Below are positions 1-64,000 of a stretch of DNA of 64,000 nucleotides, piece after piece; position 1 is the stretch's first letter; each line of letters begins with the position of its first letter. The notes beneath the pieces are model-generated. The model had not been told where the DNA came from, searched no databases, and saw nothing but the letters and a program-made list of their open reading frames with translations. Location of the stretch: NCBI RefSeq assembly GCF_003353065.1, contig NZ_CP027806.1, positions 620,001 through 684,000 on the forward strand, written 5' to 3'. The DNA is from Cyclonatronum proteinivorum. Lineage in GTDB: Bacteria; Bacteroidota; Rhodothermia; Balneolales; Cyclonatronaceae. A program made the position numbers and the translations under genes.

Positions 1-1
1 T

Positions 2-1282
2 GCTTTTGGAGATGCAGATTTCCGGACGCTCAGCTACGAAAGGTGGTTGTATGGTACAAGGCTGCGTTTTGGCTCCGAGAGCAGATCCCATTTTGGACTT
101 GGTGTTGTCTATGCGATCGATCGGGATGATGAATTAGTGCCATCAGCACAATCAGGTGATAATTTTGCGTTTGCCGGAAGGATTCCGGTACCGGAAGAAA
201 ATCTGACCATCAGCCCTGATTTTCGCCTCATGATGTTCGGCAATCGCGTAGAAATGCGTGCAGAGAATACGGTTTCTGTTTTTACCCGTGATACACGGTC
301 AGAGGCGCTCGATCTCAGTGAAGCCGGAATTCCCGATTTTGTTTCAGGACTGTACCGTGTTCGTACCTCAACCCGGGCTAACTTTGCAACCCTTATTAAT
401 ACCAGATTTAACTTTAACCCGCTAACGCTTGCTGTTGGCTTTGAGCGTGTACAGCCAGGGTTCCGTTCTTTAGGTTTGCGAAATATTAAAGATGATGATC
501 AAAGTCTTAGTATTCAGCCGCAGCTAATGCTGCTCAGCGGCAGACTTGGGATTTCCTCAAGCCTGCGATTCGGCCGGGATAATTTGCTCAATCAAAGAGT
601 GTCAACCCTTTACCGCAATGATATGGCCGTGAATGTTCAGGCACAGCTGTCTCCGGAGCTGTCGCTTGCGGGTGGTTACAATGTGCTGATTAACAGCGCC
701 CGAAATACCGGTACTGCTGACGATGATACCCTGCTAAATTATCCTGAGCAAACCATCATTTCTCACAATTTCAGTTTGCAGCCTTCCTATACCTGGGTAG
801 CATCCTCGTCTACGCATTCTTTCTCTGTGAGCGCGATGTATCAGGCTCTGAACATCGATATTGATCGTATTGACCGTGATCTGAACAGTTCTTTTTTCAC
901 CACTTCCTTCTCCTATAATTTGTCTGTGTTCAGCGGTTTCAGCCTGAACGGCGGTGTTAATTACGCCGGGGGCAGCTCGCCTGGAAGTGACTTTTCAGTA
1001 ACCGGACTCACGGTAGGATTAGGACATGCTTTTTTCGACAGAAAAGTAAATGTTAACCTGAACGGCGGTTTGTCACAAAATACAACCGAATCAGATTTTG
1101 GTGATCAGACGCTCCGGCAATCACAGCGTCAGCTGAATGGCAATGCTTCTGCCATTTACCGCCCTGCACGGCAAAGTACCATCCGGCTCACAGCCCGAAC
1201 AGTCAGCAATACTCAGATTCAGGGTACCGGTATGGGATTTCAGGAGTTTGAAGTAAGAATAATTATAGATCAGCGATTTTAA
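2..1282 (+). CDS. Outer-membrane beta-barrel protein, 5' end outside window
   Basis: The reading frame is open from the first bases of the window, so the true start and any signal peptide lie upstream; a TTG at 47 is only an internal codon. The visible 427 codons are rich in alternating hydrophobic/polar strands with Asn, Ser, Arg and aromatic residues and few Cys. They end in the motif IIIDQRF with a terminal Phe, the typical signature of outer-membrane barrels recognised by the BAM complex. The stop TAA is followed immediately by the ATG of the giant secreted protein, so the two are very probably translated together. I infer a membrane anchor or export partner for the next two genes; no specific family was recognised. 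It could also be a barrel unrelated to export. Confidence 0.7.
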   Translation, partial: AFGDADFRTLSYERWLYGTRLRFGSESRSHFGLGVVYAIDRDDELVPSAQSGDNFAFAGRIPVPEENLTISPDFRLMMFGNRVEMRAENTVSVFTRDTRSEALDLSEAGIPDFVSGLYRVRTSTRANFATLINTRFNFNPLTLAVGFERVQPGFRSLGLRNIKDDDQSLSIQPQLMLLSGRLGISSSLRFGRDNLLNQRVSTLYRNDMAVNVQAQLSPELSLAGGYNVLINSARNTGTADDDTLLNYPEQTIISHNFSLQPSYTWVASSSTHSFSVSAMYQALNIDIDRIDRDLNSSFFTTSFSYNLSVFSGFSLNGGVNYAGGSSPGSDFSVTGLTVGLGHAFFDRKVNVNLNGGLSQNTTESDFGDQTLRQSQRQLNGNASAIYRPARQSTIRLTARTVSNTQIQGTGMGFQEFEVRIIIDQRF

Positions 1283-4200
1283 ATGACCCGTATGAGTACA
1301 CGTTTTTCGTCTGCCAATATCAAAAAAACACTGCTTTTTTGGCTTGCATTTGCAGTGCTGCCAGGCCTGCTGATTTACGAAACGGCACAGGCACGGCAGG
1401 ATATCGCACAGTTTACAGTTACGGGTCTTCCGCCGGTGCTTGGGTCTGCCACTTATGAAGAGCTGCGCAGTAATTATGATGCCGGCTTATATCAGTTCAT
1501 GTTCAACTACAGCGGCAACACCGCGCGTGCATTCAGGTTTCAGGTTCTTTTTTTGAAGAACGGTGAAATACTGTGGAACGACACCAGCAACCCGGTTACC
1601 TTCGAGCCCGGCTTTTTTGTCTTTGAGAACTTCTTTGAGGAAGTAAGTTTTCCGGGTTCGGTTTCTGATGTACTGGAAAATCTGCCAGCTTCTTTCATCA
1701 ATCAGATTATCCAAACGGGCGTACTGCCTGAGGGCAGCTATTCATTTCGGGTAACGCCACAAGCTGTAAATCTGACCCCGCCTGTAAGTATCATTCCCTC
1801 TGTTTCAAACTTTGTTGTACGCCTGCCGCAGCCCCCTGCATTGGTGATGCCGCGTGATGAAGCCATCGTTTCACTTGCAGTGCCGGTATTTACATGGACC
1901 CCCGTTGTTGCAATCGGTAACCTTACAGTGGAATATGTTTTCCGCATAGTAGAACTACTTGAAGGCCAAAACCCCGAAGATGCTATGGTGAGTAACCCCA
2001 TTTACCATGAGCAGATCCTCTCGCAAACATCATTACCCTATACACCAAACCTGCCGCCTTTAGAGCAGGGCCGGCAGTATGCCTGGCAGATAACTGCCCG
2101 TGATGCTTCCGGCGAAGTACCTTTTGCAGGCGACGGAAACAGCCCCGTTTTTACGTTTAGTTTTGGTGAGCAGGCAACACCGCCTCCGCCACCGGGTTCA
2201 GGCACGCCACTGGTACTGATCCCCGATTTCATGGAGTTGCTTGACTGGGAGATATGGCTGTTACCACAGCCGGGCAATACGTTTGTTCTGAATGGCTTTA
2301 CGCAGCTAAGGGTCACGCTTCCTAATGGCGCATCCCGAAGCTTTCGGGTGTTTATGAACAGAATAATGCTGCGCGACCGCCATAATCCGGAGCTGCTGAG
2401 CGGCAGCATTCGTTTTGAGGAGAGTATAGATCCCCTCATACAAATGTACCGGGATGCCGGACTGATTCCGCAGTGGGCCACATTTAACTTGCCTGTCTGG
2501 AGTCCGCAGGGCGGTTTTAGGGTCAGTACAGCTATAGCTCTGCATGGCATACAGCGCATCCCTATCGGCACGCTAAACCTTACTCAAAATGGGCTTTCAG
2601 GCACAGGTATCGCTAATCGCCCGGGTTTTATTACTTTTTCAGACGGTATTTTGGATGCCCGACTGAATTCGCTTCAGGCCGAGTTCCCGTCTAATCAGTT
2701 AACTGCCGGGGGGACTTTTACCCTGTTTGGCAGTAATACGCCGTGTCAGATTACCGGTTTGAGCGGCGCAGATTCTGAGCTGGTTGGCTCAGTTAATTGT
2801 GCTGTTGAGCAACAGTTTCCGTTGGTTGAAGGAAGTGCAGCCGGGCAACTGACCATCAATCGTACCCTTGGCAATGTGTCGCTGGATTTAACCGACAATA
2901 GTTTTGGATATGATTTAATTGTAAGGAGCCGCATCGGACTGTTAACGGCTGAGGGAAGCTACTGCGGTACCGCGCTCGATATGAACCTTAACCCTGAAGG
3001 GCTTACGCCGGGGAACGCCAGACCGTATGCCTGCCCCGACGCCCGGCCTGAGCTTGATCTTGGCCTTATGCGGCTTTCCATGCAGCAGCTTACCGCTGAA
3101 AACCTCACTTTTGACAGAAATGCCGGCAACTGGAATTTTGAGCTAGGCATTACCGGTAGTTTTCGGATTCCGGAAATGGGCAACTGGACTTCTGCGCAGC
3201 AGTCAGACCTAACGCTCTCACCTGAAGGCCTGGATTTGCCCGGAATTAACTTTGGCACGCAGTCCGTACCCCTGCCGGTTTACAATAGTGATCCCTTCCG
3301 GGTACACCTTAACCAGATGGAAACGGAACCACTGCTCTGGCCTTTGTTTGGTGCGCAATTGGCTGCGCCGGGGCCCTGGGAGCTGCGTTTTGACGGAACG
3401 GGCTCAACGCAAAATGCACCGCAGCTGCCCGCCTGCCTGCGTAATTTGTCATTTGAAGTTCAAAACGGACGCATAGATCAGGACAGACTTATTGCTGATA
3501 TTCCTGCTTCACAACTTCAAAACTGCGAGGTTTCAGAAAGCCCGTATCTCAGCCTCTCGCTTGAGGCTGTTAGCGGTCAGTTTGGCAGCCGGTGGTTGAT
3601 TGATGGAAGCACCGAACCCTTGTCAGCACTGAACCTTTCCGGTTCTTTTTTGCCGGGTGATGCGTTCAGCTGCGGATCAGACAACCGGGTGAGCTTTGCG
3701 TTAGGTGAACTTATGTTCAGCAGCGGATTTAACGGGAACGTACCGGGAATTCTGCAAAACTGTAATCTGGAGCTGGGGGTGTTTTCTGCGGCCATAACTT
3801 CAGCCGAAGCCGTTTTTTCAGGGGGCGGATCGGTGCCGCAGCAGGCTGAAATAAACGGTACCGCCGAGCTGCTGCTTCCAGACGGTATCCGGATACCGGG
3901 CAGCTTCACCCGGGATTTAATAACCGGAGCATTTAGCGCCCTTGATTTTGAAATCAACCGATCTTTCAACTTTGCCTACCCGGCTGAAGATGAACTGCTT
4001 ACCTTCCGGTTGAATAATGTCAGATTACGGGAAAACGGTCTCGCTGTAAATGGCCGGCAGCTCATTGTAATGGACGGGCAGAGTCGCGGGGTAACCTTTG
4101 ATAATGCAGTATTTTCTAAGGTATCCGGTCTCATGATGAGTGGCCGAACGCTTTTTGATGAGCCTTTTGCATTACTCGCAGAAATAGGGACGGATAACGA

Positions 4201-7200
4201 CGAACTGCAGATAGCTGCGGTTCCTGCTGATGCGGAAATTGCCCCGAACAGCGCCCTTTTGCTCAACACCAATGGCAGTCTTGAGCTAACGCCATCCGGC
4301 ATACAAGTTAGCGGAGAAGCTTCTGCCAAACTGCAGCTCAATGGTATATCTGTATTTGAAGAAATGCAGGCACAATATCACCCGGCTTTCTCGCTTTTCC
4401 CTGTTTACGGACAGAGCGCTCAGGTCAGTGGCCATGTGGAAGTTTTCCATGAAGGGGCATGGATTGGCGTTTTGGATAATCAGGGGGTGTACCTTACCGA
4501 TTTTGATTCGGATTTTGTTCTGCCCGAGCGGCTGATGATTCCCGGCAGCGAAACGGCCTGGCTTCAGCTCAGAGACGGTGAAAACTGGCTGGTGGATGCT
4601 ACAGAGGATGACAATGGGAATTTTGCTATCAGGGCTTTGCCCGGCGTTGAGGCCCGCTTGGTTGTACCGTTTCTGAATCCTTTAGAACCGCCCGTTTTTT
4701 CTGACATTACTTTTGACGGGCTTGTAATCAGTGCAAATCAGGTGGTACCCTCTGTACTGGAAGGGAGAGTTGTGGCACAGCTTTCCGGCGAAAGCTGGCC
4801 CGGAACAGCCGCTTTGCCGCTTAACCTTCAGGAAATTAGTGCCGGTTGGGTTGCCGGCGCTACCGGCAATGAACCGGCACTGTATCTGAGCGGAAGCCCC
4901 GCGCTGTTCGATGTAACCTTTGATTCGTCACTGCCTCTTACCTTTTATGTACAGAACGACGGCGTTCTCCGCGGAAACTTTGATCATGAGCCGGTGCAAG
5001 CCTTACTTTATTTTCAGGGGGAACAAATGCGGTTGCGCGCCCGCCAAATCAGCGGTTCATACACACAGTCCGGACAAGGAATGCCGGCTGTATTTGGTTT
5101 TACCTTTGATGCTGCCCTTGAGCTTAACACCGGTAGCAGCTGGAAGGAAACTTCACGGGCGGCTTTCACCTACGGCAGCAGCGGCACAGTGCAACTCACT
5201 GACTTTGATCCGCTGCCTTTTGCAGAGCCCCCTTCGGTTTTGCTGGCTTCAGGTCTCAAGCTGCTGGTACAGCGCACAGAAGGGATTACGGGCTTTGGGT
5301 TTGTCGCAGAAACAGGCTTTACGGGCGAGCTTGAGCTGCTTACCCGCCTGGAGTTAAGTATTGGTGAATCTTTGGCAGCTTTTCCGGTTTCCGGTGTAGT
5401 ATGGAGCGGCAATGAAGTTATGGTGCCGCAACAGCAGGTTAGTCGTGAAACCTTCCCCGGTTTAACGCTTCCTGTAATTCAGTATGCCGGCTATCCGCTA
5501 AGCCTGCTTGCGGTGCGACTGCCGCAAGCAATTGCTTTCGGCCTTCCGGCCACAGACCAAACCCAATTGCAGGAAAATGCTTTCCGCTTCGATTTGCAGA
5601 CACAGCTGCCGGCTTGGTTGCAGCAAACGGAGCTGAACCCGCCTGATGGGCTGCTTTTTCCGGATGTAGCGTATCAGAACGGATCACTTTCAGGGGAGAT
5701 GGAGCCGTTCGAGCCCTTGGATGGTGCTGAAATTCCTGTTTCACAAACTGCTAACAATATCAGTCTTCTCGCAGAGCGCCTGCAGGGCACCTTGGCAGGT
5801 GATGAGGGTGAAAACCTGCTCAGCCTGAATGTATCCGGTCAAATCGCCACTATTGGCGGCTTTGCCCCACAACCCGGGGAAAGCTGTGGGGAAGGTACTG
5901 CATTCACACTGGTAATCAGCCCCGAATCAGACGGTTTAAGCGGTGTAATAAATGATGTGAGCCCCTGCGGGCGTTTTGGGCTTGGCCCGTTCTCACTGTC
6001 CGCGGAAAGTGTACAGCTTAGTTTAGGAGACGCACATGAAAGCTGGGTTGCTGAGCTGCAGGGCCACTTCACCCTGCACCTGCCCGGCGCCGGCGGAACA
6101 GAACAAACTTCAGACGGTAACATCTCACTTGACCTCATAACAAGGCGACTGAGCAGCGGCTCGTTTATAATTACAGATACTTTTGAAATCCCCATGCCAT
6201 GGAATGAAGCGGATCCATTTTTCTTCATTCAGGGCGATGAAGCTGTACTGGATGAGAACGGATTTGTTATCAGCGGCACAGGCAGCATGCGAAGCGGCAG
6301 TGCTGTTTCAACAGTACAGTACAACGACCTTAATCTCCGGCTGGATCAGCCCGGCATTTTGAGCGGCAGTGCCGGTATTGCTCCTGATTTTCATATAATT
6401 GCACTTCTCGGTCCGGGGGGCTTTCTTTTTGTATCAAATGAAGAAGCGTTTGACGCTGACCGTAAGCTAAGAATTGAGCCTGAGCAGCAAGTGAGGCTGG
6501 ATGCTGACGGCTTTGTATTCTCAGGTAAAGGCAGCGGAGCGCTAAGGTTCAGCGATGAAGCTTACGACTCGCTGCAGTTGGTTTTTGAGGAAGATTTCAC
6601 GCTCAACACCGAAGGCACTGCAATAACACGGGGTGCAGCAGTTGTATTTACGGAGGAACAGCTACCGGAAGCTGACGATTCTTTTGCGGTTTTATCTGCC
6701 TCCGGCTTCTTTATTCAGGACCGATCTTTTGTGGAGTTGCCGGATCGCTTAATGCTGTCTGATGAGATGGTTGCTTTCGCACAAACCCGAAATGCAGCCA
6801 ATCAGCTGCTCGTAAACGTAGCGGATGAGGGGGCGGGCTATCGCGTAAGCAGCGTAGGCGTGCAGCGCATTGGTCTGCCGGCATTAACGCCTCAGGGGGC
6901 TTCGGTTATTGAGCTGCCTGCGGAGTTTAGCCTTACAACCGATGCCCTGTATAATGTAACGGGAGGCACCATCACCCTTATGGAAGAGCTGCCGCTGCAA
7001 ACAACGACGGCCGCACTGCCTGCAACCCTCACCGGATTACGGTTTTCAACTTCAGACGAAAACCACCTGAAGGCAGTCGTTCAGCCGCTGCTGCCCGACT
7101 TGTTTTTAGGGAGTCAGACCGGGCAGGAGCTTTTTGAAAGTGAGTTCCGCTTAATACCCGGCGGACTTGCCGCGCAGCTTGTCACCTTCGGTACGACCTC

Positions 7201-10200
7201 AGGTCAGCCCGTAGAGGCTGAAACCGTATTAGCTACAGTTCTTTATGAAGGGGAGGGCGGTAATTCCGCTGTGACAGGGCAGTTTCGTGCTGATATTACA
7301 GGTGTGATATTCCGCAGCCAAACCGAGGCTGAACCTGCTCTTGAAGTGATGGGCAGGCTTGGCGTTTCCTTGCTTAATGAAGGTCTCCCGTCATTTCAAT
7401 TTACAGCTGTTACAACCGTTTCTGATTTGCAGCAGGAATGGACCTGGGATGTGCAGCCTGCAGGCGAAACCCTGTTTGCCGGCCAAACGGAGATAGTTCC
7501 CGACGGCAATGTGCCCGTAAACCTTGAAGTCAGCGCGCAGACATTTGTACTTCAGCTTAACGGCCTTGCCCGGTTCACAAATCTGCCCGGAGAAACCCTA
7601 TCAGCTGCTTTTGGGGGTATTCAGTTCGGGCTTTCTCAGCTGGATACTTCACCCCTTTATTCATTTGAAGCCGTTACAGCAACCGGGGCACAAGAGCCGC
7701 AGCAGCTGATACTGTTCGATGGGGCTGCCGGATTGTCCCTCAGTACCTATACATTCGCAATTGATGAGGGTGGCCTGAGCCTTACAGCTTCAGGTAACTT
7801 AAATTTTTACGGGGAGTCGCTTCCGTTTTCTTCCCTCACCCTCAGCGGAGATGGCGGCTTTGAGATGACAGACAGGGCTGTTGATGAAGAAGGGAAATGG
7901 CTGCTCAGCGAGCATCTTGTGTTGCACGAAGCCGGTTTGGAAATCCTGACGGATGAAGAGACACAGCAGGAAACCCTGGCACTTCGTGCGGAAATTGCCT
8001 ACCGCCTCCCCGAGCCTTTCAGCTATACAGAAGAGCCGGCCGGTTTTTTTGACTATCTGATGTATCGCAACGACGATAACGAAGTCAGTACACGTAAAGA
8101 AATCAGCGGTTTTCCGGTGAGTACATTTCCGGTTCAGGCCTACATTCAGATGGGAACCTTCGGGCGCCTTGAGCTGACCCGGTATATGCCCTTGCTGAAT
8201 CCCTTTGCTGTGGCCGAAACGGCCCTTCATGCAAATGTAGCTGTCAGAACCGGAACGCAGCAGGAAGGTGATGAATCCGATCCTGTGATTATGCTCGGAA
8301 ATACGGAGCAGCCGGGGATTGTAGTGAGCCGCACAAATTCAGGGGGCCTCGGTTCGCAGGTAACGTTTACAGTAAGCTCGAACGAACCCTTTGAAACAGG
8401 CTCAGGACTTTTCCGGCTTTCGATTCCCGCCGGTGCTGTTTCTATGGCAGGCAGTCAGGGCACTTTTTTGTTGAAAATGGGGGGAACTGCCGGTTTTGAC
8501 CTTGCTCAGGTCTCTTCATCATTCCCTTATACAGGCTTAACTGTTGATCTTGGCGGTAATGTGAGCGGGGGAAGCCTGGAAGGTTCTCTTGATATCAGCG
8601 TAGCAGGGATAATGCAGCTTGAAGCGGGAGGCTTTTACCGATACCACAATCCGGACGGTGTTCAGCTTACCATTACGGATACAAGATCACGTACACCGGA
8701 TGCCCTTCAGGCACTCATCGGGCAGTCTGAGACCGCCTCAGTTCAGACTACTACCGTCTCTGATGTGCTGGAAGTACTGTGCTTTGGCAGCTGTCCGGCT
8801 GAACTCACAGATGTGCCGCTTAGTACTTCAGGAAACCCCGGTTCGGCTTTAAACTTCAGTATTTCAGCTGAATCGAACAACAATCATGGGATGAGCGGGC
8901 AGCTTGAACGGTTTTTTATGTACCGCACATCAGACGGGATAAGCTCCATGTATGTAGAGCAGGCGCAGCTGGTTTTTGATGATCTATTTGTGGCCAAACT
9001 CGACATGAAATATCAGCTTCAAAATGGCGAAGTAAGCTTACAGGCAGCAGGGGTAGGCGCATTTTCAACAGGTTTATCGGAGCTGGAAACCACTTTTGCC
9101 GGAAATTACTCTTCCGTTGTGGCTGCTAACTTCAGGCGCAGAGGCGGGGAAAACAGTTTTGGGTTGTTTTTCGGAATCAGCCTGGGGGCAGGGGTTACAA
9201 TAGTGCCGAATATGTTTTCCATATCACAGGTGGGGGGCGGCTTTTTTTACAGGCCCGAGCAGCAGGAGATCGATATGCTCCAGACTTCACTGGCTGCGTT
9301 TGGCCATGATCTTGTGAACCCGGCAGGGTTTCAGCAGGCCGCAGGCAGTTCTTTTTCCGGCATGCTGTACGGAAATGTCGGCATTGGCCCGAGTGCCGGT
9401 GCTAACAGTAAAGTGGAAGGTCAGGCATTTGTGAGCATATCGGGCCATCATTTTTATATTGATTCGCGTGCGACGCTTATGGGACAGCGGGATGGTGACG
9501 CGAGGCAGGTGGCGGGTATGCGGGCCACGGGTGAGTTTGCAGCCTCAGTGCTTAGGAGCGGACTGGGACAGAGTGCCATATTATTCAGTATGGAAGCTGA
9601 TTTTTATATGCCGTATATCCTTTCCGCAGGAGGCAGTCTGGAGTTTTTCTATCTCAGCCGGGTTAATCAGAACCCCCTGGTTGGTTTTTTGGGAGCGGGG
9701 CATATTTCCGTACTGGGAGGGCTGCAGGAAGGGGAAATTGAAATACTTGGAGGGAACGACGGCTTTTTATTTAGCGGCGGCCTATCCAACACAATCGGTA
9801 TTCCGCTTTTTAATGTTACAGGCGCGGTTGGGTTTTCATTCTGGGCAATCAACGCGGATTTTGCCACAATGCCCATGGGAGGATATCTGAGTTTTGAAGC
9901 TCAGATAAATCTTCTGATAGCTACCGTTAGCGCAGATGTTACGGCTGCATTGGTTGAGCGAAGCTCGGGCGGATTCGCGTTTACCGGGGCAATCAGGGGC
10001 TGCTCAACAGTGAACCTGATCGTGACTACCGAGCAGATCTGTGCTGACGCATGGTTTCAGCTGGCAAACCCTGGCGGCGCAAGCGGTGGCGCAGGCAGTA
10101 ACCGCGGGAATGCGCTCATTGCAATGGCAAAGGAGCAGCAGGATACTTTCAGAAGCAGGCTCGGGGGGCTGCGGCAGCAGGTTGAGTGGGTTGCGCAATC

Positions 10201-13200
10201 CATGCAGCAGGCTGAAGACCTTGCACGTATTGCCCGTGACCGGGCGCGTTTGCAAAGAACTGTACCGGGCGGGGAAGAAGTGGTGCAGGCAGGGGTGAAC
10301 TTCTTTGGCAAACCTCTTGATGAACGTCAGATTTGGGTCGAATCCATGAGAGAACTTGCGCTCCAGCGTGGCCCCACAGGAGCTCCTGCACCCGTACTGG
10401 CAAACTTTTTGAACAATGTTGCCCTGGCGGAGAATCCGTTCGAACCCATGGCTACAGAAGCCGCTGAATCAGATTTTGAAGCGCTTACGGCCTCTATTGA
10501 AGAAGCGGAAACCATATTGAACCTGTTTGAGGATTTTGACCAAAGCCTGCTTGCCGCAATTACGCTGTATGAGGAGTCTGCGGCACTGTTTGATCAGATG
10601 GATGAAGCGTTTGCTTCCAACCCGGTAGCCAATGTGGTGAGGCCGGAACCCTCCGCTAACCCACTGCAGTCCGTATCTTTTAGTCTGGATAACAGTCGGG
10701 CTGAGCAGCAGCAAAGCCTTATGAGCAGCTACCTGGAAGAACTCCGGTTTGCAGACTTGCAATACCGTGAAAGCATAGACGCTGTTTCCGCAAACCTCGA
10801 TGCGGTAAGAAGTCTGATGTATGATGATGCACAAACATCCCTGATGAGCCTCACTGAACCTTTCCGAAACACGATTGAAAGTTTTGAGCGGTACTACAGT
10901 ACTGAAGCCGAACGCCTTTGGTCAACAGCCCTTTGGGCACGGCAGCTTTCCAATGGATTTGATGCTTTTTCAATGAATGTACCGACTTATTTGGGTACGA
11001 AAGTAGCTAATTACAGAAGGGACAGCGGCATTAATCAGCCATTTGCGCGGCAGAATGTTGACAATGAAGCCACCCGCCATGCGCAGCGGATATATTTTAT
11101 GGAGCTGCTCGCGTCAGGCGCAGCAGAGCCTTCGCCCTGGCAGACCGGTGAGCAAAATAACAGACCACAGGCGGCTTTTAATGCGCTTCGGCACAGTTCA
11201 GCTATTGCGGTCGGCCTCAGAGCCGAATCACTGCGTGAGGTGTACGATCAGTTTTATTTTGATATGTATAAAAACAGCCTGCCGGTATTTGAAGCCCTGA
11301 ACCTTGAGCAAATGACGGAGGTACAGGCGCTCAGGGATGAGCATCGCGAAACGGTGTTGGCACCTGTACGAGCGCTAACCGGGCAAATAGACAATTTTTA
11401 CACCATTCAGGCCAATCTTACCGCCTTATTATGGAATCTAAACAACAGTTATGTGGACTGGCGCATGAACATGACTGATGCAGAAGAGCTTCTCGGTGAT
11501 GCGCCCGATATTGGGCTTTACGAGCAGGCGATGCAGCAGCTCTCCCTGCAGCTTCAGCCTCCTCAAATTACAGCTATAGTTGCTGAGCAGACCGTTACCA
11601 CTAACCAAAGCATGACTGCCGCTGACATCTCCTTTGTGGCAACCCATCCGGTGGAAATCATTGAAACAGCCATACAGTACCGTATCGGGCTGCCGCTTCA
11701 GGAGGGCGAACCCATTGAACCCGATAACTCATTCATAACCCTTGGCAGCGCACCTGGCAGCAATATTGAGTTAACGGCCTCTTTATTTCCGGGAGAAGAA
11801 GTGATAAGTCCGCTGAGGAACCCACATGTTTCGTTAGGTTTCCGGGTTAGGGGGGCAGCTGGGATTCCGGCAGTACGGCGCGGAAGTTTTCGGGTTGCTA
11901 ATCAGTTTAATGCTGAAACTATCGGAACGCCAGGCGGCTCACAAACTGAGTCGGGCGAGGTGTTGCCAATTTCAACAGACCCTCCTCAGGCTCCTCTTGT
12001 TGAGATGGGGGATGGATTTGTGATTCACGTAAATGAGGAGCTAACGGAATACTGGGTTGTGGACCGGGGGCAGATCAACATCAGGCTTATGTCCCACGAT
12101 GCCGTTTCCGGAATCGGGCGTTTTCAGTATGCTCTTGGAACAAGCCCCGGCGATACAACCGAAATTGGCTGGACCGACCTTCAGGGCGAGCGGCTGAACC
12201 TGCCCGAAATACCGGCTGAACAAATCAGAGCGCCCTTCAGCTTTCAGGCCATGCAGCAGGGTATCCGATACTATATCTCAGCGAGGGTTATCAATAACGA
12301 TAACAGAAGGAGTGAGGAAACCGCCTTCCCCTTTCCAATCGTTTATGAATCAGAACCGCCGGGCGAACCCGTGCTTGGTTTTATCCCACAGCCGGGCGTG
12401 CCATTCTGGCGTAAACACGATACTGGAGGAATGCTTATAGAGATGAGATCCGTGGATTCAATTGATGAATGGTTTTTCAGGCCATATGTTCCTAACGACG
12501 CATTGTGGGCGCGAATGAGCACGCCGATTGAGCCGGCAAAGCTTGCGTTTGAAACCGTTCAGGTAAGCAGCCCGCCAAGTTCAGGTGTGCGTCATTTTGA
12601 ATATGCACTTAGTCGTAGTGAAGAGGTACCGATCGGGCAGTTTGAAAACGGTGATACAAGAATTCATGAAGTTGATCAGCCTTTAACGATCACATCAAGC
12701 CTTGAAGATCCTGTTTTCAGAAACCACAAATATCCGATGTATGTGCACATCAGAGCCATCAGTAATTTTGGCTATCCGGGCCCAATACATACGAGTGGGC
12801 CTTATACCTTTGAGGATCCGACAGTACCCTGGTTCGGTACCCCATTTGTGTTACATCGTGTAAACAGGCCCAGGGATATTGATATTTATGTCTGGGTACC
12901 GCCAAGTGATCCTGAATCTGATGTACTTGGATACCAGTACTCAATTGTTCAGCGCCCCCGGGGTAGTTACTTCTTCGATATTACGGTTCCATCCATCGTT
13001 TCAAGAGATTTCCCGGCAGGTGATGCGGTTGATATCCCCTGGAATCATCAGATGTCAGTTGACAGGTTTTTTAATCCGAACAGTCCGCCGCCACCGCTTA
13101 CTTCTGCCCTGCATATCAATACCGGTAACATCGTCAGATTGGAGAATCATGATGTTTACCTTGTTCTGCGTGCCATCAATACACAGGGATACACTTCTAT

Positions 13201-13228
13201 GCGCGGCATTTACGGTCCGCTTCAGTAA
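1283..13228 (+). CDS. Giant secreted multidomain protein (3,981 aa)
   Basis: An N-terminal signal peptide (basic start, hydrophobic core about residues 15-32, ending near ETAQA) directs export. Residues about 38-300 look like immunoglobulin/FN3-type modules resembling the TANFOR-type domains of Bacteroidota surface proteins (pattern FTWTPV followed by YVFRI). A Pro-rich linker near 298-305 follows. Residues about 305-2930 are continuous beta-rich, Gly/Ser/Leu-rich sequence with irregular repeats and scattered Cys. About 2940-3430 turns helical, rich in Gln, Glu, Arg and Ala, and probably coiled. The last 550 residues return to FN3/Ig-like strands. The start abuts the upstream stop, and the stop overlaps the next ATG by one base (TAATG). 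An adhesin, surface-layer filament or envelope-spanning structural protein is possible; none is proven. No catalytic motif was seen. Confidence 0.85.
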   Translation: MTRMSTRFSSANIKKTLLFWLAFAVLPGLLIYETAQARQDIAQFTVTGLPPVLGSATYEELRSNYDAGLYQFMFNYSGNTARAFRFQVLFLKNGEILWNDTSNPVTFEPGFFVFENFFEEVSFPGSVSDVLENLPASFINQIIQTGVLPEGSYSFRVTPQAVNLTPPVSIIPSVSNFVVRLPQPPALVMPRDEAIVSLAVPVFTWTPVVAIGNLTVEYVFRIVELLEGQNPEDAMVSNPIYHEQILSQTSLPYTPNLPPLEQGRQYAWQITARDASGEVPFAGDGNSPVFTFSFGEQATPPPPPGSGTPLVLIPDFMELLDWEIWLLPQPGNTFVLNGFTQLRVTLPNGASRSFRVFMNRIMLRDRHNPELLSGSIRFEESIDPLIQMYRDAGLIPQWATFNLPVWSPQGGFRVSTAIALHGIQRIPIGTLNLTQNGLSGTGIANRPGFITFSDGILDARLNSLQAEFPSNQLTAGGTFTLFGSNTPCQITGLSGADSELVGSVNCAVEQQFPLVEGSAAGQLTINRTLGNVSLDLTDNSFGYDLIVRSRIGLLTAEGSYCGTALDMNLNPEGLTPGNARPYACPDARPELDLGLMRLSMQQLTAENLTFDRNAGNWNFELGITGSFRIPEMGNWTSAQQSDLTLSPEGLDLPGINFGTQSVPLPVYNSDPFRVHLNQMETEPLLWPLFGAQLAAPGPWELRFDGTGSTQNAPQLPACLRNLSFEVQNGRIDQDRLIADIPASQLQNCEVSESPYLSLSLEAVSGQFGSRWLIDGSTEPLSALNLSGSFLPGDAFSCGSDNRVSFALGELMFSSGFNGNVPGILQNCNLELGVFSAAITSAEAVFSGGGSVPQQAEINGTAELLLPDGIRIPGSFTRDLITGAFSALDFEINRSFNFAYPAEDELLTFRLNNVRLRENGLAVNGRQLIVMDGQSRGVTFDNAVFSKVSGLMMSGRTLFDEPFALLAEIGTDNDELQIAAVPADAEIAPNSALLLNTNGSLELTPSGIQVSGEASAKLQLNGISVFEEMQAQYHPAFSLFPVYGQSAQVSGHVEVFHEGAWIGVLDNQGVYLTDFDSDFVLPERLMIPGSETAWLQLRDGENWLVDATEDDNGNFAIRALPGVEARLVVPFLNPLEPPVFSDITFDGLVISANQVVPSVLEGRVVAQLSGESWPGTAALPLNLQEISAGWVAGATGNEPALYLSGSPALFDVTFDSSLPLTFYVQNDGVLRGNFDHEPVQALLYFQGEQMRLRARQISGSYTQSGQGMPAVFGFTFDAALELNTGSSWKETSRAAFTYGSSGTVQLTDFDPLPFAEPPSVLLASGLKLLVQRTEGITGFGFVAETGFTGELELLTRLELSIGESLAAFPVSGVVWSGNEVMVPQQQVSRETFPGLTLPVIQYAGYPLSLLAVRLPQAIAFGLPATDQTQLQENAFRFDLQTQLPAWLQQTELNPPDGLLFPDVAYQNGSLSGEMEPFEPLDGAEIPVSQTANNISLLAERLQGTLAGDEGENLLSLNVSGQIATIGGFAPQPGESCGEGTAFTLVISPESDGLSGVINDVSPCGRFGLGPFSLSAESVQLSLGDAHESWVAELQGHFTLHLPGAGGTEQTSDGNISLDLITRRLSSGSFIITDTFEIPMPWNEADPFFFIQGDEAVLDENGFVISGTGSMRSGSAVSTVQYNDLNLRLDQPGILSGSAGIAPDFHIIALLGPGGFLFVSNEEAFDADRKLRIEPEQQVRLDADGFVFSGKGSGALRFSDEAYDSLQLVFEEDFTLNTEGTAITRGAAVVFTEEQLPEADDSFAVLSASGFFIQDRSFVELPDRLMLSDEMVAFAQTRNAANQLLVNVADEGAGYRVSSVGVQRIGLPALTPQGASVIELPAEFSLTTDALYNVTGGTITLMEELPLQTTTAALPATLTGLRFSTSDENHLKAVVQPLLPDLFLGSQTGQELFESEFRLIPGGLAAQLVTFGTTSGQPVEAETVLATVLYEGEGGNSAVTGQFRADITGVIFRSQTEAEPALEVMGRLGVSLLNEGLPSFQFTAVTTVSDLQQEWTWDVQPAGETLFAGQTEIVPDGNVPVNLEVSAQTFVLQLNGLARFTNLPGETLSAAFGGIQFGLSQLDTSPLYSFEAVTATGAQEPQQLILFDGAAGLSLSTYTFAIDEGGLSLTASGNLNFYGESLPFSSLTLSGDGGFEMTDRAVDEEGKWLLSEHLVLHEAGLEILTDEETQQETLALRAEIAYRLPEPFSYTEEPAGFFDYLMYRNDDNEVSTRKEISGFPVSTFPVQAYIQMGTFGRLELTRYMPLLNPFAVAETALHANVAVRTGTQQEGDESDPVIMLGNTEQPGIVVSRTNSGGLGSQVTFTVSSNEPFETGSGLFRLSIPAGAVSMAGSQGTFLLKMGGTAGFDLAQVSSSFPYTGLTVDLGGNVSGGSLEGSLDISVAGIMQLEAGGFYRYHNPDGVQLTITDTRSRTPDALQALIGQSETASVQTTTVSDVLEVLCFGSCPAELTDVPLSTSGNPGSALNFSISAESNNNHGMSGQLERFFMYRTSDGISSMYVEQAQLVFDDLFVAKLDMKYQLQNGEVSLQAAGVGAFSTGLSELETTFAGNYSSVVAANFRRRGGENSFGLFFGISLGAGVTIVPNMFSISQVGGGFFYRPEQQEIDMLQTSLAAFGHDLVNPAGFQQAAGSSFSGMLYGNVGIGPSAGANSKVEGQAFVSISGHHFYIDSRATLMGQRDGDARQVAGMRATGEFAASVLRSGLGQSAILFSMEADFYMPYILSAGGSLEFFYLSRVNQNPLVGFLGAGHISVLGGLQEGEIEILGGNDGFLFSGGLSNTIGIPLFNVTGAVGFSFWAINADFATMPMGGYLSFEAQINLLIATVSADVTAALVERSSGGFAFTGAIRGCSTVNLIVTTEQICADAWFQLANPGGASGGAGSNRGNALIAMAKEQQDTFRSRLGGLRQQVEWVAQSMQQAEDLARIARDRARLQRTVPGGEEVVQAGVNFFGKPLDERQIWVESMRELALQRGPTGAPAPVLANFLNNVALAENPFEPMATEAAESDFEALTASIEEAETILNLFEDFDQSLLAAITLYEESAALFDQMDEAFASNPVANVVRPEPSANPLQSVSFSLDNSRAEQQQSLMSSYLEELRFADLQYRESIDAVSANLDAVRSLMYDDAQTSLMSLTEPFRNTIESFERYYSTEAERLWSTALWARQLSNGFDAFSMNVPTYLGTKVANYRRDSGINQPFARQNVDNEATRHAQRIYFMELLASGAAEPSPWQTGEQNNRPQAAFNALRHSSAIAVGLRAESLREVYDQFYFDMYKNSLPVFEALNLEQMTEVQALRDEHRETVLAPVRALTGQIDNFYTIQANLTALLWNLNNSYVDWRMNMTDAEELLGDAPDIGLYEQAMQQLSLQLQPPQITAIVAEQTVTTNQSMTAADISFVATHPVEIIETAIQYRIGLPLQEGEPIEPDNSFITLGSAPGSNIELTASLFPGEEVISPLRNPHVSLGFRVRGAAGIPAVRRGSFRVANQFNAETIGTPGGSQTESGEVLPISTDPPQAPLVEMGDGFVIHVNEELTEYWVVDRGQINIRLMSHDAVSGIGRFQYALGTSPGDTTEIGWTDLQGERLNLPEIPAEQIRAPFSFQAMQQGIRYYISARVINNDNRRSEETAFPFPIVYESEPPGEPVLGFIPQPGVPFWRKHDTGGMLIEMRSVDSIDEWFFRPYVPNDALWARMSTPIEPAKLAFETVQVSSPPSSGVRHFEYALSRSEEVPIGQFENGDTRIHEVDQPLTITSSLEDPVFRNHKYPMYVHIRAISNFGYPGPIHTSGPYTFEDPTVPWFGTPFVLHRVNRPRDIDIYVWVPPSDPESDVLGYQYSIVQRPRGSYFFDITVPSIVSRDFPAGDAVDIPWNHQMSVDRFFNPNSPPPPLTSALHINTGNIVRLENHDVYLVLRAINTQGYTSMRGIYGPLQ

Positions 13229-15327
13229 TGAATAAAATTATGTTTAAATCATCCTGTATTTTAGCAGCTTTACTGCTGCTTTCACCATTTCGCGAGAACG
13301 TTCAGGCGCAGCCTCAGCTTCAGTCACAACAGTCACAAACGGTTTTGTCTGAGCAGGCGGGGTCCTCCGCACTTGTCATTGCGCCCCATCAGGACGGGCG
13401 GATCTTTCTTTTTCACAATTATAATCTGCCGCTCGGGCATGGATTTAAAGTCTATCGGAATGCGGTAGGTGCGGGTTGGGAGCTTATCACGGATGAAGCT
13501 GTATATCCGGTACAAAACGGCGGTCAGCTTCGTATGCGGTTAAGAGAAAACTGGGAATCCATCTCCCGGGATACAGGTGTAGACGATGCGCAGGCTTTTT
13601 TTCTGATGATGCGGTCCGGCACAACAGACGCACTTGTCACGCTCCTTACGCTGCCGGAGCTGGCACAGGCAATGGGAGCCCTGTTTATTGATGAAAATGG
13701 CCCGTATGGGCAGCATACAGCCTATCGTATAGTAGTAGTGAATGATTTGGGCCTCCCGACCGGTAAAGTACTTGAAAGCGAAGCTTTGCTCGAAGCCAGT
13801 CTGCCCCTGCCGGTTTCAGGACTTAAGGCGGATAACGACGGCAGAACGGTTACCCTCAGTTGGGACTATCCCTCCCTGAATACACCCGGTACGGAGGAAG
13901 TTTTCCGTTTCAGACCCCGTTTCCGGCGTTCGGATGAAAGTCGTGTGCGTAATGTGCTGCCCGGTGTGTTGCTCAGAACTGACAGTAATACAAGCTTTCA
14001 GATTACCTTTGATGTTCCTGTTATGAACACAGCGTATGAGTTCTGGATTGAACCTCAGAATCTTGCCGGACAAACTTCAGAAGACCCGGGCCGCCTTACT
14101 TTTTTTGTGGCGGATAATGCGCCCCCGGCTGCGCTTACAGGTGTTTCCGGCAGTTTAATAAGTGAGGATACCATTGAGATAACATGGCCCGCAAGCACGG
14201 ATATGAATGCAGCAGGCTATCATGTGTATCGGGGCTTTGCCGGTGAAGAAGAGATGATGCGCCTCACTGCTGAACCCGGAGAGCTGCTGATGTTAAGTCT
14301 GACAGATCAGGTACCCAGCCTGGGCCGGCAGTATCGCTACGCTGTGCGTGTACTGGGGCAAAACGGAATAGAGAGCAGCAACAGCAATATTGTAAATATT
14401 GCTGTCCCCGATCTTCGCAAGCCTGAGGCGGTAAGCCATTTGGATGCAATCTTTGACGCTGAAACTAAAACGGTTAAGCTGCAGTGGCAGCATGACCCGG
14501 ATGCGGATAATTTTCGGGGCTATCGGGTGCTGCGCAGCCTCATCACCGGCGGTGAAGCGGCCGGCTATGCACAGCTCAGCAGCAGTGCCATAAACGGACA
14601 GCAGCTCAGCGACCGCGGACCTTCCGGACTTGGCTTTGAAGAAGGCCGCACATTTGTGTATGGTGTCGCTGTAATCAGCAATACCGGTCAGGTGAGCGAT
14701 ACCCTTTTTACGCGGCTTCAGATACCGGTTGTAACTCCGCCTGCACCGCCATCAGCAATACAGGCAGAGCTTAGGGGAGAAACCCGGGCATTCATCAGCT
14801 GGAGCAGTTCACCTTCTCTTGATGTTACCCATTACAGGCTCGAAAGCCATACCCCTGAAGCTTCAGATCAAGCCGAAACGCTTGCCACCCTGCCAGCCAA
14901 TACCCGCAGCTTTACTGCCCGGGGACTCCGGTTGTCACAGCCTTACATATTTGCCGTAACCGCTATTGATTCGGCAGGAAACGAGTCTGATGTCTTGCAA
15001 AGCACCATACTTATTCCGCAGCGTACGACACCGCCGGCGCCCGTCTACAACTTGCAGGTGCGGGCCAGGCATGCCTCTGATACCGGTCCGGCCCGTGTGA
15101 GCCTTGCATGGCAGCATCGTGAAGCGCCTGAATCGGTCTCTTTGTTTCGGGTGTACAGAAGCAATCAGGCATCAGGACTTTTTGAAGCCATTGCTGAGCT
15201 TAGCAGTGAAATATCACGCTATGATGATCCGGATGGTCGCCCGGGATACTGGTATAAAGTTTATCCGGTTGGTGCCAACGGTCTGTCGGCAAGAGAGGCC
15301 CGCCCGGTTCAGGCCGTACTGCGATGA
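13228..15327 (+). CDS. Secreted protein with about five fibronectin type III repeats
   Basis: The 699-residue product has a clear signal peptide (hydrophobic about 9-20, ending in VQAQ). After a leading domain up to about residue 190 it carries tandem FN3-like modules at roughly 195-290, 300-395, 400-495, 505-595 and 600-699. These are marked by recurrent strands such as VTLSWDYP, IEITWPAS, VKLQWQHD and VSLAWQHR and by paired YRVLRS/YHVYRG strands. FN3 modules usually mediate protein or glycan contacts outside the cell. The gene starts within the stop codon of the giant protein and ends before a strong terminator, so it is the last member of this three-gene cluster. I infer an extracellular partner of the giant protein. 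The lack of a recognisable C-terminal sorting domain leaves its anchoring open. Confidence 0.8.
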   Translation: MNKIMFKSSCILAALLLLSPFRENVQAQPQLQSQQSQTVLSEQAGSSALVIAPHQDGRIFLFHNYNLPLGHGFKVYRNAVGAGWELITDEAVYPVQNGGQLRMRLRENWESISRDTGVDDAQAFFLMMRSGTTDALVTLLTLPELAQAMGALFIDENGPYGQHTAYRIVVVNDLGLPTGKVLESEALLEASLPLPVSGLKADNDGRTVTLSWDYPSLNTPGTEEVFRFRPRFRRSDESRVRNVLPGVLLRTDSNTSFQITFDVPVMNTAYEFWIEPQNLAGQTSEDPGRLTFFVADNAPPAALTGVSGSLISEDTIEITWPASTDMNAAGYHVYRGFAGEEEMMRLTAEPGELLMLSLTDQVPSLGRQYRYAVRVLGQNGIESSNSNIVNIAVPDLRKPEAVSHLDAIFDAETKTVKLQWQHDPDADNFRGYRVLRSLITGGEAAGYAQLSSSAINGQQLSDRGPSGLGFEEGRTFVYGVAVISNTGQVSDTLFTRLQIPVVTPPAPPSAIQAELRGETRAFISWSSSPSLDVTHYRLESHTPEASDQAETLATLPANTRSFTARGLRLSQPYIFAVTAIDSAGNESDVLQSTILIPQRTTPPAPVYNLQVRARHASDTGPARVSLAWQHREAPESVSLFRVYRSNQASGLFEAIAELSSEISRYDDPDGRPGYWYKVYPVGANGLSAREARPVQAVLR

Positions 15328-15550
15328 AGCAGTTTGCTGCACTTGGCTGTGGTTGGATGTCACTTTACTGCGTGTATATCCCGGTTTAACCTCGCCTTTT
15401 GCAGCACGGCATGCCCCAATCTGAACGGGATGGGCCGGCATAAGGCGTCTTTGATACAAGCGGCAGGAAATCCGCACCCTCCGCCAGCCAAATGACAGCA
15501 GGAAAGCTGATGAGGGCTGCTGCCCATCACCCTGTAAACTCCCACACTAA

Positions 15551-15598
15551 ACAAAAGGCGAATCCCAACCATCTCAGGATTCGCCTTTTGTGTTTTTC
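15551..15598. terminator. Perfect 15-bp hairpin terminator between convergent genes
   Basis: Arms 15551-15565 and 15577-15591 are perfectly complementary around an 11-nt loop. A T-rich tract follows on the + strand (TGTTTTT), and an A-rich start gives a T tract on the - strand. It sits between the end of the FN3 gene (+) and the end of the GH31 gene (-), so it can stop transcription from both sides. Confidence 0.85.
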
Positions 15599-15617
15599 GG
15601 GGGATGGGTTTCGGGGC

Positions 15618-18014
15618 CTACATCCGGATTTCGAGGGTGCGGGTTGTGCCGTTCAGGCCGAAGCGCGCTACGCTTACAGTGCGGGTTGTGGCGTCGAAGG
15701 TGAAGGGGACGGCGGCTCCGTCGAGGGTAATCGCTGCCGGGGCGGCGCTGAAGTTGCGGAGCTGCAGGCTGAGATCGCTGAAGCCTTCGAGTTCGCCGGC
15801 TTGCGCGCCGCGCTCGGTCTCAAAGGTGAGGTAAACCCGTCCCTGCTCCTGCGTACGGTGAACGTGCAGTTTTTCGTACATGCCGCGGTTGTGCGCATCG
15901 CGGGTGAGGCCGTCGTCGTGGTAAATCAGGGTGCGCCCGTTTTCAGCGGCCCCGCAGTGGAAGTAGTGCAGCGTGAGATGGCCGACGCTGTAGGTGTTCA
16001 TGCTCTGCGCCAGGTCGGCCATGGCGATGACCGAGCCGCCGCGGGCAAATACGGGAATGCGGTCTTCCACGGTGGCAACCTGATGACTGCTGCCGCCTTC
16101 AGCTTTTTCACCCGTATGCAGCTCGTACCAGTTCGCGGTTGCGGGCGCGTGCAGCGTCACAAATTCGGCGCCTTCACGCAGTACCGGCGCGACCAGTAAA
16201 TCCGGGCCAAACAGATAGCTGTTGGCGATGTGGAAGAGTTGAAAATTATCCGGCTCTTCAAAAAAGAGGGGGCGCATCAGCGGCATGCCGGTCGTGCTGT
16301 TTTCGAAGGCCATGGTGTAGATGTACGGCATCAGGCGGTAGCGCAGCCCGATGGCGGTACGGCTCAGGTTGATGGTGTCTTCATCCCAGAAAACCGGCTC
16401 GGAGGGCACATCATCCTGCGCGTGTGGTCGGTAGACGGGCTGGAAAACCCCGTACTGCATCCAACGGACATAAAGCTCGGGATCTTTGTTGGGCCAGGCA
16501 AATCCGCCGAGATCGGAGTGAATGTAGGCCAGCCCCTGCATGCCCATCTGAAGCGCAATCTCAGGCTGCGGTTTCAGTCCGCCCCAGTTCCGGCTCACGT
16601 CGCCGGTCCAGGGGATCATCCCGAAACGCTGCGAACCGGCGTAGCCTGCGCGCATCAGGTTGAAGGGCCGCATGTCAGGGAAGTCGCGCAGGTGCCCTTC
16701 GTGCACCATCTGACCCCAGCGGTGCCCGTAAATATTGTGTACTTCGCGGGCGCGGCCGATGTGGTGCATCACCCAGTCGGGGTGCACTTCGGGCTCACCC
16801 AGGTCGCCCCACCAGCCGTGTATGCCGTAGGTCTCCATCAGGTTGCGGTAAATGCCCCAGAACCAGTCAGCGGCCTCAGGCTTGGTGATGTTCACCAGGC
16901 TTGTGTTGCCGAAGAAGAAATCCCAGGTTGCCGGATTGCCGAGGGAGTCGGCGACCAGCACGTTCTCGCTTACGGCTTCGTCCCAGCGGCCGGAGGTCGA
17001 GAGGATGAACGGCTCGGTAATCAGCACGGTGCGGACATCCATCTCTTCCAGCTCCTGCACCATTGCGGCGGGATCGGGCCAGTTTTCGCGGTCCCAGTCC
17101 AGGGTGCCCATGTAGCCGAACATCTCCGGACCGAACCAGTAGAGGTCGATGATGACGGCATCAACCGGTACTTCTTTTTCGCGGAACAGACGGATGGTAT
17201 CGAGCACTTCCTGCTGATTGCGGTAGCCGAAGCGGCTCGAGAAGTTACCCAGTGCCCAGCGCGGCGGCAGCGGCTGCAGGCCGGTGAGGCGGGTGTAGTT
17301 CTGCATGATGTCCGCCCAGGTTTCGCCGGCAACGACCTGATAGGTTTTGCGTCCGGAGAAAGCTTCGAAGCCAATGGTGTGATCGTTTTGGCTGTCGAGG
17401 TCGAGCCAGCCGGTTGTCGGATTGTCGAAGTGCAGCAGGTAGCGGTTGGAAGACATCACGACCGGCAAGGTGAAGTTGATGAGATCGGAGCGGGTTTCGT
17501 AGCCGTAGTGCGCGCGGTTGTACAGCTCGAGCCGGTGACCGCGGCGGTTCATGCCCAGCGCCCGCGAGCCGCCGCCCATCAGGGCTTCGTATTCGCTGAT
17601 CAGGAAATCAACGCGGAAGCTTTCCTCGTTTTCCTCCAGCTGAAAACCGCCCTGCTCACGAAGCAGAGGCCTGCCCTGATAGTAAAAGCTGAAGCGACCA
17701 CTGTCTTCGCGGAAAGTGACCGTGAGGCCGCTTGTGATAAACTGATGGAGGCCGTCGTCCGAAAGGCGGCGGACCGCAACGGCCTGCGGGCTCATAACGA
17801 CGGCTTCAGAGTCGCGGTAGTCGGCGGCGCTGCGGCCTTCGGGGAAAAAGCTGACCTCCGCGATTTCGTCGCTGAAAAAGGTGAGCACGTGCGTACCGGC
17901 GTCGCTGCTCAGGGTGAAGGATTGTCCGGCGGTCTGCGCCGATGTCGTAGCCGAATCAAAGCTGCTGACGGGCCAGACCAGCAGCAGCGCCAGCATCAGG
18001 AGGGATGTTTTCAT
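15618..18014 (-). CDS. Secreted glycoside hydrolase family 31 enzyme (alpha-glucosidase / 4-alpha-glucosyltransferase type)
   Basis: The protein acts on alpha-linked glucose or xylose chains outside the cytoplasm. I chose the ATG at 18014 because it begins a good signal peptide (MKTSLLMLALLL, cleavage near TTSAQ); the longer frame to 18107 puts 31 unlikely residues in front. The N-terminal beta domain, the barrel (IIDLYWFGPEMFG; LDWDRENWPDP) and the C-terminal beta domains are in the usual order. Nucleophile D404 lies in WWGDLGEPE and acid/base D472 in PWTGDV, 68 residues apart. This spacing and the WWGDLGEPE form resemble, from memory, Cellvibrio Agd31B oligosaccharide 4-alpha-glucosyltransferase rather than plain alpha-glucosidases; substrate choice is inferred. 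Third codon positions are markedly GC-rich compared with the flanking genes. It lies downstream of, and on the same strand as, the CAT-like gene. Confidence 0.92.
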   Translation of the reverse strand: MKTSLLMLALLLVWPVSSFDSATTSAQTAGQSFTLSSDAGTHVLTFFSDEIAEVSFFPEGRSAADYRDSEAVVMSPQAVAVRRLSDDGLHQFITSGLTVTFREDSGRFSFYYQGRPLLREQGGFQLEENEESFRVDFLISEYEALMGGGSRALGMNRRGHRLELYNRAHYGYETRSDLINFTLPVVMSSNRYLLHFDNPTTGWLDLDSQNDHTIGFEAFSGRKTYQVVAGETWADIMQNYTRLTGLQPLPPRWALGNFSSRFGYRNQQEVLDTIRLFREKEVPVDAVIIDLYWFGPEMFGYMGTLDWDRENWPDPAAMVQELEEMDVRTVLITEPFILSTSGRWDEAVSENVLVADSLGNPATWDFFFGNTSLVNITKPEAADWFWGIYRNLMETYGIHGWWGDLGEPEVHPDWVMHHIGRAREVHNIYGHRWGQMVHEGHLRDFPDMRPFNLMRAGYAGSQRFGMIPWTGDVSRNWGGLKPQPEIALQMGMQGLAYIHSDLGGFAWPNKDPELYVRWMQYGVFQPVYRPHAQDDVPSEPVFWDEDTINLSRTAIGLRYRLMPYIYTMAFENSTTGMPLMRPLFFEEPDNFQLFHIANSYLFGPDLLVAPVLREGAEFVTLHAPATANWYELHTGEKAEGGSSHQVATVEDRIPVFARGGSVIAMADLAQSMNTYSVGHLTLHYFHCGAAENGRTLIYHDDGLTRDAHNRGMYEKLHVHRTQEQGRVYLTFETERGAQAGELEGFSDLSLQLRNFSAAPAAITLDGAAVPFTFDATTRTVSVARFGLNGTTRTLEIRM

Positions 18015-18208
18015 GCACAAAAGGAAGTTAAGCCGGTTTGCTGTCGCACATTCCGGCGGGGTGACAAATTGGTATTTTCGATTGAAAGCGCCCTTCAGGA
18101 AAGCCATTCAGAGCGGAATTTCAACGATGTAAGCGGTTACATTAATATACGCCTGCAGGAAACAGAAACCAAAAAGTCAGGCAGCAGCCGGTGTTGCAGA
18201 GAGCGGCT

Positions 18209-18850
18209 TCAGCCCCGGCAGCGGTCTTCGAGGCCGTTGAAGTAGCGGCACACGTGCAGACCGTCCATGAGGCCGTGATGGGCTTCTACAGAAACCGGCA
18301 TCATCAGGCGGCCTTGCGAATCGGCTTCGTACTTCCCAAAGGCAATGCGCGGGATGCTGCCGATGCCGTCGGTTTCGTTGCGGGGATGGCGAAGCCCGGT
18401 AAACGAAAACCAGGGAATGATGGTGTGGAAAAGCAGGTCGAGCTCGAGGTCGCGGTCAGTGCTCGTACCCGGGGTAACCGTGCGGGATGCAGCGGTGCCT
18501 CGGGGATAGCGGGCGGCAAAATCGGGCAGACTCTCGCCTTTTTCAAAGCTGTAGTAGGTGAAGCGCAGGTTTTCGTTTTCATCAAGTTCGGTGCAGCCGC
18601 AGTGCAGAAAATCGTAGAGGCGCACTTCATCACCGGTAACCCGAAGCCGGAATTCGGGGATAGAGTTCGCGATCTGCACGGACAGATAAAGCAGGGCTGT
18701 GCTAAAAGGGATGCCGGCCGATTTGCAGGATTTGTAGAGTCCTGTGACTTCAATCCGGCCCGTGAGGTTGAAATCGGGTTGGCGGTAATTGTTATACAGC
18801 TCAAAAACCGGACGACGGGGCCAGGTGTTCAGGTCGATGCGTTCAAACAT
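18209..18850 (-). CDS. Chloramphenicol acetyltransferase-like protein
   Basis: The 213-residue length and the C-terminal HHGLMDG motif (H192, D196, G197) match the HxxxDG catalytic signature of the CAT family, in which His deprotonates a hydroxyl acceptor and acetyl-CoA is the donor. Other family marks are the N-terminal WPRRPVFELY segment, the IPFSTALLYL helix and IPWFSFTG. In this phylum such proteins are common as chromosomal acyltransferases of unknown substrate, so drug resistance should not be assumed. The start ATG at 18850 gives the usual N-terminus. The gene shares strand and high GC3 with the GH31 gene 195 bp downstream and may be co-transcribed with it. Confidence 0.85.
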   Translation of the reverse strand: MFERIDLNTWPRRPVFELYNNYRQPDFNLTGRIEVTGLYKSCKSAGIPFSTALLYLSVQIANSIPEFRLRVTGDEVRLYDFLHCGCTELDENENLRFTYYSFEKGESLPDFAARYPRGTAASRTVTPGTSTDRDLELDLLFHTIIPWFSFTGLRHPRNETDGIGSIPRIAFGKYEADSQGRLMMPVSVEAHHGLMDGLHVCRYFNGLEDRCRG

Positions 18851-19332
18851 GGATGGGAAATTTGTTGGTCAGAAAAGGGAAATTGTCCCGGGCGTAACTT
18901 AAAACAAGATACAAATTCAGCGACCTGATAGCCGGTTTGATTGTATGGCAACCGCTGACTTCGCCAATCTCGTGTTAGTTTGGTGCCGCACCTGCAGAAT
19001 TTAAGGTGATGGTAGCCGAAGTCGGAATCCCGTTGCTATCCCGAGGTTGTGTTTGCGTACAAATACTTAGATAAAAACGACTATTCGTTGTGGGGTGATG
19101 AGGGTTGTTAACTAACAACGAAATAAGGGTGAATATCTACGTACTTAACCTTACTATAGATGTGTTGGGTTTGGGAAATATTAAGGTTATCCGCATTGCA
19201 AAAGAAAAGGGAATGGATAACTTTAATTTATTTCATACGCATATAAAACATGTACTTATGATGTATTAAAAATAAATAGACCGGCAGCGCGCATTTCGCT
19301 TGCCACATATATTAAAAAATCTTAATCTATAA
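18851..19332. other. Long non-coding region upstream of the pilin-like gene
   Basis: No credible gene is present. It is AT-rich, unlike the GC-rich block to its left, and separates the minus-strand CAT-like gene from the plus-strand pilus operon, so promoters for both should lie here. A 7-bp inverted repeat, GTTGTTA at 19104-19110 and TAACAAC at 19113-19119 with a 2-nt centre, could be an operator. I could not identify a convincing Bacteroidota -33/-7 promoter by eye. Confidence 0.5.
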
Positions 19333-19426
19333 GTGAGCAAGGGGAGCTGCTCACCACACACCTACCCGCTTCCCCGTATGAAAAGGACTTAAAAATATGC
19401 CCGCGCAATAAGCCGCGGTTTGCGCG
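19333..19426 (+). promoter_or_regulatory. Structured 5' leader of the pilin-like gene
   Basis: Two stem-loops precede the pilin start. The first has arms 19333-19339 (GTGAGCA) and 19348-19354 (TGCTCAC); its G-rich loop (19340-19347) can pair with CTTCCCC near 19369-19375, which would form a pseudoknot. The second has arms 19402-19408 (CGCGCAA) and 19420-19426 (TTGCGCG). This could stabilise a highly expressed mRNA or be a riboswitch. It does not match the c-di-GMP riboswitch consensus I know. Confidence 0.4.
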
Positions 19427-19465
19427 ACCCAAAGCGAGGGTTAACACTTAACAGAGGACACGATC

Positions 19466-19906
19466 ATGGGACAACAGCAATTATTACTCGTAATTTTGGT
19501 CACGATCATTGTAGGTATTGCAACGGTAGTTGCGATTAACATTTTCGGATCAAGCGCAGAACAAGCGAATCAGGATGCCGTTCGGCAGGATATGATAACA
19601 ATGGCTGCTCAGGCCCAGGCTTGGTATGCAAGGCCAGCTATGCTTGGCGGTGGTGAAAGAGACTATCAGGGAGACGCTGCTGCAACTCCACAAATCCCAG
19701 GTGTTTCATTTGCTATAGTTGGATTTCCATGTGATGGAGATAATACAGGATGCATAAACCAAAATGGTGAATTTAGTATCACTGCTGTGACACCGGACGG
19801 GTTTACTCTCATTGGTAGACCCAACACCGGAGATGGTTCAGGATTTTCTTTAGCTGTTACAGGGTCGAGCACCAATTACACATGGGGTGCTGTAGGTGCT
19901 AATTAA
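19466..19906 (+). CDS. Type IV pilin-like major subunit candidate with minimal leader
   Basis: The 146-residue protein starts MG, then QQQLLLVILVTIIVGIA, a continuous hydrophobic helix to about residue 27, then an amphipathic helix (SSAEQANQDAVRQDM) and a small globular domain. C89 and C96 could form a short disulphide loop. This is the pilin architecture, but there is no long leader and no Glu at mature position 5; cleavage after G2 would give a two-residue leader. Its own structured leader, AGAGGA ribosome site (about 8 nt before ATG) and a strong terminator just after the gene suggest it is expressed more than the machinery genes downstream, as expected for a major pilin. I infer a pilus or pseudopilus subunit. 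An unrelated membrane-anchored protein is the alternative. Confidence 0.65.
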   Translation: MGQQQLLLVILVTIIVGIATVVAINIFGSSAEQANQDAVRQDMITMAAQAQAWYARPAMLGGGERDYQGDAAATPQIPGVSFAIVGFPCDGDNTGCINQNGEFSITAVTPDGFTLIGRPNTGDGSGFSLAVTGSSTNYTWGAVGAN

Positions 19907-19931
19907 TACAAAAATATTTCAAGAACCCTTC

Positions 19932-19958
19932 AAAGGCCGGCCTAAAGGCCGGCCTTTT
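19932..19958 (+). terminator. Hairpin terminator after the pilin-like gene
   Basis: The arms AAAGGCCGGCC (19932-19942) and GGCCGGCCTTT (19947-19957) flank a 4-nt loop and run into TTTT. Placed between the pilin-like gene and the platform gene, it should cut most transcripts and let only some read into the machinery genes. Confidence 0.85.
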
Positions 19959-20111
19959 CGTTTCAGCGGAATTTCCCGCACCCGCAAGGCAACAAGTTAA
20001 GCAACACCGCATCAGGACTGCATTTTTCACCGGCATGCTACCGCATCCCACCTAACACCTCCATGCAGCGGTAAACCAGGAAAGCCGGTATAATCCGAGA
20101 GGCACCGCACG

Positions 20112-21449
20112 ATGTCACAATTCCGATTCATAGGGCTCGCTCCCAACGGGCGAACAGTACAGGCCGAATTCGATGTGCCTTCCAAGCAGGAGGCGAAGAA
20201 GAAGGCTGAACTGATCGTGCGCAAGCGTGGCATTAAGCTGGAAAAGCTGCTCGAGAAAAAGACCTGGCTCTACAAAGGCCGCCGTGCCGGCGCTAACTGG
20301 GTTGAAGGCGAACAGGATGCCTTTGCCAAAGAGGATGTCGAAGCCGCCCTTCAGCGCCTCGGGTTTACCGATGTAAAGGTGAAGCCCAAAATGGTTCTAT
20401 ACAAACCCGGCGTGCCCACCGATGACGTCGTGACCTTCATCCGGCTTTCAGCTGACCTGCTCAAGCAAAAACTCGCCTTCGATGAAATCCTGACGCTCCT
20501 CATCGAAGATACCTCCAACCCCCGCATGCGCGAGGTCATCCGCCAGATTCAGAAAGACCTGCAGGATGGCAAGGAAGGCCGCGAAGTGTATCACAAACAC
20601 GCAGATGTATTCGGCACTTTTGCAGCTTACATGCTTGGCGTTGCGACCACCTCCGGTAACATTGCCGAGATTTTTGAAAGCACGGCCAAATTCATGGAGC
20701 GCGATGCAACCTTCAAGAAGAATTTGCGCCGCTCCCTGCTGATGCCGGGGATCACAGTGCTTGCGGTGATTGGCGTAGTATTGTTTTATGTAGGCTACAT
20801 CTTTCCGACAACGGCAGAGATGTTTTTGCGCTTCGATATTGAGCTGCCACCCATGACCGCCGCAACCCTGGAATTCAGCTATTGGATAACCTCATACTGG
20901 GTCTGGATTCTGCTCGCACACGTCGTTCCGATCGTTAGCCTGATTCTTGCGCTTCGTACCTACAAAGGCAAACTGCTCTTCGATAAATATGTGATAAAGG
21001 TGCCGCTCATTGGAGATCTCATTCACAAAACAAGCATCGAAATTTTTGCACGGGTCTTTTACACGCTGTACAGCGGTTCCGGCCAAAACATTGAAGTCAT
21101 TCGTATCGCTTCTGAAGCCTGCCGCAACACGTACATGGAAAAGCAAATCAAGGAAGTAGCCATCCGAATGATGCTTGACGACGGCCGCGGCCTCATCGAA
21201 TCCCTTGAAGCCACCGGCGTTTTCACACATACCGCATTAAGCCGGTTCAAGCTCGGGGTAGAGTCGGGTTCCCTCAAAGACAACGCCCTGCAGCTCGCCA
21301 ACTATTACGAAACACAGACGAGCTACAAGATGAACTCTCTCATCGATACCATCAACCTGCTCATCAACCTGTTCATCATGATCGCACTCATTGGTATCAC
21401 CATTGTTTCCTCTGAGTCAGCGGTCATCAAACCGAAATCACAATTCTAA
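20112..21449 (+). CDS. Type IV pilus / type II secretion inner-membrane platform protein (PilC/GspF family)
   Basis: The platform protein sits in the inner membrane, contacts the assembly ATPases and guides pilin extraction. The 445 residues show an N-terminal cytoplasmic part (MSQFRFIGLAPNGRTVQAEF, about 1-120) and the first T2SSF helical domain (FIRLSADLLKQKL... GNIAEIFESTAKFMER). Membrane segments lie near 215-235 and 260-285. A second T2SSF domain follows (SIEIFARVFYTLYSGSG ... SRFKLGVESGSL), with a last membrane helix near 410-432. The family repeat of two domains is complete. It is followed after 15 bp by the PilB-like ATPase. The extended N-terminus with an extra charged region (about 60-95) is somewhat unusual. 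Confidence 0.93.
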   Translation: MSQFRFIGLAPNGRTVQAEFDVPSKQEAKKKAELIVRKRGIKLEKLLEKKTWLYKGRRAGANWVEGEQDAFAKEDVEAALQRLGFTDVKVKPKMVLYKPGVPTDDVVTFIRLSADLLKQKLAFDEILTLLIEDTSNPRMREVIRQIQKDLQDGKEGREVYHKHADVFGTFAAYMLGVATTSGNIAEIFESTAKFMERDATFKKNLRRSLLMPGITVLAVIGVVLFYVGYIFPTTAEMFLRFDIELPPMTAATLEFSYWITSYWVWILLAHVVPIVSLILALRTYKGKLLFDKYVIKVPLIGDLIHKTSIEIFARVFYTLYSGSGQNIEVIRIASEACRNTYMEKQIKEVAIRMMLDDGRGLIESLEATGVFTHTALSRFKLGVESGSLKDNALQLANYYETQTSYKMNSLIDTINLLINLFIMIALIGITIVSSESAVIKPKSQF

Positions 21450-21464
21450 ACGGATCCATCCACC

Positions 21465-23249
21465 ATGTTGGCCATTAGCAGCATAAAGCGAAAAATCGGG
21501 GACACCCTTCTTGAGGCAGGGGTCATTACCGAAGCTATGCTGTCAGAAGCTATGGACGTGATGGACCGCGAGCCTGAGCATCAGCGGCGCAGGCTGCCAA
21601 CCATTCTGATTCAGGATTTCGGTGCGGATGAGCAGGCTGTCATGCGTCAGGTAGCCGTTTTATATGCTTTTAACGAGGTTGGCCTTGGAGATACCTACAA
21701 ATCGCAGGAGCAGTTGCATCGCTGCCGTCATGCGGTTAACCTGCTTCCTGAAAGCTTTATTAGTGAGCTGATTGCTGCAAATGCGGTTCCCTGGTATGCG
21801 AGCGGTAACAAAATCCTGATTGCTACCTCTGACCCGCTGGAGCGTAAGCTCACCAACCTTACAGAGAAACTTCCTTTTCGGCATCACGAAATTGCCTACC
21901 TGCCATCCGATAAACTGAAGGTTGTTTCAGGACAGGTGTATGAGCTGAAAAATGAGTTTCTGGAGCTGCTGGAAGAATACAGCTCCGGTGTTGATTACCT
22001 CGATGAGGAAGAGGAACTGCTAACTGAAGAGCAGATTGATGCCGAAATCAACCAAAGCATGCTCAACTCCCTGGTTGAGGGGATGCTGGTTGAAGCCGTT
22101 CGCAAAGATGTAAGCGATATCCACGTCATTCCGGTTGATAAGTCCAATTCCAACATCTTCTTCCGGGTTGACGGTAAGCTTCAGCTGTGGATCAAGCAGA
22201 ACAACATCCGACCTGAAGCTTTGTGCGCAGTCATCAAAGACAAAACCCAGAATGTGGACCGCTTCGAGCGCGATATGTCGCAGGACGGGTTTATTCAGCG
22301 GATGGTTGACGGGCATCAGATCCGCTACCGGGTTTCCATCATTCCGATGGTGGGGGCGGACTTCAACCGGAAGTTTGAAAGCATCGTCATCCGGATTCTG
22401 GACGACCGGAAAGTCATTACCGACCTTGAGAAACTCGGACTTCAGCCGAATGCCAAAAAGGTGTTTGTTAAAGCAATCAGCAAGCCATCGGGAATCGTCA
22501 TCATCACTGGTCCGACAGGCAGCGGAAAAAGCACGACCCTCGTTGCGGCGCTGTATGCGGTAATCGACCCGAGCGTGAATGTGCTCACCGTCGAAGAGCC
22601 GGTAGAATATCTGATCAGGGGCGCACGTCAGCTCAAAATCAGCGACAAAATGAGTTTCGACCTGGCCATGCGCGGCATTCTGCGTCACGACCCTGACATC
22701 GTGCTTGTAGGGGAGATAAGGGATCTAAAAACAGCTGAGATCGCCATCAAACTGGCCAACACCGGTCACCTCACCTTTTCGACCCTGCACACCAACGATG
22801 CCCCGAGTGCAGTCTCGCGGCTGTACAAAATGGGGATTGAGCCCTTCCTGATTGCGACTTCCATCAACCTGGTGATGGCGCAGCGACTCATCCGAAAACT
22901 CTGTGAAGTATGTAAGCGCCCCGCTGATAAAGATGAACCTCTTCAGGAGGTTGCGAAAGTAGTAGGATTTAAGGAAGAAGAAATAGCAGCAACTACTTTC
23001 TATGAGCCGGTGGGCTGTTCACGCTGTAATAAGGGATATAAGGGGCGGATGGCAATTTATGAGGCCCTTTTTTTTGATAAGGAGATCAAAAAAATTATTT
23101 ATGATTCGGGCAATAATATTGATGAGGATTTGATCCGCCAGACCGCGATCCGAAACGGGATGCTAACGCTGAGGGCCTCCGGCCGTCTCCGCATCGTGAA
23201 CGGTCACACAAGCCTTGCTGAAATTCTGGCTGCAACGATAGATGATTAA
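21465..23249 (+). CDS. Assembly ATPase of the PilB/GspE family
   Basis: This hexameric ATPase powers pilin extension from the cytoplasmic side. The N-terminal 150 residues resemble the GspE N-terminal (MshEN) domain. The Walker A is GPTGSGKST (349-357), the Walker B is VLVGEIRD (about 413-420) and the His box is TLHTNDA. The tetracysteine zinc site of PilB/GspE proteins is complete at C480, C483, C518 and C521 (CEVC and CSRC). A normal length of 594 residues and all motifs argue that it is active. It lies directly after the platform gene and before a cNMP-binding-fold gene, in the same operon. Confidence 0.95.
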   Translation: MLAISSIKRKIGDTLLEAGVITEAMLSEAMDVMDREPEHQRRRLPTILIQDFGADEQAVMRQVAVLYAFNEVGLGDTYKSQEQLHRCRHAVNLLPESFISELIAANAVPWYASGNKILIATSDPLERKLTNLTEKLPFRHHEIAYLPSDKLKVVSGQVYELKNEFLELLEEYSSGVDYLDEEEELLTEEQIDAEINQSMLNSLVEGMLVEAVRKDVSDIHVIPVDKSNSNIFFRVDGKLQLWIKQNNIRPEALCAVIKDKTQNVDRFERDMSQDGFIQRMVDGHQIRYRVSIIPMVGADFNRKFESIVIRILDDRKVITDLEKLGLQPNAKKVFVKAISKPSGIVIITGPTGSGKSTTLVAALYAVIDPSVNVLTVEEPVEYLIRGARQLKISDKMSFDLAMRGILRHDPDIVLVGEIRDLKTAEIAIKLANTGHLTFSTLHTNDAPSAVSRLYKMGIEPFLIATSINLVMAQRLIRKLCEVCKRPADKDEPLQEVAKVVGFKEEEIAATTFYEPVGCSRCNKGYKGRMAIYEALFFDKEIKKIIYDSGNNIDEDLIRQTAIRNGMLTLRASGRLRIVNGHTSLAEILAATIDD

Positions 23250-23274
23250 ACGCTGACATCAAAACGCATGCACT

Positions 23275-23763
23275 ATGACCACGCTCCGGGAACAAAATAA
23301 TACGACCATAGAAAATATTCAGGAAAACCCGCCTGCACTGTTTCGGAATATGCCGAAGAAAGACCTGGGAGATTTGCTGCAATCAGCTGTGCAGCGAAAG
23401 GTTGAAGCTTTCGAAGAGCTTCTGCCGGGTTTTCCCGATGGCAATGGTCATGGATTTCTGGTGCTTGAAGGCATAGTTGAAGCCCGGAAAAACGGAACCA
23501 TTATAGAGCAGTTTTCGGCTGGTGATTTTATCGGGGAAGCTTTTCTGCATTCAAAAGCACAGCTCAGCTGCGACCTGACGGCCACAGTGCCTGCAGTTGT
23601 GCTCATTTTCAACAGAGGTGATGTGGTTCAGTTTTTCAGAACCCGACCAGAGAAACTACTCAAAATCTACACCATGAATGTGATTGAGGCGCAACACAAG
23701 CACATCATTGGGTTGTACAAAAGAATCGTATCCGGTGACACACAGTTGCAGGTAAGTTTGTGA
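23275..23763 (+). CDS. Cyclic-nucleotide-binding-fold protein without effector domain
   Basis: Residues about 20-150 fit the cNMP-binding jelly roll (FLVLEGIVEARKNG, then QFSAGDFIGEAFL, then LIFNRGDVVQFF) with a C-terminal helix (LLKIYTMNVIEAQHKHI). There is no DNA-binding or enzyme domain. In the phosphate-binding cassette GE is present, but the Arg that binds the cyclic phosphate is replaced (SCDLTA region), so cAMP binding is doubtful. Located between the PilB-like ATPase and the minor-pilin-like genes, it may be a regulator or structural adaptor of the ATPase. This is inference from context. Confidence 0.7.
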   Translation: MTTLREQNNTTIENIQENPPALFRNMPKKDLGDLLQSAVQRKVEAFEELLPGFPDGNGHGFLVLEGIVEARKNGTIIEQFSAGDFIGEAFLHSKAQLSCDLTATVPAVVLIFNRGDVVQFFRTRPEKLLKIYTMNVIEAQHKHIIGLYKRIVSGDTQLQVSL

Positions 23764-23896
23764 TCCGTTCAGCTCAAATAGAACCCTTCTTACGGAACAG
23801 GCCTGACGCAATAATTCAGGCATATCAGGAGATATTTTGCCTTTCCGGCCAACTTCCCGCAACAAATGGCGTACTACTCAATAAAGAGGTAAGGTC

Positions 23897-24310
23897 ATGA
23901 ATGCCAATCAGCTTTTACTCGCACTTGGTGCCCTTCTGCTGCTTATGATTGTAACGACTACCCTCAATCGTACCTACATTTTGGCACTGTCAGAAACGAT
24001 TGAAAACCAGCTTCGTTTCGAGGCCGTCAATTATGCCCAATCATTAACAGAACTGGTATTTAGTGCTTCTGAAGAGTTTGATCAGCTTGATGCCTTATTG
24101 GGGGGCATGAACAACATCAACGATCCGCAAAAACGCTTTTCGAGAGTTACCCTTTTTGGAGATAGCCTTTTTGCCATCATCAGCCTTACCCCCGACACAA
24201 CCCTGCCGCTCGGGATTACAGGCCGGATTGCCCACATCCAGGTTTTTTCAAGGCAAAACGAATTCTTTCAGGCGGAAGCAGAAACACGTGCAACTATTAA
24301 CAGGAGATAA
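23897..24310 (+). CDS. Minor pilin-like protein A
   Basis: The 137 residues begin MNANQLLLALGALLLLMIV, a hydrophobic helix almost at the extreme N-terminus, followed by an amphipathic helix (NRTYILALSETIENQ) and a short beta-rich domain (about 75-130). This copies the plan of the 19466 pilin-like protein, again without a classical G-F-x-x-x-E leader. A GAGG motif precedes the ATG by about 10 nt. The next gene starts 2 bp after the stop, and together with that gene and the following one it forms a minor-pilin block like gspHIJK/pilVWX. The specific role is inferred. Confidence 0.6.
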   Translation: MNANQLLLALGALLLLMIVTTTLNRTYILALSETIENQLRFEAVNYAQSLTELVFSASEEFDQLDALLGGMNNINDPQKRFSRVTLFGDSLFAIISLTPDTTLPLGITGRIAHIQVFSRQNEFFQAEAETRATINRR

Positions 24311-24312
24311 TC

Positions 24313-24810
24313 ATGCATGCACTCACACAAATCATAGTACCGCAAATCATCGTAGGGTTGCTCATTCTTCTGATTTTTAATGTGCAGCTCAAGATGATGG
24401 ATTCCTCCGTAGAAAATCAGGTCATGGCAGACCTGCAGAACCGCGCCGATACGGGAGTGTTGCTGCTTCAGGAATACGCCCGGGATATCCGGCAGGTTGA
24501 GCTTGCTGCGGCTGATTCGCTCAGCTACCTCGACGCTCAGGGAAATAACGTTGTGATATTCCGCGACGCCCGCCTTATGAAAGTTCAGGTTACAGAAGCA
24601 GGGACCAACAGTATCAGCACCTATCAGTACAACCTGATGCTCTCTGCAATGGTTTTTGAAATGGTGTCTGTTTTGGGGCAGCCGCAGGCCATCCTGCGGG
24701 TACATATTAATACAGAAAGTACGCCTGAAATGGAGCCGGGAACCCGTACGCACCGGTACCGGGCTTTTGCAACACGTGATATTTTCCTGCGCAACGCCAT
24801 TCTAAACTAA
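24313..24810 (+). CDS. Minor pilin-like protein B
   Basis: The 165 residues start MHALTQIIVPQIIVGLLILLIFNV, a hydrophobic N-terminal helix, then a polar helix (MMDSSVENQVMADLQNRAD) and a beta-rich domain with Tyr and Val strands. No signal peptidase site is visible, and no Glu5 in a standard prepilin context. An AGGAGA site lies about 5 nt before the ATG. Tight spacing with both neighbours (2 and 12 bp) points to co-translation. I infer a pseudopilin-type subunit by position and architecture; sequence similarity to a named pseudopilin was not recognised. Confidence 0.55.
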   Translation: MHALTQIIVPQIIVGLLILLIFNVQLKMMDSSVENQVMADLQNRADTGVLLLQEYARDIRQVELAAADSLSYLDAQGNNVVIFRDARLMKVQVTEAGTNSISTYQYNLMLSAMVFEMVSVLGQPQAILRVHINTESTPEMEPGTRTHRYRAFATRDIFLRNAILN

Positions 24811-24822
24811 AAGGAGTCTGTT

Positions 24823-26142
24823 ATGGGAAACTATGCGCTCATACTGGTAATGGCCCTTAGTTTCGCTATTGCCATTTATACGGTTAACATAAACCAGCAG
24901 GTGCTGATTAGTGAAAACCAGGTTACAGAATCGTTTAGCACAAGTCAGGCCAGAAACGTGGCTCAGAGTGCTGCGCAGATAGCCGTCGCGAAAATCCTGA
25001 ATGGTGCTGATACACAGTTTAATCCGGCATCAGGCGATGTCATCCTGTTCCCGGTTGATGGTATCAGCTTTGAGCCCTGGCCCGAGCTTGGAGGATTCTA
25101 CAGACTTCGAATTGAAAATCATGCGGACACCCTGCTGCAGTTGCAGGCCATAGGTGTGTTTGGGAACCAGCAATATCCGGTAAACGTCAGTTTTAGCCCA
25201 TCAGCACAAAAAGCAAGTTTCCCCAATATTGATAAGGCTGTATTCTCAAGAAATTCCATCCGAATGGAGGGCAGCGCCCGCATTTTAGGGCCTGCCGGTA
25301 CCAATACGATTTCCAACAGCGGTGTCTTCTTTGCATGGTCGCCGCGGGTTGAAGGTTCTCTCTCGATTGGGCCGGGTGGTTTACCTTCAAGCGTTGTGCA
25401 TCAAACCAATAGCGGCGGCAATGTGGACGGGAATATTCTGGTGCTTCCGGAAGAGCGTGATTATCCGCTTCCCGTATTCCCTGATTTCCCCGTAGGAAAC
25501 CCTACCGGTACGTCAGTTCACCTGACCGGTATCATGACACAGACCCTGTTGCCTTCTGACTATCATGGGTTATTCCTGAATCAGGTTAGCCTTGAAAATG
25601 ACACCCATCTTTACATCCAAACCGGCGGTCAGCACCGGGAGCTTTTTGTCAACAACTTGACCATAAACCAGGGACATATCCATATTCTTGGCGGTGGTTC
25701 GCTTACGATTTACGTGCAAAACAGCTTTACGCTAACAGGAAGCAGTACCGTAAATAACAATGCTGCAAGCGATGTAATGATGTTTTACAGTGGTTCAGGA
25801 GAGGTGAATGTAGGGGGAAATACCCGCTTCAGAGGGCACCTTTTTGCTGAAACAGCCAATGTGCGTGTTGCCAATTCGGGCGGATTTACGGGCCACATAA
25901 TTACGGGCGGGACCAGCGTGATAGTAAGCGGCGACGCCACAGCCATATCACGTGTACTTTACGCACCCAATGCACATGTTCGGTTTGAAGGCAGCGGAAG
26001 AGTACGGGGTGCAGTGGTTGCTAATACATTTTTTATGGGTGGCGACACCCGCGTTATTTATGACGAAGACTGGGAAATGGATCCCCCGGACCTTGACTTC
26101 GATATCACTGAGATGGCTTTTCAGGTAAGCCAATGGAATTAA
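24823..26142 (+). CDS. Minor pilin-like protein C with C-terminal beta-helix (PilX/GspK-like position)
   Basis: The N-terminus MGNYALILVMALSFAIAIYTV is a hydrophobic helix followed by the long amphipathic helix usual for PilX-type proteins (FSTSQARNVAQSAAQIAVAKIL). Residues about 60-120 form a small beta domain. About 215-410 look like a right-handed parallel beta-helix with short repeated strands and many Gly, Asn and Ser, resembling bactofilin-like and DUF7305-type regions found in large pilin-like proteins. An AAGGAG ribosome site lies 6 nt before the ATG. At 439 residues it is far larger than the other pilin-like proteins, so it could sit at the filament tip and make contact with substrate or surface. 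Confidence 0.6.
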   Translation: MGNYALILVMALSFAIAIYTVNINQQVLISENQVTESFSTSQARNVAQSAAQIAVAKILNGADTQFNPASGDVILFPVDGISFEPWPELGGFYRLRIENHADTLLQLQAIGVFGNQQYPVNVSFSPSAQKASFPNIDKAVFSRNSIRMEGSARILGPAGTNTISNSGVFFAWSPRVEGSLSIGPGGLPSSVVHQTNSGGNVDGNILVLPEERDYPLPVFPDFPVGNPTGTSVHLTGIMTQTLLPSDYHGLFLNQVSLENDTHLYIQTGGQHRELFVNNLTINQGHIHILGGGSLTIYVQNSFTLTGSSTVNNNAASDVMMFYSGSGEVNVGGNTRFRGHLFAETANVRVANSGGFTGHIITGGTSVIVSGDATAISRVLYAPNAHVRFEGSGRVRGAVVANTFFMGGDTRVIYDEDWEMDPPDLDFDITEMAFQVSQWN

Positions 26143-26167
26143 TTTTTTACTACTTAAAAGGCAGATG

Positions 26168-26219
26168 CAGGCTACGACTCATTAACACCTGATTTGAGGT
26201 GTTAAAAATGGATAGCCTG
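26168..26219 (+). repeat. Compound inverted repeat before the PilT-like gene
   Basis: The inner arms TTAACACCT (26182-26190) and AGGTGTTAA (26197-26205) are perfect with a 6-nt loop. The outer arms CAGGCTA (26168-26174) and TAGCCTG (26213-26219) are also perfect. No T tract follows, so an mRNA processing site, a pause site or a protein-binding operator is more likely than a terminator. Confidence 0.6.
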
Positions 26220-26233
26220 ACAGGAGACTCACC

Positions 26234-27457
26234 ATGGTACTACAAACACGACCCGCCCCGGTTTGGGAAAGCCTGAATATTCCTTTTCATGTGCCCATCG
26301 ATAACAGGATTGAGCTCTATCAGGAGTTTCTCGGCAGGCAAAACGACTCCATCAGGCAACAGATGCGGACTTACATGGAAAGTCTGCTGCTTGCAATGCT
26401 TGATATTGAAGCGTCAGATATCGATATGGGGGGAAGCGGCTGTTCCGGGTATGTCTGGTACCGTATCCACGGTGACAAAAAGCCGGTGCGGGAGGAAACC
26501 TATGATCTGGCCGAAACAGATCTGTACCTGCTTAACCTGCTTACTGACCGGCAGATTGAAAAGCTGCTGCACGAGCACAGCATTGATTTCTCCTACTCCA
26601 TTATTCTCGAAAACGGCAGGGAACAGCGGTTCCGGGCGACCATCTACAAAGACCTGAATCACATCGCCCTGAACATGCGAAAGATCAATGAAGAAATCCG
26701 GCCATTCAAATCTTTCGGTTTTCACCCTGAGGTTGCGCGGGCACTGAGCCTGAACTACATCAAATACGGCCTCACCCTGGTGACAGGAATTACCGGCTCG
26801 GGAAAATCATCCACCCTTGATGCCATCATTGATGCCAACAACCGAACCTGCGATGCCCACATTGTAATTATTGCTTCTCCGGTTGAATTGGTGCATAAAT
26901 CCAAACGATGCATCGTGCGCCATCGCGAAGTGGGCCGGGATGTGCGGTCGTTCCGGCACGGAGCCGTGGAATCGCTGCGACAGGACCCGGATATCATCAT
27001 GATCGGGGAGCTTCGCGATGAAGAAACCATCAAAACCGCGCTTGAAATAACCGATTCCGGGCACAAGATTTTTTCGACCCTGCACACCGCATCTGCCACG
27101 GAAAGCATCGACCGGATTATCGGGGAGGTAAATGTAAATCAGCAGGAGCGGGTGCGGAACCGGCTTGCGGATGTACTCACCTGCGTCATCAGTCAGAAAC
27201 TCGTTCCTTCCACCGACGGAAAGCGGGTGCTTGCCAAAGAAGTACTGCTGGCAACACCTTCGGTTAAAGCCGCCATCAGAAACAACAATCTGGGGGAGAT
27301 TTATCAGATGATAAATGAGGGCGGTGCCATTGGGATGGTTACGCTCGAACAGGATCTGAAACGGTTGTATCTGGAGCGTAAAATTACGCTTGAAAATGCC
27401 AAAGGCTATGCGAACAACAAAACCCGCATCCGCGAACTTCTTAACCTTGACGCCTAA
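26234..27457 (+). CDS. PilT-like retraction-type ATPase
   Basis: This is a second secretion-type ATPase of 407 residues. The Walker A is GITGSGKSS (185-193), the Walker B region is DPDIIMIGELRDEET and the His box is FSTLHTASATESIDRI. There is no tetracysteine zinc site and the N-terminal domain is short, which separates it from PilB and fits PilT/PilU proteins that depolymerise pili. The N-terminal 60 residues are slightly longer than in classical PilT. Its stop overlaps the next ATG by one base. Its presence beside a PilB-like enzyme suggests a dynamic, retractable filament rather than a pure secretion pseudopilus. Confidence 0.88.
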   Translation: MVLQTRPAPVWESLNIPFHVPIDNRIELYQEFLGRQNDSIRQQMRTYMESLLLAMLDIEASDIDMGGSGCSGYVWYRIHGDKKPVREETYDLAETDLYLLNLLTDRQIEKLLHEHSIDFSYSIILENGREQRFRATIYKDLNHIALNMRKINEEIRPFKSFGFHPEVARALSLNYIKYGLTLVTGITGSGKSSTLDAIIDANNRTCDAHIVIIASPVELVHKSKRCIVRHREVGRDVRSFRHGAVESLRQDPDIIMIGELRDEETIKTALEITDSGHKIFSTLHTASATESIDRIIGEVNVNQQERVRNRLADVLTCVISQKLVPSTDGKRVLAKEVLLATPSVKAAIRNNNLGEIYQMINEGGAIGMVTLEQDLKRLYLERKITLENAKGYANNKTRIRELLNLDA

Positions 27458-29196
27458 TGTTTAAGCCCAAAATTATTTACGGTCTCAAAGTGAATGATGA
27501 GCATTTGCAGGTTGTCCGGTTCGAAAAAAACGGCAAAGTGCTCAAAGCTGTGGCAATCAGGCAGGTCGATCTCAGCGGGCTATTGTCGGGACGGGAAAAA
27601 GAGCTTGAAGGCGGAAGTACGACCGAAGATGTTTTTGGATTTGAGGAGCAAGAGGAACAACTTGTTGGTGCCGCTGCTGCCGCTGCTTCTGCAAAGTCTA
27701 ATGGGGACACCCTTGATACGCTGGAAGATTTGGGCTTTGACCTCGACGGAGATGAAGGGTCAGACAGCTGGACTGTAGGATCAGAAAACACTCAGGATGA
27801 TGAAATGGTGACCGTGGTGAGTGCGCTCGACCGCGTGTTCATCGAGTTCAACGATAAAAAAATCAACCTTGCTTTTGTGATGCCTACCGGCAGCACATCC
27901 TGGTTTACCCTCAGCATTCCCCCTGATCTTAAATCGCAAAAGCAAAAGGCTGCCTACATTGAAGACCGCCTTTCCCGGGTTTATAACCAGCAGATGCCAG
28001 AACCTGATACCTACAAATGGGTACATACCACGGATAACAAGGTGCTCATCGGAAGCTGCCCTGACAGCATCCTGTTGCTGGAACTGCTTGAGCGGCTCAA
28101 CTACACCCGTCAGCAGACTTATTTTTTGAGGGCCTGCCTGCCTGAAGAAGTCGCCCTCATGCAGTATGTTGAAGTGAAAAATAAAAAAGGAGAAGCGGAG
28201 GAACAGGAGGGCAGCAGTATACTCATTGATTTTGGGGTGTCATCAGCCCGAATCACCATTATCAAAAACGGGATTATTCAGTCTGCTATGCCCCTTATTC
28301 CGCGGGTGAATCAGGTTTCGGCTTATGCGAACAAGGTCTTCAGCCGGATGCTGATGGAGCTCGAGAAAGGGGATGTAAAGTTCATCAGTGAAATTATCAT
28401 TAACGATGGTATTGGGGCTGAAGAACTGCTTATGGATATCTTTGAGTCCACATTTATGTCGCTCCCCTGCAAAATCCTAAAAGCGGATCAGCATGAGCGC
28501 ATAGAAACGGCCCCTTCACTTAAGCAGCAGGTTCCTCCTGCGATTGCAGGAGCTGTACTCGCAGCCTGGGGTAAACCGAGCAATCTAACGCAGGGAATGA
28601 GCTTTATTCCCAGACACGTGCAAGACCGTCAGAAAATATTTAAGCTTCAATGGCACGGTGTGATGTTACTCATCTGTATTGCAGCCGTACCCATAGTAGT
28701 GAATAATTTGTACCACAGCACGCAGTTCCAGCTTAATGATGCGAGGCGGGAGGCCGAGTTGCTGCAAATGCAGCTCTTCGAGGCCCGTGGCATTGCTGAT
28801 ACCGTAAGGGAGTTTGACGGAAGAAATGCACAGCTTTTACGGCAGCTCGGAGAGATGGAAGAACTCGGTCAGGGCACCCGGATGTGGAGTACCACCCTTG
28901 AAATGCTGCATGCAGGCCTTCCTGAAATTCGGAGTACCTGGATCACCAGCATGCAATACAGCAACAATGTACTTATTCTGGAAGGCACAACCATGCTTCG
29001 TCAAAATATACCTCTTGTGGCTAATCTGTTTTATGAAGCCGGTGTTCAACAGGTATCAGCGGTAGAAATCAGAGATCGTCAGTTCTACAATTTCAGAATT
29101 ATTGTGAATCGGATTACACGCGACCCCGCTGACTTCAACCCGGTTGTGCCACCGCCACCACCCCGTGAAAACACCCTTGCAGGAGGTCAGCAATGA
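27457..29196 (+). CDS. PilM-PilN fusion (GspL-like alignment protein)
   Basis: Residues 1-390 look like an actin-like PilM domain (IIYGLKVNDEHLQVVRF; later SILIDFGVSSARITIIKNG). The domain is interrupted at about 45-125 by an acidic, Ala-rich insertion. A single membrane helix lies at about 399-418 (HGVMLLICIAAVPIVV). It is followed by a coiled segment and a PilN-type periplasmic domain (STTLEMLHAGLPEIRSTWIT; NIPLVANLFYEAGVQQVSAVEI). Classical systems have separate PilM and PilN, while type II GspL has the fused plan. The gene overlaps the PilT-like gene by 1 base and the next gene by 4 bases, implying coupled translation. It should link the ATPase ring to the periplasmic alignment complex. 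Confidence 0.75.
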   Translation: MFKPKIIYGLKVNDEHLQVVRFEKNGKVLKAVAIRQVDLSGLLSGREKELEGGSTTEDVFGFEEQEEQLVGAAAAAASAKSNGDTLDTLEDLGFDLDGDEGSDSWTVGSENTQDDEMVTVVSALDRVFIEFNDKKINLAFVMPTGSTSWFTLSIPPDLKSQKQKAAYIEDRLSRVYNQQMPEPDTYKWVHTTDNKVLIGSCPDSILLLELLERLNYTRQQTYFLRACLPEEVALMQYVEVKNKKGEAEEQEGSSILIDFGVSSARITIIKNGIIQSAMPLIPRVNQVSAYANKVFSRMLMELEKGDVKFISEIIINDGIGAEELLMDIFESTFMSLPCKILKADQHERIETAPSLKQQVPPAIAGAVLAAWGKPSNLTQGMSFIPRHVQDRQKIFKLQWHGVMLLICIAAVPIVVNNLYHSTQFQLNDARREAELLQMQLFEARGIADTVREFDGRNAQLLRQLGEMEELGQGTRMWSTTLEMLHAGLPEIRSTWITSMQYSNNVLILEGTTMLRQNIPLVANLFYEAGVQQVSAVEIRDRQFYNFRIIVNRITRDPADFNPVVPPPPPRENTLAGGQQ

Positions 29197-30035
29197 GTTA
29201 CAGTTTGCGGAATACCCTTCTGCTTGCAGCAACGCTTCTACTGATGATCTGCATCGGCAGTTTGTGGCTTTATTTTGGCAGCTATAAGGAGTTAGGCGAG
29301 ATAGAAGAAAAAAATGAGGTCCAGCGGGCCGAGTTTTTAAGGCTGAATGCCATTGCTGTTCGGTTTACGGAAGTTTTTGAACAGAACGAGACCCTTACAC
29401 ACCGTATTGACCATTACCCCAAAACCCTGTTTCCCAGCCACAGACTCCCGCACCTGTACGATTACCTGCGCTTAGCTGACCGCGGGTCCGTGTTTATGAA
29501 CTTCACATTTTCTGACAGCACTGCACAGGGTAATTACGGACGCATGCGGTTTAATGTGGACGGTGTCGCTGACTACCGGCAGCTGCGTGATTTTATCTAT
29601 ACCGTTGAGCATTCAAGCCCGACAGTACGCATCACTGACTTGCAACTGCGGCCTACCAGCAATCAGGATAACCTCCATGAAGTTGGCTTCCGGATGAACC
29701 TCGCTGCTTTCTACAACCGGGGCGGCAGGAACGTGATCCCGACCTACGCCGAGCAAATTCGGGGTGAACTCCCGCACAACCCCTTCTTCCCGCTCATTCA
29801 CGGTGTAGCGCCCAATGCCAACAATCTGATCGAACCGGAGCGCTCCCGCCTGCAGGCCATCACCGATCAGGCCATCTTCCTGTACGATCAGGGAAATCAG
29901 CTCAGGCGGCTTCAGCTGCGTGAGCGGGTGCATCTGGGCTACCTGGAAAGCATTTCGGCAGAGCGAAGCGAAGCGACCTTCCTGCTAAACAAAGGCGGCA
30001 TCATCGAACGCGTAACGTTGAGGATAAACCCATGA
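29193..30035 (+). CDS. PilO-like alignment protein with PilP-like C-terminal region
   Basis: The 280-residue protein has one N-terminal membrane helix (about 6-27), a coiled segment (EIEEKNEVQRAEFLRLN) and a ferredoxin-like domain typical of PilO (about 80-180; FTFSDSTAQG, VADYRQLRDFIYTVE). The C-terminal 90 residues (NPFFPLIHG, then strands with DQAIFLYDQGNQLRRLQLRERVH in two pieces) resemble the PilP/GspC homology region that touches the secretin. A separate pilP gene is absent, so a PilO-PilP fusion is inferred. It starts with an ATGA overlap with the upstream gene and overlaps the secretin gene by 4 bases. No lipoprotein signal is present. Confidence 0.6.
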   Translation: MSYSLRNTLLLAATLLLMICIGSLWLYFGSYKELGEIEEKNEVQRAEFLRLNAIAVRFTEVFEQNETLTHRIDHYPKTLFPSHRLPHLYDYLRLADRGSVFMNFTFSDSTAQGNYGRMRFNVDGVADYRQLRDFIYTVEHSSPTVRITDLQLRPTSNQDNLHEVGFRMNLAAFYNRGGRNVIPTYAEQIRGELPHNPFFPLIHGVAPNANNLIEPERSRLQAITDQAIFLYDQGNQLRRLQLRERVHLGYLESISAERSEATFLLNKGGIIERVTLRINP

Positions 30036-31279
30036 AAAACAAATTCAAATATCAAAAAATGTTCCGCCAGATCTTTTGTGTACGCGTGATGGTTTTGCTG
30101 CTTTTTAGCGCGCTCATGCTCATGCCCGCGGCATCTGTGCAGGCGCAGGAACGGCTACCCATCCGGGAGTTCACGCCGCACAATGCTGTGGTTGTACTTG
30201 ACCGCAACCTGAGTTTCGACCATGCCGTGCGTATTCTGAGCGACTTTTCCACCAGACTCGATAACCGTGTTATTCTTAACATGAGCAGCTTCACCGGACC
30301 CATCGGACTGGGCATACCCGGTCTGCACTGGTTTGATACACTCGACCTAATTGCCAACTACAATCAGCTTGATGTCGTAACCCTGCCCGACCGGATTGAA
30401 GTCCGCGACCGGATAGTACCTGCGGCGCAGGCAGCCGCTGAGCGCGGAAGGGCACCCGCACGGCGTATTTATGCGGATACCCGTGAAATCGAAATTTCGG
30501 CAACCTTCTTCCAGGGCGACCGTCGTTTCCTCCGGGAAATCGGGGTGAACTGGTCGGCCATCCGGAACGGTATCGTGGAAGTTGCCAGCCTTGGCGCAAG
30601 CACGGTGAGCGAAGCGCAGTTTTCAGCCGGGGTGAACATCAGTGAGATGGTCGGAACCGGTCAATGGCAGGTTGATGCTCTCCTGAATACCCTCGAAGCC
30701 ATCAACAAAGGTGAAATACTGTCCTCACCGACCATCAAAGTGATGGAGGGGGAAGTCGGACGCATTCAGGTCGGGCAGGATTTTTCCATCAAACAGCGGG
30801 ACTTTGCCGGCAATATCATCGATCAGTTTTACAGCACCGGTACCATTCTCACCGTAACCCCCTGGCTGATCACAACCGATGATGTGCCTTTTATCTACAT
30901 GGAAGTCATGGCCGAAAGAAGCTCGGCCCAGCCTGATGCCGTAAGTACTATTATCAACAAGCAGGAAGCAACCACCAAGGTATTGCTTGTTGACGGTGAA
31001 ACAACCGCCATTGCCGGACTGTACGAAACCGAACAAAGTACTGTACGGCGTGGCGTACCGCTGCTCAAAGACCTGCCCCCGTGGTTTTTTGGCCTTCGCT
31101 ACCTGTTCGGCTTTGAAACGGTGCAGCACACGCAGCGTGAACTCATTATTGTGATACAGGCAAAACTTGTCCCTGGTATCGAAGATCGGATACAACAAGA
31201 ATCAATGAGCCGCATGGAGCTCATACGCCGCGAGTCTGAACAGCTCCGCCGGCAACATCAGCTGCCCTCAGATGAGTAA
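30032..31279 (+). CDS. Outer-membrane secretin, short form (PilQ/GspD family)
   Basis: This forms the outer-membrane gate of the apparatus. A long signal peptide ends near residue 39 (ASVQAQ). One N-domain follows (about 45-125). The secretin core (about 150-385) carries the family strands: REIEISATFFQGD, NTLEAINKGEILSSPTIKVMEG in two pieces, VGQDFSIKQ, GTILTVTPWL and the C-terminal block TTAIAGLYETEQSTVRRGVPLLKDLP. At 415 residues it is much shorter than classical PilQ or GspD (600-750), having lost AMIN or extra N domains. The last 35 residues are charged and helical. It is the last gene before a strong terminator, and its order after M-N and O-P matches pilMNOPQ. Confidence 0.9.
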   Translation: MKNKFKYQKMFRQIFCVRVMVLLLFSALMLMPAASVQAQERLPIREFTPHNAVVVLDRNLSFDHAVRILSDFSTRLDNRVILNMSSFTGPIGLGIPGLHWFDTLDLIANYNQLDVVTLPDRIEVRDRIVPAAQAAAERGRAPARRIYADTREIEISATFFQGDRRFLREIGVNWSAIRNGIVEVASLGASTVSEAQFSAGVNISEMVGTGQWQVDALLNTLEAINKGEILSSPTIKVMEGEVGRIQVGQDFSIKQRDFAGNIIDQFYSTGTILTVTPWLITTDDVPFIYMEVMAERSSAQPDAVSTIINKQEATTKVLLVDGETTAIAGLYETEQSTVRRGVPLLKDLPPWFFGLRYLFGFETVQHTQRELIIVIQAKLVPGIEDRIQQESMSRMELIRRESEQLRRQHQLPSDE

Positions 31280-31370
31280 ACAGAAAAGCCGGGTTTAGGT
31301 GGCCCGGTGCCGGACGCTTCTTTAAGGTTGTCCCGACAGAAGCACCGGACTGACCTCTCAGAACGGTACC

Positions 31371-31410
31371 CTTCACCCCGGAGCATACGCTTTCGGGGTG
31401 AAGTTTTTTT
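31371..31410 (+). terminator. Terminator of the pilus-like operon
   Basis: The arms CTTCACCCCG (31371-31380) and CGGGGTGAAG (31394-31403) are perfect, with a 13-nt loop and a run of seven T at 31404-31410. It lies 92 bp after the secretin stop and marks the operon end. Confidence 0.9.
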
Positions 31411-31973
31411 AACCCGTACCAACCCGGCTGTTATGGAAAATGTGGGTCAGTCGGAGCCACGCTGCCGTATCAATCAGGGGCTTTTTTATTTTTTGGGTAA
31501 AACTCCGAGAGCATCAATGGTTTCGTCGTAGCTTGTGAACTCCCAAACCTAAGATTGGTCCCTTGCTTTTGGTGTTTCGGGGCTACGTAAAACTTTGGTG
31601 CACCAAAAACCTGAGCACGAAGGCCGGGTTCACCTCTGATAGCCGGCTTGGGGCACTTTAGCATCACCCTATAAAAAACCGGACCAAAAGGCGCAGGTTA
31701 TTTTGATTCAGGCTAAATAGGGCAGGCTTGAGCAAATTTTAGTCCATCAGCGAAAATTCGCTAATTGGTGTTGGGAATATCCGCCCATAAATCGTTATTT
31801 TAAGGATCTGTTATTGGCAACACAATTGATGGTGCTGTTAGCCGGATAAATTACCGGCAAAACCCGGAAAGGGGTTTTCTTACATACACAGTGCCATCTG
31901 CTTATGTTGATTTTCAGGAACTTCGTTCAAAAAAGTAATCACCGCAATCATTTCAATTCCGGGAAATAATATT
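31411..31973. other. Intergenic region upstream of aconitase
   Basis: No credible gene is present. It contains a perfect 14-bp palindrome at 31594-31607 (TTTGGTGCACCAAA) that could bind a dimeric regulator, and A/T-rich sequence before the aconitase start. The promoter of the aconitase gene is expected here but I could not place it reliably. Confidence 0.5.
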
Positions 31974-34697
31974 ATGAGCAATATGAAAAATTTTGCAGGC
32001 AGCCGCGCCACGCTAAAAACCAAAAGTGGTTCGGGTGTCATCTATCGGCTGGACGCGCTCGCTAAGGAAGGCATTGGAGACATCGACCGTCTTCCTTTTT
32101 CCATAAAAGTACTGCTTGAATCCGTACTTCGTGAATATGACGATTATGTAGTAAGAGAAAAAGATATTGAGCTGCTCGCAGGCTACAATGCAGCAAATCC
32201 GGCTCAGGAAGAAATCCCCTTTAAACCGGCCCGTGTAGTCCTGCAGGATTTCACCGGCGTACCTTCCGTAGTCGATCTCGCCGCCCTCCGCTCTGCGATG
32301 GCCCGCGCAGGTGGTGATCCTCAGAAAATCAATCCTGTGGTACCGGTCGATCTCGTGATTGATCACTCGGTTCAGGTTGACGCCTTTGGTCAGGACTTTG
32401 CTTTTATGTTCAACCGCGAGCTCGAGTTTGAGCGCAACCGTGAGCGCTACGAGTTTCTGCGCTGGGGTCAGAAGGCTTTCAAAAACTTCAGCGTTGTGCC
32501 GCCTGCCCGCGGTATCGTGCATCAGGTGAACCTCGAGTACCTCGCCAAGGCGGTTTGGAGCCGTCAGGAGAATGGCGAAACCATTTTCTACCCCGACTCA
32601 CTTGTCGGAACCGACTCTCACACGACCATGATCAACGGCCTCGGTATCGTAGGTTGGGGTGTGGGCGGTATCGAAGCGGAAGCCGTAATGCTGGGTCAGC
32701 CGATTTACATGCTGATTCCCGAAGTGATCGGCTTCAAGATTACCGGTCAGATGCCGGAAGGCGTAACCGCAACGGACCTCACCCTTACCGTAACTCAAAT
32801 GCTGCGCAAGAAAGGCGTAGTTGGTAAATTCGTTGAGTTCTACGGCGACGGCCTCTCAAGCATGAGCCTGCCCGACCGCGCAACCATTGCGAATATGGCG
32901 CCCGAATACGGCGCAACCATGGGCTTCTTCCCGATTGATAAGGAGTCGCTGCGCTACATGTCCCGCACCGGTCGTTCCGATGATTTGGTGGATACGGTAG
33001 AGCGCTACACCAAAGAACAGGGTCTGTTCCGCGAAGACGGCATGACCGATCCGCTCTTTACCGACAACCTGCACCTCGACCTTTCTACCGTAGAGTCCTC
33101 GCTTGCCGGACCGAAGCGCCCGCAGGATCGTGTGCCGCTTGATGAAATGAAGAAGTCATTCAACATCTCCCTCACAAGCAAAGAGCCGACGAGCGGTTTT
33201 GCCCTTGAGCAAGAGAAGCTTGCCGCCAAAGGCACCTTCAAAAACGGTACGACCGTAGATATGAAGCACGGGGATGTCGTTATTGCTGCCATCACCTCCT
33301 GTACCAATACATCCAACCCTTCGGTTATGCTGGGTGCCGGTATTCTGGCGAAAAAAGCGAACGAGCGCGGTCTCAAAGTGCCGCCTTTCGTGAAGACATC
33401 GCTTGCGCCGGGTTCCCGCGTTGTTACCGAATACCTCGAAGAAGCCGGGCTCACCCCTGAGCTCGACAAACTGGGCTTCCACCTCGTAGGCTACGGCTGT
33501 ACGACCTGTATCGGAAACTCAGGTCCGCTGCCCGAGCCCGTTGAAGCCGCCATCAAAGAAGGCGATCTGATTGTTGCCGGCGTACTCTCCGGAAACCGGA
33601 ACTTCGAAGGCCGTATCCATCCCAATGTGAAAGCCAACTATCTCGCTTCACCGCCGCTGGTTGTGGCCTATGCCCTCGCCGGTACGGTCGATATCGACCT
33701 GGTAACCGAGCCCATCGGTAAGGACAAAGACGGCAAGGATGTGTTCCTGAAGGAAATCTGGCCGACAACCGACGAGATTCTGGAGCATCTCGATAATGCG
33801 GTGCGTCCGGATCTGTTCCACAAAATGTACGATGGTATTGCTGATTCCAACGAAGAGTGGAACAACATCCCGATTACGGGTGGCGCACTGTTCGAGTGGA
33901 AGGAAGATTCAACCTACATTCAGGAACCGCCCTTCTTCGTGGATATGGGTGCGGAACTTGAGCCGATTCAGCCGATTAAAAATGCGCGCTGTCTCGTGAA
34001 GGTTGGCGATTCCATCACAACCGACCACATCTCGCCTGCAGGATCTATCAAAGCTGATACGCCGGCCGGATTCTACCTTGTTGGTAACGGGGTGGAAAGC
34101 AAAGACTTCAACTCCTACGGTTCCCGTCGCGGAAACGACCGCGTGATGACCCGCGGTACGTTTGCCAACGTGCGTCTGAAAAATCAGCTGGCCCCTGGCA
34201 CAGAAGGCGGCTACACGACCTACTTCCCGACCGGTGAAGTGCGCTTCATTTATGACGCCTCTATGGATTATCAGAAAGAAGGCACTCCGCTTGTGGTACT
34301 GGCGGGTAAGGAATACGGAACCGGCTCATCGCGCGACTGGGCGGCCAAAGGCACCAACCTGCTTGGTGTGAAAGCCGTTATCGCAGAGTCTTTCGAGCGT
34401 ATTCACCGCTCCAACCTCGTGGGCATGGGCGTACTGCCGCTTCAGTTCGAAGAAGGTCAGAATGCCGACACCCTGGGACTCGACGGTGATGAGTACTTTA
34501 CCTTTGAAGTCGATGATAATGTGAAGCCGCGTCAGGAAGTTTGGGTTACCGCAAGCAAGAGCGAAAAGCCTGATTTCGACGGTAAAGTGTCACGCTTCAA
34601 AACCATTTGCCGCATTGATACACCGGTAGAAGTGGATTATTTCAAAAATGGTGGTATCTTGCAGACAGTCCTTCGCAAGTTCATGAGCGAAGACTAA
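31974..34697 (+). CDS. acnA: Aconitate hydratase A
   Basis: This enzyme interconverts citrate and isocitrate in the TCA cycle, using a [4Fe-4S] cluster in the cytoplasm. The 907-residue length and domain order match the AcnA/IRP1 type. The cluster ligands are visible: C443 in [11 protein letters not shown], then C509 and C512 in [14 protein letters not shown]. The 66- and 3-residue spacings are those of E. coli AcnA. The C-terminal swivel domain carries [15 protein letters not shown] and [15 protein letters not shown]. The first ATG is used; a second Met three codons later is an alternative. It is a single-gene unit closed by a hairpin. No oddities were seen, so it should be functional. Confidence 0.97.
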
Positions 34698-34737
34698 GCA
34701 CAACTCGTACTTCAATCGAAACACCTACTTGCACAGC

Positions 34738-34763
34738 AAAAGGCCGCCCTCGGGTGGCCTTTT
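34738..34763 (+). terminator. Terminator after acnA
   Basis: The arms AAAAGGCCGCCC (34738-34749) and GGGTGGCCTTTT (34752-34763) pair with one G-T wobble, closing on a very short loop, and are followed by a T-rich tail. Confidence 0.75.
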
Positions 34764-34940
34764 CTGTTTTAAGTTTGAATATTCAGGACCTTCTGTCGTA
34801 CGGATTTTTAGCTAAGGTCTTTTATTGCATACAGTTGAACGGGCACGGAAAAGACGGTGCCGAATCCTGCTTCATTGGACATTTACGACAGGCTTATTTA
34901 AATTATGATGTATCCTTTTTACTATTGAGACAAGTCTGTT

Positions 34941-35378
34941 TTGAAATTTCGCGCCCTTCTTTTTTTAGCCTGTTATCTGGTGCTGCTGGTTCAGCCGGTT
35001 TTGCCTATGGTGCAGTATCAGCTTGGCGCGGGTTGTGTTTCAGATTTATTCCACAACAAGTATGCGGTTACCCTGCCGTGTTTATGTGAAGCCGAAGCAC
35101 AGCAAGCTTCGGAAGCGAACCCCGCATCGGTTGTATCAATGCTTTCCGCACTGATCGCAACAGTGGATGGGGCAGCTGAACATACAACACTTCCTCATGA
35201 AAAACCGCAAATGCCGGATCTCCTGAACCTGGATAATCACGCGGTATTTATCCCGCTGGTGTTTATTCCGGTTGTGATCCGTGCTGAATCAGAACGTTTG
35301 CTTACCACTATCCTTCAGTGTGATTGTATTCAGGTGCCCTACAGCCCGCCTTTGGCACCTCCGCAGTTTCTGGCATAA
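34941..35378 (+). CDS. Small secreted protein upstream of the cbb3 oxidase genes
   Basis: The 145-codon frame starts with TTG (MKFRALLFLACYLVLLVQPV), giving a short hydrophobic signal-like segment. The rest is mostly unstructured, with six Cys including CLC and CDC pairs and a Pro-rich tail (PPLAPPQFLA). Small proteins of this plan are seen beside metal and cytochrome genes in Bacteroidota, so a role in copper or haem handling is possible but not shown. An ATG-initiated frame at 34754 overlaps its 5' half but lacks any such features. The gene is followed after 249 bp by ccoS on the same strand. Confidence 0.5.
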   Translation: MKFRALLFLACYLVLLVQPVLPMVQYQLGAGCVSDLFHNKYAVTLPCLCEAEAQQASEANPASVVSMLSALIATVDGAAEHTTLPHEKPQMPDLLNLDNHAVFIPLVFIPVVIRAESERLLTTILQCDCIQVPYSPPLAPPQFLA

Positions 35379-35627
35379 GTAAGTTTACTACATCGGGTAT
35401 GCAGGCCTGTTCCGGGGCATGTGCATGGGCTATCGCTCCAGCTTAGAAACCGGAACCTGTGTGCTGTATCAAGCGCTCATCAGGCCCCCTTTACAGATAC
35501 CCGATAATCAGAACGCGTGTCTGGCTTGAACCGGTAACCCTCAGACCCCATGCACGCACTGCCCGCCAGACGCCCGGAATGTCCGGGGAAACGGTACGTA
35601 AAATTTTGAACCCCATATAAAGGGTAT

Positions 35628-35855
35628 ATGCTACTTGAACAATCCATATCTGTACACGGCGGTATCTGGATACTGCTGCTGTTCTCGCTGCTGATAATTC
35701 TCAGCGGAATCGCACTCTTCAGCTGGGCCTGGATGTCAGGTCAGTTTGATGACATCAACAAAGGTGCGCAGCTGCCTTTCAATGAAGAAGAACCCGCCGG
35801 TGAACCTACAGATCAGCTTTTTAAACCTGATGAAGAAACGCCATCAAGCAAATAA
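35628..35855 (+). CDS. ccoS: cbb3 oxidase maturation protein CcoS
   Basis: The 75-residue protein has one membrane helix (about 12-34) followed by the CcoS hallmark FSWAWMSGQFDDINKGAQLP, where SGQFDD is highly conserved. CcoS is needed to insert haem and copper into CcoN. The gene ends 3 bp before ccoN. An acidic tail (residues 50-75) follows, as in other family members. Confidence 0.85.
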   Translation: MLLEQSISVHGGIWILLLFSLLIILSGIALFSWAWMSGQFDDINKGAQLPFNEEEPAGEPTDQLFKPDEETPSSK

Positions 35856-35858
35856 TTT

Positions 35859-37295
35859 ATGAGTACAACCCACTTTTCTGAAATTGACTCGAGTGAACAG
35901 TCAATTCGTTTTTTAGACGAGAAGGCCCGAAATGTAGTCCTTTTCCTGATTGTATCAGGGGTATTTTGGCTGCTGTTCGGCTCCGTTCTTGCCCTGATCG
36001 CCTCCGTTAAAATGCACGCCCCGGATTGGCTGGGTCAGTGGTCGTTTCTGACCTTTGGCCGGGTACGTCCGCTTCACCTTAACACCATGGTGTATGGCTG
36101 GGCTTCCATGACCGGTGCCGGCGTAGCCTTGTGGCTGCTGAGCCGCATGCTGCGAATCGCCATCCCCATGCGGCCCTACATAGTCGGCGTTACCGCCATC
36201 TGGAATCTTGCGCTGCTTGTGGGTAGCGTGCAGATTCTGGCCGGTTTCAGCCGCGGTATCGAATGGCTGGAGTTTCCCGTGAGCACCATGATCGTGATTG
36301 TCTGGTGTATCCTCGTGATAGGTATCGCGGCCATGCTGATGTTGTTCAACCGGAACGTGAACACCCTTTATGTCTCGGTTTGGTATCTGATTGCCGCCTT
36401 CCTCTGGCTGCCGCTGCTGGGAGCGGTTTCTTCCCTGCCCATTTTCAACACCCCGACCGTGCAGGCGGGTATGAACTGGTGGTTCGCACATAATGCGCTG
36501 GGCCTGTGGTTTACACCCATCGGACTTGCCGCCGCCTACTATTTCATCCCGAAAGTAATCGGCCGCCCCATTTACAGCTACGGACTCTCCCTGCTTGGTT
36601 TCTGGGGCCTGGCCCTGTTCTACAACTGGAATGGCTTTCATCACCTTATCGGATCGCCCCTGCCTACCTGGTTTATCACCATTTCCATTGCAGCAAGCGT
36701 GATGATGATCATCCCGGTTGTGGTAGTAGCGGTGAACCATCACATGACCATCGTAGGCTCATTTAGCGCCGTGAAATACTCGCCAACACTTCGCTTTGTG
36801 GTGTTTGCGGCTATGAGCTACACTTTTGTGAGTCTGCAGGGCAGCATACAGGCACTACGGTCTGTGAATGAAGTGATTCACTTTACACACTTTGTGGTGG
36901 CGCATGCACACATCGGCATGTACGCTTTTGTAACCATGATGCTGTTCGGCTCCTGCTATTACATTCTGCCGCGGCTCACCAACTGGGAGTGGCAGTCATC
37001 CAAACTCATCAAACTGCATTTCTGGCTCACAGCCGGGGGAATAATACTCTACACCTTCCCGCTGCAGGTGGGCGGCGTATTGCAGGGACTGGCCATGAAC
37101 AACCCGGATATATCCTTTTCCGATACCGTGACGATGACCCTTCCCTATCTCATTACCCGCTCTGTTGCCGGCGTCATGCTAACTGCGGGCCATCTGATAT
37201 TCGCGTATTTGGTTGTCCGGATTGTGGCGAAAGTCGGCCTGAAACCGGATGTACCCAAAAGCTGGAACCCTAACCTGAAGGAGGCACGCTCATGA
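35859..37295 (+). CDS. ccoN: cbb3-type cytochrome c oxidase subunit I (CcoN)
   Basis: This is the catalytic subunit of a high-affinity terminal oxidase, reducing O2 with electrons from c-type cytochromes. The 478 residues form about twelve membrane helices. Haem and CuB ligand histidines are seen in RPLHLNTMVYGWASM (low-spin haem b), WWFAHNALGLW (CuB), GFHHLIGSPLP (CuB pair) and FTHFVVAHAHIGMYAF (haem b3 and low-spin haem). Length is normal. It overlaps ccoO by 4 bases. Such oxidases usually work under low oxygen, so expression is probably oxygen-regulated, though no FNR-type site was recognised upstream. Confidence 0.96.
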   Translation: MSTTHFSEIDSSEQSIRFLDEKARNVVLFLIVSGVFWLLFGSVLALIASVKMHAPDWLGQWSFLTFGRVRPLHLNTMVYGWASMTGAGVALWLLSRMLRIAIPMRPYIVGVTAIWNLALLVGSVQILAGFSRGIEWLEFPVSTMIVIVWCILVIGIAAMLMLFNRNVNTLYVSVWYLIAAFLWLPLLGAVSSLPIFNTPTVQAGMNWWFAHNALGLWFTPIGLAAAYYFIPKVIGRPIYSYGLSLLGFWGLALFYNWNGFHHLIGSPLPTWFITISIAASVMMIIPVVVVAVNHHMTIVGSFSAVKYSPTLRFVVFAAMSYTFVSLQGSIQALRSVNEVIHFTHFVVAHAHIGMYAFVTMMLFGSCYYILPRLTNWEWQSSKLIKLHFWLTAGGIILYTFPLQVGGVLQGLAMNNPDISFSDTVTMTLPYLITRSVAGVMLTAGHLIFAYLVVRIVAKVGLKPDVPKSWNPNLKEARS

Positions 37296-37867
37296 TACGC
37301 AACTGGATTCTTCTCTTCGGCATCGTAGCCATGTTTTCAGCTGCGATGGTCGGTCTCACCATACTTCCCAAACTCGTTATTGACCCCCGCGTTGAGGAAG
37401 TAGATTTCGGAAATACCTTCGAAATCGTACAGGGTCACGCAATTTATGTGCGGGAAGGCTGTATTTACTGCCACAGTATGCAGGTACGGCCCGAAGGCTT
37501 CGGGGCCGACGCCCAACGCGGGTGGGGCAGAGCTTCAGAGGTTGAGGATTACCGCAACCTTACGCCACACCTGCTTGGTACCATGCGAACGGGACCGGAC
37601 CTGTCGAATATCGGTGCGCGTCAACCCAGCGAAGACTGGCACCTGACCCACCTGTATCAGCCGCGATCGGTATTACAGGGCTCCATCATGCCGCCTTTCC
37701 CGTGGCTGTTTGAGGTGGTTAATGAAGACGCCCGGCCCGGTCGGCAGGGTATAAATTTGCCGTCGCAATATCAGATTCCGGGTAAAAAAGTAATCCCCAC
37801 CGATGAAGCACGCTATCTCGTTGCTTTTCTTCTTTCTTTGAACCAGGAAACCCCGGGAGTGGACTAA
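37292..37867 (+). CDS. ccoO: cbb3-type cytochrome c oxidase subunit II (CcoO), monohaem
   Basis: This is a membrane-anchored c-type cytochrome of 191 residues. An N-terminal helix (about 5-27) is followed by the haem c motif CIYCH (C57, C60, H61), which continues as SMQVRP as in CcoO. The distal Met is in SIMPPFPWLF. It passes electrons to CcoN. The start overlaps the ccoN stop by 4 bases and the next gene begins 1 base after its stop, so the three are one operon. Confidence 0.95.
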   Translation: MIRNWILLFGIVAMFSAAMVGLTILPKLVIDPRVEEVDFGNTFEIVQGHAIYVREGCIYCHSMQVRPEGFGADAQRGWGRASEVEDYRNLTPHLLGTMRTGPDLSNIGARQPSEDWHLTHLYQPRSVLQGSIMPPFPWLFEVVNEDARPGRQGINLPSQYQIPGKKVIPTDEARYLVAFLLSLNQETPGVD

Positions 37868-37868
37868 A

Positions 37869-38558
37869 ATGAGCGATCAGAATAAAAATAACGCAAATTT
37901 CCAGGACCGGGAAGATAACCGCAGCATGCAGGATATCCATTCTGCTGCATTCCGCGAACAGCCCCTGCCCGAAGAAGGCAACGAACGCGGTCCGGTTTGG
38001 ATGTACGCTGTGATCATACTCACCTTCGCCTTTGGCTTTTTCTACATTGGCCGGTATCTCGGCGAAGTTTCAGACCGCGCGCACGTACTTTTTACGGCAC
38101 CGCCTTCTGAGGTAGTGGAGGAGATTGAGCTTGACCTGATTACGGAAGGGCAGCGCATTTACGGGCGGGTGTGTCAGGCTTGTCATCAGGCGAACGGACA
38201 GGGTATTGCAGGCGTATTTCCGAGCCTTGCCGGTGCCGAATGGGTGGTCGAACAGCCGGATAAATCTGTACTGATGATCCTTAACGGACTGCAGGGTGAG
38301 CTTGTGCGCGAGCGGGCGACCTACAATGGTGTCATGCCCGGCTTTGCCCGGCAGCTTGATGATTTCGAGATTGCCGCGGTAGTGAGCTATATCCGCAACG
38401 CATTCGGCAACGAAGGCAGCGAAATCGACCCGGACCGTGTGGCTCGAATCAGAGAGCTCACAGCTGATATCAGCGGAGCCTATAACCCGCAAACGCTGGT
38501 CGAAACTGCTGCACGCATTGAGGCTGACTTGCCCGAACCAACGGCCGAGGCGTTGTAG
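37869..38558 (+). CDS. CcoP-like membrane cytochrome c with a single haem
   Basis: The 229 residues have a soluble N-terminus (about 1-40), one membrane helix (about 43-63) and a cytochrome c domain with CQACH (C102, C105, H106) and a distal Met in GVMPGF (M156). Standard CcoP has two haem c groups; here only one CxxCH exists, and about 60 residues of non-haem tail follow. It sits where ccoP should be, one base after ccoO, and should be the electron entry subunit of the oxidase. Alternatively it is an electron carrier that docks to a two-subunit oxidase. Confidence 0.85.
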   Translation: MSDQNKNNANFQDREDNRSMQDIHSAAFREQPLPEEGNERGPVWMYAVIILTFAFGFFYIGRYLGEVSDRAHVLFTAPPSEVVEEIELDLITEGQRIYGRVCQACHQANGQGIAGVFPSLAGAEWVVEQPDKSVLMILNGLQGELVRERATYNGVMPGFARQLDDFEIAAVVSYIRNAFGNEGSEIDPDRVARIRELTADISGAYNPQTLVETAARIEADLPEPTAEAL

Positions 38559-38641
38559 TGCACGGCTCTCATCGCGGGCTGAATTGTTCCTGATAAGGTC
38601 AGGTCAGGCTTTGCAGGTTTTTCATCACAGAGAGGAATAAA

Positions 38642-38680
38642 AAAGTCCGCAGTTTGCTCCGGCAGCTGCGGACTTTCATT
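38642..38680 (+). terminator. Hairpin terminator after the cco operon
   Basis: The arms AAAGTCCGCAG (38642-38652) and CTGCGGACTTT (38666-38676) are perfect, with a 13-nt loop, followed by a short T-rich stretch. Confidence 0.8.
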
Positions 38681-38804
38681 TTAAGGATGTAAGCGCTGCT
38701 TTATCTGTTCAAATCTTCTTATCCTTACACTGCTCAGCTTTTTGTTAATCGCAATTTTGTGACGGAAACCACAGATTTTGAACGCACGGATTTTGGATAT
38801 AAGC

Positions 38805-39560
38805 ATGAATACAAAGAAAACTACTAAAAGACAGATCATGCAGTACCTAAGCGGGTTTTTAATAGTCGTATGCTGCCTGGTTTGTGTGAAGGATGTACAG
38901 GCACAGACGATTTACGGAAAGCCATTTGATCTGTGGCTCGGATTTTCCGTAACTAATCAGACCATCAGTTATTCTGGTTCTGATTTTGCTGCACGTAACG
39001 ATCAGCTGGACTACAAAGCGGGTGCCAGCCTCCATGTGCACCTGAACTGGTATTTCTATCCAAGACTTGCCCTGCGTACAGGACTGACGTATCAGTTCTT
39101 TGACTGGACCTTTAAAGACACGGAAATGCCGCAAACGGATGAAACGGGTAATCCTACCGGGAATGTGATTTTTAGCACCATGACGCGGGGTTTCAACATC
39201 ATGTATTTGGGTGTGCCCCTTCACATCCGCTTCCACCCCTACGCAGATCATTTCTACCTTACTGCCGGTACGGATTTCTGGTATAAATTTCGTCACAAAA
39301 CAGGCCAAATCGATACTTTTTTAACCGGTGCAGAAGATGGCTCGCTGGAGCTGCTTACCTCTCAAAGATATTCGACCCCCGGTTTCGCTGAAGATTTTGT
39401 CATTGCTGGTCTGGCCGGTTTAGGGTTTGAGTTTAAAGCTGAAAATCTGAAGTTTGGCGTAGAACTTAACGCCCGGCGAAACCTCACGCCTTTTTTTGAC
39501 AGAGGTGGTGTAACCCAAAATTTCACGCAGTACGGGCTGAGCCTTTCCCTACGCCTTTAA
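38805..39560 (+). CDS. Outer-membrane beta-barrel protein (PorT-like size)
   Basis: I chose the ATG at 38805 over the TTG at 38778; an ATG at 38838 is also possible. A signal peptide (hydrophobic YLSGFLIVVCCLVCV, ending in VQAQ) precedes about eight to ten amphipathic strands such as LHVHLNWYFYPRLALRTG and YLGVPLHIRFHPY. The C-terminus LSLSLRL is barrel-like. The size and strand pattern match the outer-membrane barrel family common in Bacteroidota. It lies between the oxidase structural genes and ccoI on the same strand, but a terminator separates it from the former, so a link to oxidase biogenesis is only suggested by position. Confidence 0.7.
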   Translation: MNTKKTTKRQIMQYLSGFLIVVCCLVCVKDVQAQTIYGKPFDLWLGFSVTNQTISYSGSDFAARNDQLDYKAGASLHVHLNWYFYPRLALRTGLTYQFFDWTFKDTEMPQTDETGNPTGNVIFSTMTRGFNIMYLGVPLHIRFHPYADHFYLTAGTDFWYKFRHKTGQIDTFLTGAEDGSLELLTSQRYSTPGFAEDFVIAGLAGLGFEFKAENLKFGVELNARRNLTPFFDRGGVTQNFTQYGLSLSLRL

Positions 39561-39629
39561 ATCATTCATTGAACCAAGGCCAAGAATTAAAGAGCGCTCC
39601 CTGCCTGAAAGAGAATAAAAAAGAAAGAC

Positions 39630-41723
39630 ATGCCTGCCTGTAAACACTGCGGCCTGCCGGTGCAGGACTACACCCAAAGCAAACGTGATTTGTTTTGCTG
39701 CTTCGGATGCAAAATGGTGTATGAACTGGGCATGGAAACCGCTGACGGCGGACCGAAGCGAGTTGCCGCACCCACGGCATATAAACTGCTGGTACTCCGC
39801 TGGGTGTTTGCGTTCGTGCTTTCGATGTTTCAGGTGTTTATCAGTATCACCATTTTCTTTGAAGGAGAACGTGCGCCGGTTTTTCTCGGATGGGTCAATT
39901 TTGTGCTGGGGACAGGCGTGCTGCTACTGCTGGGTTCCTCCTTCCTCCCAAACCTGTGGCGTGAACTGCGTGCGCTGCAACTGAGCCTCGCAAGCCTCAT
40001 CTTTACCGGAACCACGGCCGCCTACGGACTTTCCGTTTGGAGTGTCTTCACCGGCCTGGGTGAGCCCTACTTTGAGACGGCTTCGATGATTCTCACCTTT
40101 TACATCGGGAGCTTGCTGCTCGATGCGCACTTCAAACGCAAGCTTGCGGCCTACGGGAAAAGTTTTGCCGATGAAACGCCCCCCGAAGTGCTGGTGCAGG
40201 GAACAAACGGCACTGCTGTGCGGCAGCCGGCTTCTGAAGTCTCGCCAGGTGAAACCATTTTTGCCGAGCCCGGTGCGCAGGTCTGGTTGGACGGCATCGT
40301 AACAGGCGGGGAGGGTTTGGTGGATGAAGCGCACCTCACCGGAGAAGCCGAGCCGGTGCGGAAACAAGCCGGCGACCGCATCCGCGCCGGAAGCCTGAGC
40401 ATTGACGGCGGCCTCATCCTTCAGGTCACCGCCGCTTTTAGTGAAAGTTCCCTGCAGCAGTATCTGCGAAAAGTACGCGAAAACCGCTATCAGCCGGGCC
40501 GGTACGAGCGCATGGCCTACCGCGGTGCGAGTCTGCTGCTTGGCTTTGTAATGCTCACCGCTGCCGCCGTGCTTGTGTACTACGTGAACACCGCAGACTG
40601 GCAGATTGCCCTGCGCAACACCCTGGCCGTACTCCTGATTGGCTGCCCCTGCGCGTTCTCCATTTCAACTCCGGCGGCAGTCTGGATTGCCAATCAGCGG
40701 CTGCAGGACAGCGGATTGCTCGTGTTAGGCGGCGGTCAAACCATTGAGCGCCTTTCCGACATTGACCGGGTGGTATTTGATAAAACGGGAACCCTTACCG
40801 AAGGATTGGGTCTCACCAATCCGGAAAGCGGTAATCCGGATCGTTTTCCGATAGAGGAAAGCCTTTGTCTGGCCGGCGGCCTTGAAGCGCAGCAACAGCA
40901 TCCGATGGCCAGGGCTATTCGCAGCTTTTTGCAGCAAACGGGTCTCGATCCGGCACCGGTACAGCAAACCGAACTGCTGCCGGGGCTTGGTCTGCAGGGC
41001 CGCTGGCAGGGGAAAAATTTGTTGCTGGTCAACCATACCCATCCCGTAAGTGCGCCGCATTTGCAGCCGGGTGAGCTGGGTTTGTTTGAGGATGGTGAAC
41101 TCCGGCTCCGGTTCCGGTTCTGGCAGCCGCCCAAAGCACAGCTCGCACGGGTCTGGAAAAACCTGAGTAGCGATGGCATTCCGGCCATCATCCTCACCGG
41201 CGACCCGGGTCTGCCGCCGGACTGGGCTGCCGGTACCAACTACCGCGCCAGTCAGTCGCCCGAAGATAAATTCGGCATGGTTCGGGCTTACCGGGCAAAA
41301 GGTGAGCGGGTGATGTTCGTAGGAGACGGCACCAACGATATGCTGGCATCCGGCGCAGCTGATGTCGGCGTCGCGATGGCGAATGGCACATCGGCAGCGA
41401 AAGAAGCCGCGGATATTATTATGCTGCACCCCAACCTGATGGTGCTGCCCGTTGCGCTCCGTTTTGCACGCAAGGTAAAGCGGAAAATCCGCCTCAATTT
41501 CTTTTGGGCGCTCATCTACAACATTGTAGGCATGAGTATTGCCGCGGCGGGTCTGCTGCACCCCTTTTTCGCCATACTCGCAATGATTCTCAGCTCTCTC
41601 TTTGTAACGCTTAACTCCCTGCGCATCCGAACGCTCGAACCGGAACTATCGCAGCTCGCAGGTGCGGTAGGGGAAGGGGTGGCTTCGCCTGTAAAAAAAT
41701 GGGAGACGCCTGAACTCAGCTGA
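39630..41723 (+). CDS. ccoI: Copper-transporting P-type ATPase for cbb3 oxidase maturation (CcoI/CopA2)
   Basis: This is a P1B ATPase that exports copper for assembly of the binuclear centre. The N-terminus has a CxxC pair (C4, C7) and the CCFGC cluster (C23, C24, C27) that mark CcoI proteins. Membrane helices follow directly. The CPC motif is C339-P340-C341, the phosphorylated Asp is D384 in DKTGTL, and HPMARA and GDGTNDM are present. The HMA metal-binding domain normally found between the N-terminal cluster and helix 1 is missing, which explains the 697-residue length (about 800 in most). Position after the cco genes supports the function. Confidence 0.9.
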   Translation: MPACKHCGLPVQDYTQSKRDLFCCFGCKMVYELGMETADGGPKRVAAPTAYKLLVLRWVFAFVLSMFQVFISITIFFEGERAPVFLGWVNFVLGTGVLLLLGSSFLPNLWRELRALQLSLASLIFTGTTAAYGLSVWSVFTGLGEPYFETASMILTFYIGSLLLDAHFKRKLAAYGKSFADETPPEVLVQGTNGTAVRQPASEVSPGETIFAEPGAQVWLDGIVTGGEGLVDEAHLTGEAEPVRKQAGDRIRAGSLSIDGGLILQVTAAFSESSLQQYLRKVRENRYQPGRYERMAYRGASLLLGFVMLTAAAVLVYYVNTADWQIALRNTLAVLLIGCPCAFSISTPAAVWIANQRLQDSGLLVLGGGQTIERLSDIDRVVFDKTGTLTEGLGLTNPESGNPDRFPIEESLCLAGGLEAQQQHPMARAIRSFLQQTGLDPAPVQQTELLPGLGLQGRWQGKNLLLVNHTHPVSAPHLQPGELGLFEDGELRLRFRFWQPPKAQLARVWKNLSSDGIPAIILTGDPGLPPDWAAGTNYRASQSPEDKFGMVRAYRAKGERVMFVGDGTNDMLASGAADVGVAMANGTSAAKEAADIIMLHPNLMVLPVALRFARKVKRKIRLNFFWALIYNIVGMSIAAAGLLHPFFAILAMILSSLFVTLNSLRIRTLEPELSQLAGAVGEGVASPVKKWETPELS

Positions 41724-41765
41724 GGTTAAATTCTGATGGATGGTTCATGTTGAAAGTGTCGAAGG

Positions 41766-41818
41766 AAAAAAGACCTTAGAACGTATTTTCAGCATAATTA
41801 AATTTCATGGTCTTTTTT
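41766..41818 (+). terminator. Weak hairpin after ccoI
   Basis: The arms AAAAAAGACC (41766-41775) and GGTCTTTTTT (41809-41818) are perfect, but the loop is 33 nt, so this is only a possible terminator. Confidence 0.4.
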
Positions 41819-41837
41819 TGATCGTAGTTTTAGATTA

Positions 41838-41850
41838 GTATTGACAATAC
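41838..41850 (+). promoter_or_regulatory. Inverted repeat, likely operator of the antitoxin gene
   Basis: GTATTG (41838-41843), a central A and CAATAC (41845-41850) form a perfect palindrome 30 bp before the antitoxin ATG, overlapping a TTGACA-like element. Phd/YefM antitoxins repress their own operon through such sites. Confidence 0.5.
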
Positions 41851-41880
41851 ATCAAAAAAAATCTAAGCATCGAACTTATA

Positions 41881-42177
41881 ATGTCTTCAGCAGCACGGAT
41901 TGATAAAGAGCAGGACATTCAGCCACTTTCAGCATTTCGTAAGAATGCCACTGATTTTATAGAAAAAATAAAAAGTGAAAAACGCTCCATTGTTCTGACA
42001 CAAAATGGTAAGCGTGTCGCCGTTTTGGTAGAAGCATCTGAATATCAGCGCATGCAGGATAAGCTTGCGATGATGGAAGATCTGATTGAGGCAGAACGGC
42101 AAATTGCGCGGGGAGAGATAGTCCCGCATGATGAAGCAAAAAAACAAATTCCGGAAAACCTTGCCCGGTGGAAATAG
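41881..42177 (+). CDS. Type II antitoxin, Phd/YefM family
   Basis: The 98-residue protein has the family N-terminus for DNA binding (IQPLSAFRKNATDFIEKIK, then RSIVLTQNGKRVAVLVEASEYQRMQDKL) and a C-terminal acidic/helical part (EDLIEAERQIARGEIVPHDEAKKQI) that would wrap a ParE/RelE toxin. Its stop overlaps the GTG start of the toxin gene by 10 bases, the usual antitoxin-first layout. The gene looks intact while its toxin is destroyed by two insertion sequences, so it is an orphan antitoxin. Confidence 0.9.
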   Translation: MSSAARIDKEQDIQPLSAFRKNATDFIEKIKSEKRSIVLTQNGKRVAVLVEASEYQRMQDKLAMMEDLIEAERQIARGEIVPHDEAKKQIPENLARWK

Positions 42178-42204
42178 TTTGGACGAATCAGGCCCTGCAA
42201 AGAC

Positions 42205-42225
42205 TCAATCCTGAATCCGTGAAAA
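42205..42225 (+). repeat. Target duplication TCAAT and left inverted end of the IS1380 element
   Basis: TCAAT (42205-42209) is repeated at 43942-43946. The left end, CCTGAATCCGTGAAAA from 42210, matches the right end in 13 of 16 positions. Confidence 0.85.
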
Positions 42226-43941
42226 GTTTTATTTGACAGGTATTTTGCGGTCAATACAGGCAATAGCTGTTAGAAATATCGCTCACTCAGCTTGATGTAG
42301 CTCACCAAAGTCGTTCATTACGATCAATTCAATCCCCGCAAGACCTCTTCAAGCACCGTTTTTGCTCTTGTTTTGGCGCTAGAATGCATACCAATGCCTC
42401 AATGCCTGCATGGGCTTTGTTTCACTTGCTGTTTTGCCGTCTGTTTTCTATCCCAAACTGTATGCTGTGCTACCCGCGAGGTAAAAGTTTGAGCGCCATG
42501 ACAGGCGCTGCCCAGCCGTGACCTTCAAAAATGCGGATGATGGTTTTGCGTGCATGTTGAACCAGCCGTCCCGCCATATACATCAGGTTCTGGATGACGG
42601 TGCGCAGCCGAAGCCGTTTGCTCCTGGCTTTTCGCCCCGGCACCAGACCTGTTTTTAGCATGCCTTGCCCCGCCAGTCGCAATAAATTAAAGGCTATCAT
42701 GCTCATATCCAGCACGTGCTGGTTGACCCTGAATTTACCCGAGGGGAGTCGCTCTACATCCATATCTGTCTTGAGTTCACTGTGGTACTGCTCGCTGGTA
42801 CCCCGCTGCTTGTAGAACTCATGTATCTGCTCCGGGGTCCAGTCCAGGCTCGTCCAATACGCATCGACGGTGATCATAGCCGGAAACATATACTGCCCGT
42901 CCGTGCGGGCAAACCGCTTGGTAACCCGGAACACAATCCGGCAAGTCTTCGGATCATCAGGGGTGTCACTATGTCCGGGAATCTGTACTTGCTTTTGTCC
43001 GTACCATGCCCGTGCGCCTATATCTACGTACTCGCCATCGGCTCCGCCGTTTTGCTTCACAGCCAGATCCAGCCACTCCTGCGGATCCTGATTGCGTAGG
43101 TTGCACTTCACAACAAAATCAGTATCCTTCTGGCGCATAAATAACCTGACATTGACGCCACTATCGTTGCCCGAGTCGGTCACCACAAGCCGCTTGTGGC
43201 TGGTCATACGCTCAGCCATATCCATGGTCTGCCTGAACCACGCATCGGTGCCGGGTGTGTTGCTGTGCGCCGAGCCGTTGCGCAGCTCGTTGTTTATCAT
43301 CAAACCATACGGACCGATGTAGCCAAGCATGGGCGCATAGCCCTCAAACTGTTTGTATGTCCAGTCTACGCCTTCTTTGTGGCTATTGGAGTTATCCATG
43401 GGTGAGACATCACAGTGAATTACCGCCCAGGTCTGCCCGTGCAGATCTTCGGTCAGCAGGTGAGGATGAGCTGCCAGCAGGCGGGTGTTGAACGCACGAA
43501 ATACCTTATCCAGTGACTCCGGGCATTGCTCAAGACGCTGGCGCAGGGTTTCCGGTGAGGGGGTCTTTTTTATTCCCAAGGCAGTGGCAAATACGGGATC
43601 GGCACGATATTCAGCTATAGCGTCAAACTGAGGTTTACCGACCGACAACAGCCCAATCATGGCCTTAATGGTATCAAGGGTGGAAATATAATTCTTGTTG
43701 CGGGGCAGCGAACAAAGGCCATTGATGTCATTGGCCAGCACGGGATCATCAAGGGCCTGACCAATAAAAGCCAGACCTGCATGAGAGGTAATTGGTGTAG
43801 AGGTAAGCTCAAATTGTATTTTTGGCATGCTCAAACGATTATATAAGGGTTCACCGGTTGGGTGAAAATACGCAGAATCGCTAAAGCTAGTAATACAAAT
43901 ATGTTAGGCTATGAATTGGCGAGGTTGCTCACGGATTGAGG
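42210..43941 (-). mobile_element. Insertion sequence, IS1380 family, 1,732 bp
   Basis: The ends CCTGAATCCGTGAAAA (left) and, reading inward on the other strand, CCTCAATCCGTGAGCA (right) are imperfect inverted repeats. They begin with CCT, as do other IS1380 elements, and are flanked by a 5-bp duplication TCAAT. A single transposase on the minus strand fills most of it; about 260 bp beyond the transposase stop (42210-42469) is non-coding. It inserted into codon 14/15 of a ParE-type toxin gene. The ends and transposase look intact, so it may still be mobile. Confidence 0.9.
42470..43834 (-). CDS. Transposase, IS1380 family (DDE)
   Basis: The 454 residues have the IS1380 plan. The catalytic acidic residues are probably D in VIHCDVSPMDNSN, D in LVVTDSGNDSGVN and E in RGTSEQYHSELKTDMD. 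The C-terminal block ERLPSGKFRVNQHVLDMSM follows, as in this family. The frame is uninterrupted and of normal length, so it should be active. Confidence 0.92.
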   Translation of the reverse strand: MSMPKIQFELTSTPITSHAGLAFIGQALDDPVLANDINGLCSLPRNKNYISTLDTIKAMIGLLSVGKPQFDAIAEYRADPVFATALGIKKTPSPETLRQRLEQCPESLDKVFRAFNTRLLAAHPHLLTEDLHGQTWAVIHCDVSPMDNSNSHKEGVDWTYKQFEGYAPMLGYIGPYGLMINNELRNGSAHSNTPGTDAWFRQTMDMAERMTSHKRLVVTDSGNDSGVNVRLFMRQKDTDFVVKCNLRNQDPQEWLDLAVKQNGGADGEYVDIGARAWYGQKQVQIPGHSDTPDDPKTCRIVFRVTKRFARTDGQYMFPAMITVDAYWTSLDWTPEQIHEFYKQRGTSEQYHSELKTDMDVERLPSGKFRVNQHVLDMSMIAFNLLRLAGQGMLKTGLVPGRKARSKRLRLRTVIQNLMYMAGRLVQHARKTIIRIFEGHGWAAPVMALKLLPRG

Positions 43942-43946
43942 TCAAT
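43926..43946 (+). repeat. Right inverted end of the IS1380 element and target duplication TCAAT
   Basis: The right end (TGCTCACGGATTGAGG, to 43941) is the inverted counterpart of 42210-42225. TCAAT follows at 43942-43946, after which the toxin reading frame resumes. Confidence 0.85.
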
Positions 43947-44150
43947 GAATACATTTATTGCATTGCAAGATAGGATGTTGCGACAGCTGAAAAATGGGCG
44001 CTTGGTATTATAGAAAAAACAGATTTATTAGTAGAACAGCCTGAATCAGGCAGGATTGTACCGGAGTATGGCGACCCTAAGCTGCGTGAGCTGATTGTTG
44101 GTAGCTACCGGCTTATATATCGGATTCGCAAAGAAGAAAATACGGGTAGT

Positions 44151-44184
44151 ATTTTAAGCCACAGCTGTCCAAAACGATTTAAAA
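44151..44184 (+). repeat. Target duplication ATTTTAAGC and left inverted end of the IS4 element
   Basis: The 9-bp ATTTTAAGC (44151-44159) recurs at 45526-45534. The left end from 44160 (CACAGCTGTCCAAAACG...) matches the right end in 22 of 25 positions. Confidence 0.85.
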
Positions 44185-44241
44185 TCTGGGAAATACCGAT
44201 TCGTGCGGCTGTTTAGGACAGATTATATCGATTTTAGCAAA

Positions 44242-45426
44242 TCAATCCCCCCACTCAAATAAACTCATCTGTATGGGGGCTGTTTCAACAACGGTTTCTG
44301 GTGGTTTAAAAGGCTCGTTCAGCAGTTTTTGCAGATCAAACTTCACGAACAGGTTTACCCGAAGAAAGGCAACCATGTTGGACAAACACCAGCCATAGGT
44401 TGCGATGGCCTTCATGTACTTCAGGATCAGGATCGTAATCATTGCTGTCCAAATCTGAATAAGCACGGCATTGGTCGTGGTACCCAGAAATGATTTGATT
44501 TTGAGTAGCTGCTTGATGTCTTTGAAGAACTGTTCGATATCCCAACGGGCTCTGTACAGCTCACTGATGGTGTTTGCTGTCCAGGAAAACTGGTTGGTGA
44601 TCAGTTCGATGGTTTGATCTTTTTCGGCGTCATAAGCCACCACCCGGCGTAATTTAGCAGGATAGTTCTTATAGCTTTCAGGCTTGCTCAGTTCGACATA
44701 TTCATCGATCAGTATGTGCTGATGGCGGTTGTCTGGCAGAGGTTTTTCGGCGAGCCGCTTGAACTGGACAGATTTTTTAAGGCGTATCACAAAATAGCTG
44801 CCCTCGGTTTTCCATCGGTACAAGGTCGGAAAATCAACATAAGCGCGGTCGGCAACGACTACTGAATCCGCTGGCAACGACAATGTTTTGGCAACAGTGG
44901 AGTCGTGCGGCTTGCCATCGGTCATCTGTATAAAAACCGGCAGGCAACCGTCATAATCCAGCAGGGTATGTAGTTTTATGGCGCCCTTCTTTTTGCGGAA
45001 TTTGGCCCAATCGTACAGACCCAGACATAAACTGATGGTCGTTGAATCCAACAGCAGGATCTTGCTTTTGATCCTGAAGCGGGTTTGTCGGAAACGCCCC
45101 ATTGCAGCCAGTTTCTTCATCATCACAAAGTAGTAGTCTTTGAAAAGGCCCCACTCGCGATGCTTATTTTGATAGGAAAGCGAGGATTTACAAGGTGCTC
45201 TGTTGACACCTAAATGGTTAAGATTGCCACTGGAGGATTTTAACCCGTTACAAACATCTCGCAGGGAACTTAACTTGGAGAACTGGCAAAACAGCATAGT
45301 CACCAAATGAGTCCAGCTGGTAATACCCTTAACATGTTTGTCTGAACTGTATTTTTTAACCAGCTTTTTGAAGCCTGGTCGGTCCAGGGTCTGCATAATC
45401 TGCGCAAATAACGTTACATTGGCCAT
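44242..45426 (-). CDS. Transposase, IS4 family
   Basis: The 394-residue protein has an N-terminal DUF4372-like domain and a DDE catalytic domain. Catalytic Asp residues are probably in KILLLDSTTISL and SVVVADRAYVDF. The IS4 signature Y-x2-R-x3-E-x6-K is complete in YRARWDIEQFFKDIK. The frame is uninterrupted with ATG at 45426, so activity is likely. Confidence 0.93.
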   Translation of the reverse strand: MANVTLFAQIMQTLDRPGFKKLVKKYSSDKHVKGITSWTHLVTMLFCQFSKLSSLRDVCNGLKSSSGNLNHLGVNRAPCKSSLSYQNKHREWGLFKDYYFVMMKKLAAMGRFRQTRFRIKSKILLLDSTTISLCLGLYDWAKFRKKKGAIKLHTLLDYDGCLPVFIQMTDGKPHDSTVAKTLSLPADSVVVADRAYVDFPTLYRWKTEGSYFVIRLKKSVQFKRLAEKPLPDNRHQHILIDEYVELSKPESYKNYPAKLRRVVAYDAEKDQTIELITNQFSWTANTISELYRARWDIEQFFKDIKQLLKIKSFLGTTTNAVLIQIWTAMITILILKYMKAIATYGWCLSNMVAFLRVNLFVKFDLQKLLNEPFKPPETVVETAPIQMSLFEWGD

Positions 45427-45468
45427 AGTCAGTGATATTTTAGGTTGGGTAGGACCTCCTAAAATAAC

Positions 45469-45490
45469 AAAGCCCCGGCTTCGGGGCTTT
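45469..45490 (-). terminator. Hairpin inside the IS4 element, protecting the transposase from read-in
   Basis: The arms AAAGCCCCG (45469-45477) and CGGGGCTTT (45482-45490) are perfect with a 4-nt loop. It lies between the right end and the transposase start; many IS elements keep such a hairpin against external transcription. Confidence 0.7.
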
Positions 45491-45500
45491 CACTGGCTAC

Positions 45501-45534
45501 TTTTCAAACGTTTTGGACAGATGTGATTTTAAGC
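45501..45534 (+). repeat. Right inverted end of the IS4 element and target duplication ATTTTAAGC
   Basis: The right end (to 45525, ...CGTTTTGGACAGATGTG) mirrors the left end. The 9-bp duplication at 45526-45534 equals 44151-44159. Confidence 0.85.
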
Positions 45535-45956
45535 GTATCCCTACCCCATCCGTTTGCAATGGTTTTTGTGCAGTAAAACTCTGCTTCATCAAGGTTTTTT
45601 ACCTTTGAAATGATTACCCGATTGTGCCCCCAAGGTATTTGTGCCACAGGCTGTGGCACAAACTCATATTTTTGAGAATAAAATCTGTACCATTGACTCA
45701 TGGCATATAAATTCCTTCTTGAAAAACCTTTGATTTGGGGAAATTCCGGTTTGAGTTCAAAAGCTGTTTTTTCGATAAAATTACTTCCCCAATTTGCTTT
45801 TTGCTGCTTCTCAGCAATTGATTTTCCTATTTCCCAATACAGTTCAATTAACTGAGAATTTATTGAAAAGGCGACCTTTCTGTGCGCTTCATGTATTTTG
45901 GATTTTAAATCGCTAATCCAGTTGACAAATTCTGAAATATTTATTTCGTCACCCAT
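45526..45956 (-). pseudogene. N-terminal fragment of a YhcG/DUF1016 nuclease-type protein
   Basis: About 143 residues match the N-terminal domain of YhcG/DUF1016 proteins: FVNWISDLKSKIHEAHRK, LIELYWEIGKSIAEKQ, GFSRRNLYAMSQWYRFY, and QIPWGHNRVIISKV. Family members are usually about 330-380 residues, with a PD-(D/E)XK nuclease domain at the C-terminus; this is missing. The frame now runs into the IS4 end and stops at 45504. If the IS is removed, it would enter the antisense of the toxin gene and stop soon after, so the truncation predates the IS. Non-functional as a nuclease. Confidence 0.8.
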
Positions 45957-46096
45957 GTATTAGGAAATTTAACGTATTAGTTAGTAGCGAAATACTGTCA
46001 TACGCTCTGAAGTGCATAAACAATAAATATATAGAAAGCTATGAACTTCCTGTACAGATAAGCACTCATTATAATTATCTAATGAAATATTTAAAT

Positions 46097-46123
46097 GTGG
46101 CCTGCTGCACTCAGTGCAGCCAC
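46097..46123 (-). terminator. Hairpin at the end of the ZIP transporter gene
   Basis: The arms are 46097-46111 (GTGG, bulge CCT, GCTGCACT) and 46113-46123 (AGTGCAGCCAC). It covers the stop codon of the ZIP gene and is followed on the minus strand by AT-rich sequence. A true T tract is weak. Confidence 0.5.
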
Positions 46124-47007
46124 AACTGAAAACCAATCATCCCAAGTGCCATCAGAACCATGAGGCCGTAAACGATGGGGGCGGGGGTTTCTTCGAGGGC
46201 TTCGGGGAGGAGTTCGCGGGCGACCATCCACAGCATGGCGCCTGCGGCGAGGCCGAGGCCAAAGGGCAGGAAGAGTTTGAAGGTGAGTACGAACCAGAAG
46301 GCGGGCACGGCCATGAGCGGCTGCGGAAGGCTGCTGAAGATGCTCCAGCCAGCGGCCCCGCGAATACTGCTGCCGCGCGGTAACAGTACGAGGCTGATGG
46401 CCAGACCTTCCGGAATATTGTGTATGGCGATAGCGATGGTGATGAACACCCCGAAAGCTTCCGTTTCGCCGTAGGAGACGCCAACACCTATGCCTTCCGC
46501 GAAGGAGTGCGCGGTCATGATGCCGACAATCAGGAGCATTTTGACGGCATTGGCGCCCTGAATGCTGCCGATGGAAAGATCATCTTCCCGCCCTTTCAGC
46601 ATTTTATGGGCCGCTACCACCAATACGGCACCGGTTATCGCGCCGGCAAGGGTGCGCAGCAACGGCTGACTCACATCCCCGATGAAAGCGCCTTCAATCA
46701 ACAGTCCGATACTTGCGCCCAGCATGAGGCCGGCGGCAAGCGCGTTTCCGTAGCCCAGCCAGCTTTTGCCGATGTTTCGGGTAAACAAAAACGGAAGCGC
46801 GCCAAACCCGGTTGTGAGGGCGGTGATGCCGGCAGCCACAAAAACGAACAGCGTGGTGATGTTGCCGGTACCGGTATGCTGCCCCAGCCAGACCGAAGCC
46901 CAAACGACAAGTCCGACGAGCAGCAGTGCGGCCAAGCCGTCAAGCAGCAGGTTGTCGCTGTAGGCGCTCTGATTTTTACCGGCAGTTTTTTGGGTTTCCG
47001 GCTTCAT
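46111..47007 (-). CDS. ZIP family divalent metal transporter
   Basis: The 298-residue integral membrane protein moves zinc, iron or related metals into the cytoplasm. It has about eight membrane helices. The metal-binding helices carry TAHSFAEGIGVGVSYGE (helix IV type) and IAIHNIPEGLAISLVLLPRG (helix V type), where HNIPEG is the family signature. A short polar N-terminus (about 1-20) precedes the first helix. No neighbouring metal genes or Fur/Zur box were recognised. Metal specificity cannot be read from sequence alone. Confidence 0.88.
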   Translation of the reverse strand: MKPETQKTAGKNQSAYSDNLLLDGLAALLLVGLVVWASVWLGQHTGTGNITTLFVFVAAGITALTTGFGALPFLFTRNIGKSWLGYGNALAAGLMLGASIGLLIEGAFIGDVSQPLLRTLAGAITGAVLVVAAHKMLKGREDDLSIGSIQGANAVKMLLIVGIMTAHSFAEGIGVGVSYGETEAFGVFITIAIAIHNIPEGLAISLVLLPRGSSIRGAAGWSIFSSLPQPLMAVPAFWFVLTFKLFLPFGLGLAAGAMLWMVARELLPEALEETPAPIVYGLMVLMALGMIGFQLWLH

Positions 47008-47150
47008 TGTTTATTGCTATTGGAATGTGGACGGAAAATGGGGAGACACAGGTCTTTTCAGAAGCTACTTTAAACCCTTCCTTGTCCAAGTTTTGAACCC
47101 CTATTTGAAACCGGAACACTTCTAAACTGATGGCCACGGGTTGCGTGATC

Positions 47151-48437
47151 TCATTGCTCGCTGCAGCATGAGCTGCCCCCAAGGTTTTCTGCTGCCTGCG
47201 TGAGACCATCCAGAAAAGCGCTTCGGTGTGCGCTGTAAGCGCTGTTTGTGGCTTCCGGCCAGGTGCTCTGTATGGCTACGACGAGGTTCATTTCCGGATT
47301 GAGGTGCAGATGCTGTCCGAAGATGCCGGAACCTGCAAAGCGATCGTCGGTCATAAGCCACCAGAAATACCCGTAGCCCCGATTGGCAGGGCTTGGGTTA
47401 ACGGATTGTCCCATCCAGCCTGCGGGCAGGATTTGGGTGCCGTCGGCGTTTTGGCCTGCGTTCAGGGCGAAGTGCCCGATGCGGGCGTAGTCGCGCAGGC
47501 TTGCGCTGATGCAGCACCCGCCGTGTTCTATTTCATCTTCCCCCATCAGACTCCATGAAGCCGGATGCTCCATGCCGAAATCGAACCACAGCTTTTGCTG
47601 TGCATAGGCCGTGAGGGATTGGCCCGTTGCACGGCTGAGAAGCACGCCTGCGAGGTTGGTTTCGCCGGTGCTGTAGGTAAACACTGTTCCCGGCGCAGCA
47701 GCTCGCGGAAGTCCGCCCATGTAGGCCACAAGTTCCTCCGCGGTGCTGATGTGTTCAAGCTGCGCGACATCAGAATCGGGATCGGTGTAGTCTTCATTCC
47801 AGGCTACACCGGAGGCCATGTGCAGAAGGTTTTCAATGGTGACTCCCGCATAAGCCGAGCCCTCAAGCTCAGGGAGGTAGAGGGTCACGAGATCGTCTGT
47901 ACTGCGAATGAAACCATCCTGAACAGCTGCGCCAAACAGCATGGAAAGCACAGATTTGGTGACAGAAAAGGAAATCCACGGATCGGTTTCATTGCGGCCT
48001 TCGGCGTAGTGCTCGAGTATGATTTGGCCGTTTTTGAGTACGATAAGTCCGCTCACATCGGTCTCGCGAAGGAAATAATCCAGATCGCGCGCGCCATTAT
48101 TATAGAGGTAAAGTACATCGAAGGGTTCGAGAAGGACATCGGCCTCAGGCAGCGGAAAGGGGGTTTCAGAAGGGTGAAGAAAACGAACCGGGCCGATATG
48201 ATGGGTATTGCGGTAGCCGAACCGCATTTGATCCTGATCCCAGAATAAAATACCGGTTTCCCGCAGGGTATCCGCCATATCCTGCTCATCCTGACTTAGC
48301 GCAGCTTCCGGGAAAGAGCGCTGCAGAACAAGGTCCTCGAAGCTATGATCTGTTTGAGAATCGGTGCCGCAACTGAAAAGCAGGAGCGTGCTTATAAGTA
48401 AAAGCTGAAAAAAAGAAGGTCGGGGTAAAGCGATCAT
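47151..48437 (-). CDS. Serine beta-lactamase-fold lipoprotein (class C/esterase type)
   Basis: A lipobox is visible (LLLFSCGTDSQ), so it is exported and lipid-anchored. The 428-residue protein has the Ser-x-x-Lys motif SVTK (S158, K161) of the penicillin-binding/class C beta-lactamase superfamily, a Tyr motif in FTYSTGETNLAG and a C-terminal part (FGQHLHLNPEMNLVV) in the position of the third box. In chromosomes these are mostly esterases, D-amino acid peptidases or unknown hydrolases rather than drug-inactivating enzymes, and substrate is not predictable here. It is a single minus-strand gene, divergent from the histidine kinase gene. Confidence 0.85.
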   Translation of the reverse strand: MIALPRPSFFQLLLISTLLLFSCGTDSQTDHSFEDLVLQRSFPEAALSQDEQDMADTLRETGILFWDQDQMRFGYRNTHHIGPVRFLHPSETPFPLPEADVLLEPFDVLYLYNNGARDLDYFLRETDVSGLIVLKNGQIILEHYAEGRNETDPWISFSVTKSVLSMLFGAAVQDGFIRSTDDLVTLYLPELEGSAYAGVTIENLLHMASGVAWNEDYTDPDSDVAQLEHISTAEELVAYMGGLPRAAAPGTVFTYSTGETNLAGVLLSRATGQSLTAYAQQKLWFDFGMEHPASWSLMGEDEIEHGGCCISASLRDYARIGHFALNAGQNADGTQILPAGWMGQSVNPSPANRGYGYFWWLMTDDRFAGSGIFGQHLHLNPEMNLVVAIQSTWPEATNSAYSAHRSAFLDGLTQAAENLGGSSCCSEQ

Positions 48438-48697
48438 AGCGCAGGTTTAATAAACATGAGAAAAATAGATCCAATAAAATAAGCTGAAAAAAATGGCAAT
48501 GCGAACCGGAAACCATGCAGAAAGCTTCTGTACTTGCAGGTTTAATAAGCCCTGTTAAGGGAAATAGTTATAGGTAAGCATAAATTTACCTATTTTAGGA
48601 TGCAATTAAGCTTGAAAGTGCAACCCCATTACAAGGCAGGCTGAACTGATACCATCTGAAAAATTAATTACCAATTGTAGCCTGTGCTTTCCGGATT
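48438..48697. other. Divergent intergenic region
   Basis: The region lies between the lipoprotein gene (-) and the kinase gene (+), so it should hold both promoters. No clear promoter or operator was found by eye. Confidence 0.4.
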
Positions 48698-50908
48698 ATG
48701 TTTCTATTGCCAATAAATGATGTGTCGGTACAATGCTTAAACGGCAGGTGTTTGGGTCGCGTGGTACTGCCCTTGCTCTTGCTCTTGCTGTTGTTCGTTT
48801 TTGCGGCATGCGGTCAGGATGATATCTATGAAAATCTATCTGATGGAACTTACGAAGCGGAAATCCGGGCGCTCGATTCTCTTAAATCCGTACTAAATCA
48901 GGATTTCAGTACCGAAAACTTTGATCAGGCGATATTTCAGGTGAAGGAGCTGACGGAAGCTGATACAACCTCAGTTTTATATGTGTACGGTCTTATGTAT
49001 CAGGGGTGGTTTCATTCGACCTTTCAGCGGTACGATCAGGCGCGGTATTATTTCACAAAAGGCTACGGGGAAGCCGAACAAGCTGGTCTGTGGGAGCTTG
49101 AAATAGAACTCGCCCCCGCCGCACTATTTATGTACACAACACTGACTGAGCTTGAAAAAGCAAGGCAGTTGTATCTGCGGCTTTTAAACCTGCGCGCGCA
49201 ATATAGCTTTAATATGCGGCAGGAAAACCTGTTCAAAGCGGCTCAGGCGATGTGGCTGCAAAGTCAGAATCAAATGGCTGAAGCCCTCGAAGTTTATTTC
49301 GAAGTTGTTGAATGGTTTGAGAATGAAGGAGATGAATTCTACATCAGTAGCATGTATAATTCAATCGGGCTTGTGCTTTCACAAACCGGTAACTATGAAG
49401 AAGCTTTGGAATGGTTTGAAAAAGCTTTGGAGCGGCAATATAAGCGGCAAAACGTCGAGAACATCGACCGGACCCTCAATAATATGGGCTATGTATACCG
49501 CAGACTCGGAGACTTCGACCGCGCGATTATGTTTCTGAATGATGCTAAAACTTTTAATGAGGCGAGAGGCCGCAATCTGAGTGTCGTCCGCAATCTGTAC
49601 AATATTGGTCAGGCCTATGCGCTGTCTGAGCGGTGGGATCAGGCGCTTGCTACCTTTCAGGATGGATATGAAATAAGTGCAGCAAACGACCTGAAACCGG
49701 GCATGGCTTTTCATCAGTTCGGGATTGCGACTGTTTCGTATGAAACCGGCAGGCCCGCTGCAGAAACCCTGGTGATTTTGAACGAACTGGCAGAGCTTAT
49801 GGACAGGCACACCATCCGGGCCAATGCTGCGGATGTGTTTCGGATGCTGCATGAGCTGGAAGAAGCCGTTGGCAACTACGAGGCTTCCTTACACTGGTAC
49901 AAGAGGTACCATGAACAAGTGCTGCTAACCGATGCAGAAGAGCGCAAGCTGGCTATTGAAAATGTGCTGATCCAAAATCAGCTTGAACGTGAAAAAGCGG
50001 AAAACGCCTTTTTGAGGGATACCCTCGAGCTTAAAAGACAGGCTGAAATCTCCTTTATCCTGATTCTTCTGGTTCTTTTGCTGCTGATAGCTGTAGCGGT
50101 TGGCTTTTTAATGTACTACCGCTATTCGAGCAATGAGCTGCAGGTTGTAAACCAACAGCTTCTCAGTCAGAGTGAGAGCATTGCTTCCAAAAACAAACAG
50201 CTTCAGGAACTGGCACAGGAGCGGCAGCGGCTCATCAATGTGATTATCCATGATCTGCGGAACCCGCTGAGTGTAATTGAGTCGCTCGATGAGCTGTTTG
50301 ATCCTTCTGATGCGCAGGAAGCTGCAGAGATGAAAGACATCATGCTGCAGTCGGCCCAAAAAATGAGGCAGCTCGTAAACAGTCTGCTCACTATTTTTGA
50401 GGCGGAATCTGCTGATATATCGCGTGAGCTCAAGCCGGTTAGCATTCATCAGATGCTTCAGAAGATTGTGCACGAATACCGGCTCCTTGCTGATAAAAAA
50501 AATATACAGATTGTTTGTGAAGCCGATGAAATCACCGCTGTTTCACACCGCGCTACCCTCAACAGTATTGTTACAAACCTGTTGTCGAATGCCATTAAAT
50601 ACTCTTATCCGGATACGACCGTAACTGTCAACTTGCGCAAGCAATCGGACAGCTGGACGCTGCGTGTTCGGGATCAGGGGCAGGGCTTTTTAGAAAATGA
50701 GCGGGATAAAGTTTTCAGCCTTTTTGCTAAACTTTCGGCGAAACCAACGGCGGGAGAGTCGAGTGTAGGGGTCGGACTCTATGCCGTGAAAACATCAACC
50801 GAGCGACTTGGCGGTTCCGTTGAGATCAACTGGGCGTATCAGGATGGTGCTGAGTTTGTGTGTACCTTCCCTATTAATACAGAAAAGACTGTAGCACATG
50901 ACGCATAA
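48698..50908 (+). CDS. TPR-containing sensor histidine kinase
   Basis: An N-terminal hydrophobic segment with a lipobox-like VFAACGQ (about residues 24-40) leads into about six TPR repeats (e.g. GLVLSQTGNYEEALEWFEKAL; GYVYRRLGDFDRAIMFL). A coiled coil and a membrane helix (about 451-476) follow. The HisKA domain has H518 in IIHDLRNPLSVIE. The ATPase domain has the N box TNLLSNAIKYS, the G1 box RDQGQGFL and the G2-type SSVGVGLYAVK. The extracytoplasmic TPRs would sense a ligand or partner protein. No response regulator or HPt gene lies nearby, so it is an orphan kinase. Start ATG 48698 was taken; a later start close to the hydrophobic segment is possible. Confidence 0.88.
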   Translation: MFLLPINDVSVQCLNGRCLGRVVLPLLLLLLLFVFAACGQDDIYENLSDGTYEAEIRALDSLKSVLNQDFSTENFDQAIFQVKELTEADTTSVLYVYGLMYQGWFHSTFQRYDQARYYFTKGYGEAEQAGLWELEIELAPAALFMYTTLTELEKARQLYLRLLNLRAQYSFNMRQENLFKAAQAMWLQSQNQMAEALEVYFEVVEWFENEGDEFYISSMYNSIGLVLSQTGNYEEALEWFEKALERQYKRQNVENIDRTLNNMGYVYRRLGDFDRAIMFLNDAKTFNEARGRNLSVVRNLYNIGQAYALSERWDQALATFQDGYEISAANDLKPGMAFHQFGIATVSYETGRPAAETLVILNELAELMDRHTIRANAADVFRMLHELEEAVGNYEASLHWYKRYHEQVLLTDAEERKLAIENVLIQNQLEREKAENAFLRDTLELKRQAEISFILILLVLLLLIAVAVGFLMYYRYSSNELQVVNQQLLSQSESIASKNKQLQELAQERQRLINVIIHDLRNPLSVIESLDELFDPSDAQEAAEMKDIMLQSAQKMRQLVNSLLTIFEAESADISRELKPVSIHQMLQKIVHEYRLLADKKNIQIVCEADEITAVSHRATLNSIVTNLLSNAIKYSYPDTTVTVNLRKQSDSWTLRVRDQGQGFLENERDKVFSLFAKLSAKPTAGESSVGVGLYAVKTSTERLGGSVEINWAYQDGAEFVCTFPINTEKTVAHDA

Positions 50909-50989
50909 TTCATCAGCTTTTTGGCTATTGCCGGACCTGCATGTACGTGAATGCGATGTGATGTGCGGATTCACCGGAAGGAGCCGCGC

Positions 50990-51613
50990 ATGAATCCTTC
51001 AGATTCCGGAGAAGGTGTGGTTGACCGCAACCAAATGCTTCACATTGCCATGATCTCGGCCCTTGTCTGGCTCACGCTGGGCAGCCTGATTATATGGTTC
51101 ACCGCTGATACCGATTTCCTGGGAATTTTACAGGAAGGTCAGCCTTTCGCTTTACAGCTTGCGGGCGGCATTACAGCCGGTGCGATAATGGGCTATGCCG
51201 GCGTGAAGTTGATGCAGGTGCCTGCCTTACGTGAGGTAGCGGAACAGTTTGGCATAGTTCGCATAATTAAGGAAGCCCGGCTTACCCGCAAGGATGGCAT
51301 TTATATATCCGTTTCGGCGGGTATTTCAGAAGAATGGCTGTTTCGCGCGGCCATTCTTCCCCTCGCCGGACTTACCATTTCAACCGTGCTCTTTGTGCTC
51401 GTTCACGGATACATTAAATTCTCGAGTCGTGCGCACGTATTTTTTGCCCTGTTTATGCTGCTGCTGAGCCTTGTGCTGGGTCTGCTGTTTCTCTATCAGG
51501 GCATATTTGCTGCGATGGCTGCCCATGCCGTGTACGATATGGCTGCATTTTACGGCATCCGGCAGCACCTGCCGGAACAGGAAGAGAATGGGGCAGCGCC
51601 GCTTGAAAGCTGA
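50990..51613 (+). CDS. CPBP-family intramembrane metalloprotease
   Basis: I chose the ATG at 50990, with an AAGGAG site 6 nt upstream, over an earlier ATG at 50951. The 207-residue protein has about six membrane helices and the CPBP/CAAX protease motifs: E114-E115-x-x-x-R119 (SEEWLFR), H139 in LVHGY and H179-x-x-x-D183 (HAVYD). This family cleaves or modifies membrane proteins, and a specific substrate is unknown. The gene follows the histidine kinase by about 80 bp on the same strand and may be co-transcribed with it, so it might act on a shared signalling pathway; this is only positional. Confidence 0.85.
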   Translation: MNPSDSGEGVVDRNQMLHIAMISALVWLTLGSLIIWFTADTDFLGILQEGQPFALQLAGGITAGAIMGYAGVKLMQVPALREVAEQFGIVRIIKEARLTRKDGIYISVSAGISEEWLFRAAILPLAGLTISTVLFVLVHGYIKFSSRAHVFFALFMLLLSLVLGLLFLYQGIFAAMAAHAVYDMAAFYGIRQHLPEQEENGAAPLES

Positions 51614-51750
51614 AATCCGTTCAGAAAAACTCCGTTAAACAGAAAGGGTGGGTTGAATAGCTGTTTGTTATTGTTTTTACTTATTGTACGTCCTGGTTCA
51701 GTGCAGGCGGGCCAGAAGGTCAATGTTAAATAAAGGTTCACTCCCTGTAT

Positions 51751-51759
51751 TTATCCACA
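51751..51759 (+). promoter_or_regulatory. Perfect DnaA box upstream of gyrB
   Basis: TTATCCACA matches the DnaA consensus exactly and lies 136 bp before the gyrB start. It is the only perfect box I noted nearby, so it hints at DnaA-linked regulation rather than an origin. Confidence 0.4.
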
Positions 51760-51822
51760 TTTTGAGCGCTTAATTTTTGGCTGTGTGAAGCAATCGCAGG
51801 AAAGGGTTGTATGCGTATATAG

Positions 51823-53817
<1,995 letters not shown>

Positions 53818-53882
53818 ACCCGATTTTCATCAGGGATGGCAGGCTGAATGTTCGCCATCCTCAAAACTAATCTATTTTTTCG

Positions 53883-56435
53883 ATGGCCCGAGATAACATA
53901 ATTAAAGTAAGTATTGAAGACGAAATGCAGTCGTCCTACATCGATTATTCGATGTCGGTGATTGTATCGCGTGCCCTGCCCGATGTGCGGGATGGACTTA
54001 AGCCAGTGCACCGCCGCGTGCTGTACGGTATGAGCGAGTTGGGGATGATTCACAACCGTCCCTACAAAAAAAGTGCGCGTATTGTAGGTGAGGTGCTTGG
54101 TAAGTATCACCCGCACGGTGACAGCGCGGTGTATGACACGATTGTGCGTATGGTGCAGGATTTCTCCCTGCGCTATCCGCTGGTTGACGGTCAGGGTAAC
54201 TTTGGCTCGGTCGATGGCGACTCGGCAGCGGCTATGCGTTACACCGAGGTCCGAATGAAGCGTATTGCCGAGGAGCTGCTATCAGACCTTAACAAAAACA
54301 CCGTTGATTATCAGCCCAACTTCGATGATACGCTGAATGAGCCGGTTGTGCTTCCCTCCATGTTCCCGAACCTGCTGGTCAACGGCTCATCAGGGATTGC
54401 TGTGGGGATGGCGACCAACATGCCGCCGCACAACCTGCGCGAAGTGGTAGATGGTACCAAAGCGTACATCGATAACCCTGACATCACCATCGAGGAGCTG
54501 ATGAAGCACATCACCGCCCCTGATTTTCCGACGGGTGGTATAATCTATGGTTATGATGGTGTGAAGGATGCCTATATGACTGGCCGTGGGCGCGTAGTGA
54601 TGCGAGCGCTGGCAACGGTCGAGGAACTGCGCGGCAGCCGTGAGCAAATTGTGGTGAGCGAAATTCCGTATCAGGTTAACAAGGCGACGCTGATTCAGAA
54701 AATTGCCGAGCTCGTACACACCGATAAAATTACCGAAATTTCGGATGTGCGTGATGAGTCAGACCGCGAAGGGATGCGTATTGTGATTATGCTCAAGCGC
54801 GGAGCGATTGCGAGTGTCGTACTCAATCAGCTGTACAAATACACGCAGATGCAGCACACCTTCGGGGTGATCAATCTCGCGCTCGTAAAAGGGCGCCCGC
54901 AGGTGATGCACATCAAAGACCTGATCAAGCACTTTGTAAATCACCGGCTTGAGGTCATCATCCGTCGTACCATTTACGATTTGGATCAGGCAGAAGCCCG
55001 TGCGCACATTCTGGAAGGTCTCAAAATCGGGGTCGACAACCTCGATGAAGTAATCGCGACCATTCGTGCTTCCAAAAACGTGCCGGAAGCCAACGATCAG
55101 CTTCGCCGCAAGTTTGCGCTGACGGACCTGCAGGCCAAAGCCATCCTCGATATGCGCCTTCAGAAACTGACGGCCCTGGAGCGGGATAAGATTGACGGTG
55201 AATACCGTGAAATCATTGGTCAGATCAGCGAGTTTCGCCGGATTCTTGGCAGCACCGAAGCGCAGAAAGAAATTATCAAGCTTGAACTTGACGACATCCG
55301 TGAGCGCTACGGCGACGAGCGCCGTACCAAAATCGTGTACTCTGCCGATGATTTCAGTATTGAGGATATGATTGCTGATGAGGATGTTGTTGTGACGATT
55401 TCGAATACCGGTTACATCAAACGTACTCCGGTGAGCGGGTTCCGCAGACAGAAGCGGGGCGGCACGGGTATGAAAGGCGCGACCACCAAGGAAGAGGAAT
55501 ATGTGGAGCACTTGTTTGTGGCAACCAACCACAACTACATCCTCTTCTTTACGGAAAAAGGAAACTGTTACTGGCTCAAAGTCTATGAGATTCCTGAAGG
55601 AACCCGACTAAGCCGTGGTCGTGCAATCGTGAACCTGATTCAGCTTGAAAAAGGCGACAGTATCAAAACCTTTGTACCGGTCAGAACGCTGGATGATGAG
55701 GCGTATGTGAAAAACCACTACATCATCATGGCAACTAAGAAAGGTATTGTGAAAAAGAGCCTGCTGGAAGACTATAGCCGTCCGCGTCAAACCGGTATCA
55801 TTGCGATCAAAATTGATGATGATGATGAGTTGCTCGGTGCAAGCCTCACAAATGGGAACAGCACGATTTTGCTGGCAGCCCGCAGCGGTCGCGCGATTCG
55901 CTTCATGGAGACCGATGTTCGTGAGATGGGCCGTAACACACGTGGCGTCCGTGGTATCACCCTCGATGGGGACGAAGATGCACTGGTCGATATGGTCGTG
56001 GTACAGAACACCAACGAAGCTACGGTGCTGGCAATATCCGAACACGGCTATGGAAAGCGCAGTCTCGTGACCGATTACCGCGAACAAAGCCGGGGCGGCA
56101 AGGGCGTAATTACCCTGAAGCGGACGCCAAAAACCGGCGATCTCGTTGCGCTGAAAGAAGTCAGCGATGTGGATGATCTGATGATTATCACCCAGAAAGG
56201 GAAAATCATCCGGATGCACTGCAGCGACATCCGTTCTATGGGGCGCAATACGCAAGGCGTTCGCATTATGCGACTCAGCGATGCTGACTCCATCTCCGGC
56301 GTAACCCGGGTAGTGAAAGATGATGACGACGGAGATAAAAACGGCGGGGATGACAACGGCGGCGGTGAGGGACCGGACTCATCCGATAAAAAGCCACTTT
56401 CCGGTCCTGGTGAGCAAGCTACCCTGGGCTTCTGA
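53883..56435 (+). CDS. gyrA: DNA gyrase subunit A
   Basis: This is the DNA-cleaving subunit. The catalytic Tyr is Y120 (AAMRYTEV) and the quinolone-target region reads [10 protein letters not shown], with S81 and D85 as in sensitive enzymes. The C-terminal six-bladed domain includes the gyrase-box region [10 protein letters not shown]. The last about 40 residues are an acidic, Gly-rich tail ([19 protein letters not shown]). The 850-residue length is normal. A strong terminator follows directly. No sign of damage or transfer was seen. Confidence 0.98.
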
Positions 56436-56455
56436 TAATCAGCTAAATGTAAATG

Positions 56456-56492
56456 AAACAGCCTGTCTGGATTTTCCGGACAGGCTGTTTTT
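56456..56492 (+). terminator. Terminator after gyrA
   Basis: The arms AAACAGCCTGTC (56456-56467) and GACAGGCTGTTT (56479-56490) are perfect, with an 11-nt loop, and run into T residues. Confidence 0.88.
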
Positions 56493-57388
56493 GTATGGAT
56501 TAATCTTTTGGGAATAAGGAATCAATTCACTTGTGCGAAAGTCTGTTGGTTAACCCGCATTATTCACCAAGACAAATTTAAACTTACATTTAACAAATAA
56601 ACTCTGTTTAACTGTGAATAATGAGCTTACTCCGAAAAGTCCATTTTGAGGGTTTTAACTCCTCTTTATTTGCAATAGAGGCCACTTTTTTTGCTGAAAT
56701 TGACTTTTCGGAGCGGGCTCAATAATTCGGGTTAAATGTCATGCGGGTATCCCTTCCTAAAAAGCAAGGGGTTTATCTTAGGTTTATCAGGTCAGAATTA
56801 GCACGAAAAGCAGTGATGTTCACGGCGTTTCCCCAAAAAAATAACGCAGGAATAATGGGTAAGTTGATTCCGAATAGGGATGAGTGTCTGTATTGCAAAG
56901 GCACTTTTCGGTTGACCGGGATTCGTGTTTAGGTTTCTAAGAGTGTAAGTGTTCGGAGTTCTGAAATCGTCCGCATGAGCAATCGTTTACAGCTGTATCC
57001 GCAAGGGATTTGAAAGGTTAAACCTGATAATTGTGTAAATAAAAAATTACGAAATGGTGATGTAATGCGGACATGGAATGAGCGTTTAGCTGTCATCTTA
57101 ATATTTAATGCGATAAGCTGAATCGATTAAATATATTGAATATATGTCGGGTAATTGGAGGAGGTAAGTGTACTTCATGCAGGTTCTTAATATTATGCAT
57201 ATTCCGGATGTCAGTCTCCGATACCCGAATGTTTTAATACTCTCAAGTAGAGGTATGATATTTTCTGTAGAGAGTTTCTGAGGCTGATTTTCGAATCATT
57301 CGCCTGCATAAAGGCTTTTGAAGTTCTGTATGTTCACCACTACAAAGAGTTTCAAATATCACAACAACAAAAACCATACTTTAAGACG
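56493..57388. other. Long intergenic region between gyrA and the NTF2-like lipoprotein gene
   Basis: About 900 bp of AT-rich sequence. One open frame of 63 codons (56741-56932) has no ribosome site, membrane motif or family pattern, and I do not regard it as a gene. No RNA gene or repeat family was recognised. Confidence 0.5.
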
Positions 57389-57943
57389 ATGAAAAAAATA
57401 CTTGTCGCGATAACCATTGCTATGGTAGCAGGAATGTTACTTGTAGCATGCACCAACGGAAACACAGATCAAAGCTACGCAAATACAGCTGAAATGATTG
57501 AACGCGCCCAGAATGAATGGATAGCAGCGTTGGTATCCATCGGAGCAGCACACGCCGAAGGCGGAGATGCGGAAGCAAGAGCACGGGAAGTGCTGAACAA
57601 TTACTACAACTTCCACAGTGCCCCGGTTTTGTTTAAGCCAACGCTTGCTTTCGGAGAGCAGACGTTCAGGCCCGATAAGCAGGGAGCCCTGGCCTATTTT
57701 GTTGGCGGTGACGCAGATTTCCCAAATGACGACGGCTTTGCACTGCGACCCTATGTTGATGGATTCGTCGAAATGGCCGACGTATTTATTCATGGTGATA
57801 TGGCAATTGCTATGAGTAACATCACCCTTGAAGCCTACGACGGCAGTACAGTTACCGTAGATAAAACCTTCGGGTATATTCTGGATGAAGAGGGCAGTCT
57901 CAGAATTGTAACCCATCACTCTTCATTGCCCTTTGCCCCATAA
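57389..57943 (+). CDS. NTF2/SnoaL-like lipoprotein
   Basis: The signal peptide ends in a lipobox (LLVACTNG), so the protein is lipid-anchored outside the cytoplasmic membrane. The 184-residue chain shows a cone-shaped alpha+beta NTF2-like pattern: N-terminal helices (MIERAQNEWIAALVSIG), then VDGFVEMADVFIHGDMAIAM and the final strands TVTVDKTFGYIL and LRIVTHHSSLP. Such proteins often bind or degrade small ligands; the substrate is not clear. The gene is alone, with a terminator just downstream that overlaps the C-terminus of the convergent WbqC-type gene. Confidence 0.75.
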   Translation: MKKILVAITIAMVAGMLLVACTNGNTDQSYANTAEMIERAQNEWIAALVSIGAAHAEGGDAEARAREVLNNYYNFHSAPVLFKPTLAFGEQTFRPDKQGALAYFVGGDADFPNDDGFALRPYVDGFVEMADVFIHGDMAIAMSNITLEAYDGSTVTVDKTFGYILDEEGSLRIVTHHSSLPFAP

Positions 57944-57966
57944 TCAATCTGGTTCAGTGAATCAGC

Positions 57967-58008
57967 AAAGCACAGGCGGTAGATCTATGCATCGCCTGTG
58001 CTTTTTTT
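57967..58008 (+). terminator. Terminator of the NTF2-like gene, overlapping the convergent gene's end
   Basis: The arms AAAGCACAGGCG (57967-57978) and CGCCTGTGCTTT (57993-58004) are perfect, with a 14-nt loop and a run of T on the + strand. The right arm lies inside the 3' end of the minus-strand WbqC-type gene. Confidence 0.85.
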
Positions 58009-58734
58009 ATGGCTGTTATCCGGCTGAAGCTTTCCGATAATCTGATAGCTGTAGGGCCCGTATTGAAACAGCAGATCAAGCACCGAGCAGCCTGCAAAGA
58101 AATCTCCCCATGGCTGCCGATAGATCGGGTGCTCAAAATCAACTTCGCGGATTAAACCATAACCACAGCTGTCTATTTTTCTGTAGTAACTGCCCCGCTG
58201 TTCAATTTGAATCAGGGGTTCATTATTACTATGATGCGTTTTGAGTTGTTCCTGAAAGCCGGCTGTGCTGACCCGGCTTATTCTGTTTTCAAGAAGCGAG
58301 GTGATTTCAAGGTACCGGGAGATGCGCTCGTTGAGGTAGAAAATAATATCGGTTAAATAGGTCAGGCCTGCGGCATGTTCAAAATCGGCTCTGATCTCAG
58401 GCTGATAGAAATCATAAAACCGGCTGTTTCCATAGTTGACCTGCAGAACCTTCATGAATGCTTCAGGCCAATTGATATTCTGATTTATGCGCACATGCCT
58501 GATGGGCTTTTTTTTATCTTCGCTCAAAACGGGCAACGTCAGCCACTGAGATTGAGAAGCGCTCCGTATCTGAGCACGGTGTGCTTTTCCCTTTCTGGAA
58601 AAAGGCTCATTTGTGAGGTAGTAAGTGTGCGCGGCATTTAGCACCACAAAGAGATGTTCGAGATCAGGTATTAAAGCGGGCATCAGGCAGCCAATGGTGG
58701 TTTTGGTGCTCAGATGATGGTCTGTTTTGGCCAT
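57985..58734 (-). CDS. WbqC-like family protein
   Basis: The 249-residue protein has the WbqC pattern: the N-terminal block IPDLEHLFVVLNAAHTYYLT with FSRKGKAHRAQIR, then WLTLPVL, VNYGNSRFYDFYQPEI and a C-terminal GDFFAGCSVLDLLFQYGP. WbqC-type proteins are found in O-antigen and glycolipid clusters and are thought to be enzymes of surface-glycan or related modification, but the reaction is not established. Here the gene is not in a glycan cluster. Start ATG 58734 gives a good N-terminus. It diverges from the Y1-transposase-like gene. Confidence 0.82.
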   Translation of the reverse strand: MAKTDHHLSTKTTIGCLMPALIPDLEHLFVVLNAAHTYYLTNEPFSRKGKAHRAQIRSASQSQWLTLPVLSEDKKKPIRHVRINQNINWPEAFMKVLQVNYGNSRFYDFYQPEIRADFEHAAGLTYLTDIIFYLNERISRYLEITSLLENRISRVSTAGFQEQLKTHHSNNEPLIQIEQRGSYYRKIDSCGYGLIREVDFEHPIYRQPWGDFFAGCSVLDLLFQYGPYSYQIIGKLQPDNSHKKSTGDA

Positions 58735-58842
58735 GAATCAGATTCCTGCAAAATTAAAGTAAAAAAATCAGTTGGCACTGTAAGGAAAAGGCGTGTTTTG
58801 ACTCTGTATGAGAAACACACTAACTACAAAAGCTTTTTTCCT

Positions 58843-59397
58843 ATGAAATATATTCTGACTGAACGCTATTTTTATATTCAGTTTAAAACTGAAAAAGACC
58901 GCTTGTTTCTGAAACGTGCCGACAGATTCGCATTTCTGAATGCCTGGAGAGCGTGTTTTACAAGCAAAATTAAAACCTGCTCTTATGCACTGGTTCCGGG
59001 TTGTTTTGGGGTAATCATTGGTTTAAATGCCAATGATGCTGAAGCTAATGAGGTGTTGTTCCATGTAAGCACTAAAGTGCGGGAACGCTTTATCGGCGTA
59101 ATTTCAAAAACAGATCTCGAAGATTTTGTGAAGCATGCACGCATTGAGGAACTCGTTACAGAAAAAGAGTGTGTATATCGTGCTTTCGACCTGCATACCA
59201 TGCCGCAGCGGTACAATGTTTCGACCGATTACAGAAGTTACCCGTTTTCGTCTTACCTGGCTCTTGCAACAGGCCGTCCAAGCAGTCTTGATCAGAAAAC
59301 GGTATGGAACTGGTTCGGAGGCCGCTCACGCTTCAGTCTGTTTCATCAGGCCTATTATGGATGGGTTCAGCCCGATGTGATGATTGGCAGGAGCTAA
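58843..59397 (+). CDS. Y1-transposase-like protein lacking the HUH catalytic motif
   Basis: I chose ATG 58843 because the longer frame from 58714 overlaps the neighbouring gene's 5' end. The 184 residues resemble REP-associated tyrosine transposases: an N-terminal YFYIQFKTEKDRLFL strand-helix region, a central helix and the C-terminal signature YPFSSYLALATGRP then NWFGGRSRFSLFHQAY. The metal-binding HUH motif, which in active enzymes reads MPNHFHLL, is here VPGCFGVII, so both His are lost. It has no terminal repeats around it. It is probably a domesticated or dead homologue; a role in nucleic acid binding is possible but not shown. Confidence 0.6.
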   Translation: MKYILTERYFYIQFKTEKDRLFLKRADRFAFLNAWRACFTSKIKTCSYALVPGCFGVIIGLNANDAEANEVLFHVSTKVRERFIGVISKTDLEDFVKHARIEELVTEKECVYRAFDLHTMPQRYNVSTDYRSYPFSSYLALATGRPSSLDQKTVWNWFGGRSRFSLFHQAYYGWVQPDVMIGRS

Positions 59398-59449
59398 GAA
59401 ACGCTATGCCGGGTTTGTTACATGCAGCAGTGTTTTTATCGGATATACT

Positions 59450-59486
59450 CATAAAAAAAGCCGGACTCTCCAAGAGAGCCGGCTTT
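59450..59486 (-). terminator. Terminator of the tRNA-Pro gene
   Basis: The arms AAAGCCGG (59457-59464) and CCGGCTTT (59479-59486) with additional CTCTC/GAGAG pairing inside form a stable hairpin. On the minus strand it is followed by a T run (the A run at 59453-59459), just after the tRNA 3' end. Confidence 0.8.
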
Positions 59487-59494
59487 AGTTATTG

Positions 59495-59568
59495 TCGGGA
59501 TGACAGGATTTGAACCTGCGACCCCACGCCCCCCAGGCGTGTGCGCTACCGGGCTGCGCTACATCCCG
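59495..59568 (-). tRNA. tRNA-Pro (anticodon GGG)
   Basis: The 74-nt sequence folds into a cloverleaf. The acceptor stem pairs CGGGATG with CATCCCG, with discriminator A, T8 and a GGTAGCGC-type D loop. The anticodon stem is CACGC/GCGTG around CTGGGGG, giving anticodon GGG for proline codons CCC/CCU. The T arm contains GGTTCAAATCC. CCA is not encoded (CAA follows). It lies alone with its own hairpin terminator. Confidence 0.95.
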
Positions 59569-59678
59569 AACAGATTTCAAATATAAGATATTTTAGGTTT
59601 GAAATAAAGCATCCATATTTGAAATCCAAAATAAGGTGCCGCCTGACTATGGGCTGCATTTTAGGCGTGCACAGTAAA

Positions 59679-60146
59679 TTATGATACGATACTACGAAGC
59701 ATCCAGGCCGTTTTGGAGTGCACCTGCAGGCGTTGGGTCAGTAGGTCAAGAGAGGCTTCATCATTACCTTCTTCACAGGCAGGAAGTGCTTCGCGAGCCG
59801 TGCTGATTACTTGTTCATTTGCTTTAAGCAGGTTACGTACCATATCAAGTGCTTCAGGTACGCCGTCTTCTTCCTGTACTTTCGCAATTTTCACATACTC
59901 ATTAAAGGAGCCGGGTGCGAATTCACCCAATGCGCGAATGCGTTCTGCGATTTCATCAATAGCAGTAGCAAGTTCGGTGTACTGTTCTTCAAACATTTGG
60001 TGCAGTGAGTGGAAGTGCGGACCGGTTACATTCCAATGGAAATTGTGTGTTTTCAGATACAACATGTAAGAGTCTGCAAGTAATGCGCTTAAGCCTTTTG
60101 CAATAGCTTTGCGGTTGTCTTCGGTAATTCCAATATGTATTTCCAT
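59679..60146 (-). CDS. dps: Dps-family DNA-protecting ferritin-like protein
   Basis: This protein forms a dodecamer that oxidises and stores iron and protects DNA under oxidative stress. The 155 residues match Dps: KTHNFHWNVTGPHFHSLHQMFEEQY, with conserved His/Trp/Asp-type ferroxidase residues, and AIDEIAERIRALGEFA with the Asp/Glu pair. The C-terminal helix (TQRLQVHSKTAWMLRSI) is normal. The start ATG 60146 is clear. No OxyR or Fur site was recognised. It is single, downstream of recJ on the same strand but 130 bp away. Confidence 0.95.
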   Translation of the reverse strand: MEIHIGITEDNRKAIAKGLSALLADSYMLYLKTHNFHWNVTGPHFHSLHQMFEEQYTELATAIDEIAERIRALGEFAPGSFNEYVKIAKVQEEDGVPEALDMVRNLLKANEQVISTAREALPACEEGNDEASLDLLTQRLQVHSKTAWMLRSIVS

Positions 60147-60278
60147 CGTGTTTAATTTTTAAGTGTGAGTTTTTTAAAAATTGCTTTTTGCTTGATTATC
60201 AGATAAGCACCATTTGTCAATTACCTTTTAAACAGAGCGGTGGCGCCTATCGTTTAATGATTTCTGAGATGCAAATGC

Positions 60279-61997
60279 TTAGTTGTTTTTAGGAAGGGAA
60301 ATGTCTTTTAGCCTGATCTGCAATGACCGGCGGTTGTTCCAGAAATTTTCTTCGAGCACATAAGCGATGTTAATGCCCTTGCCATTGCTGTTGCGAATGA
60401 GGGGCAGATGCTCATGCATATTAAAGCCTATTGCTTCAAACGGGGCTGAACCGTTTTGGCTAAGCTTCATTTTAAGATGTCCGTTGCCCACAACTGTTGG
60501 GTTGCCCGCTATCTTCAAACCCCGGCTCACAAAAACAGGCCGCATATTGTGTGGTCCGAATGGTTCGAACTGATTAAGAACTTTCCAGAATTTGAGGTCT
60601 ACATCGCTGAGGTCAATTTCGGCATCAACAAGAAGCTCGGGTTCAAAGCTTTCATCACACAAATCGCAGCTTGCTACTGATTCGAGCCGTTCCTTAAACT
60701 CCGGCAGCTTGTCTTCTGTCATGGTTAAACCTGCCGCGAACTCATGTCCGCCAAACTGAAGCAGCAAGTCTTCGCATTGCTTCAGGGCGTTATAAATGTT
60801 GAAGCCCTTTATACTTCTTGCCGATCCTTTAACGTGTCCGTCAACCGTGCTGAGCATTACCGTAGGCCGGCAAAACCGGTCAACAAGTCGTGAGGCCACA
60901 ATTCCAATCACACCGAGGTGCCAGCTCTTATCGTGAAGTACTACAACTGAGCGGTCATCGAGCTTGTCATCATCCTCCATGAGCGACAAGGCGTGTTTCA
61001 TGGTATCAGCGTCGGTGAGCCGTCTTTTCTTGTTGATTTGCTCGAGCTGTTGCGCGCGCCGGAATGCTTCCTCTTCGGTATCTGCAATCATTAGCTCAAC
61101 AGCTGCGCTGGCATCGCCCATCCGGCCCGCTGCGTTAATGCGCGGCCCGAGTGAAAAGACAATCTGTGAGGTCGAAATACTGCCGAGCTCCAGTTTGATA
61201 AGCTTAGCCAGTGCCCTCATCCCAATTCGGGGGGACTGATTCAAAACCTTCAGCCCTTTGTGCATGAGGATACGGTTTTCATCCACGATGGGCACGATGT
61301 CGGAAGCAATGGAAATAGCAACGAGATCAAGGTACTGATCAGCCATTTCATCGGGCAAACCCAGTTTGTTAATCGTTGCCTGTATCAGCTTAAAGGCTAC
61401 GCCGGCTCCTGAAAGCCCGTCAAAAGGATAATTGCAGCCCGGCCTTTTTGGGTCAAGCACTGCAAACGCATCCGGGATGACATCGCCTGCATTGTGGTGA
61501 TCGCAAATAATGAGATCGAGACCTTTTTCACGGGCATAGTCGGCTTCTTCTACAGCGGTAATGCCGCAATCTACAGACAGCACGAGTGTAGCACCGGTTT
61601 CAATCGCTTTTTCTATACCGTCGACCGAAATACCGTAGCCGTCCTTAAAGCGGTGCGGGATAAAGTAGCAGGGTTCCAGTCCAAATTGTTTCAGAAACAG
61701 ATATACGATAGCGGTTGAGGTAGTACCGTCAACATCGTAGTCTCCGTAAATAAGTACCTTTTCGTGCGAGCGTATCGCAGCGGCAAGCCTGCATGCAGCC
61801 GTTTCCATGTCCTGCATGAGAAACGGGTCGTGAATCTGAGCCTGTTCGGGGCGAAAGAATGTTTTGGCCTTATCGAACGTGGTAATACCACGTAAAGCCA
61901 GAAGACGGGCTATTACTGGGGTTACATTAAGTTGTTGTTGTAACGTTGATATAGCATGAGCATCCTCCGGCTGGGCCATAATCCAGCGGAATGACAT
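60279..61997 (-). CDS. recJ: Single-stranded-DNA-specific exonuclease RecJ
   Basis: This is a 5'-3' exonuclease on single-stranded DNA, used in recombination and mismatch repair. The DHH-family motifs are visible: YGDYDVDGTTSTA (motif I), SVDCGITAVEEADYA (motif II), IICDHHNAGD (motif III, DHH), and LGPRINAAGRMGDAS. The DHHA1 part carries FGGHEFAAGLT. The 572-residue length is normal. The ATG at 61997 fits the usual start. It looks complete and functional. Confidence 0.96.
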   Translation of the reverse strand: MSFRWIMAQPEDAHAISTLQQQLNVTPVIARLLALRGITTFDKAKTFFRPEQAQIHDPFLMQDMETAACRLAAAIRSHEKVLIYGDYDVDGTTSTAIVYLFLKQFGLEPCYFIPHRFKDGYGISVDGIEKAIETGATLVLSVDCGITAVEEADYAREKGLDLIICDHHNAGDVIPDAFAVLDPKRPGCNYPFDGLSGAGVAFKLIQATINKLGLPDEMADQYLDLVAISIASDIVPIVDENRILMHKGLKVLNQSPRIGMRALAKLIKLELGSISTSQIVFSLGPRINAAGRMGDASAAVELMIADTEEEAFRRAQQLEQINKKRRLTDADTMKHALSLMEDDDKLDDRSVVVLHDKSWHLGVIGIVASRLVDRFCRPTVMLSTVDGHVKGSARSIKGFNIYNALKQCEDLLLQFGGHEFAAGLTMTEDKLPEFKERLESVASCDLCDESFEPELLVDAEIDLSDVDLKFWKVLNQFEPFGPHNMRPVFVSRGLKIAGNPTVVGNGHLKMKLSQNGSAPFEAIGFNMHEHLPLIRNSNGKGINIAYVLEENFWNNRRSLQIRLKDISLPKNN

Positions 61998-62421
61998 AAG
62001 TGAACCTGTTTATTTATTTCTTTTTTTATCGAACAGGGAAAAGGGGATCAGCCCGAAAACCAAATATATGAGGCACTGATTTTAGTCAGTGTCTAAGTCT
62101 TGACAAATTGCGGTTCAGATAGAATGCAGGTGAAATGCTGAGGTGCTTAAAAAAGGAAAACAGTAGTATATAATAAGCGGTATGCTGAATTAAACAAACC
62201 TTTTTTTAAGCTTTATCATTTGCTAAGCTTTTGTACATACGCGCGTTGATATGCACTATTTCAACACCATGCCTTACGCGCATGCGCTCACGCATAATAT
62301 TACAACAGGTCTGCCTAAAAAGAAGTAATTTATGAGGCTATAAAACTCAAGCCCCATAAGCATACCCTTGAATGCCGGGCCGGGGCTGGCATAACTTTTA
62401 AGTACTAAACTTGTCACATAC
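61998..62421. other. Divergent intergenic region between recJ and the methyltransferase-like gene
   Basis: About 420 bp with no credible gene. It should carry promoters for both divergent genes; none could be assigned by eye. Confidence 0.4.
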
Positions 62422-63618
62422 ATGATTGAAAACGGCATTTTTCACGCTAAGACGCATCACGGTTTAGAGGCGCTTCTGCAAGCTGAGCTTGAGCGTGCAG
62501 GCGCTGAATATATCTTTGCGTTGCCGGGTGCCGTGCGGTTTCAGGCTGCGGATGAGCAGCTCTATCGTTTTTTGCTGCAAACGCGACTTACCACCGGTCT
62601 CGAGCTCTGCCTGAGTCAGCCCTTAGACATCACGCAGACAGACCTGCCGGGCCTCGTAGCGTCGGTTGACTGGACGGAAGTGCTGCCTGTACATTCAACC
62701 TATCGGGTGCAGGCGTTTGAAGATGGCGTGACCGGTGTTGGCCTGCAAAAACTTGCGACCGAACTCGAACGCGGAATCGGGCAGGTTTTTCAGCAAAAAT
62801 TTGAAGCTGAACCCAAAGTTGTGAAAGAAGAAAATGAGCCCGAGTTTGTTGTTAATATCCAAATCAGCTCAAACGGAAGTTGTCAGATCATGCTTGAAGC
62901 CGGTGGCGATGTGCTGCAAAGGCGGGGCAGGCTTGTATCACCTAAACACAGCGTGCTGAGCCCAGCCATGGCCGCCGGTCTTATTATGCTGAGCGACTGG
63001 GACGGCGAATCCCCCATGATTGATCCTTTTGCGAATGATGGCGTTTTGGTGCTTGAAGCTGCCCGCTACGCGAAAAAACGAACACCCCTTTTTGAAGATG
63101 ACAGTCTGCGCATGAAAAAATGGCGCACTTTCCGTCACGCCCTTTGGAAGAAAATGCGCGAAGAAGTTGTAGATCAGCTGCGGGATGATGTCGACTGGAT
63201 TATGGGTTTTGATTCGAACCCCGATAATATCTCCCGTATTCAGTTTAGCGCCAGAGCTGTGCGGCTGAACAATAACATCCGCTTGCGGGTATCAAAACCC
63301 AATATGCTAAACTACCCCAAAATGACGGGCCATATCATGACTGCGCCGCCCGTAGATGTGAACCTTAGGCTATTGGGAGATTTTGCCCGGAAAACCAAGA
63401 TGAGCGCCGGGGGTTACAAAATGGGGCTGTTTTCTTCGATCGCAAACCTTGATACCGTTGTGGGCATGAAACCCGAAAAAAACCGGCTCCTTGAATATAA
63501 CGGACGCCCGTTTTCCTTCATGGAGTTCACCATCTTCAATAAAAGCAGAGCCGGCCGTAAACCTTCAGCCCGCTCAAAAGCTGACGAAACCAGCACGCCC
63601 GGTCGCAAGCTGAAATAA
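62422..63618 (+). CDS. THUMP/RlmL-type RNA methyltransferase homologue, catalytic motif altered
   Basis: Residues about 1-60 and the THUMP-like region (about 60-165; TYRVQAFEDGVTGVGLQKLATELE in two pieces) would bind RNA. About 170-370 form a Rossmann methyltransferase fold of the RlmL/UPF0020 kind (RRGRLVSPKHSVLSPAMAAGLIMLSDW, in two pieces). However the SAM-binding DPMCGSGT motif is replaced by DPFANDG, and the (N/D)PPY target-base motif by APPVDV. A charged tail (RAGRKPSARSKADETS) follows. It is therefore probably an inactive RNA-binding relative or has a changed role. The gene stands alone, divergent from recJ. Confidence 0.65.
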   Translation: MIENGIFHAKTHHGLEALLQAELERAGAEYIFALPGAVRFQAADEQLYRFLLQTRLTTGLELCLSQPLDITQTDLPGLVASVDWTEVLPVHSTYRVQAFEDGVTGVGLQKLATELERGIGQVFQQKFEAEPKVVKEENEPEFVVNIQISSNGSCQIMLEAGGDVLQRRGRLVSPKHSVLSPAMAAGLIMLSDWDGESPMIDPFANDGVLVLEAARYAKKRTPLFEDDSLRMKKWRTFRHALWKKMREEVVDQLRDDVDWIMGFDSNPDNISRIQFSARAVRLNNNIRLRVSKPNMLNYPKMTGHIMTAPPVDVNLRLLGDFARKTKMSAGGYKMGLFSSIANLDTVVGMKPEKNRLLEYNGRPFSFMEFTIFNKSRAGRKPSARSKADETSTPGRKLK

Positions 63619-63815
63619 GCCGAAAGACCTTCCTTGTTGTTTTCATTCAGCTTAATCCTCCAAAGGGCTTTTCACTTTGCTAATGACTTTGAGCAATAAA
63701 TGTGTTATACTATGGAAGCGCTTTTCTAAGCTATAAAAGCTTATCTTAGCAAAGCTTCTTGTAGGAACTGTTTTGTCTCAAGTAAATTTATTCTCATATC
63801 TGCACTCATAGCACT

Positions 63816-63852
63816 AAGGACGATGTCATGCATGGCATCGTCTTTGTTTTTT
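63816..63852 (+). terminator. Hairpin followed by a T run
   Basis: The arms AAGGACGATGTCATG (63816-63830) and CATGGCATCGTCTTT (63831-63845) pair with two G-T wobbles, then GTTTTTTT. It is some 200 bp after the methyltransferase-like gene and may end that transcript or a short RNA starting in between. Confidence 0.75.
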
Positions 63853-63886
63853 TAGGGGCTGGTCACACGGCTACACGTATCCCGCT

Positions 63887-64000
63887 TTAATTGCGATCAG
63901 GTATGCAGATTGATGTAAGCCCAAAGTCAGCCGGGTGCTCTGCATAAAAAGCCGATGTTCCGGTTTGGGCGTCATCATCCGTTTTACGGTCAATCATGCA
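63887..64000 (-). CDS. 3' end of a minus-strand reading frame, cut by window edge
   Basis: From 64000 inward the minus strand is open for 37 codons (ending in FGLTSICIPDRN) before TAA at 63887-63889. Amino acid composition is normal for a protein, but this stretch is too short to identify. It could be a chance frame. Confidence 0.35.
   Translation of the reverse strand, partial: CMIDRKTDDDAQTGTSAFYAEHPADFGLTSICIPDRN

Follow-up and report, generated by a model that had tools for sequence, protein, structure and literature searches.

How might a type IV pilus be assembled from a pilin that has no leader to lose? According to reviews, the class III leader defines type IV pilins and prepilin processing precedes assembly (PMC10191384), and the prepilin peptidase has been named among the invariable components of these machineries (PMC4471445). 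The question arises at positions 19466-19906 of the window, i.e. the whole 64,000-nucleotide stretch analysed here, which covers positions 620001-684000 of the complete single-contig genome (4,294,247 bases) of Cyclonatronum proteinivorum. The sequence-only reading had described there a pilin-like N-terminus with a two-residue leader, lacking basic leader residues and Glu5, had seen the same style in the minor-pilin-like proteins at 23897, 24313 and 24823, and had left the choice between cleavage after G2 by an unusual peptidase and no cleavage at all.

Start codon, homologues and predicted fold of the major pilin

The start of the gene is surrounded by the following features:

19442..19444, + strand: in-frame TAA stop 5' of the pilin ATG, with 7 sense codons between, none of them a start codon
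19453..19458, + strand: purine-rich SD-like AGAGGA, about 8 nt 5' of the pilin ATG
19466..19906, + strand: leaderless major type IV pilin by its predicted fold, 146 aa; helix 2-55, then beta sheet

The type IV pilin helix stands at the very N-terminus of the protein (MGQQQLLLVILVTIIVG...), whose N-terminal sequence is MGQQQLLLVILVTIIVGIATVVAINIF and, in a longer excerpt, MGQQQLLLVILVTIIVGIATVVAINIFGSSAEQANQDAVRQDM. Lysine, arginine, aspartate and glutamate are all missing before Glu32, the first charged residue, and the absence of both a basic leader and a Glu5, whichever numbering is used, is thereby borne out. Compared with the class III signal peptide (PF07963), the protein lacks both hallmarks: the hydrophobic stretch is not preceded by a leader with a final Gly or Ala, and there is no Glu at mature position 5, the first acidic residue being Glu32. 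A Glu at mature position 5 is usual, if not universal, in class III prepilins. A longer N-terminal leader is ruled out by the in-frame TAA and the lack of any start codon between it and the ATG.

Across bacterial and archaeal genomes 460 relatives of the pilin were found, and the loci of the best 80 of these 460 come from Balneolota, KSB1, Ignavibacteria, Melioribacteraceae, Kryptonia, Neomarinimicrobiota and Calditrichota. The first relatives search and the 42-row alignment were seeded in part with MGQQQLLL; the search was repeated as a profile search over whole genomes, from which 163 distinct homologues were tabulated. All of them begin at the identical position, 158 with ATG, 3 with GTG and 2 with TTG; the preceding in-frame stop lies at a median of 3 codons 5', an in-frame start further 5' occurs in only 3 of 163, and an SD-like sequence in 122 of 163. 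As the codon at this fixed position varies and the G-x-Q-Q after it is kept, it is a genuine initiation codon. The start at 19466, common to all 163, is certain, and a wrongly annotated start, which the sequence-only reading had named as a possible refutation, was rejected on the strength of the in-frame stops and of the alternative start codons at the same position.

The residues that follow the start are equally constrained: residue 2 is G in 158, A in 4 and S in 1, residue 5 is Q in 156, E in 5, T in 1 and H in 1 (Q or E in 161/163), and residues 2-8 carry a net charge of 0 in 161 of 163. M1, G2, Q3, Q4 and Q5 are invariant across the diverse 42-row alignment, in which identity to the window pilin falls to about 31%; the leaderless N-terminus is therefore kept far beyond chance, and conservation within the protein is highest in the N-terminal helix. 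The homologues added by the profile search, with MANKE, MGNRE, MGTKQ, MAQTQ and similar starts, are all leaderless. Several genomes hold 2-7 copies of the leaderless pilin (3-7 copies, often in tandem, in G093, G120, G139, L064 and L074), which suggests variant or alternative major pilins. A 98%-complete assembly of the same genus as the window (G119) has neither the leaderless pilin nor PilC; the system may have been lost within the genus, or may be absent from a fragmented assembly.

No Pfam or NCBIfam pilin model recognises the window pilin. Its AlphaFold model, built with 42 homologues (pLDDT 90), has a helix of 54 residues leading into a beta sheet, the long N-terminal helix being packed on the sheet as in the lollipop fold. 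A Foldseek search against the PDB gave no match below E 0.3, and since plain Foldseek gave nothing significant, the fold was resolved only by VIA-align, for which the best 15 rows are type IV pilins only. Among them are Thermus PilA4 (Z 9.3, 112 residues, rmsd 3.2), meningococcal PilV (Z 8.4), Pseudomonas PilE (Z 8.3) and the full-length PAK pilin (Z 7.7, 123 residues). The predicted fold of the 146-aa protein is thus that of a type IV pilin.

The alignments also place the protein in register with processed pilins. VIA-align sets residue 4 on mature residue 1 of the PAK pilin and residue 28 on residue 25, and gives an offset of 2-3 against truncated pilins; the sequence profile matches the Geobacter pilin (E 0.001, offset 3), with profile position 9 on mature residue 6; and the weak hhalign match to E. 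coli GspG (offset 3) agrees with these, a comparison with E. coli PpdD being uninformative. By these alignments of sequence and model the primary product would be about 3 residues longer than a mature pilin, or 2 if Met is removed, and Leu8 would occupy the Glu5 site, within a register that may be off by about one residue along the hydrophobic helix. With residue 4 as mature residue 1, position -1 would fall to Q3, so that G2 would not be equivalent to the prepilin -1 glycine, and what had been called a two-residue leader is better read as no leader.

The operon and its minor pilins

The pilin gene opens a conserved operon that runs through PilC, PilB, three leaderless minor pilins, PilT, a PilM-like and a PilO-like protein to a secretin:

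20112..21449, + strand: PilC / GspF platform protein (T2SSF, E 4e-28, over cut-off)
21465..23249, + strand: PilB-like extension ATPase with MshEN-like N-terminus (T2SSE, E 1.5e-98)
23275..23763, + strand: cyclic-nucleotide-binding-domain protein (PF00027, over cut-off), between PilB and the minor pilins
23897..24310, + strand: leaderless minor pilin, starts MNANQLLLALGALLLL; model most like the minor pseudopilins GspI (XcpV, EpsI)
24313..24810, + strand: leaderless minor-pilin-like protein, starts MHALTQIIVPQIIVGLLILL; family of 23
24823..26142, + strand: leaderless PilX/GspK-like minor-pilin-like protein with DUF7305 domain (PF23981, E 8e-21), starts MGNYALILVMALSFAIAIY
26234..27457, + strand: PilT-family retraction ATPase (TIGR01420, 320.1 bits, cut-off 319.1)
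27457..29196, + strand: PilM/GspL-like protein, judged solely by position and architecture
29193..30035, + strand: PilO/GspM-like protein (T2SSM_b E 3e-4, PilO E 6e-3, both below cut-off)
30032..31279, + strand: secretin, PilQ/GspD-like (PF00263, E 2e-28)

The extension ATPase, platform protein, PilT and secretin expected of a T4aP-like machine are all present, and no prepilin peptidase is recognised in the genome by PF01478. The best NCBIfam match of the PilB-like ATPase is TIGR02538 PilB (E 3e-130, below the equivalog cut-off). Candidates for the PilMNO alignment complex are the PilO/GspM-like protein, with its scores below cut-off, and the PilM/GspL-like protein, which matches nothing in Pfam or NCBIfam and whose gene has a conserved place in the operon. 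The order pilin-PilC-PilB-...-PilT-PilM-PilO-secretin is found in most sufficiently long loci of Balneolota, Ignavibacteria and KSB1, and partly in Rhodothermia; neither the operon nor any gene conserved across these loci offers a candidate peptidase. The cyclic-nucleotide-binding-domain protein is kept in several Balneolota loci and is possibly a regulator of the pilus. Since the genome encodes ComEC, DNA uptake is a possible role of the pilus, as are adhesion or twitching. Elsewhere in the window, a single ORF of 3981 aa (1283-13228, + strand) has no Pfam match at E<=1e-3, and a fibronectin type III protein of 699 aa (13228-15327) comes directly after it.

All three minor-pilin ORFs have an in-frame stop 4 codons 5' and an SD-like sequence, and the minor pilins of homologous loci are likewise leaderless. 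The model of the 23897 protein, poorer than that of the major pilin (pLDDT 72.5), is closest to the GspI minor pseudopilins XcpV (Z 8.7) and EpsI (Z 8.1). In the family of the 24313 protein (n=23) the start is always close to the hydrophobic helix. For 24823 an iterative search on its own found no relatives; other loci have, at the corresponding position, proteins that begin with MGR and resemble it. The second residue is N in the 23897 protein, H in the one at 24313 and G in the one at 24823, so that of the common style which had been ascribed to them the lack of a leader stands and a shared MG start does not.

Prepilin peptidases and classical prepilins across the phylum

The search for PilD homologues that the sequence-only reading had proposed proved to be the decisive check, and it returned no peptidase. 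In the complete 4.29-Mb genome PF01478 has no match even at E<=10, PF06847 (the archaeal peptidase part) has chance-level matches only, and PF07963 (N_methyl prepilin) has no match. PF01478 alone was rejected as proof of absence, as at its default threshold it misses real short peptidases (about 150-170 aa, divergent) of some Bacteroidota families, namely those of G011, G016, G021, G088 and G103, which is a pitfall for surveys of peptidase absence. A profile with positive controls, A2, was used instead, made from 11 peptidases of the phylum with divergent forms included. It detects all five (G021 at E 5e-14, G103 at E 6e-16), of which G021 and G103 serve as independent controls, G016 and G088 having supplied rows and G011 being close kin of G016. 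In the window genome A2 yields only a 42-residue chance match with an internal stop, and in the 48 genomes with leaderless pilins and without a PF01478 match only partial chance matches, at E 0.02 or worse. It has to be noted that absence of the peptidase is only as good as the profiles, since G142, a control genome with a classical pilin, is negative by both PF01478 and A2. The classical pilins of family f19 (L160 and L161, in G021 and G142) have leaders that seem to end in Ser, not Gly or Ala (MAAGKLKS/FTLSELIV and MSKNKIKS/FTLSELLIV), and the peptidases of these two genomes are divergent or undetected.

The survey of the GTDB phylum covered a sample of 148 genomes; 55 of them have the leaderless pilin, and PilC is present in all 55. 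The peptidase is missing from 48 of these, only one of which (G078) has an N_methyl match, and a single one; the remaining 7 all carry N_methyl prepilins, together with more T2SSF matches than one PilC gene gives. The association of peptidase and N_methyl matches within the leaderless genomes has a Fisher p of 4e-8, a value that ignores relatedness. PilC occurs without the leaderless pilin in 23 genomes, 21 of them with a peptidase. A second set, comprising 28 genomes reached via homologous loci, gave the same picture: the peptidase is present in 11, all with N_methyl prepilins, and missing from 17, one of which has a single weak N_methyl match. The two sets overlap (the peptidase coordinates of G173, for example, are those of G065), and their counts are not added. 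Most members of KSB1, Calditrichota and Neomarinimicrobiota have both systems, and several cultured Balneolota isolates (Gracilimonas, Fodinibius, Rhodohalobacter; among the species are G. mengyeensis, F. sediminis and R. sulfatireducens) have the leaderless pilin and no peptidase. From both genome sets it follows that the presence of the peptidase goes with the classical prepilins and not with the leaderless system.

The platform proteins are divided along the same line. A tree of 71 PilC proteins contains a branch with SH-aLRT 100 that has on one side the 54 belonging to leaderless loci and on the other 17 classical ones, including the classical PilCs of genomes that also have the leaderless system. 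The E. coli rows and some others form long branches in this tree, which makes relations among the classical PilCs unreadable; the split itself is clear, and a single origin is possible. The leaderless-associated PilCs are also longer, at about 445-490 aa versus 355-415 aa for classical PilCs of the same phylum, with the extra length situated before the first T2SSF domain, and this might be an adaptation to unprocessed pilins.

Proposed assembly without processing, its rivals and its meaning

We consider it probable, at roughly 0.8, that these loci represent a distinct clade of type IV pilus machines which assemble primary translation products without prepilin processing, removal of the initiator Met being the most that would occur. 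That a lineage spanning Balneolota, Rhodothermia, Ignavibacteria, KSB1 and neighbours indeed polymerises such unprocessed products is likely, judging filament formation from the genes. The hydrophobic helix would bring the pilin into the inner membrane in N-in orientation. From the known specificity of methionine aminopeptidase, at most the initiator Met would be removed where residue 2 is small (Gly, Ala or Ser, as in all 163 major pilins), and those minor pilins whose second residue is Asn or His would keep theirs. PilC and PilB, the genes of which are present, would then extract and polymerise the pilin directly and without proteolysis, which is conceivable because no charged leader projects into the cytoplasm; PilT, likewise encoded, would retract the pilus, and the secretin would pass it through the outer membrane. 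More speculatively, the conserved Gln3-Gln4-Gln5 stretch may stand in for Glu5 as the element that neutralises charge within the core of the filament. Loss of the leader would have made the prepilin peptidase dispensable, to be kept only beside a second, classical pilin system.

Results from classical systems bear directly on this model. There, leader removal is needed for assembly in the systems tested (PMC8546353, PMC10191384), unprocessed prepilin stays in the membrane (PMC8546353), and Glu5 mutants fail to homopolymerise (PMC4471445), so that a leaderless, Glu5-less pilin without compensation is unlikely to assemble. The model would meet this if the block to assembly were the projecting leader, which is absent here, and if the core of the leaderless pilin had become adapted. 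The same results, in that loss of leader processing and loss of Glu5 each abolish assembly (PMC4471445, PMC8546353), could also mean that no filament is assembled at all, the pilin-like proteins remaining membrane-anchored subunits of a secretion or sensing complex or the machine being a degenerate remnant. This is improbable given that the intact operon, with a PilT-family ATPase over the curated cut-off and a secretin, is kept from Balneolota to KSB1, that the N-terminal helix is the best conserved part of the pilin, that several genomes carry 2-7 pilin copies, and that the predicted fold is pilin-like. For practical purposes, genomic context and fold already refute the idea that the protein belongs with the MacB periplasmic core domain and not with pilins: sub-threshold PF12704 matches do occur in 16 of 42 members (best E 7e-6), yet the window protein scores 23.6 bits against a cut-off of 27, its structural neighbours are pilins, and the operon is one of pilus machinery with no ABC ATPase or transporter gene. 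The similarity was set aside as sub-threshold and taken as transmembrane-helix resemblance.

The other two rivals retain a cleavage. Were an unknown non-A24 peptidase to remove MG (or MGQ), leaving Q3 or Q4 as the mature N-terminus, the G, A or S at residue 2 of 163/163 major pilins would recall the Gly/Ala required before the prepilin cleavage site, and the structural placement of mature residue 1 at residue 4 would also fit; in that same register, however, G2 is not at -1, small residues at position 2 are equally explained by methionine aminopeptidase, and the operon has no conserved candidate peptidase gene. A common rule of cutting after Gly fails because the second residue is N or H in two of the three window minor pilins, and such processing is improbable. 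A very divergent A24 prepilin peptidase that the profiles missed is still less probable, for while the five default-threshold misses of PF01478 and the doubly negative G142 with its classical pilin show how one might escape, A2 detects all five and still finds only chance matches in the 48 genomes with leaderless pilins and no PF01478 match, where such an enzyme would also have no leader to cleave. Between the two possibilities first left side by side, cleavage after G2 by an unusual peptidase thus gives way to no cleavage, given that no peptidase was found, that G2 is out of register and that the minor pilins have N or H.

With type IVa pili these machines share the extension ATPase, PilT-family retraction ATPase, platform, PilO-like protein and secretin, the pilin-like fold, and minor pilins that resemble the H-I-J-K set; they differ in pilins that lack a class III leader and Glu5, in the absence of a prepilin peptidase and in a longer PilC. 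MSHA pilins retain class III leaders. Their loci, like the present one, are themselves without a prepilin peptidase gene, but Denise et al. 2019 always found one elsewhere in the genome (PMC6668835), so that MSHA genomes have a peptidase from another system, whereas the window genome has none, and no leader. Archaeal class III pilins have leaders, in contrast to the present ones, where the leader is gone and the genes are of bacterial T4aP type; Nanoarchaeota is the only analysed phylum without a detectable peptidase, and there are species with the machine genes in which no prepilin can be recognised (PMC4471445). In the genome of Melioribacter roseus, published in 2013, pilT, pilQ, pilB and pilC were found and pilA and pilD were not, and the set was judged probably incomplete (PMC3534657). 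As a Melioribacteraceae MAG (L073) carries leaderless pilins adjoining PilC, such pilins would explain the missing pilA, the evidence coming from this member of the family and not from M. roseus itself. No description of leaderless pilins or of a peptidase-free bacterial type IV pilus was found in the open-access literature, preprints excluded.

A step of pilus building that has been treated as universal appears to be dispensed with in the window genome and in a broad group of its relatives. If this is true, theirs would be the first type IV filament to need no prepilin peptidase, leader, N-methylation or Glu5, and it would explain why these bacteria seemed to have incomplete pili. Leader-based pilin finders (PF07963, PilFind, SignalP class III, and system models for which a major pilin has to be recognised) would overlook such systems, and the number of type IV pili known from this part of the bacterial tree is probably too low. 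The natural loss of leader, Glu5 and peptidase together would separate the function of the leader from the needs of polymerisation, and the debated roles of Glu5 and N-methylation would become testable in a system that evolved without them.

Follow-up and report, generated by a model that had tools for sequence, protein, structure and literature searches.

The question raised by this locus is whether an open reading frame that resembles a REP-associated tyrosine transposase (RAYT), and lacks the histidines of its HUH motif, is a transposase remnant or a host gene, and which role such a gene may have. "The window" designates the whole stretch of 64,000 nucleotides that was analysed, and the features discussed are listed in the table (genomes other than the own genome are given as G numbers, loci as L numbers). 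The preliminary description of the locus had reported an open frame, and this frame was recovered with exactly the same limits. The mechanically predicted ORF is longer (start at 58714, 227 aa); the start at 58843 was preferred to 58714, and is supported by a first methionine that is invariant in all 11 members of the family and by a promoter element that lies inside the longer ORF. The gene has the WbqC-family gene, the tRNA-Pro and dps/recJ close by in its own genome and in G005 and G003. These neighbours are not kept in G001, G006, G008 and G009, and a conserved operon partner was thus rejected.

Table. Coordinates of the gene, of its catalytic-site remnants, of its surroundings and of the candidate regulator
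Feature	Position	Strand	Evidence
CDS of the catalytically dead RAYT-derived protein (dead RAYT), 184 aa plus stop	58843..59397	+	open frame, relatives, fold, profile
Codons 51-56, VPGCFG, at the HUH histidine site of intact RAYTs	58993..59010	+	alignment
Codons 116-120, DLHTM (in intact RAYTs the first is the Tyr and the last the Asn of Y---NP), followed by Pro121	59188..59202	+	alignment
Codons 107-169, best-conserved part of the family, including the common C-terminal signature	59161..59349	+	family alignment
Competence-type promoter element TGTAAGG-N16-CTCT, first T 64 nt before the ATG	58779..58805	+	best-scoring site on both window strands, two matrices
Inverted repeat lying between the dead RAYT gene and tRNA-Pro; reads like a terminator, occurs once, no REP family	59451..59492		sequence reading, repeat search
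WbqC-family gene, upstream, opposite direction, ordinary neighbour	57985-58734	-	Pfam
tRNA-Pro, downstream, ordinary neighbour	59494-59568	-
ECF-like sigma gene, own genome	C1:365029-365574 (L164 946-1491)
Anti-sigma-like gene, own genome	L164 1722-2720

The kinship with Y1 transposases, proposed from the letters of the window, is missed by single-sequence searches and was established through relatives of the protein and through its fold. Pfam searches with the window protein returned no family and no PF01797 match, NCBIfam, PHROGs and Pfam searches with the window protein or the 11-row family alignment gave matches at chance level only, and PDB sequence searches with either query returned no Y1 protein (a Cullin-3 match, E 0.15, was set aside as chance). 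Full-length open relatives were found in 8 other genomes with E-values from 3e-87 to 3e-33, far beyond chance. When 97 relatives were searched, all 6 genomes of the genus matched strongly, as did G006, G008 and G009, and G002 and G004 each had a second gene copy; intact RAYTs from a different family matched more weakly (best E 3e-13, 25% identity). The profile of the dead family matched that of intact RAYTs (a set picked in part via matches of the dead family itself) at 99.5% over 165 columns. The AlphaFold model, predicted from the dead family alone, had a pLDDT of 88.4; its best structural match was 4er8, the E. coli RayT bound to a REP hairpin (Foldseek E 2e-5), which it superposed with a Z score of 13.9 over 151 residues (rmsd 3.3), the next-best match reaching Z 8.4. 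Like the Cullin-3 match, a match to Thg1 (Z 8.4) was discounted, such matches being put down to chance or to a widespread arrangement. The TnpA proteins of IS200/IS605 have a related fold, with a far weaker match than RayT (for example 2f4f, Z 8.2), and the dead family differs from them in its lost catalysis and in lacking a PF01797 match. With RayT the window protein thus shares the fold, full-length profile similarity, a basic charge and the C-terminal signature YPFSSY...NWFGGRSRFSLFHQ, which is real and falls within the best-conserved part of the family. Among the RAYT classes set out in PMC6006769, class 2 is the closest to the family, which may lie near subclass 2.6.

The catalytic residues were compared in an alignment of the 11 family members, 31 intact relatives and E. 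coli RayT, the divergent L035 being left out. The motif of class-2 RAYTs is Y---NP, as given in PMC6006769. Both HUH histidines, the catalytic Tyr and the Asn of this motif are gone in all 11 members and kept in all 31 intact relatives. The replacement of MPNHFH by VPGCFG, read earlier from the sequence, is confirmed in this alignment, since the 31 relatives have His in both HUH columns; the loss of the Tyr and of the Asn goes beyond that reading. The Tyr column holds Asp in 10 members (Asp116 in the window protein) and Glu in the other (G004b), and the Asn column holds Met120 in the window protein. Five residues (W35, R36, G85, R131 and Q169) are invariant in the dead family and none is a conserved RAYT residue; 24 of the 36 invariant or nearly invariant positions fall in residues 107-169. 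Judged from sequence comparison, the window gene is a domesticated, catalytically dead RAYT. At L035 (1462-1956, in G019) lies an altered RAYT relative in which a pattern search finds neither HUH nor Y---NP (it reads KDNSH and AYVHRLP), possibly a second, independent disarming of a RAYT.

An alignment search that covered 11 genomes from its bacterial family recovered the gene in 9 of them, with 11 members in total; the two genomes without it, G007 and G010, belong to one genus and are 89% and 95% complete. Across 394 sampled genomes from the phylum, with at most 8 candidates scored per genome, the matches next after the bacterial family start at E 5e-23. The relatives of at least 150 aa that were read outside the bacterial family keep HUH by pattern except L029 and L035, and L029, with THFH, keeps two His. 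Unlike RAYTs, the dead family is therefore confined to one bacterial family within the genomes searched. Its 11 proteins form one clade (support 100/100, tree of 43 rows) on a long stem, and a single domestication of a RAYT within the bacterial family is the best explanation. Identity to the window protein (67, 50, 49, 48, 42, 41, 39, 33, 33 and 33%) drops roughly in the order given by GyrA. A tandem second dead RAYT gene lies at L014 381-935 (G002) and at L015 2247-2804 (G004), each copy with its own TGTAACG element.

Selection on the gene is purifying. Between the own genome and G005, differences at the three codon positions are 0.28/0.15/0.57, with pS 0.81 and pN 0.20; dS is saturated in 12 of 15 family pairs, and the unsaturated pair G002a/G004a has a dN/dS of 0.085. 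In the comparison of the own genome with G005, the neighbouring WbqC gene evolves faster (pN 0.33) and Dps and RecJ slower (0.06 and 0.07). The homologues and the purifying selection that had been proposed as a check on the preliminary description were thus found, and its proposal of retention as a domesticated gene is backed by profile, fold, the single clade, selection and a kept promoter. For the linked REP-like palindromes that it suggested looking for, no support was found: none lies by the gene and none is repeated within the 64-kb window, which in these surroundings is a further difference from RAYTs. At the intact RAYT of the own genome, the search for REP palindromes gave three inverted pairs, the best of them inside the gene, and no direct repeats.

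The main functional clue, absent from the preliminary description, is a competence-type promoter element. The pattern TGTAA[GC]G-N16-NT occurs upstream of all 11 dead-family genes, its first T 52-64 nt before the ATG in 10 of them and 161 nt before it in G001, where a further TGTAACG, some 50 nt before the ATG, lacks the second box. The first pattern used, TGTAASG-N16-STCW, had 17 matches in the own genome versus 14 for the reversed control, and with one mismatch 3 matches in the window versus 4.7 expected, which is not above chance; counts alone were therefore not used. The own-genome matches precede the intact RAYT, a YifB/ComM-type gene, radC, cas6, an N-terminal integrase fragment and an anti-sigma-like gene, and some fall inside unrelated genes. 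The 9 carrier genomes together contain the string TGTAAGGWTTT 121 times versus 49 for the reversed control, and the 2 non-carriers contain it 6 versus 10 times; two carriers show little or no excess (G008, 13 versus 13; G001, 12 versus 10).

Two matrices were built without dead-family or RAYT sites. With the 43-site matrix, which includes two spurious sites (second matches in L305 and L306), the window site ranked first on both strands (23.0, next 9.0), and the 11 dead-family genes scored 15.7-32.0 versus at most 9.0 for 1986 control stretches. The 27-site core matrix prefers WTTT after TGTAAGG; as 26 of its 27 sites were picked via exact TGTAAGGWTTT, only its -10 box and spacing are independent. 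With this matrix the window site was still first (13.4, next 9.0), and 10 of the 11 dead-family genes exceeded the best of 108 other upstream regions (9.0), G002a falling below it at 7.9. Among 11 held-out anti-sigma loci, the right site scored best in 8 (L303-L307, L309, L312 and L320) and was missed in 3 (L308, L310 and L311). All 26 core competence sites have the T of the -10 box at a single offset, versus 12 of 25 sites without an ORF.

The genes behind the element were identified by scanning, out of 125 sites, the 74 behind which an ORF of 80 aa or more begins with ATG no further than 300 nt away. RadC accounts for 9 of these ORFs (by loci, each of the 9 carriers contributes one) and the dead RAYT family itself for 7; the others include 4 SSB, 4 RecQ, 3 Mg-chelatase/ComM-type, 2 ComEC, 6 integron integrase-like, 3 IVP, 3 PDDEXK_3 and 2 lamin-tail proteins. 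Two ComF, one IS200 and two RAYT-type proteins and the ComM-type YifB of the own genome also stand behind the element, and in the own genome and G005 a ComEA-like HhH protein comes next after the first ORF (the profile comparison used the G005 protein). The dead RAYT gene thus has the same promoter element as comEC, comF, comM, radC and ssb of its lineage; ssb, recQ, comM, comEC, comF, the comEA operon, integron integrases and intact RAYTs have the element in fewer genomes than radC.

Some of these genes merit separate mention. Two integron integrase-like genes of the own genome lie behind the element (L202 901-1431 and L298 1181-1564); one stops after 177 aa and covers model positions 1-169 of 315, and the other keeps the N-terminal domain only. 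A Cas6-like gene of the same genome (L301 422-1150) lies 222 nt behind the element, so that a CRISPR locus may be tied to this regulon as well. In several genomes the element precedes IVP four-helix-bundle proteins (L219, L223 and L257) and GxxExxY-type proteins (L245, L225 and L294).

Within the bacterial family, 7 of 8 loci with same-class intact RAYTs carry the element, with scores of 15.5-29.2 that are the best in each locus; the exception (1.3) is the locus of G010, a genome without the dead gene. Among wider RAYT loci, TGTAA[CG]G occurs upstream in 6 of 32 versus 5 of 314 control stretches. Since intact RAYTs bear the element, the gene from which the dead RAYT descends was probably subject to the same control already.

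A candidate regulator was found beside the element. The order of an ECF-like sigma gene, the element (within 100 nt) and a TPR anti-sigma-like gene is present in 11 of 11 genomes (L164, L303-L312 and L320), the element reading TGTAAGG in 10 and TGTAAGT in G007; the contig of G003 (L320) holds only the end of the sigma gene. The sigma protein matches TIGR02937 significantly (E 3.7e-8, 33.2 bits, under the cut-off of 42.9) and Pfam region 2 with 20.6 bits, under the cut-off of 24. From its gene position, we infer that this sigma factor reads the TGTAAG element, and the whole unit is a candidate competence switch. The statement that genomes without the dead gene also lack the sigma factor was dropped, as G007 and G010 have the sigma/anti-sigma unit.

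As the element is common to the dead RAYT and to DNA-uptake genes, the gene most likely belongs to a late-competence regulon. Such regulons occur in transformable bacteria, the pneumococcal ComX regulon being an example. The likeness lies in ssb, radC, comEC, comF and comM-type genes under one element; the differences are that here the element has an ECF-type look and goes with a sigma/anti-sigma pair, and that RAYTs and integron integrase-like genes are included. The loss of catalysis, selection and a DNA-uptake switch, taken together, point to a protein that probably assists in handling DNA during gene uptake and does not act as a mobile element. Nucleic-acid binding is plausible from the predicted fold and a basic pI (8.6-9.3 in 11 of 11 proteins), and because incoming DNA is single-stranded during transformation, a binder of single-stranded or hairpin DNA that does not cut would be the simplest role. 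According to PMC8266576, RayT binds REP hairpins, with contact residues that include Q95 and R104, and removal of its C-terminal 21-34 residues harms binding. The columns of Q95 and R104 are not conserved in the dead family, so that the ligand probably differs from that of RayT.

The explanation that we favour, with somewhat better than even confidence, is that a RAYT was domesticated once, lost its cleavage residues and was kept as a late-competence host protein. In the proposed sequence of events, a single domestication in the bacterial family would have cost the protein its two HUH histidines, its nucleophilic Tyr and the Asn of Y---NP; the ECF-like sigma factor with its TPR anti-sigma would turn on the dead RAYT together with comEC, comF, comM, radC, ssb and recQ via TGTAAGG-N16-NT; and the RAYT fold would bind, without cutting, single-stranded or hairpin-forming DNA entering during transformation, for example protecting, delivering or sorting structured strands beside SSB and ComM. 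Several results weigh against this explanation: the unconserved Q95 and R104 columns, the sigma scores under the cut-offs, the small or absent motif excess in G001 and G008, the low G002a score with the 27-site matrix, the sigma/anti-sigma unit in G007 and G010, which lack the dead gene, and the neighbours that are not kept in four genomes.

Other explanations were weighed against it. A decaying transposase remnant with an accidental open frame would fit the lost catalytic residues, and is made highly improbable by frames without stops in 11 of 11 members, by purifying selection, by invariant residues that differ from the RAYT norm and by the promoter kept at every gene. It is unlikely that the protein has lost nucleic-acid binding and acts through protein-protein contacts as a scaffold or regulator of the competence machinery: the basic pI of all members and the whole RAYT fold kept in the predicted model speak against this, although conservation peaks C-terminally, at a distance from the HUH site, and known DNA-contact columns are not kept. 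The regulon might also serve DNA damage or stress in general, the protein handling broken or stalled single-stranded DNA, as ssb, recQ and radC are repair-linked too and a sigma factor of ECF-like type points to a stress signal; the element also stands at comEC, comF, the ComEA-like gene and comM-type genes, which makes this rather improbable.

An equally doubtful alternative is a dominant-negative or repressor form that binds hairpins or promoters of the intact RAYTs of the same cell without cutting. Five of the nine carriers have intact RAYTs of the same class (the own genome, G002, G003, G005 and G008), and these bear the same promoter element, but no same-class intact RAYT was found at E 1e-5 in the four others (G001, G004, G006 and G009, which are drafts). 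Other PF01797 proteins occur in G001, G006 and G009 and none in G004; PF01797 counts were dropped as a sign of absent intact RAYTs, because G005 has none by PF01797 and two by alignment A2.

Nuclease-dead domesticated transposon proteins are known in the TnpB-derived regulators. The likeness of the dead RAYT to these is that a nucleic-acid enzyme of a transposon is retained after loss of catalysis; they belong to an unrelated protein family, and no RNA guide is known for the dead RAYT. A literature search, in which subscription journals were thinly covered, found among the papers listed no case of RAYT domestication, of RAYTs associated with competence or of ECF-driven competence.

A broader proposal, which we hold tentatively and at somewhat less than even confidence, is that competence in these Balneolales, run by an ECF-like sigma/anti-sigma pair, has captured transposon enzymes that act on single strands. 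Integron integrases and intact RAYTs would be produced while the incoming DNA is single-stranded, and a disarmed RAYT would have become a dedicated chaperone for hairpin ssDNA in natural transformation. One proposed competence switch would thereby govern both RAYTs and integron integrases, and a RAYT kept without its cutting chemistry, under a DNA-uptake promoter, suggests that the binding of structured single-stranded DNA in transformation is the useful part of the protein.
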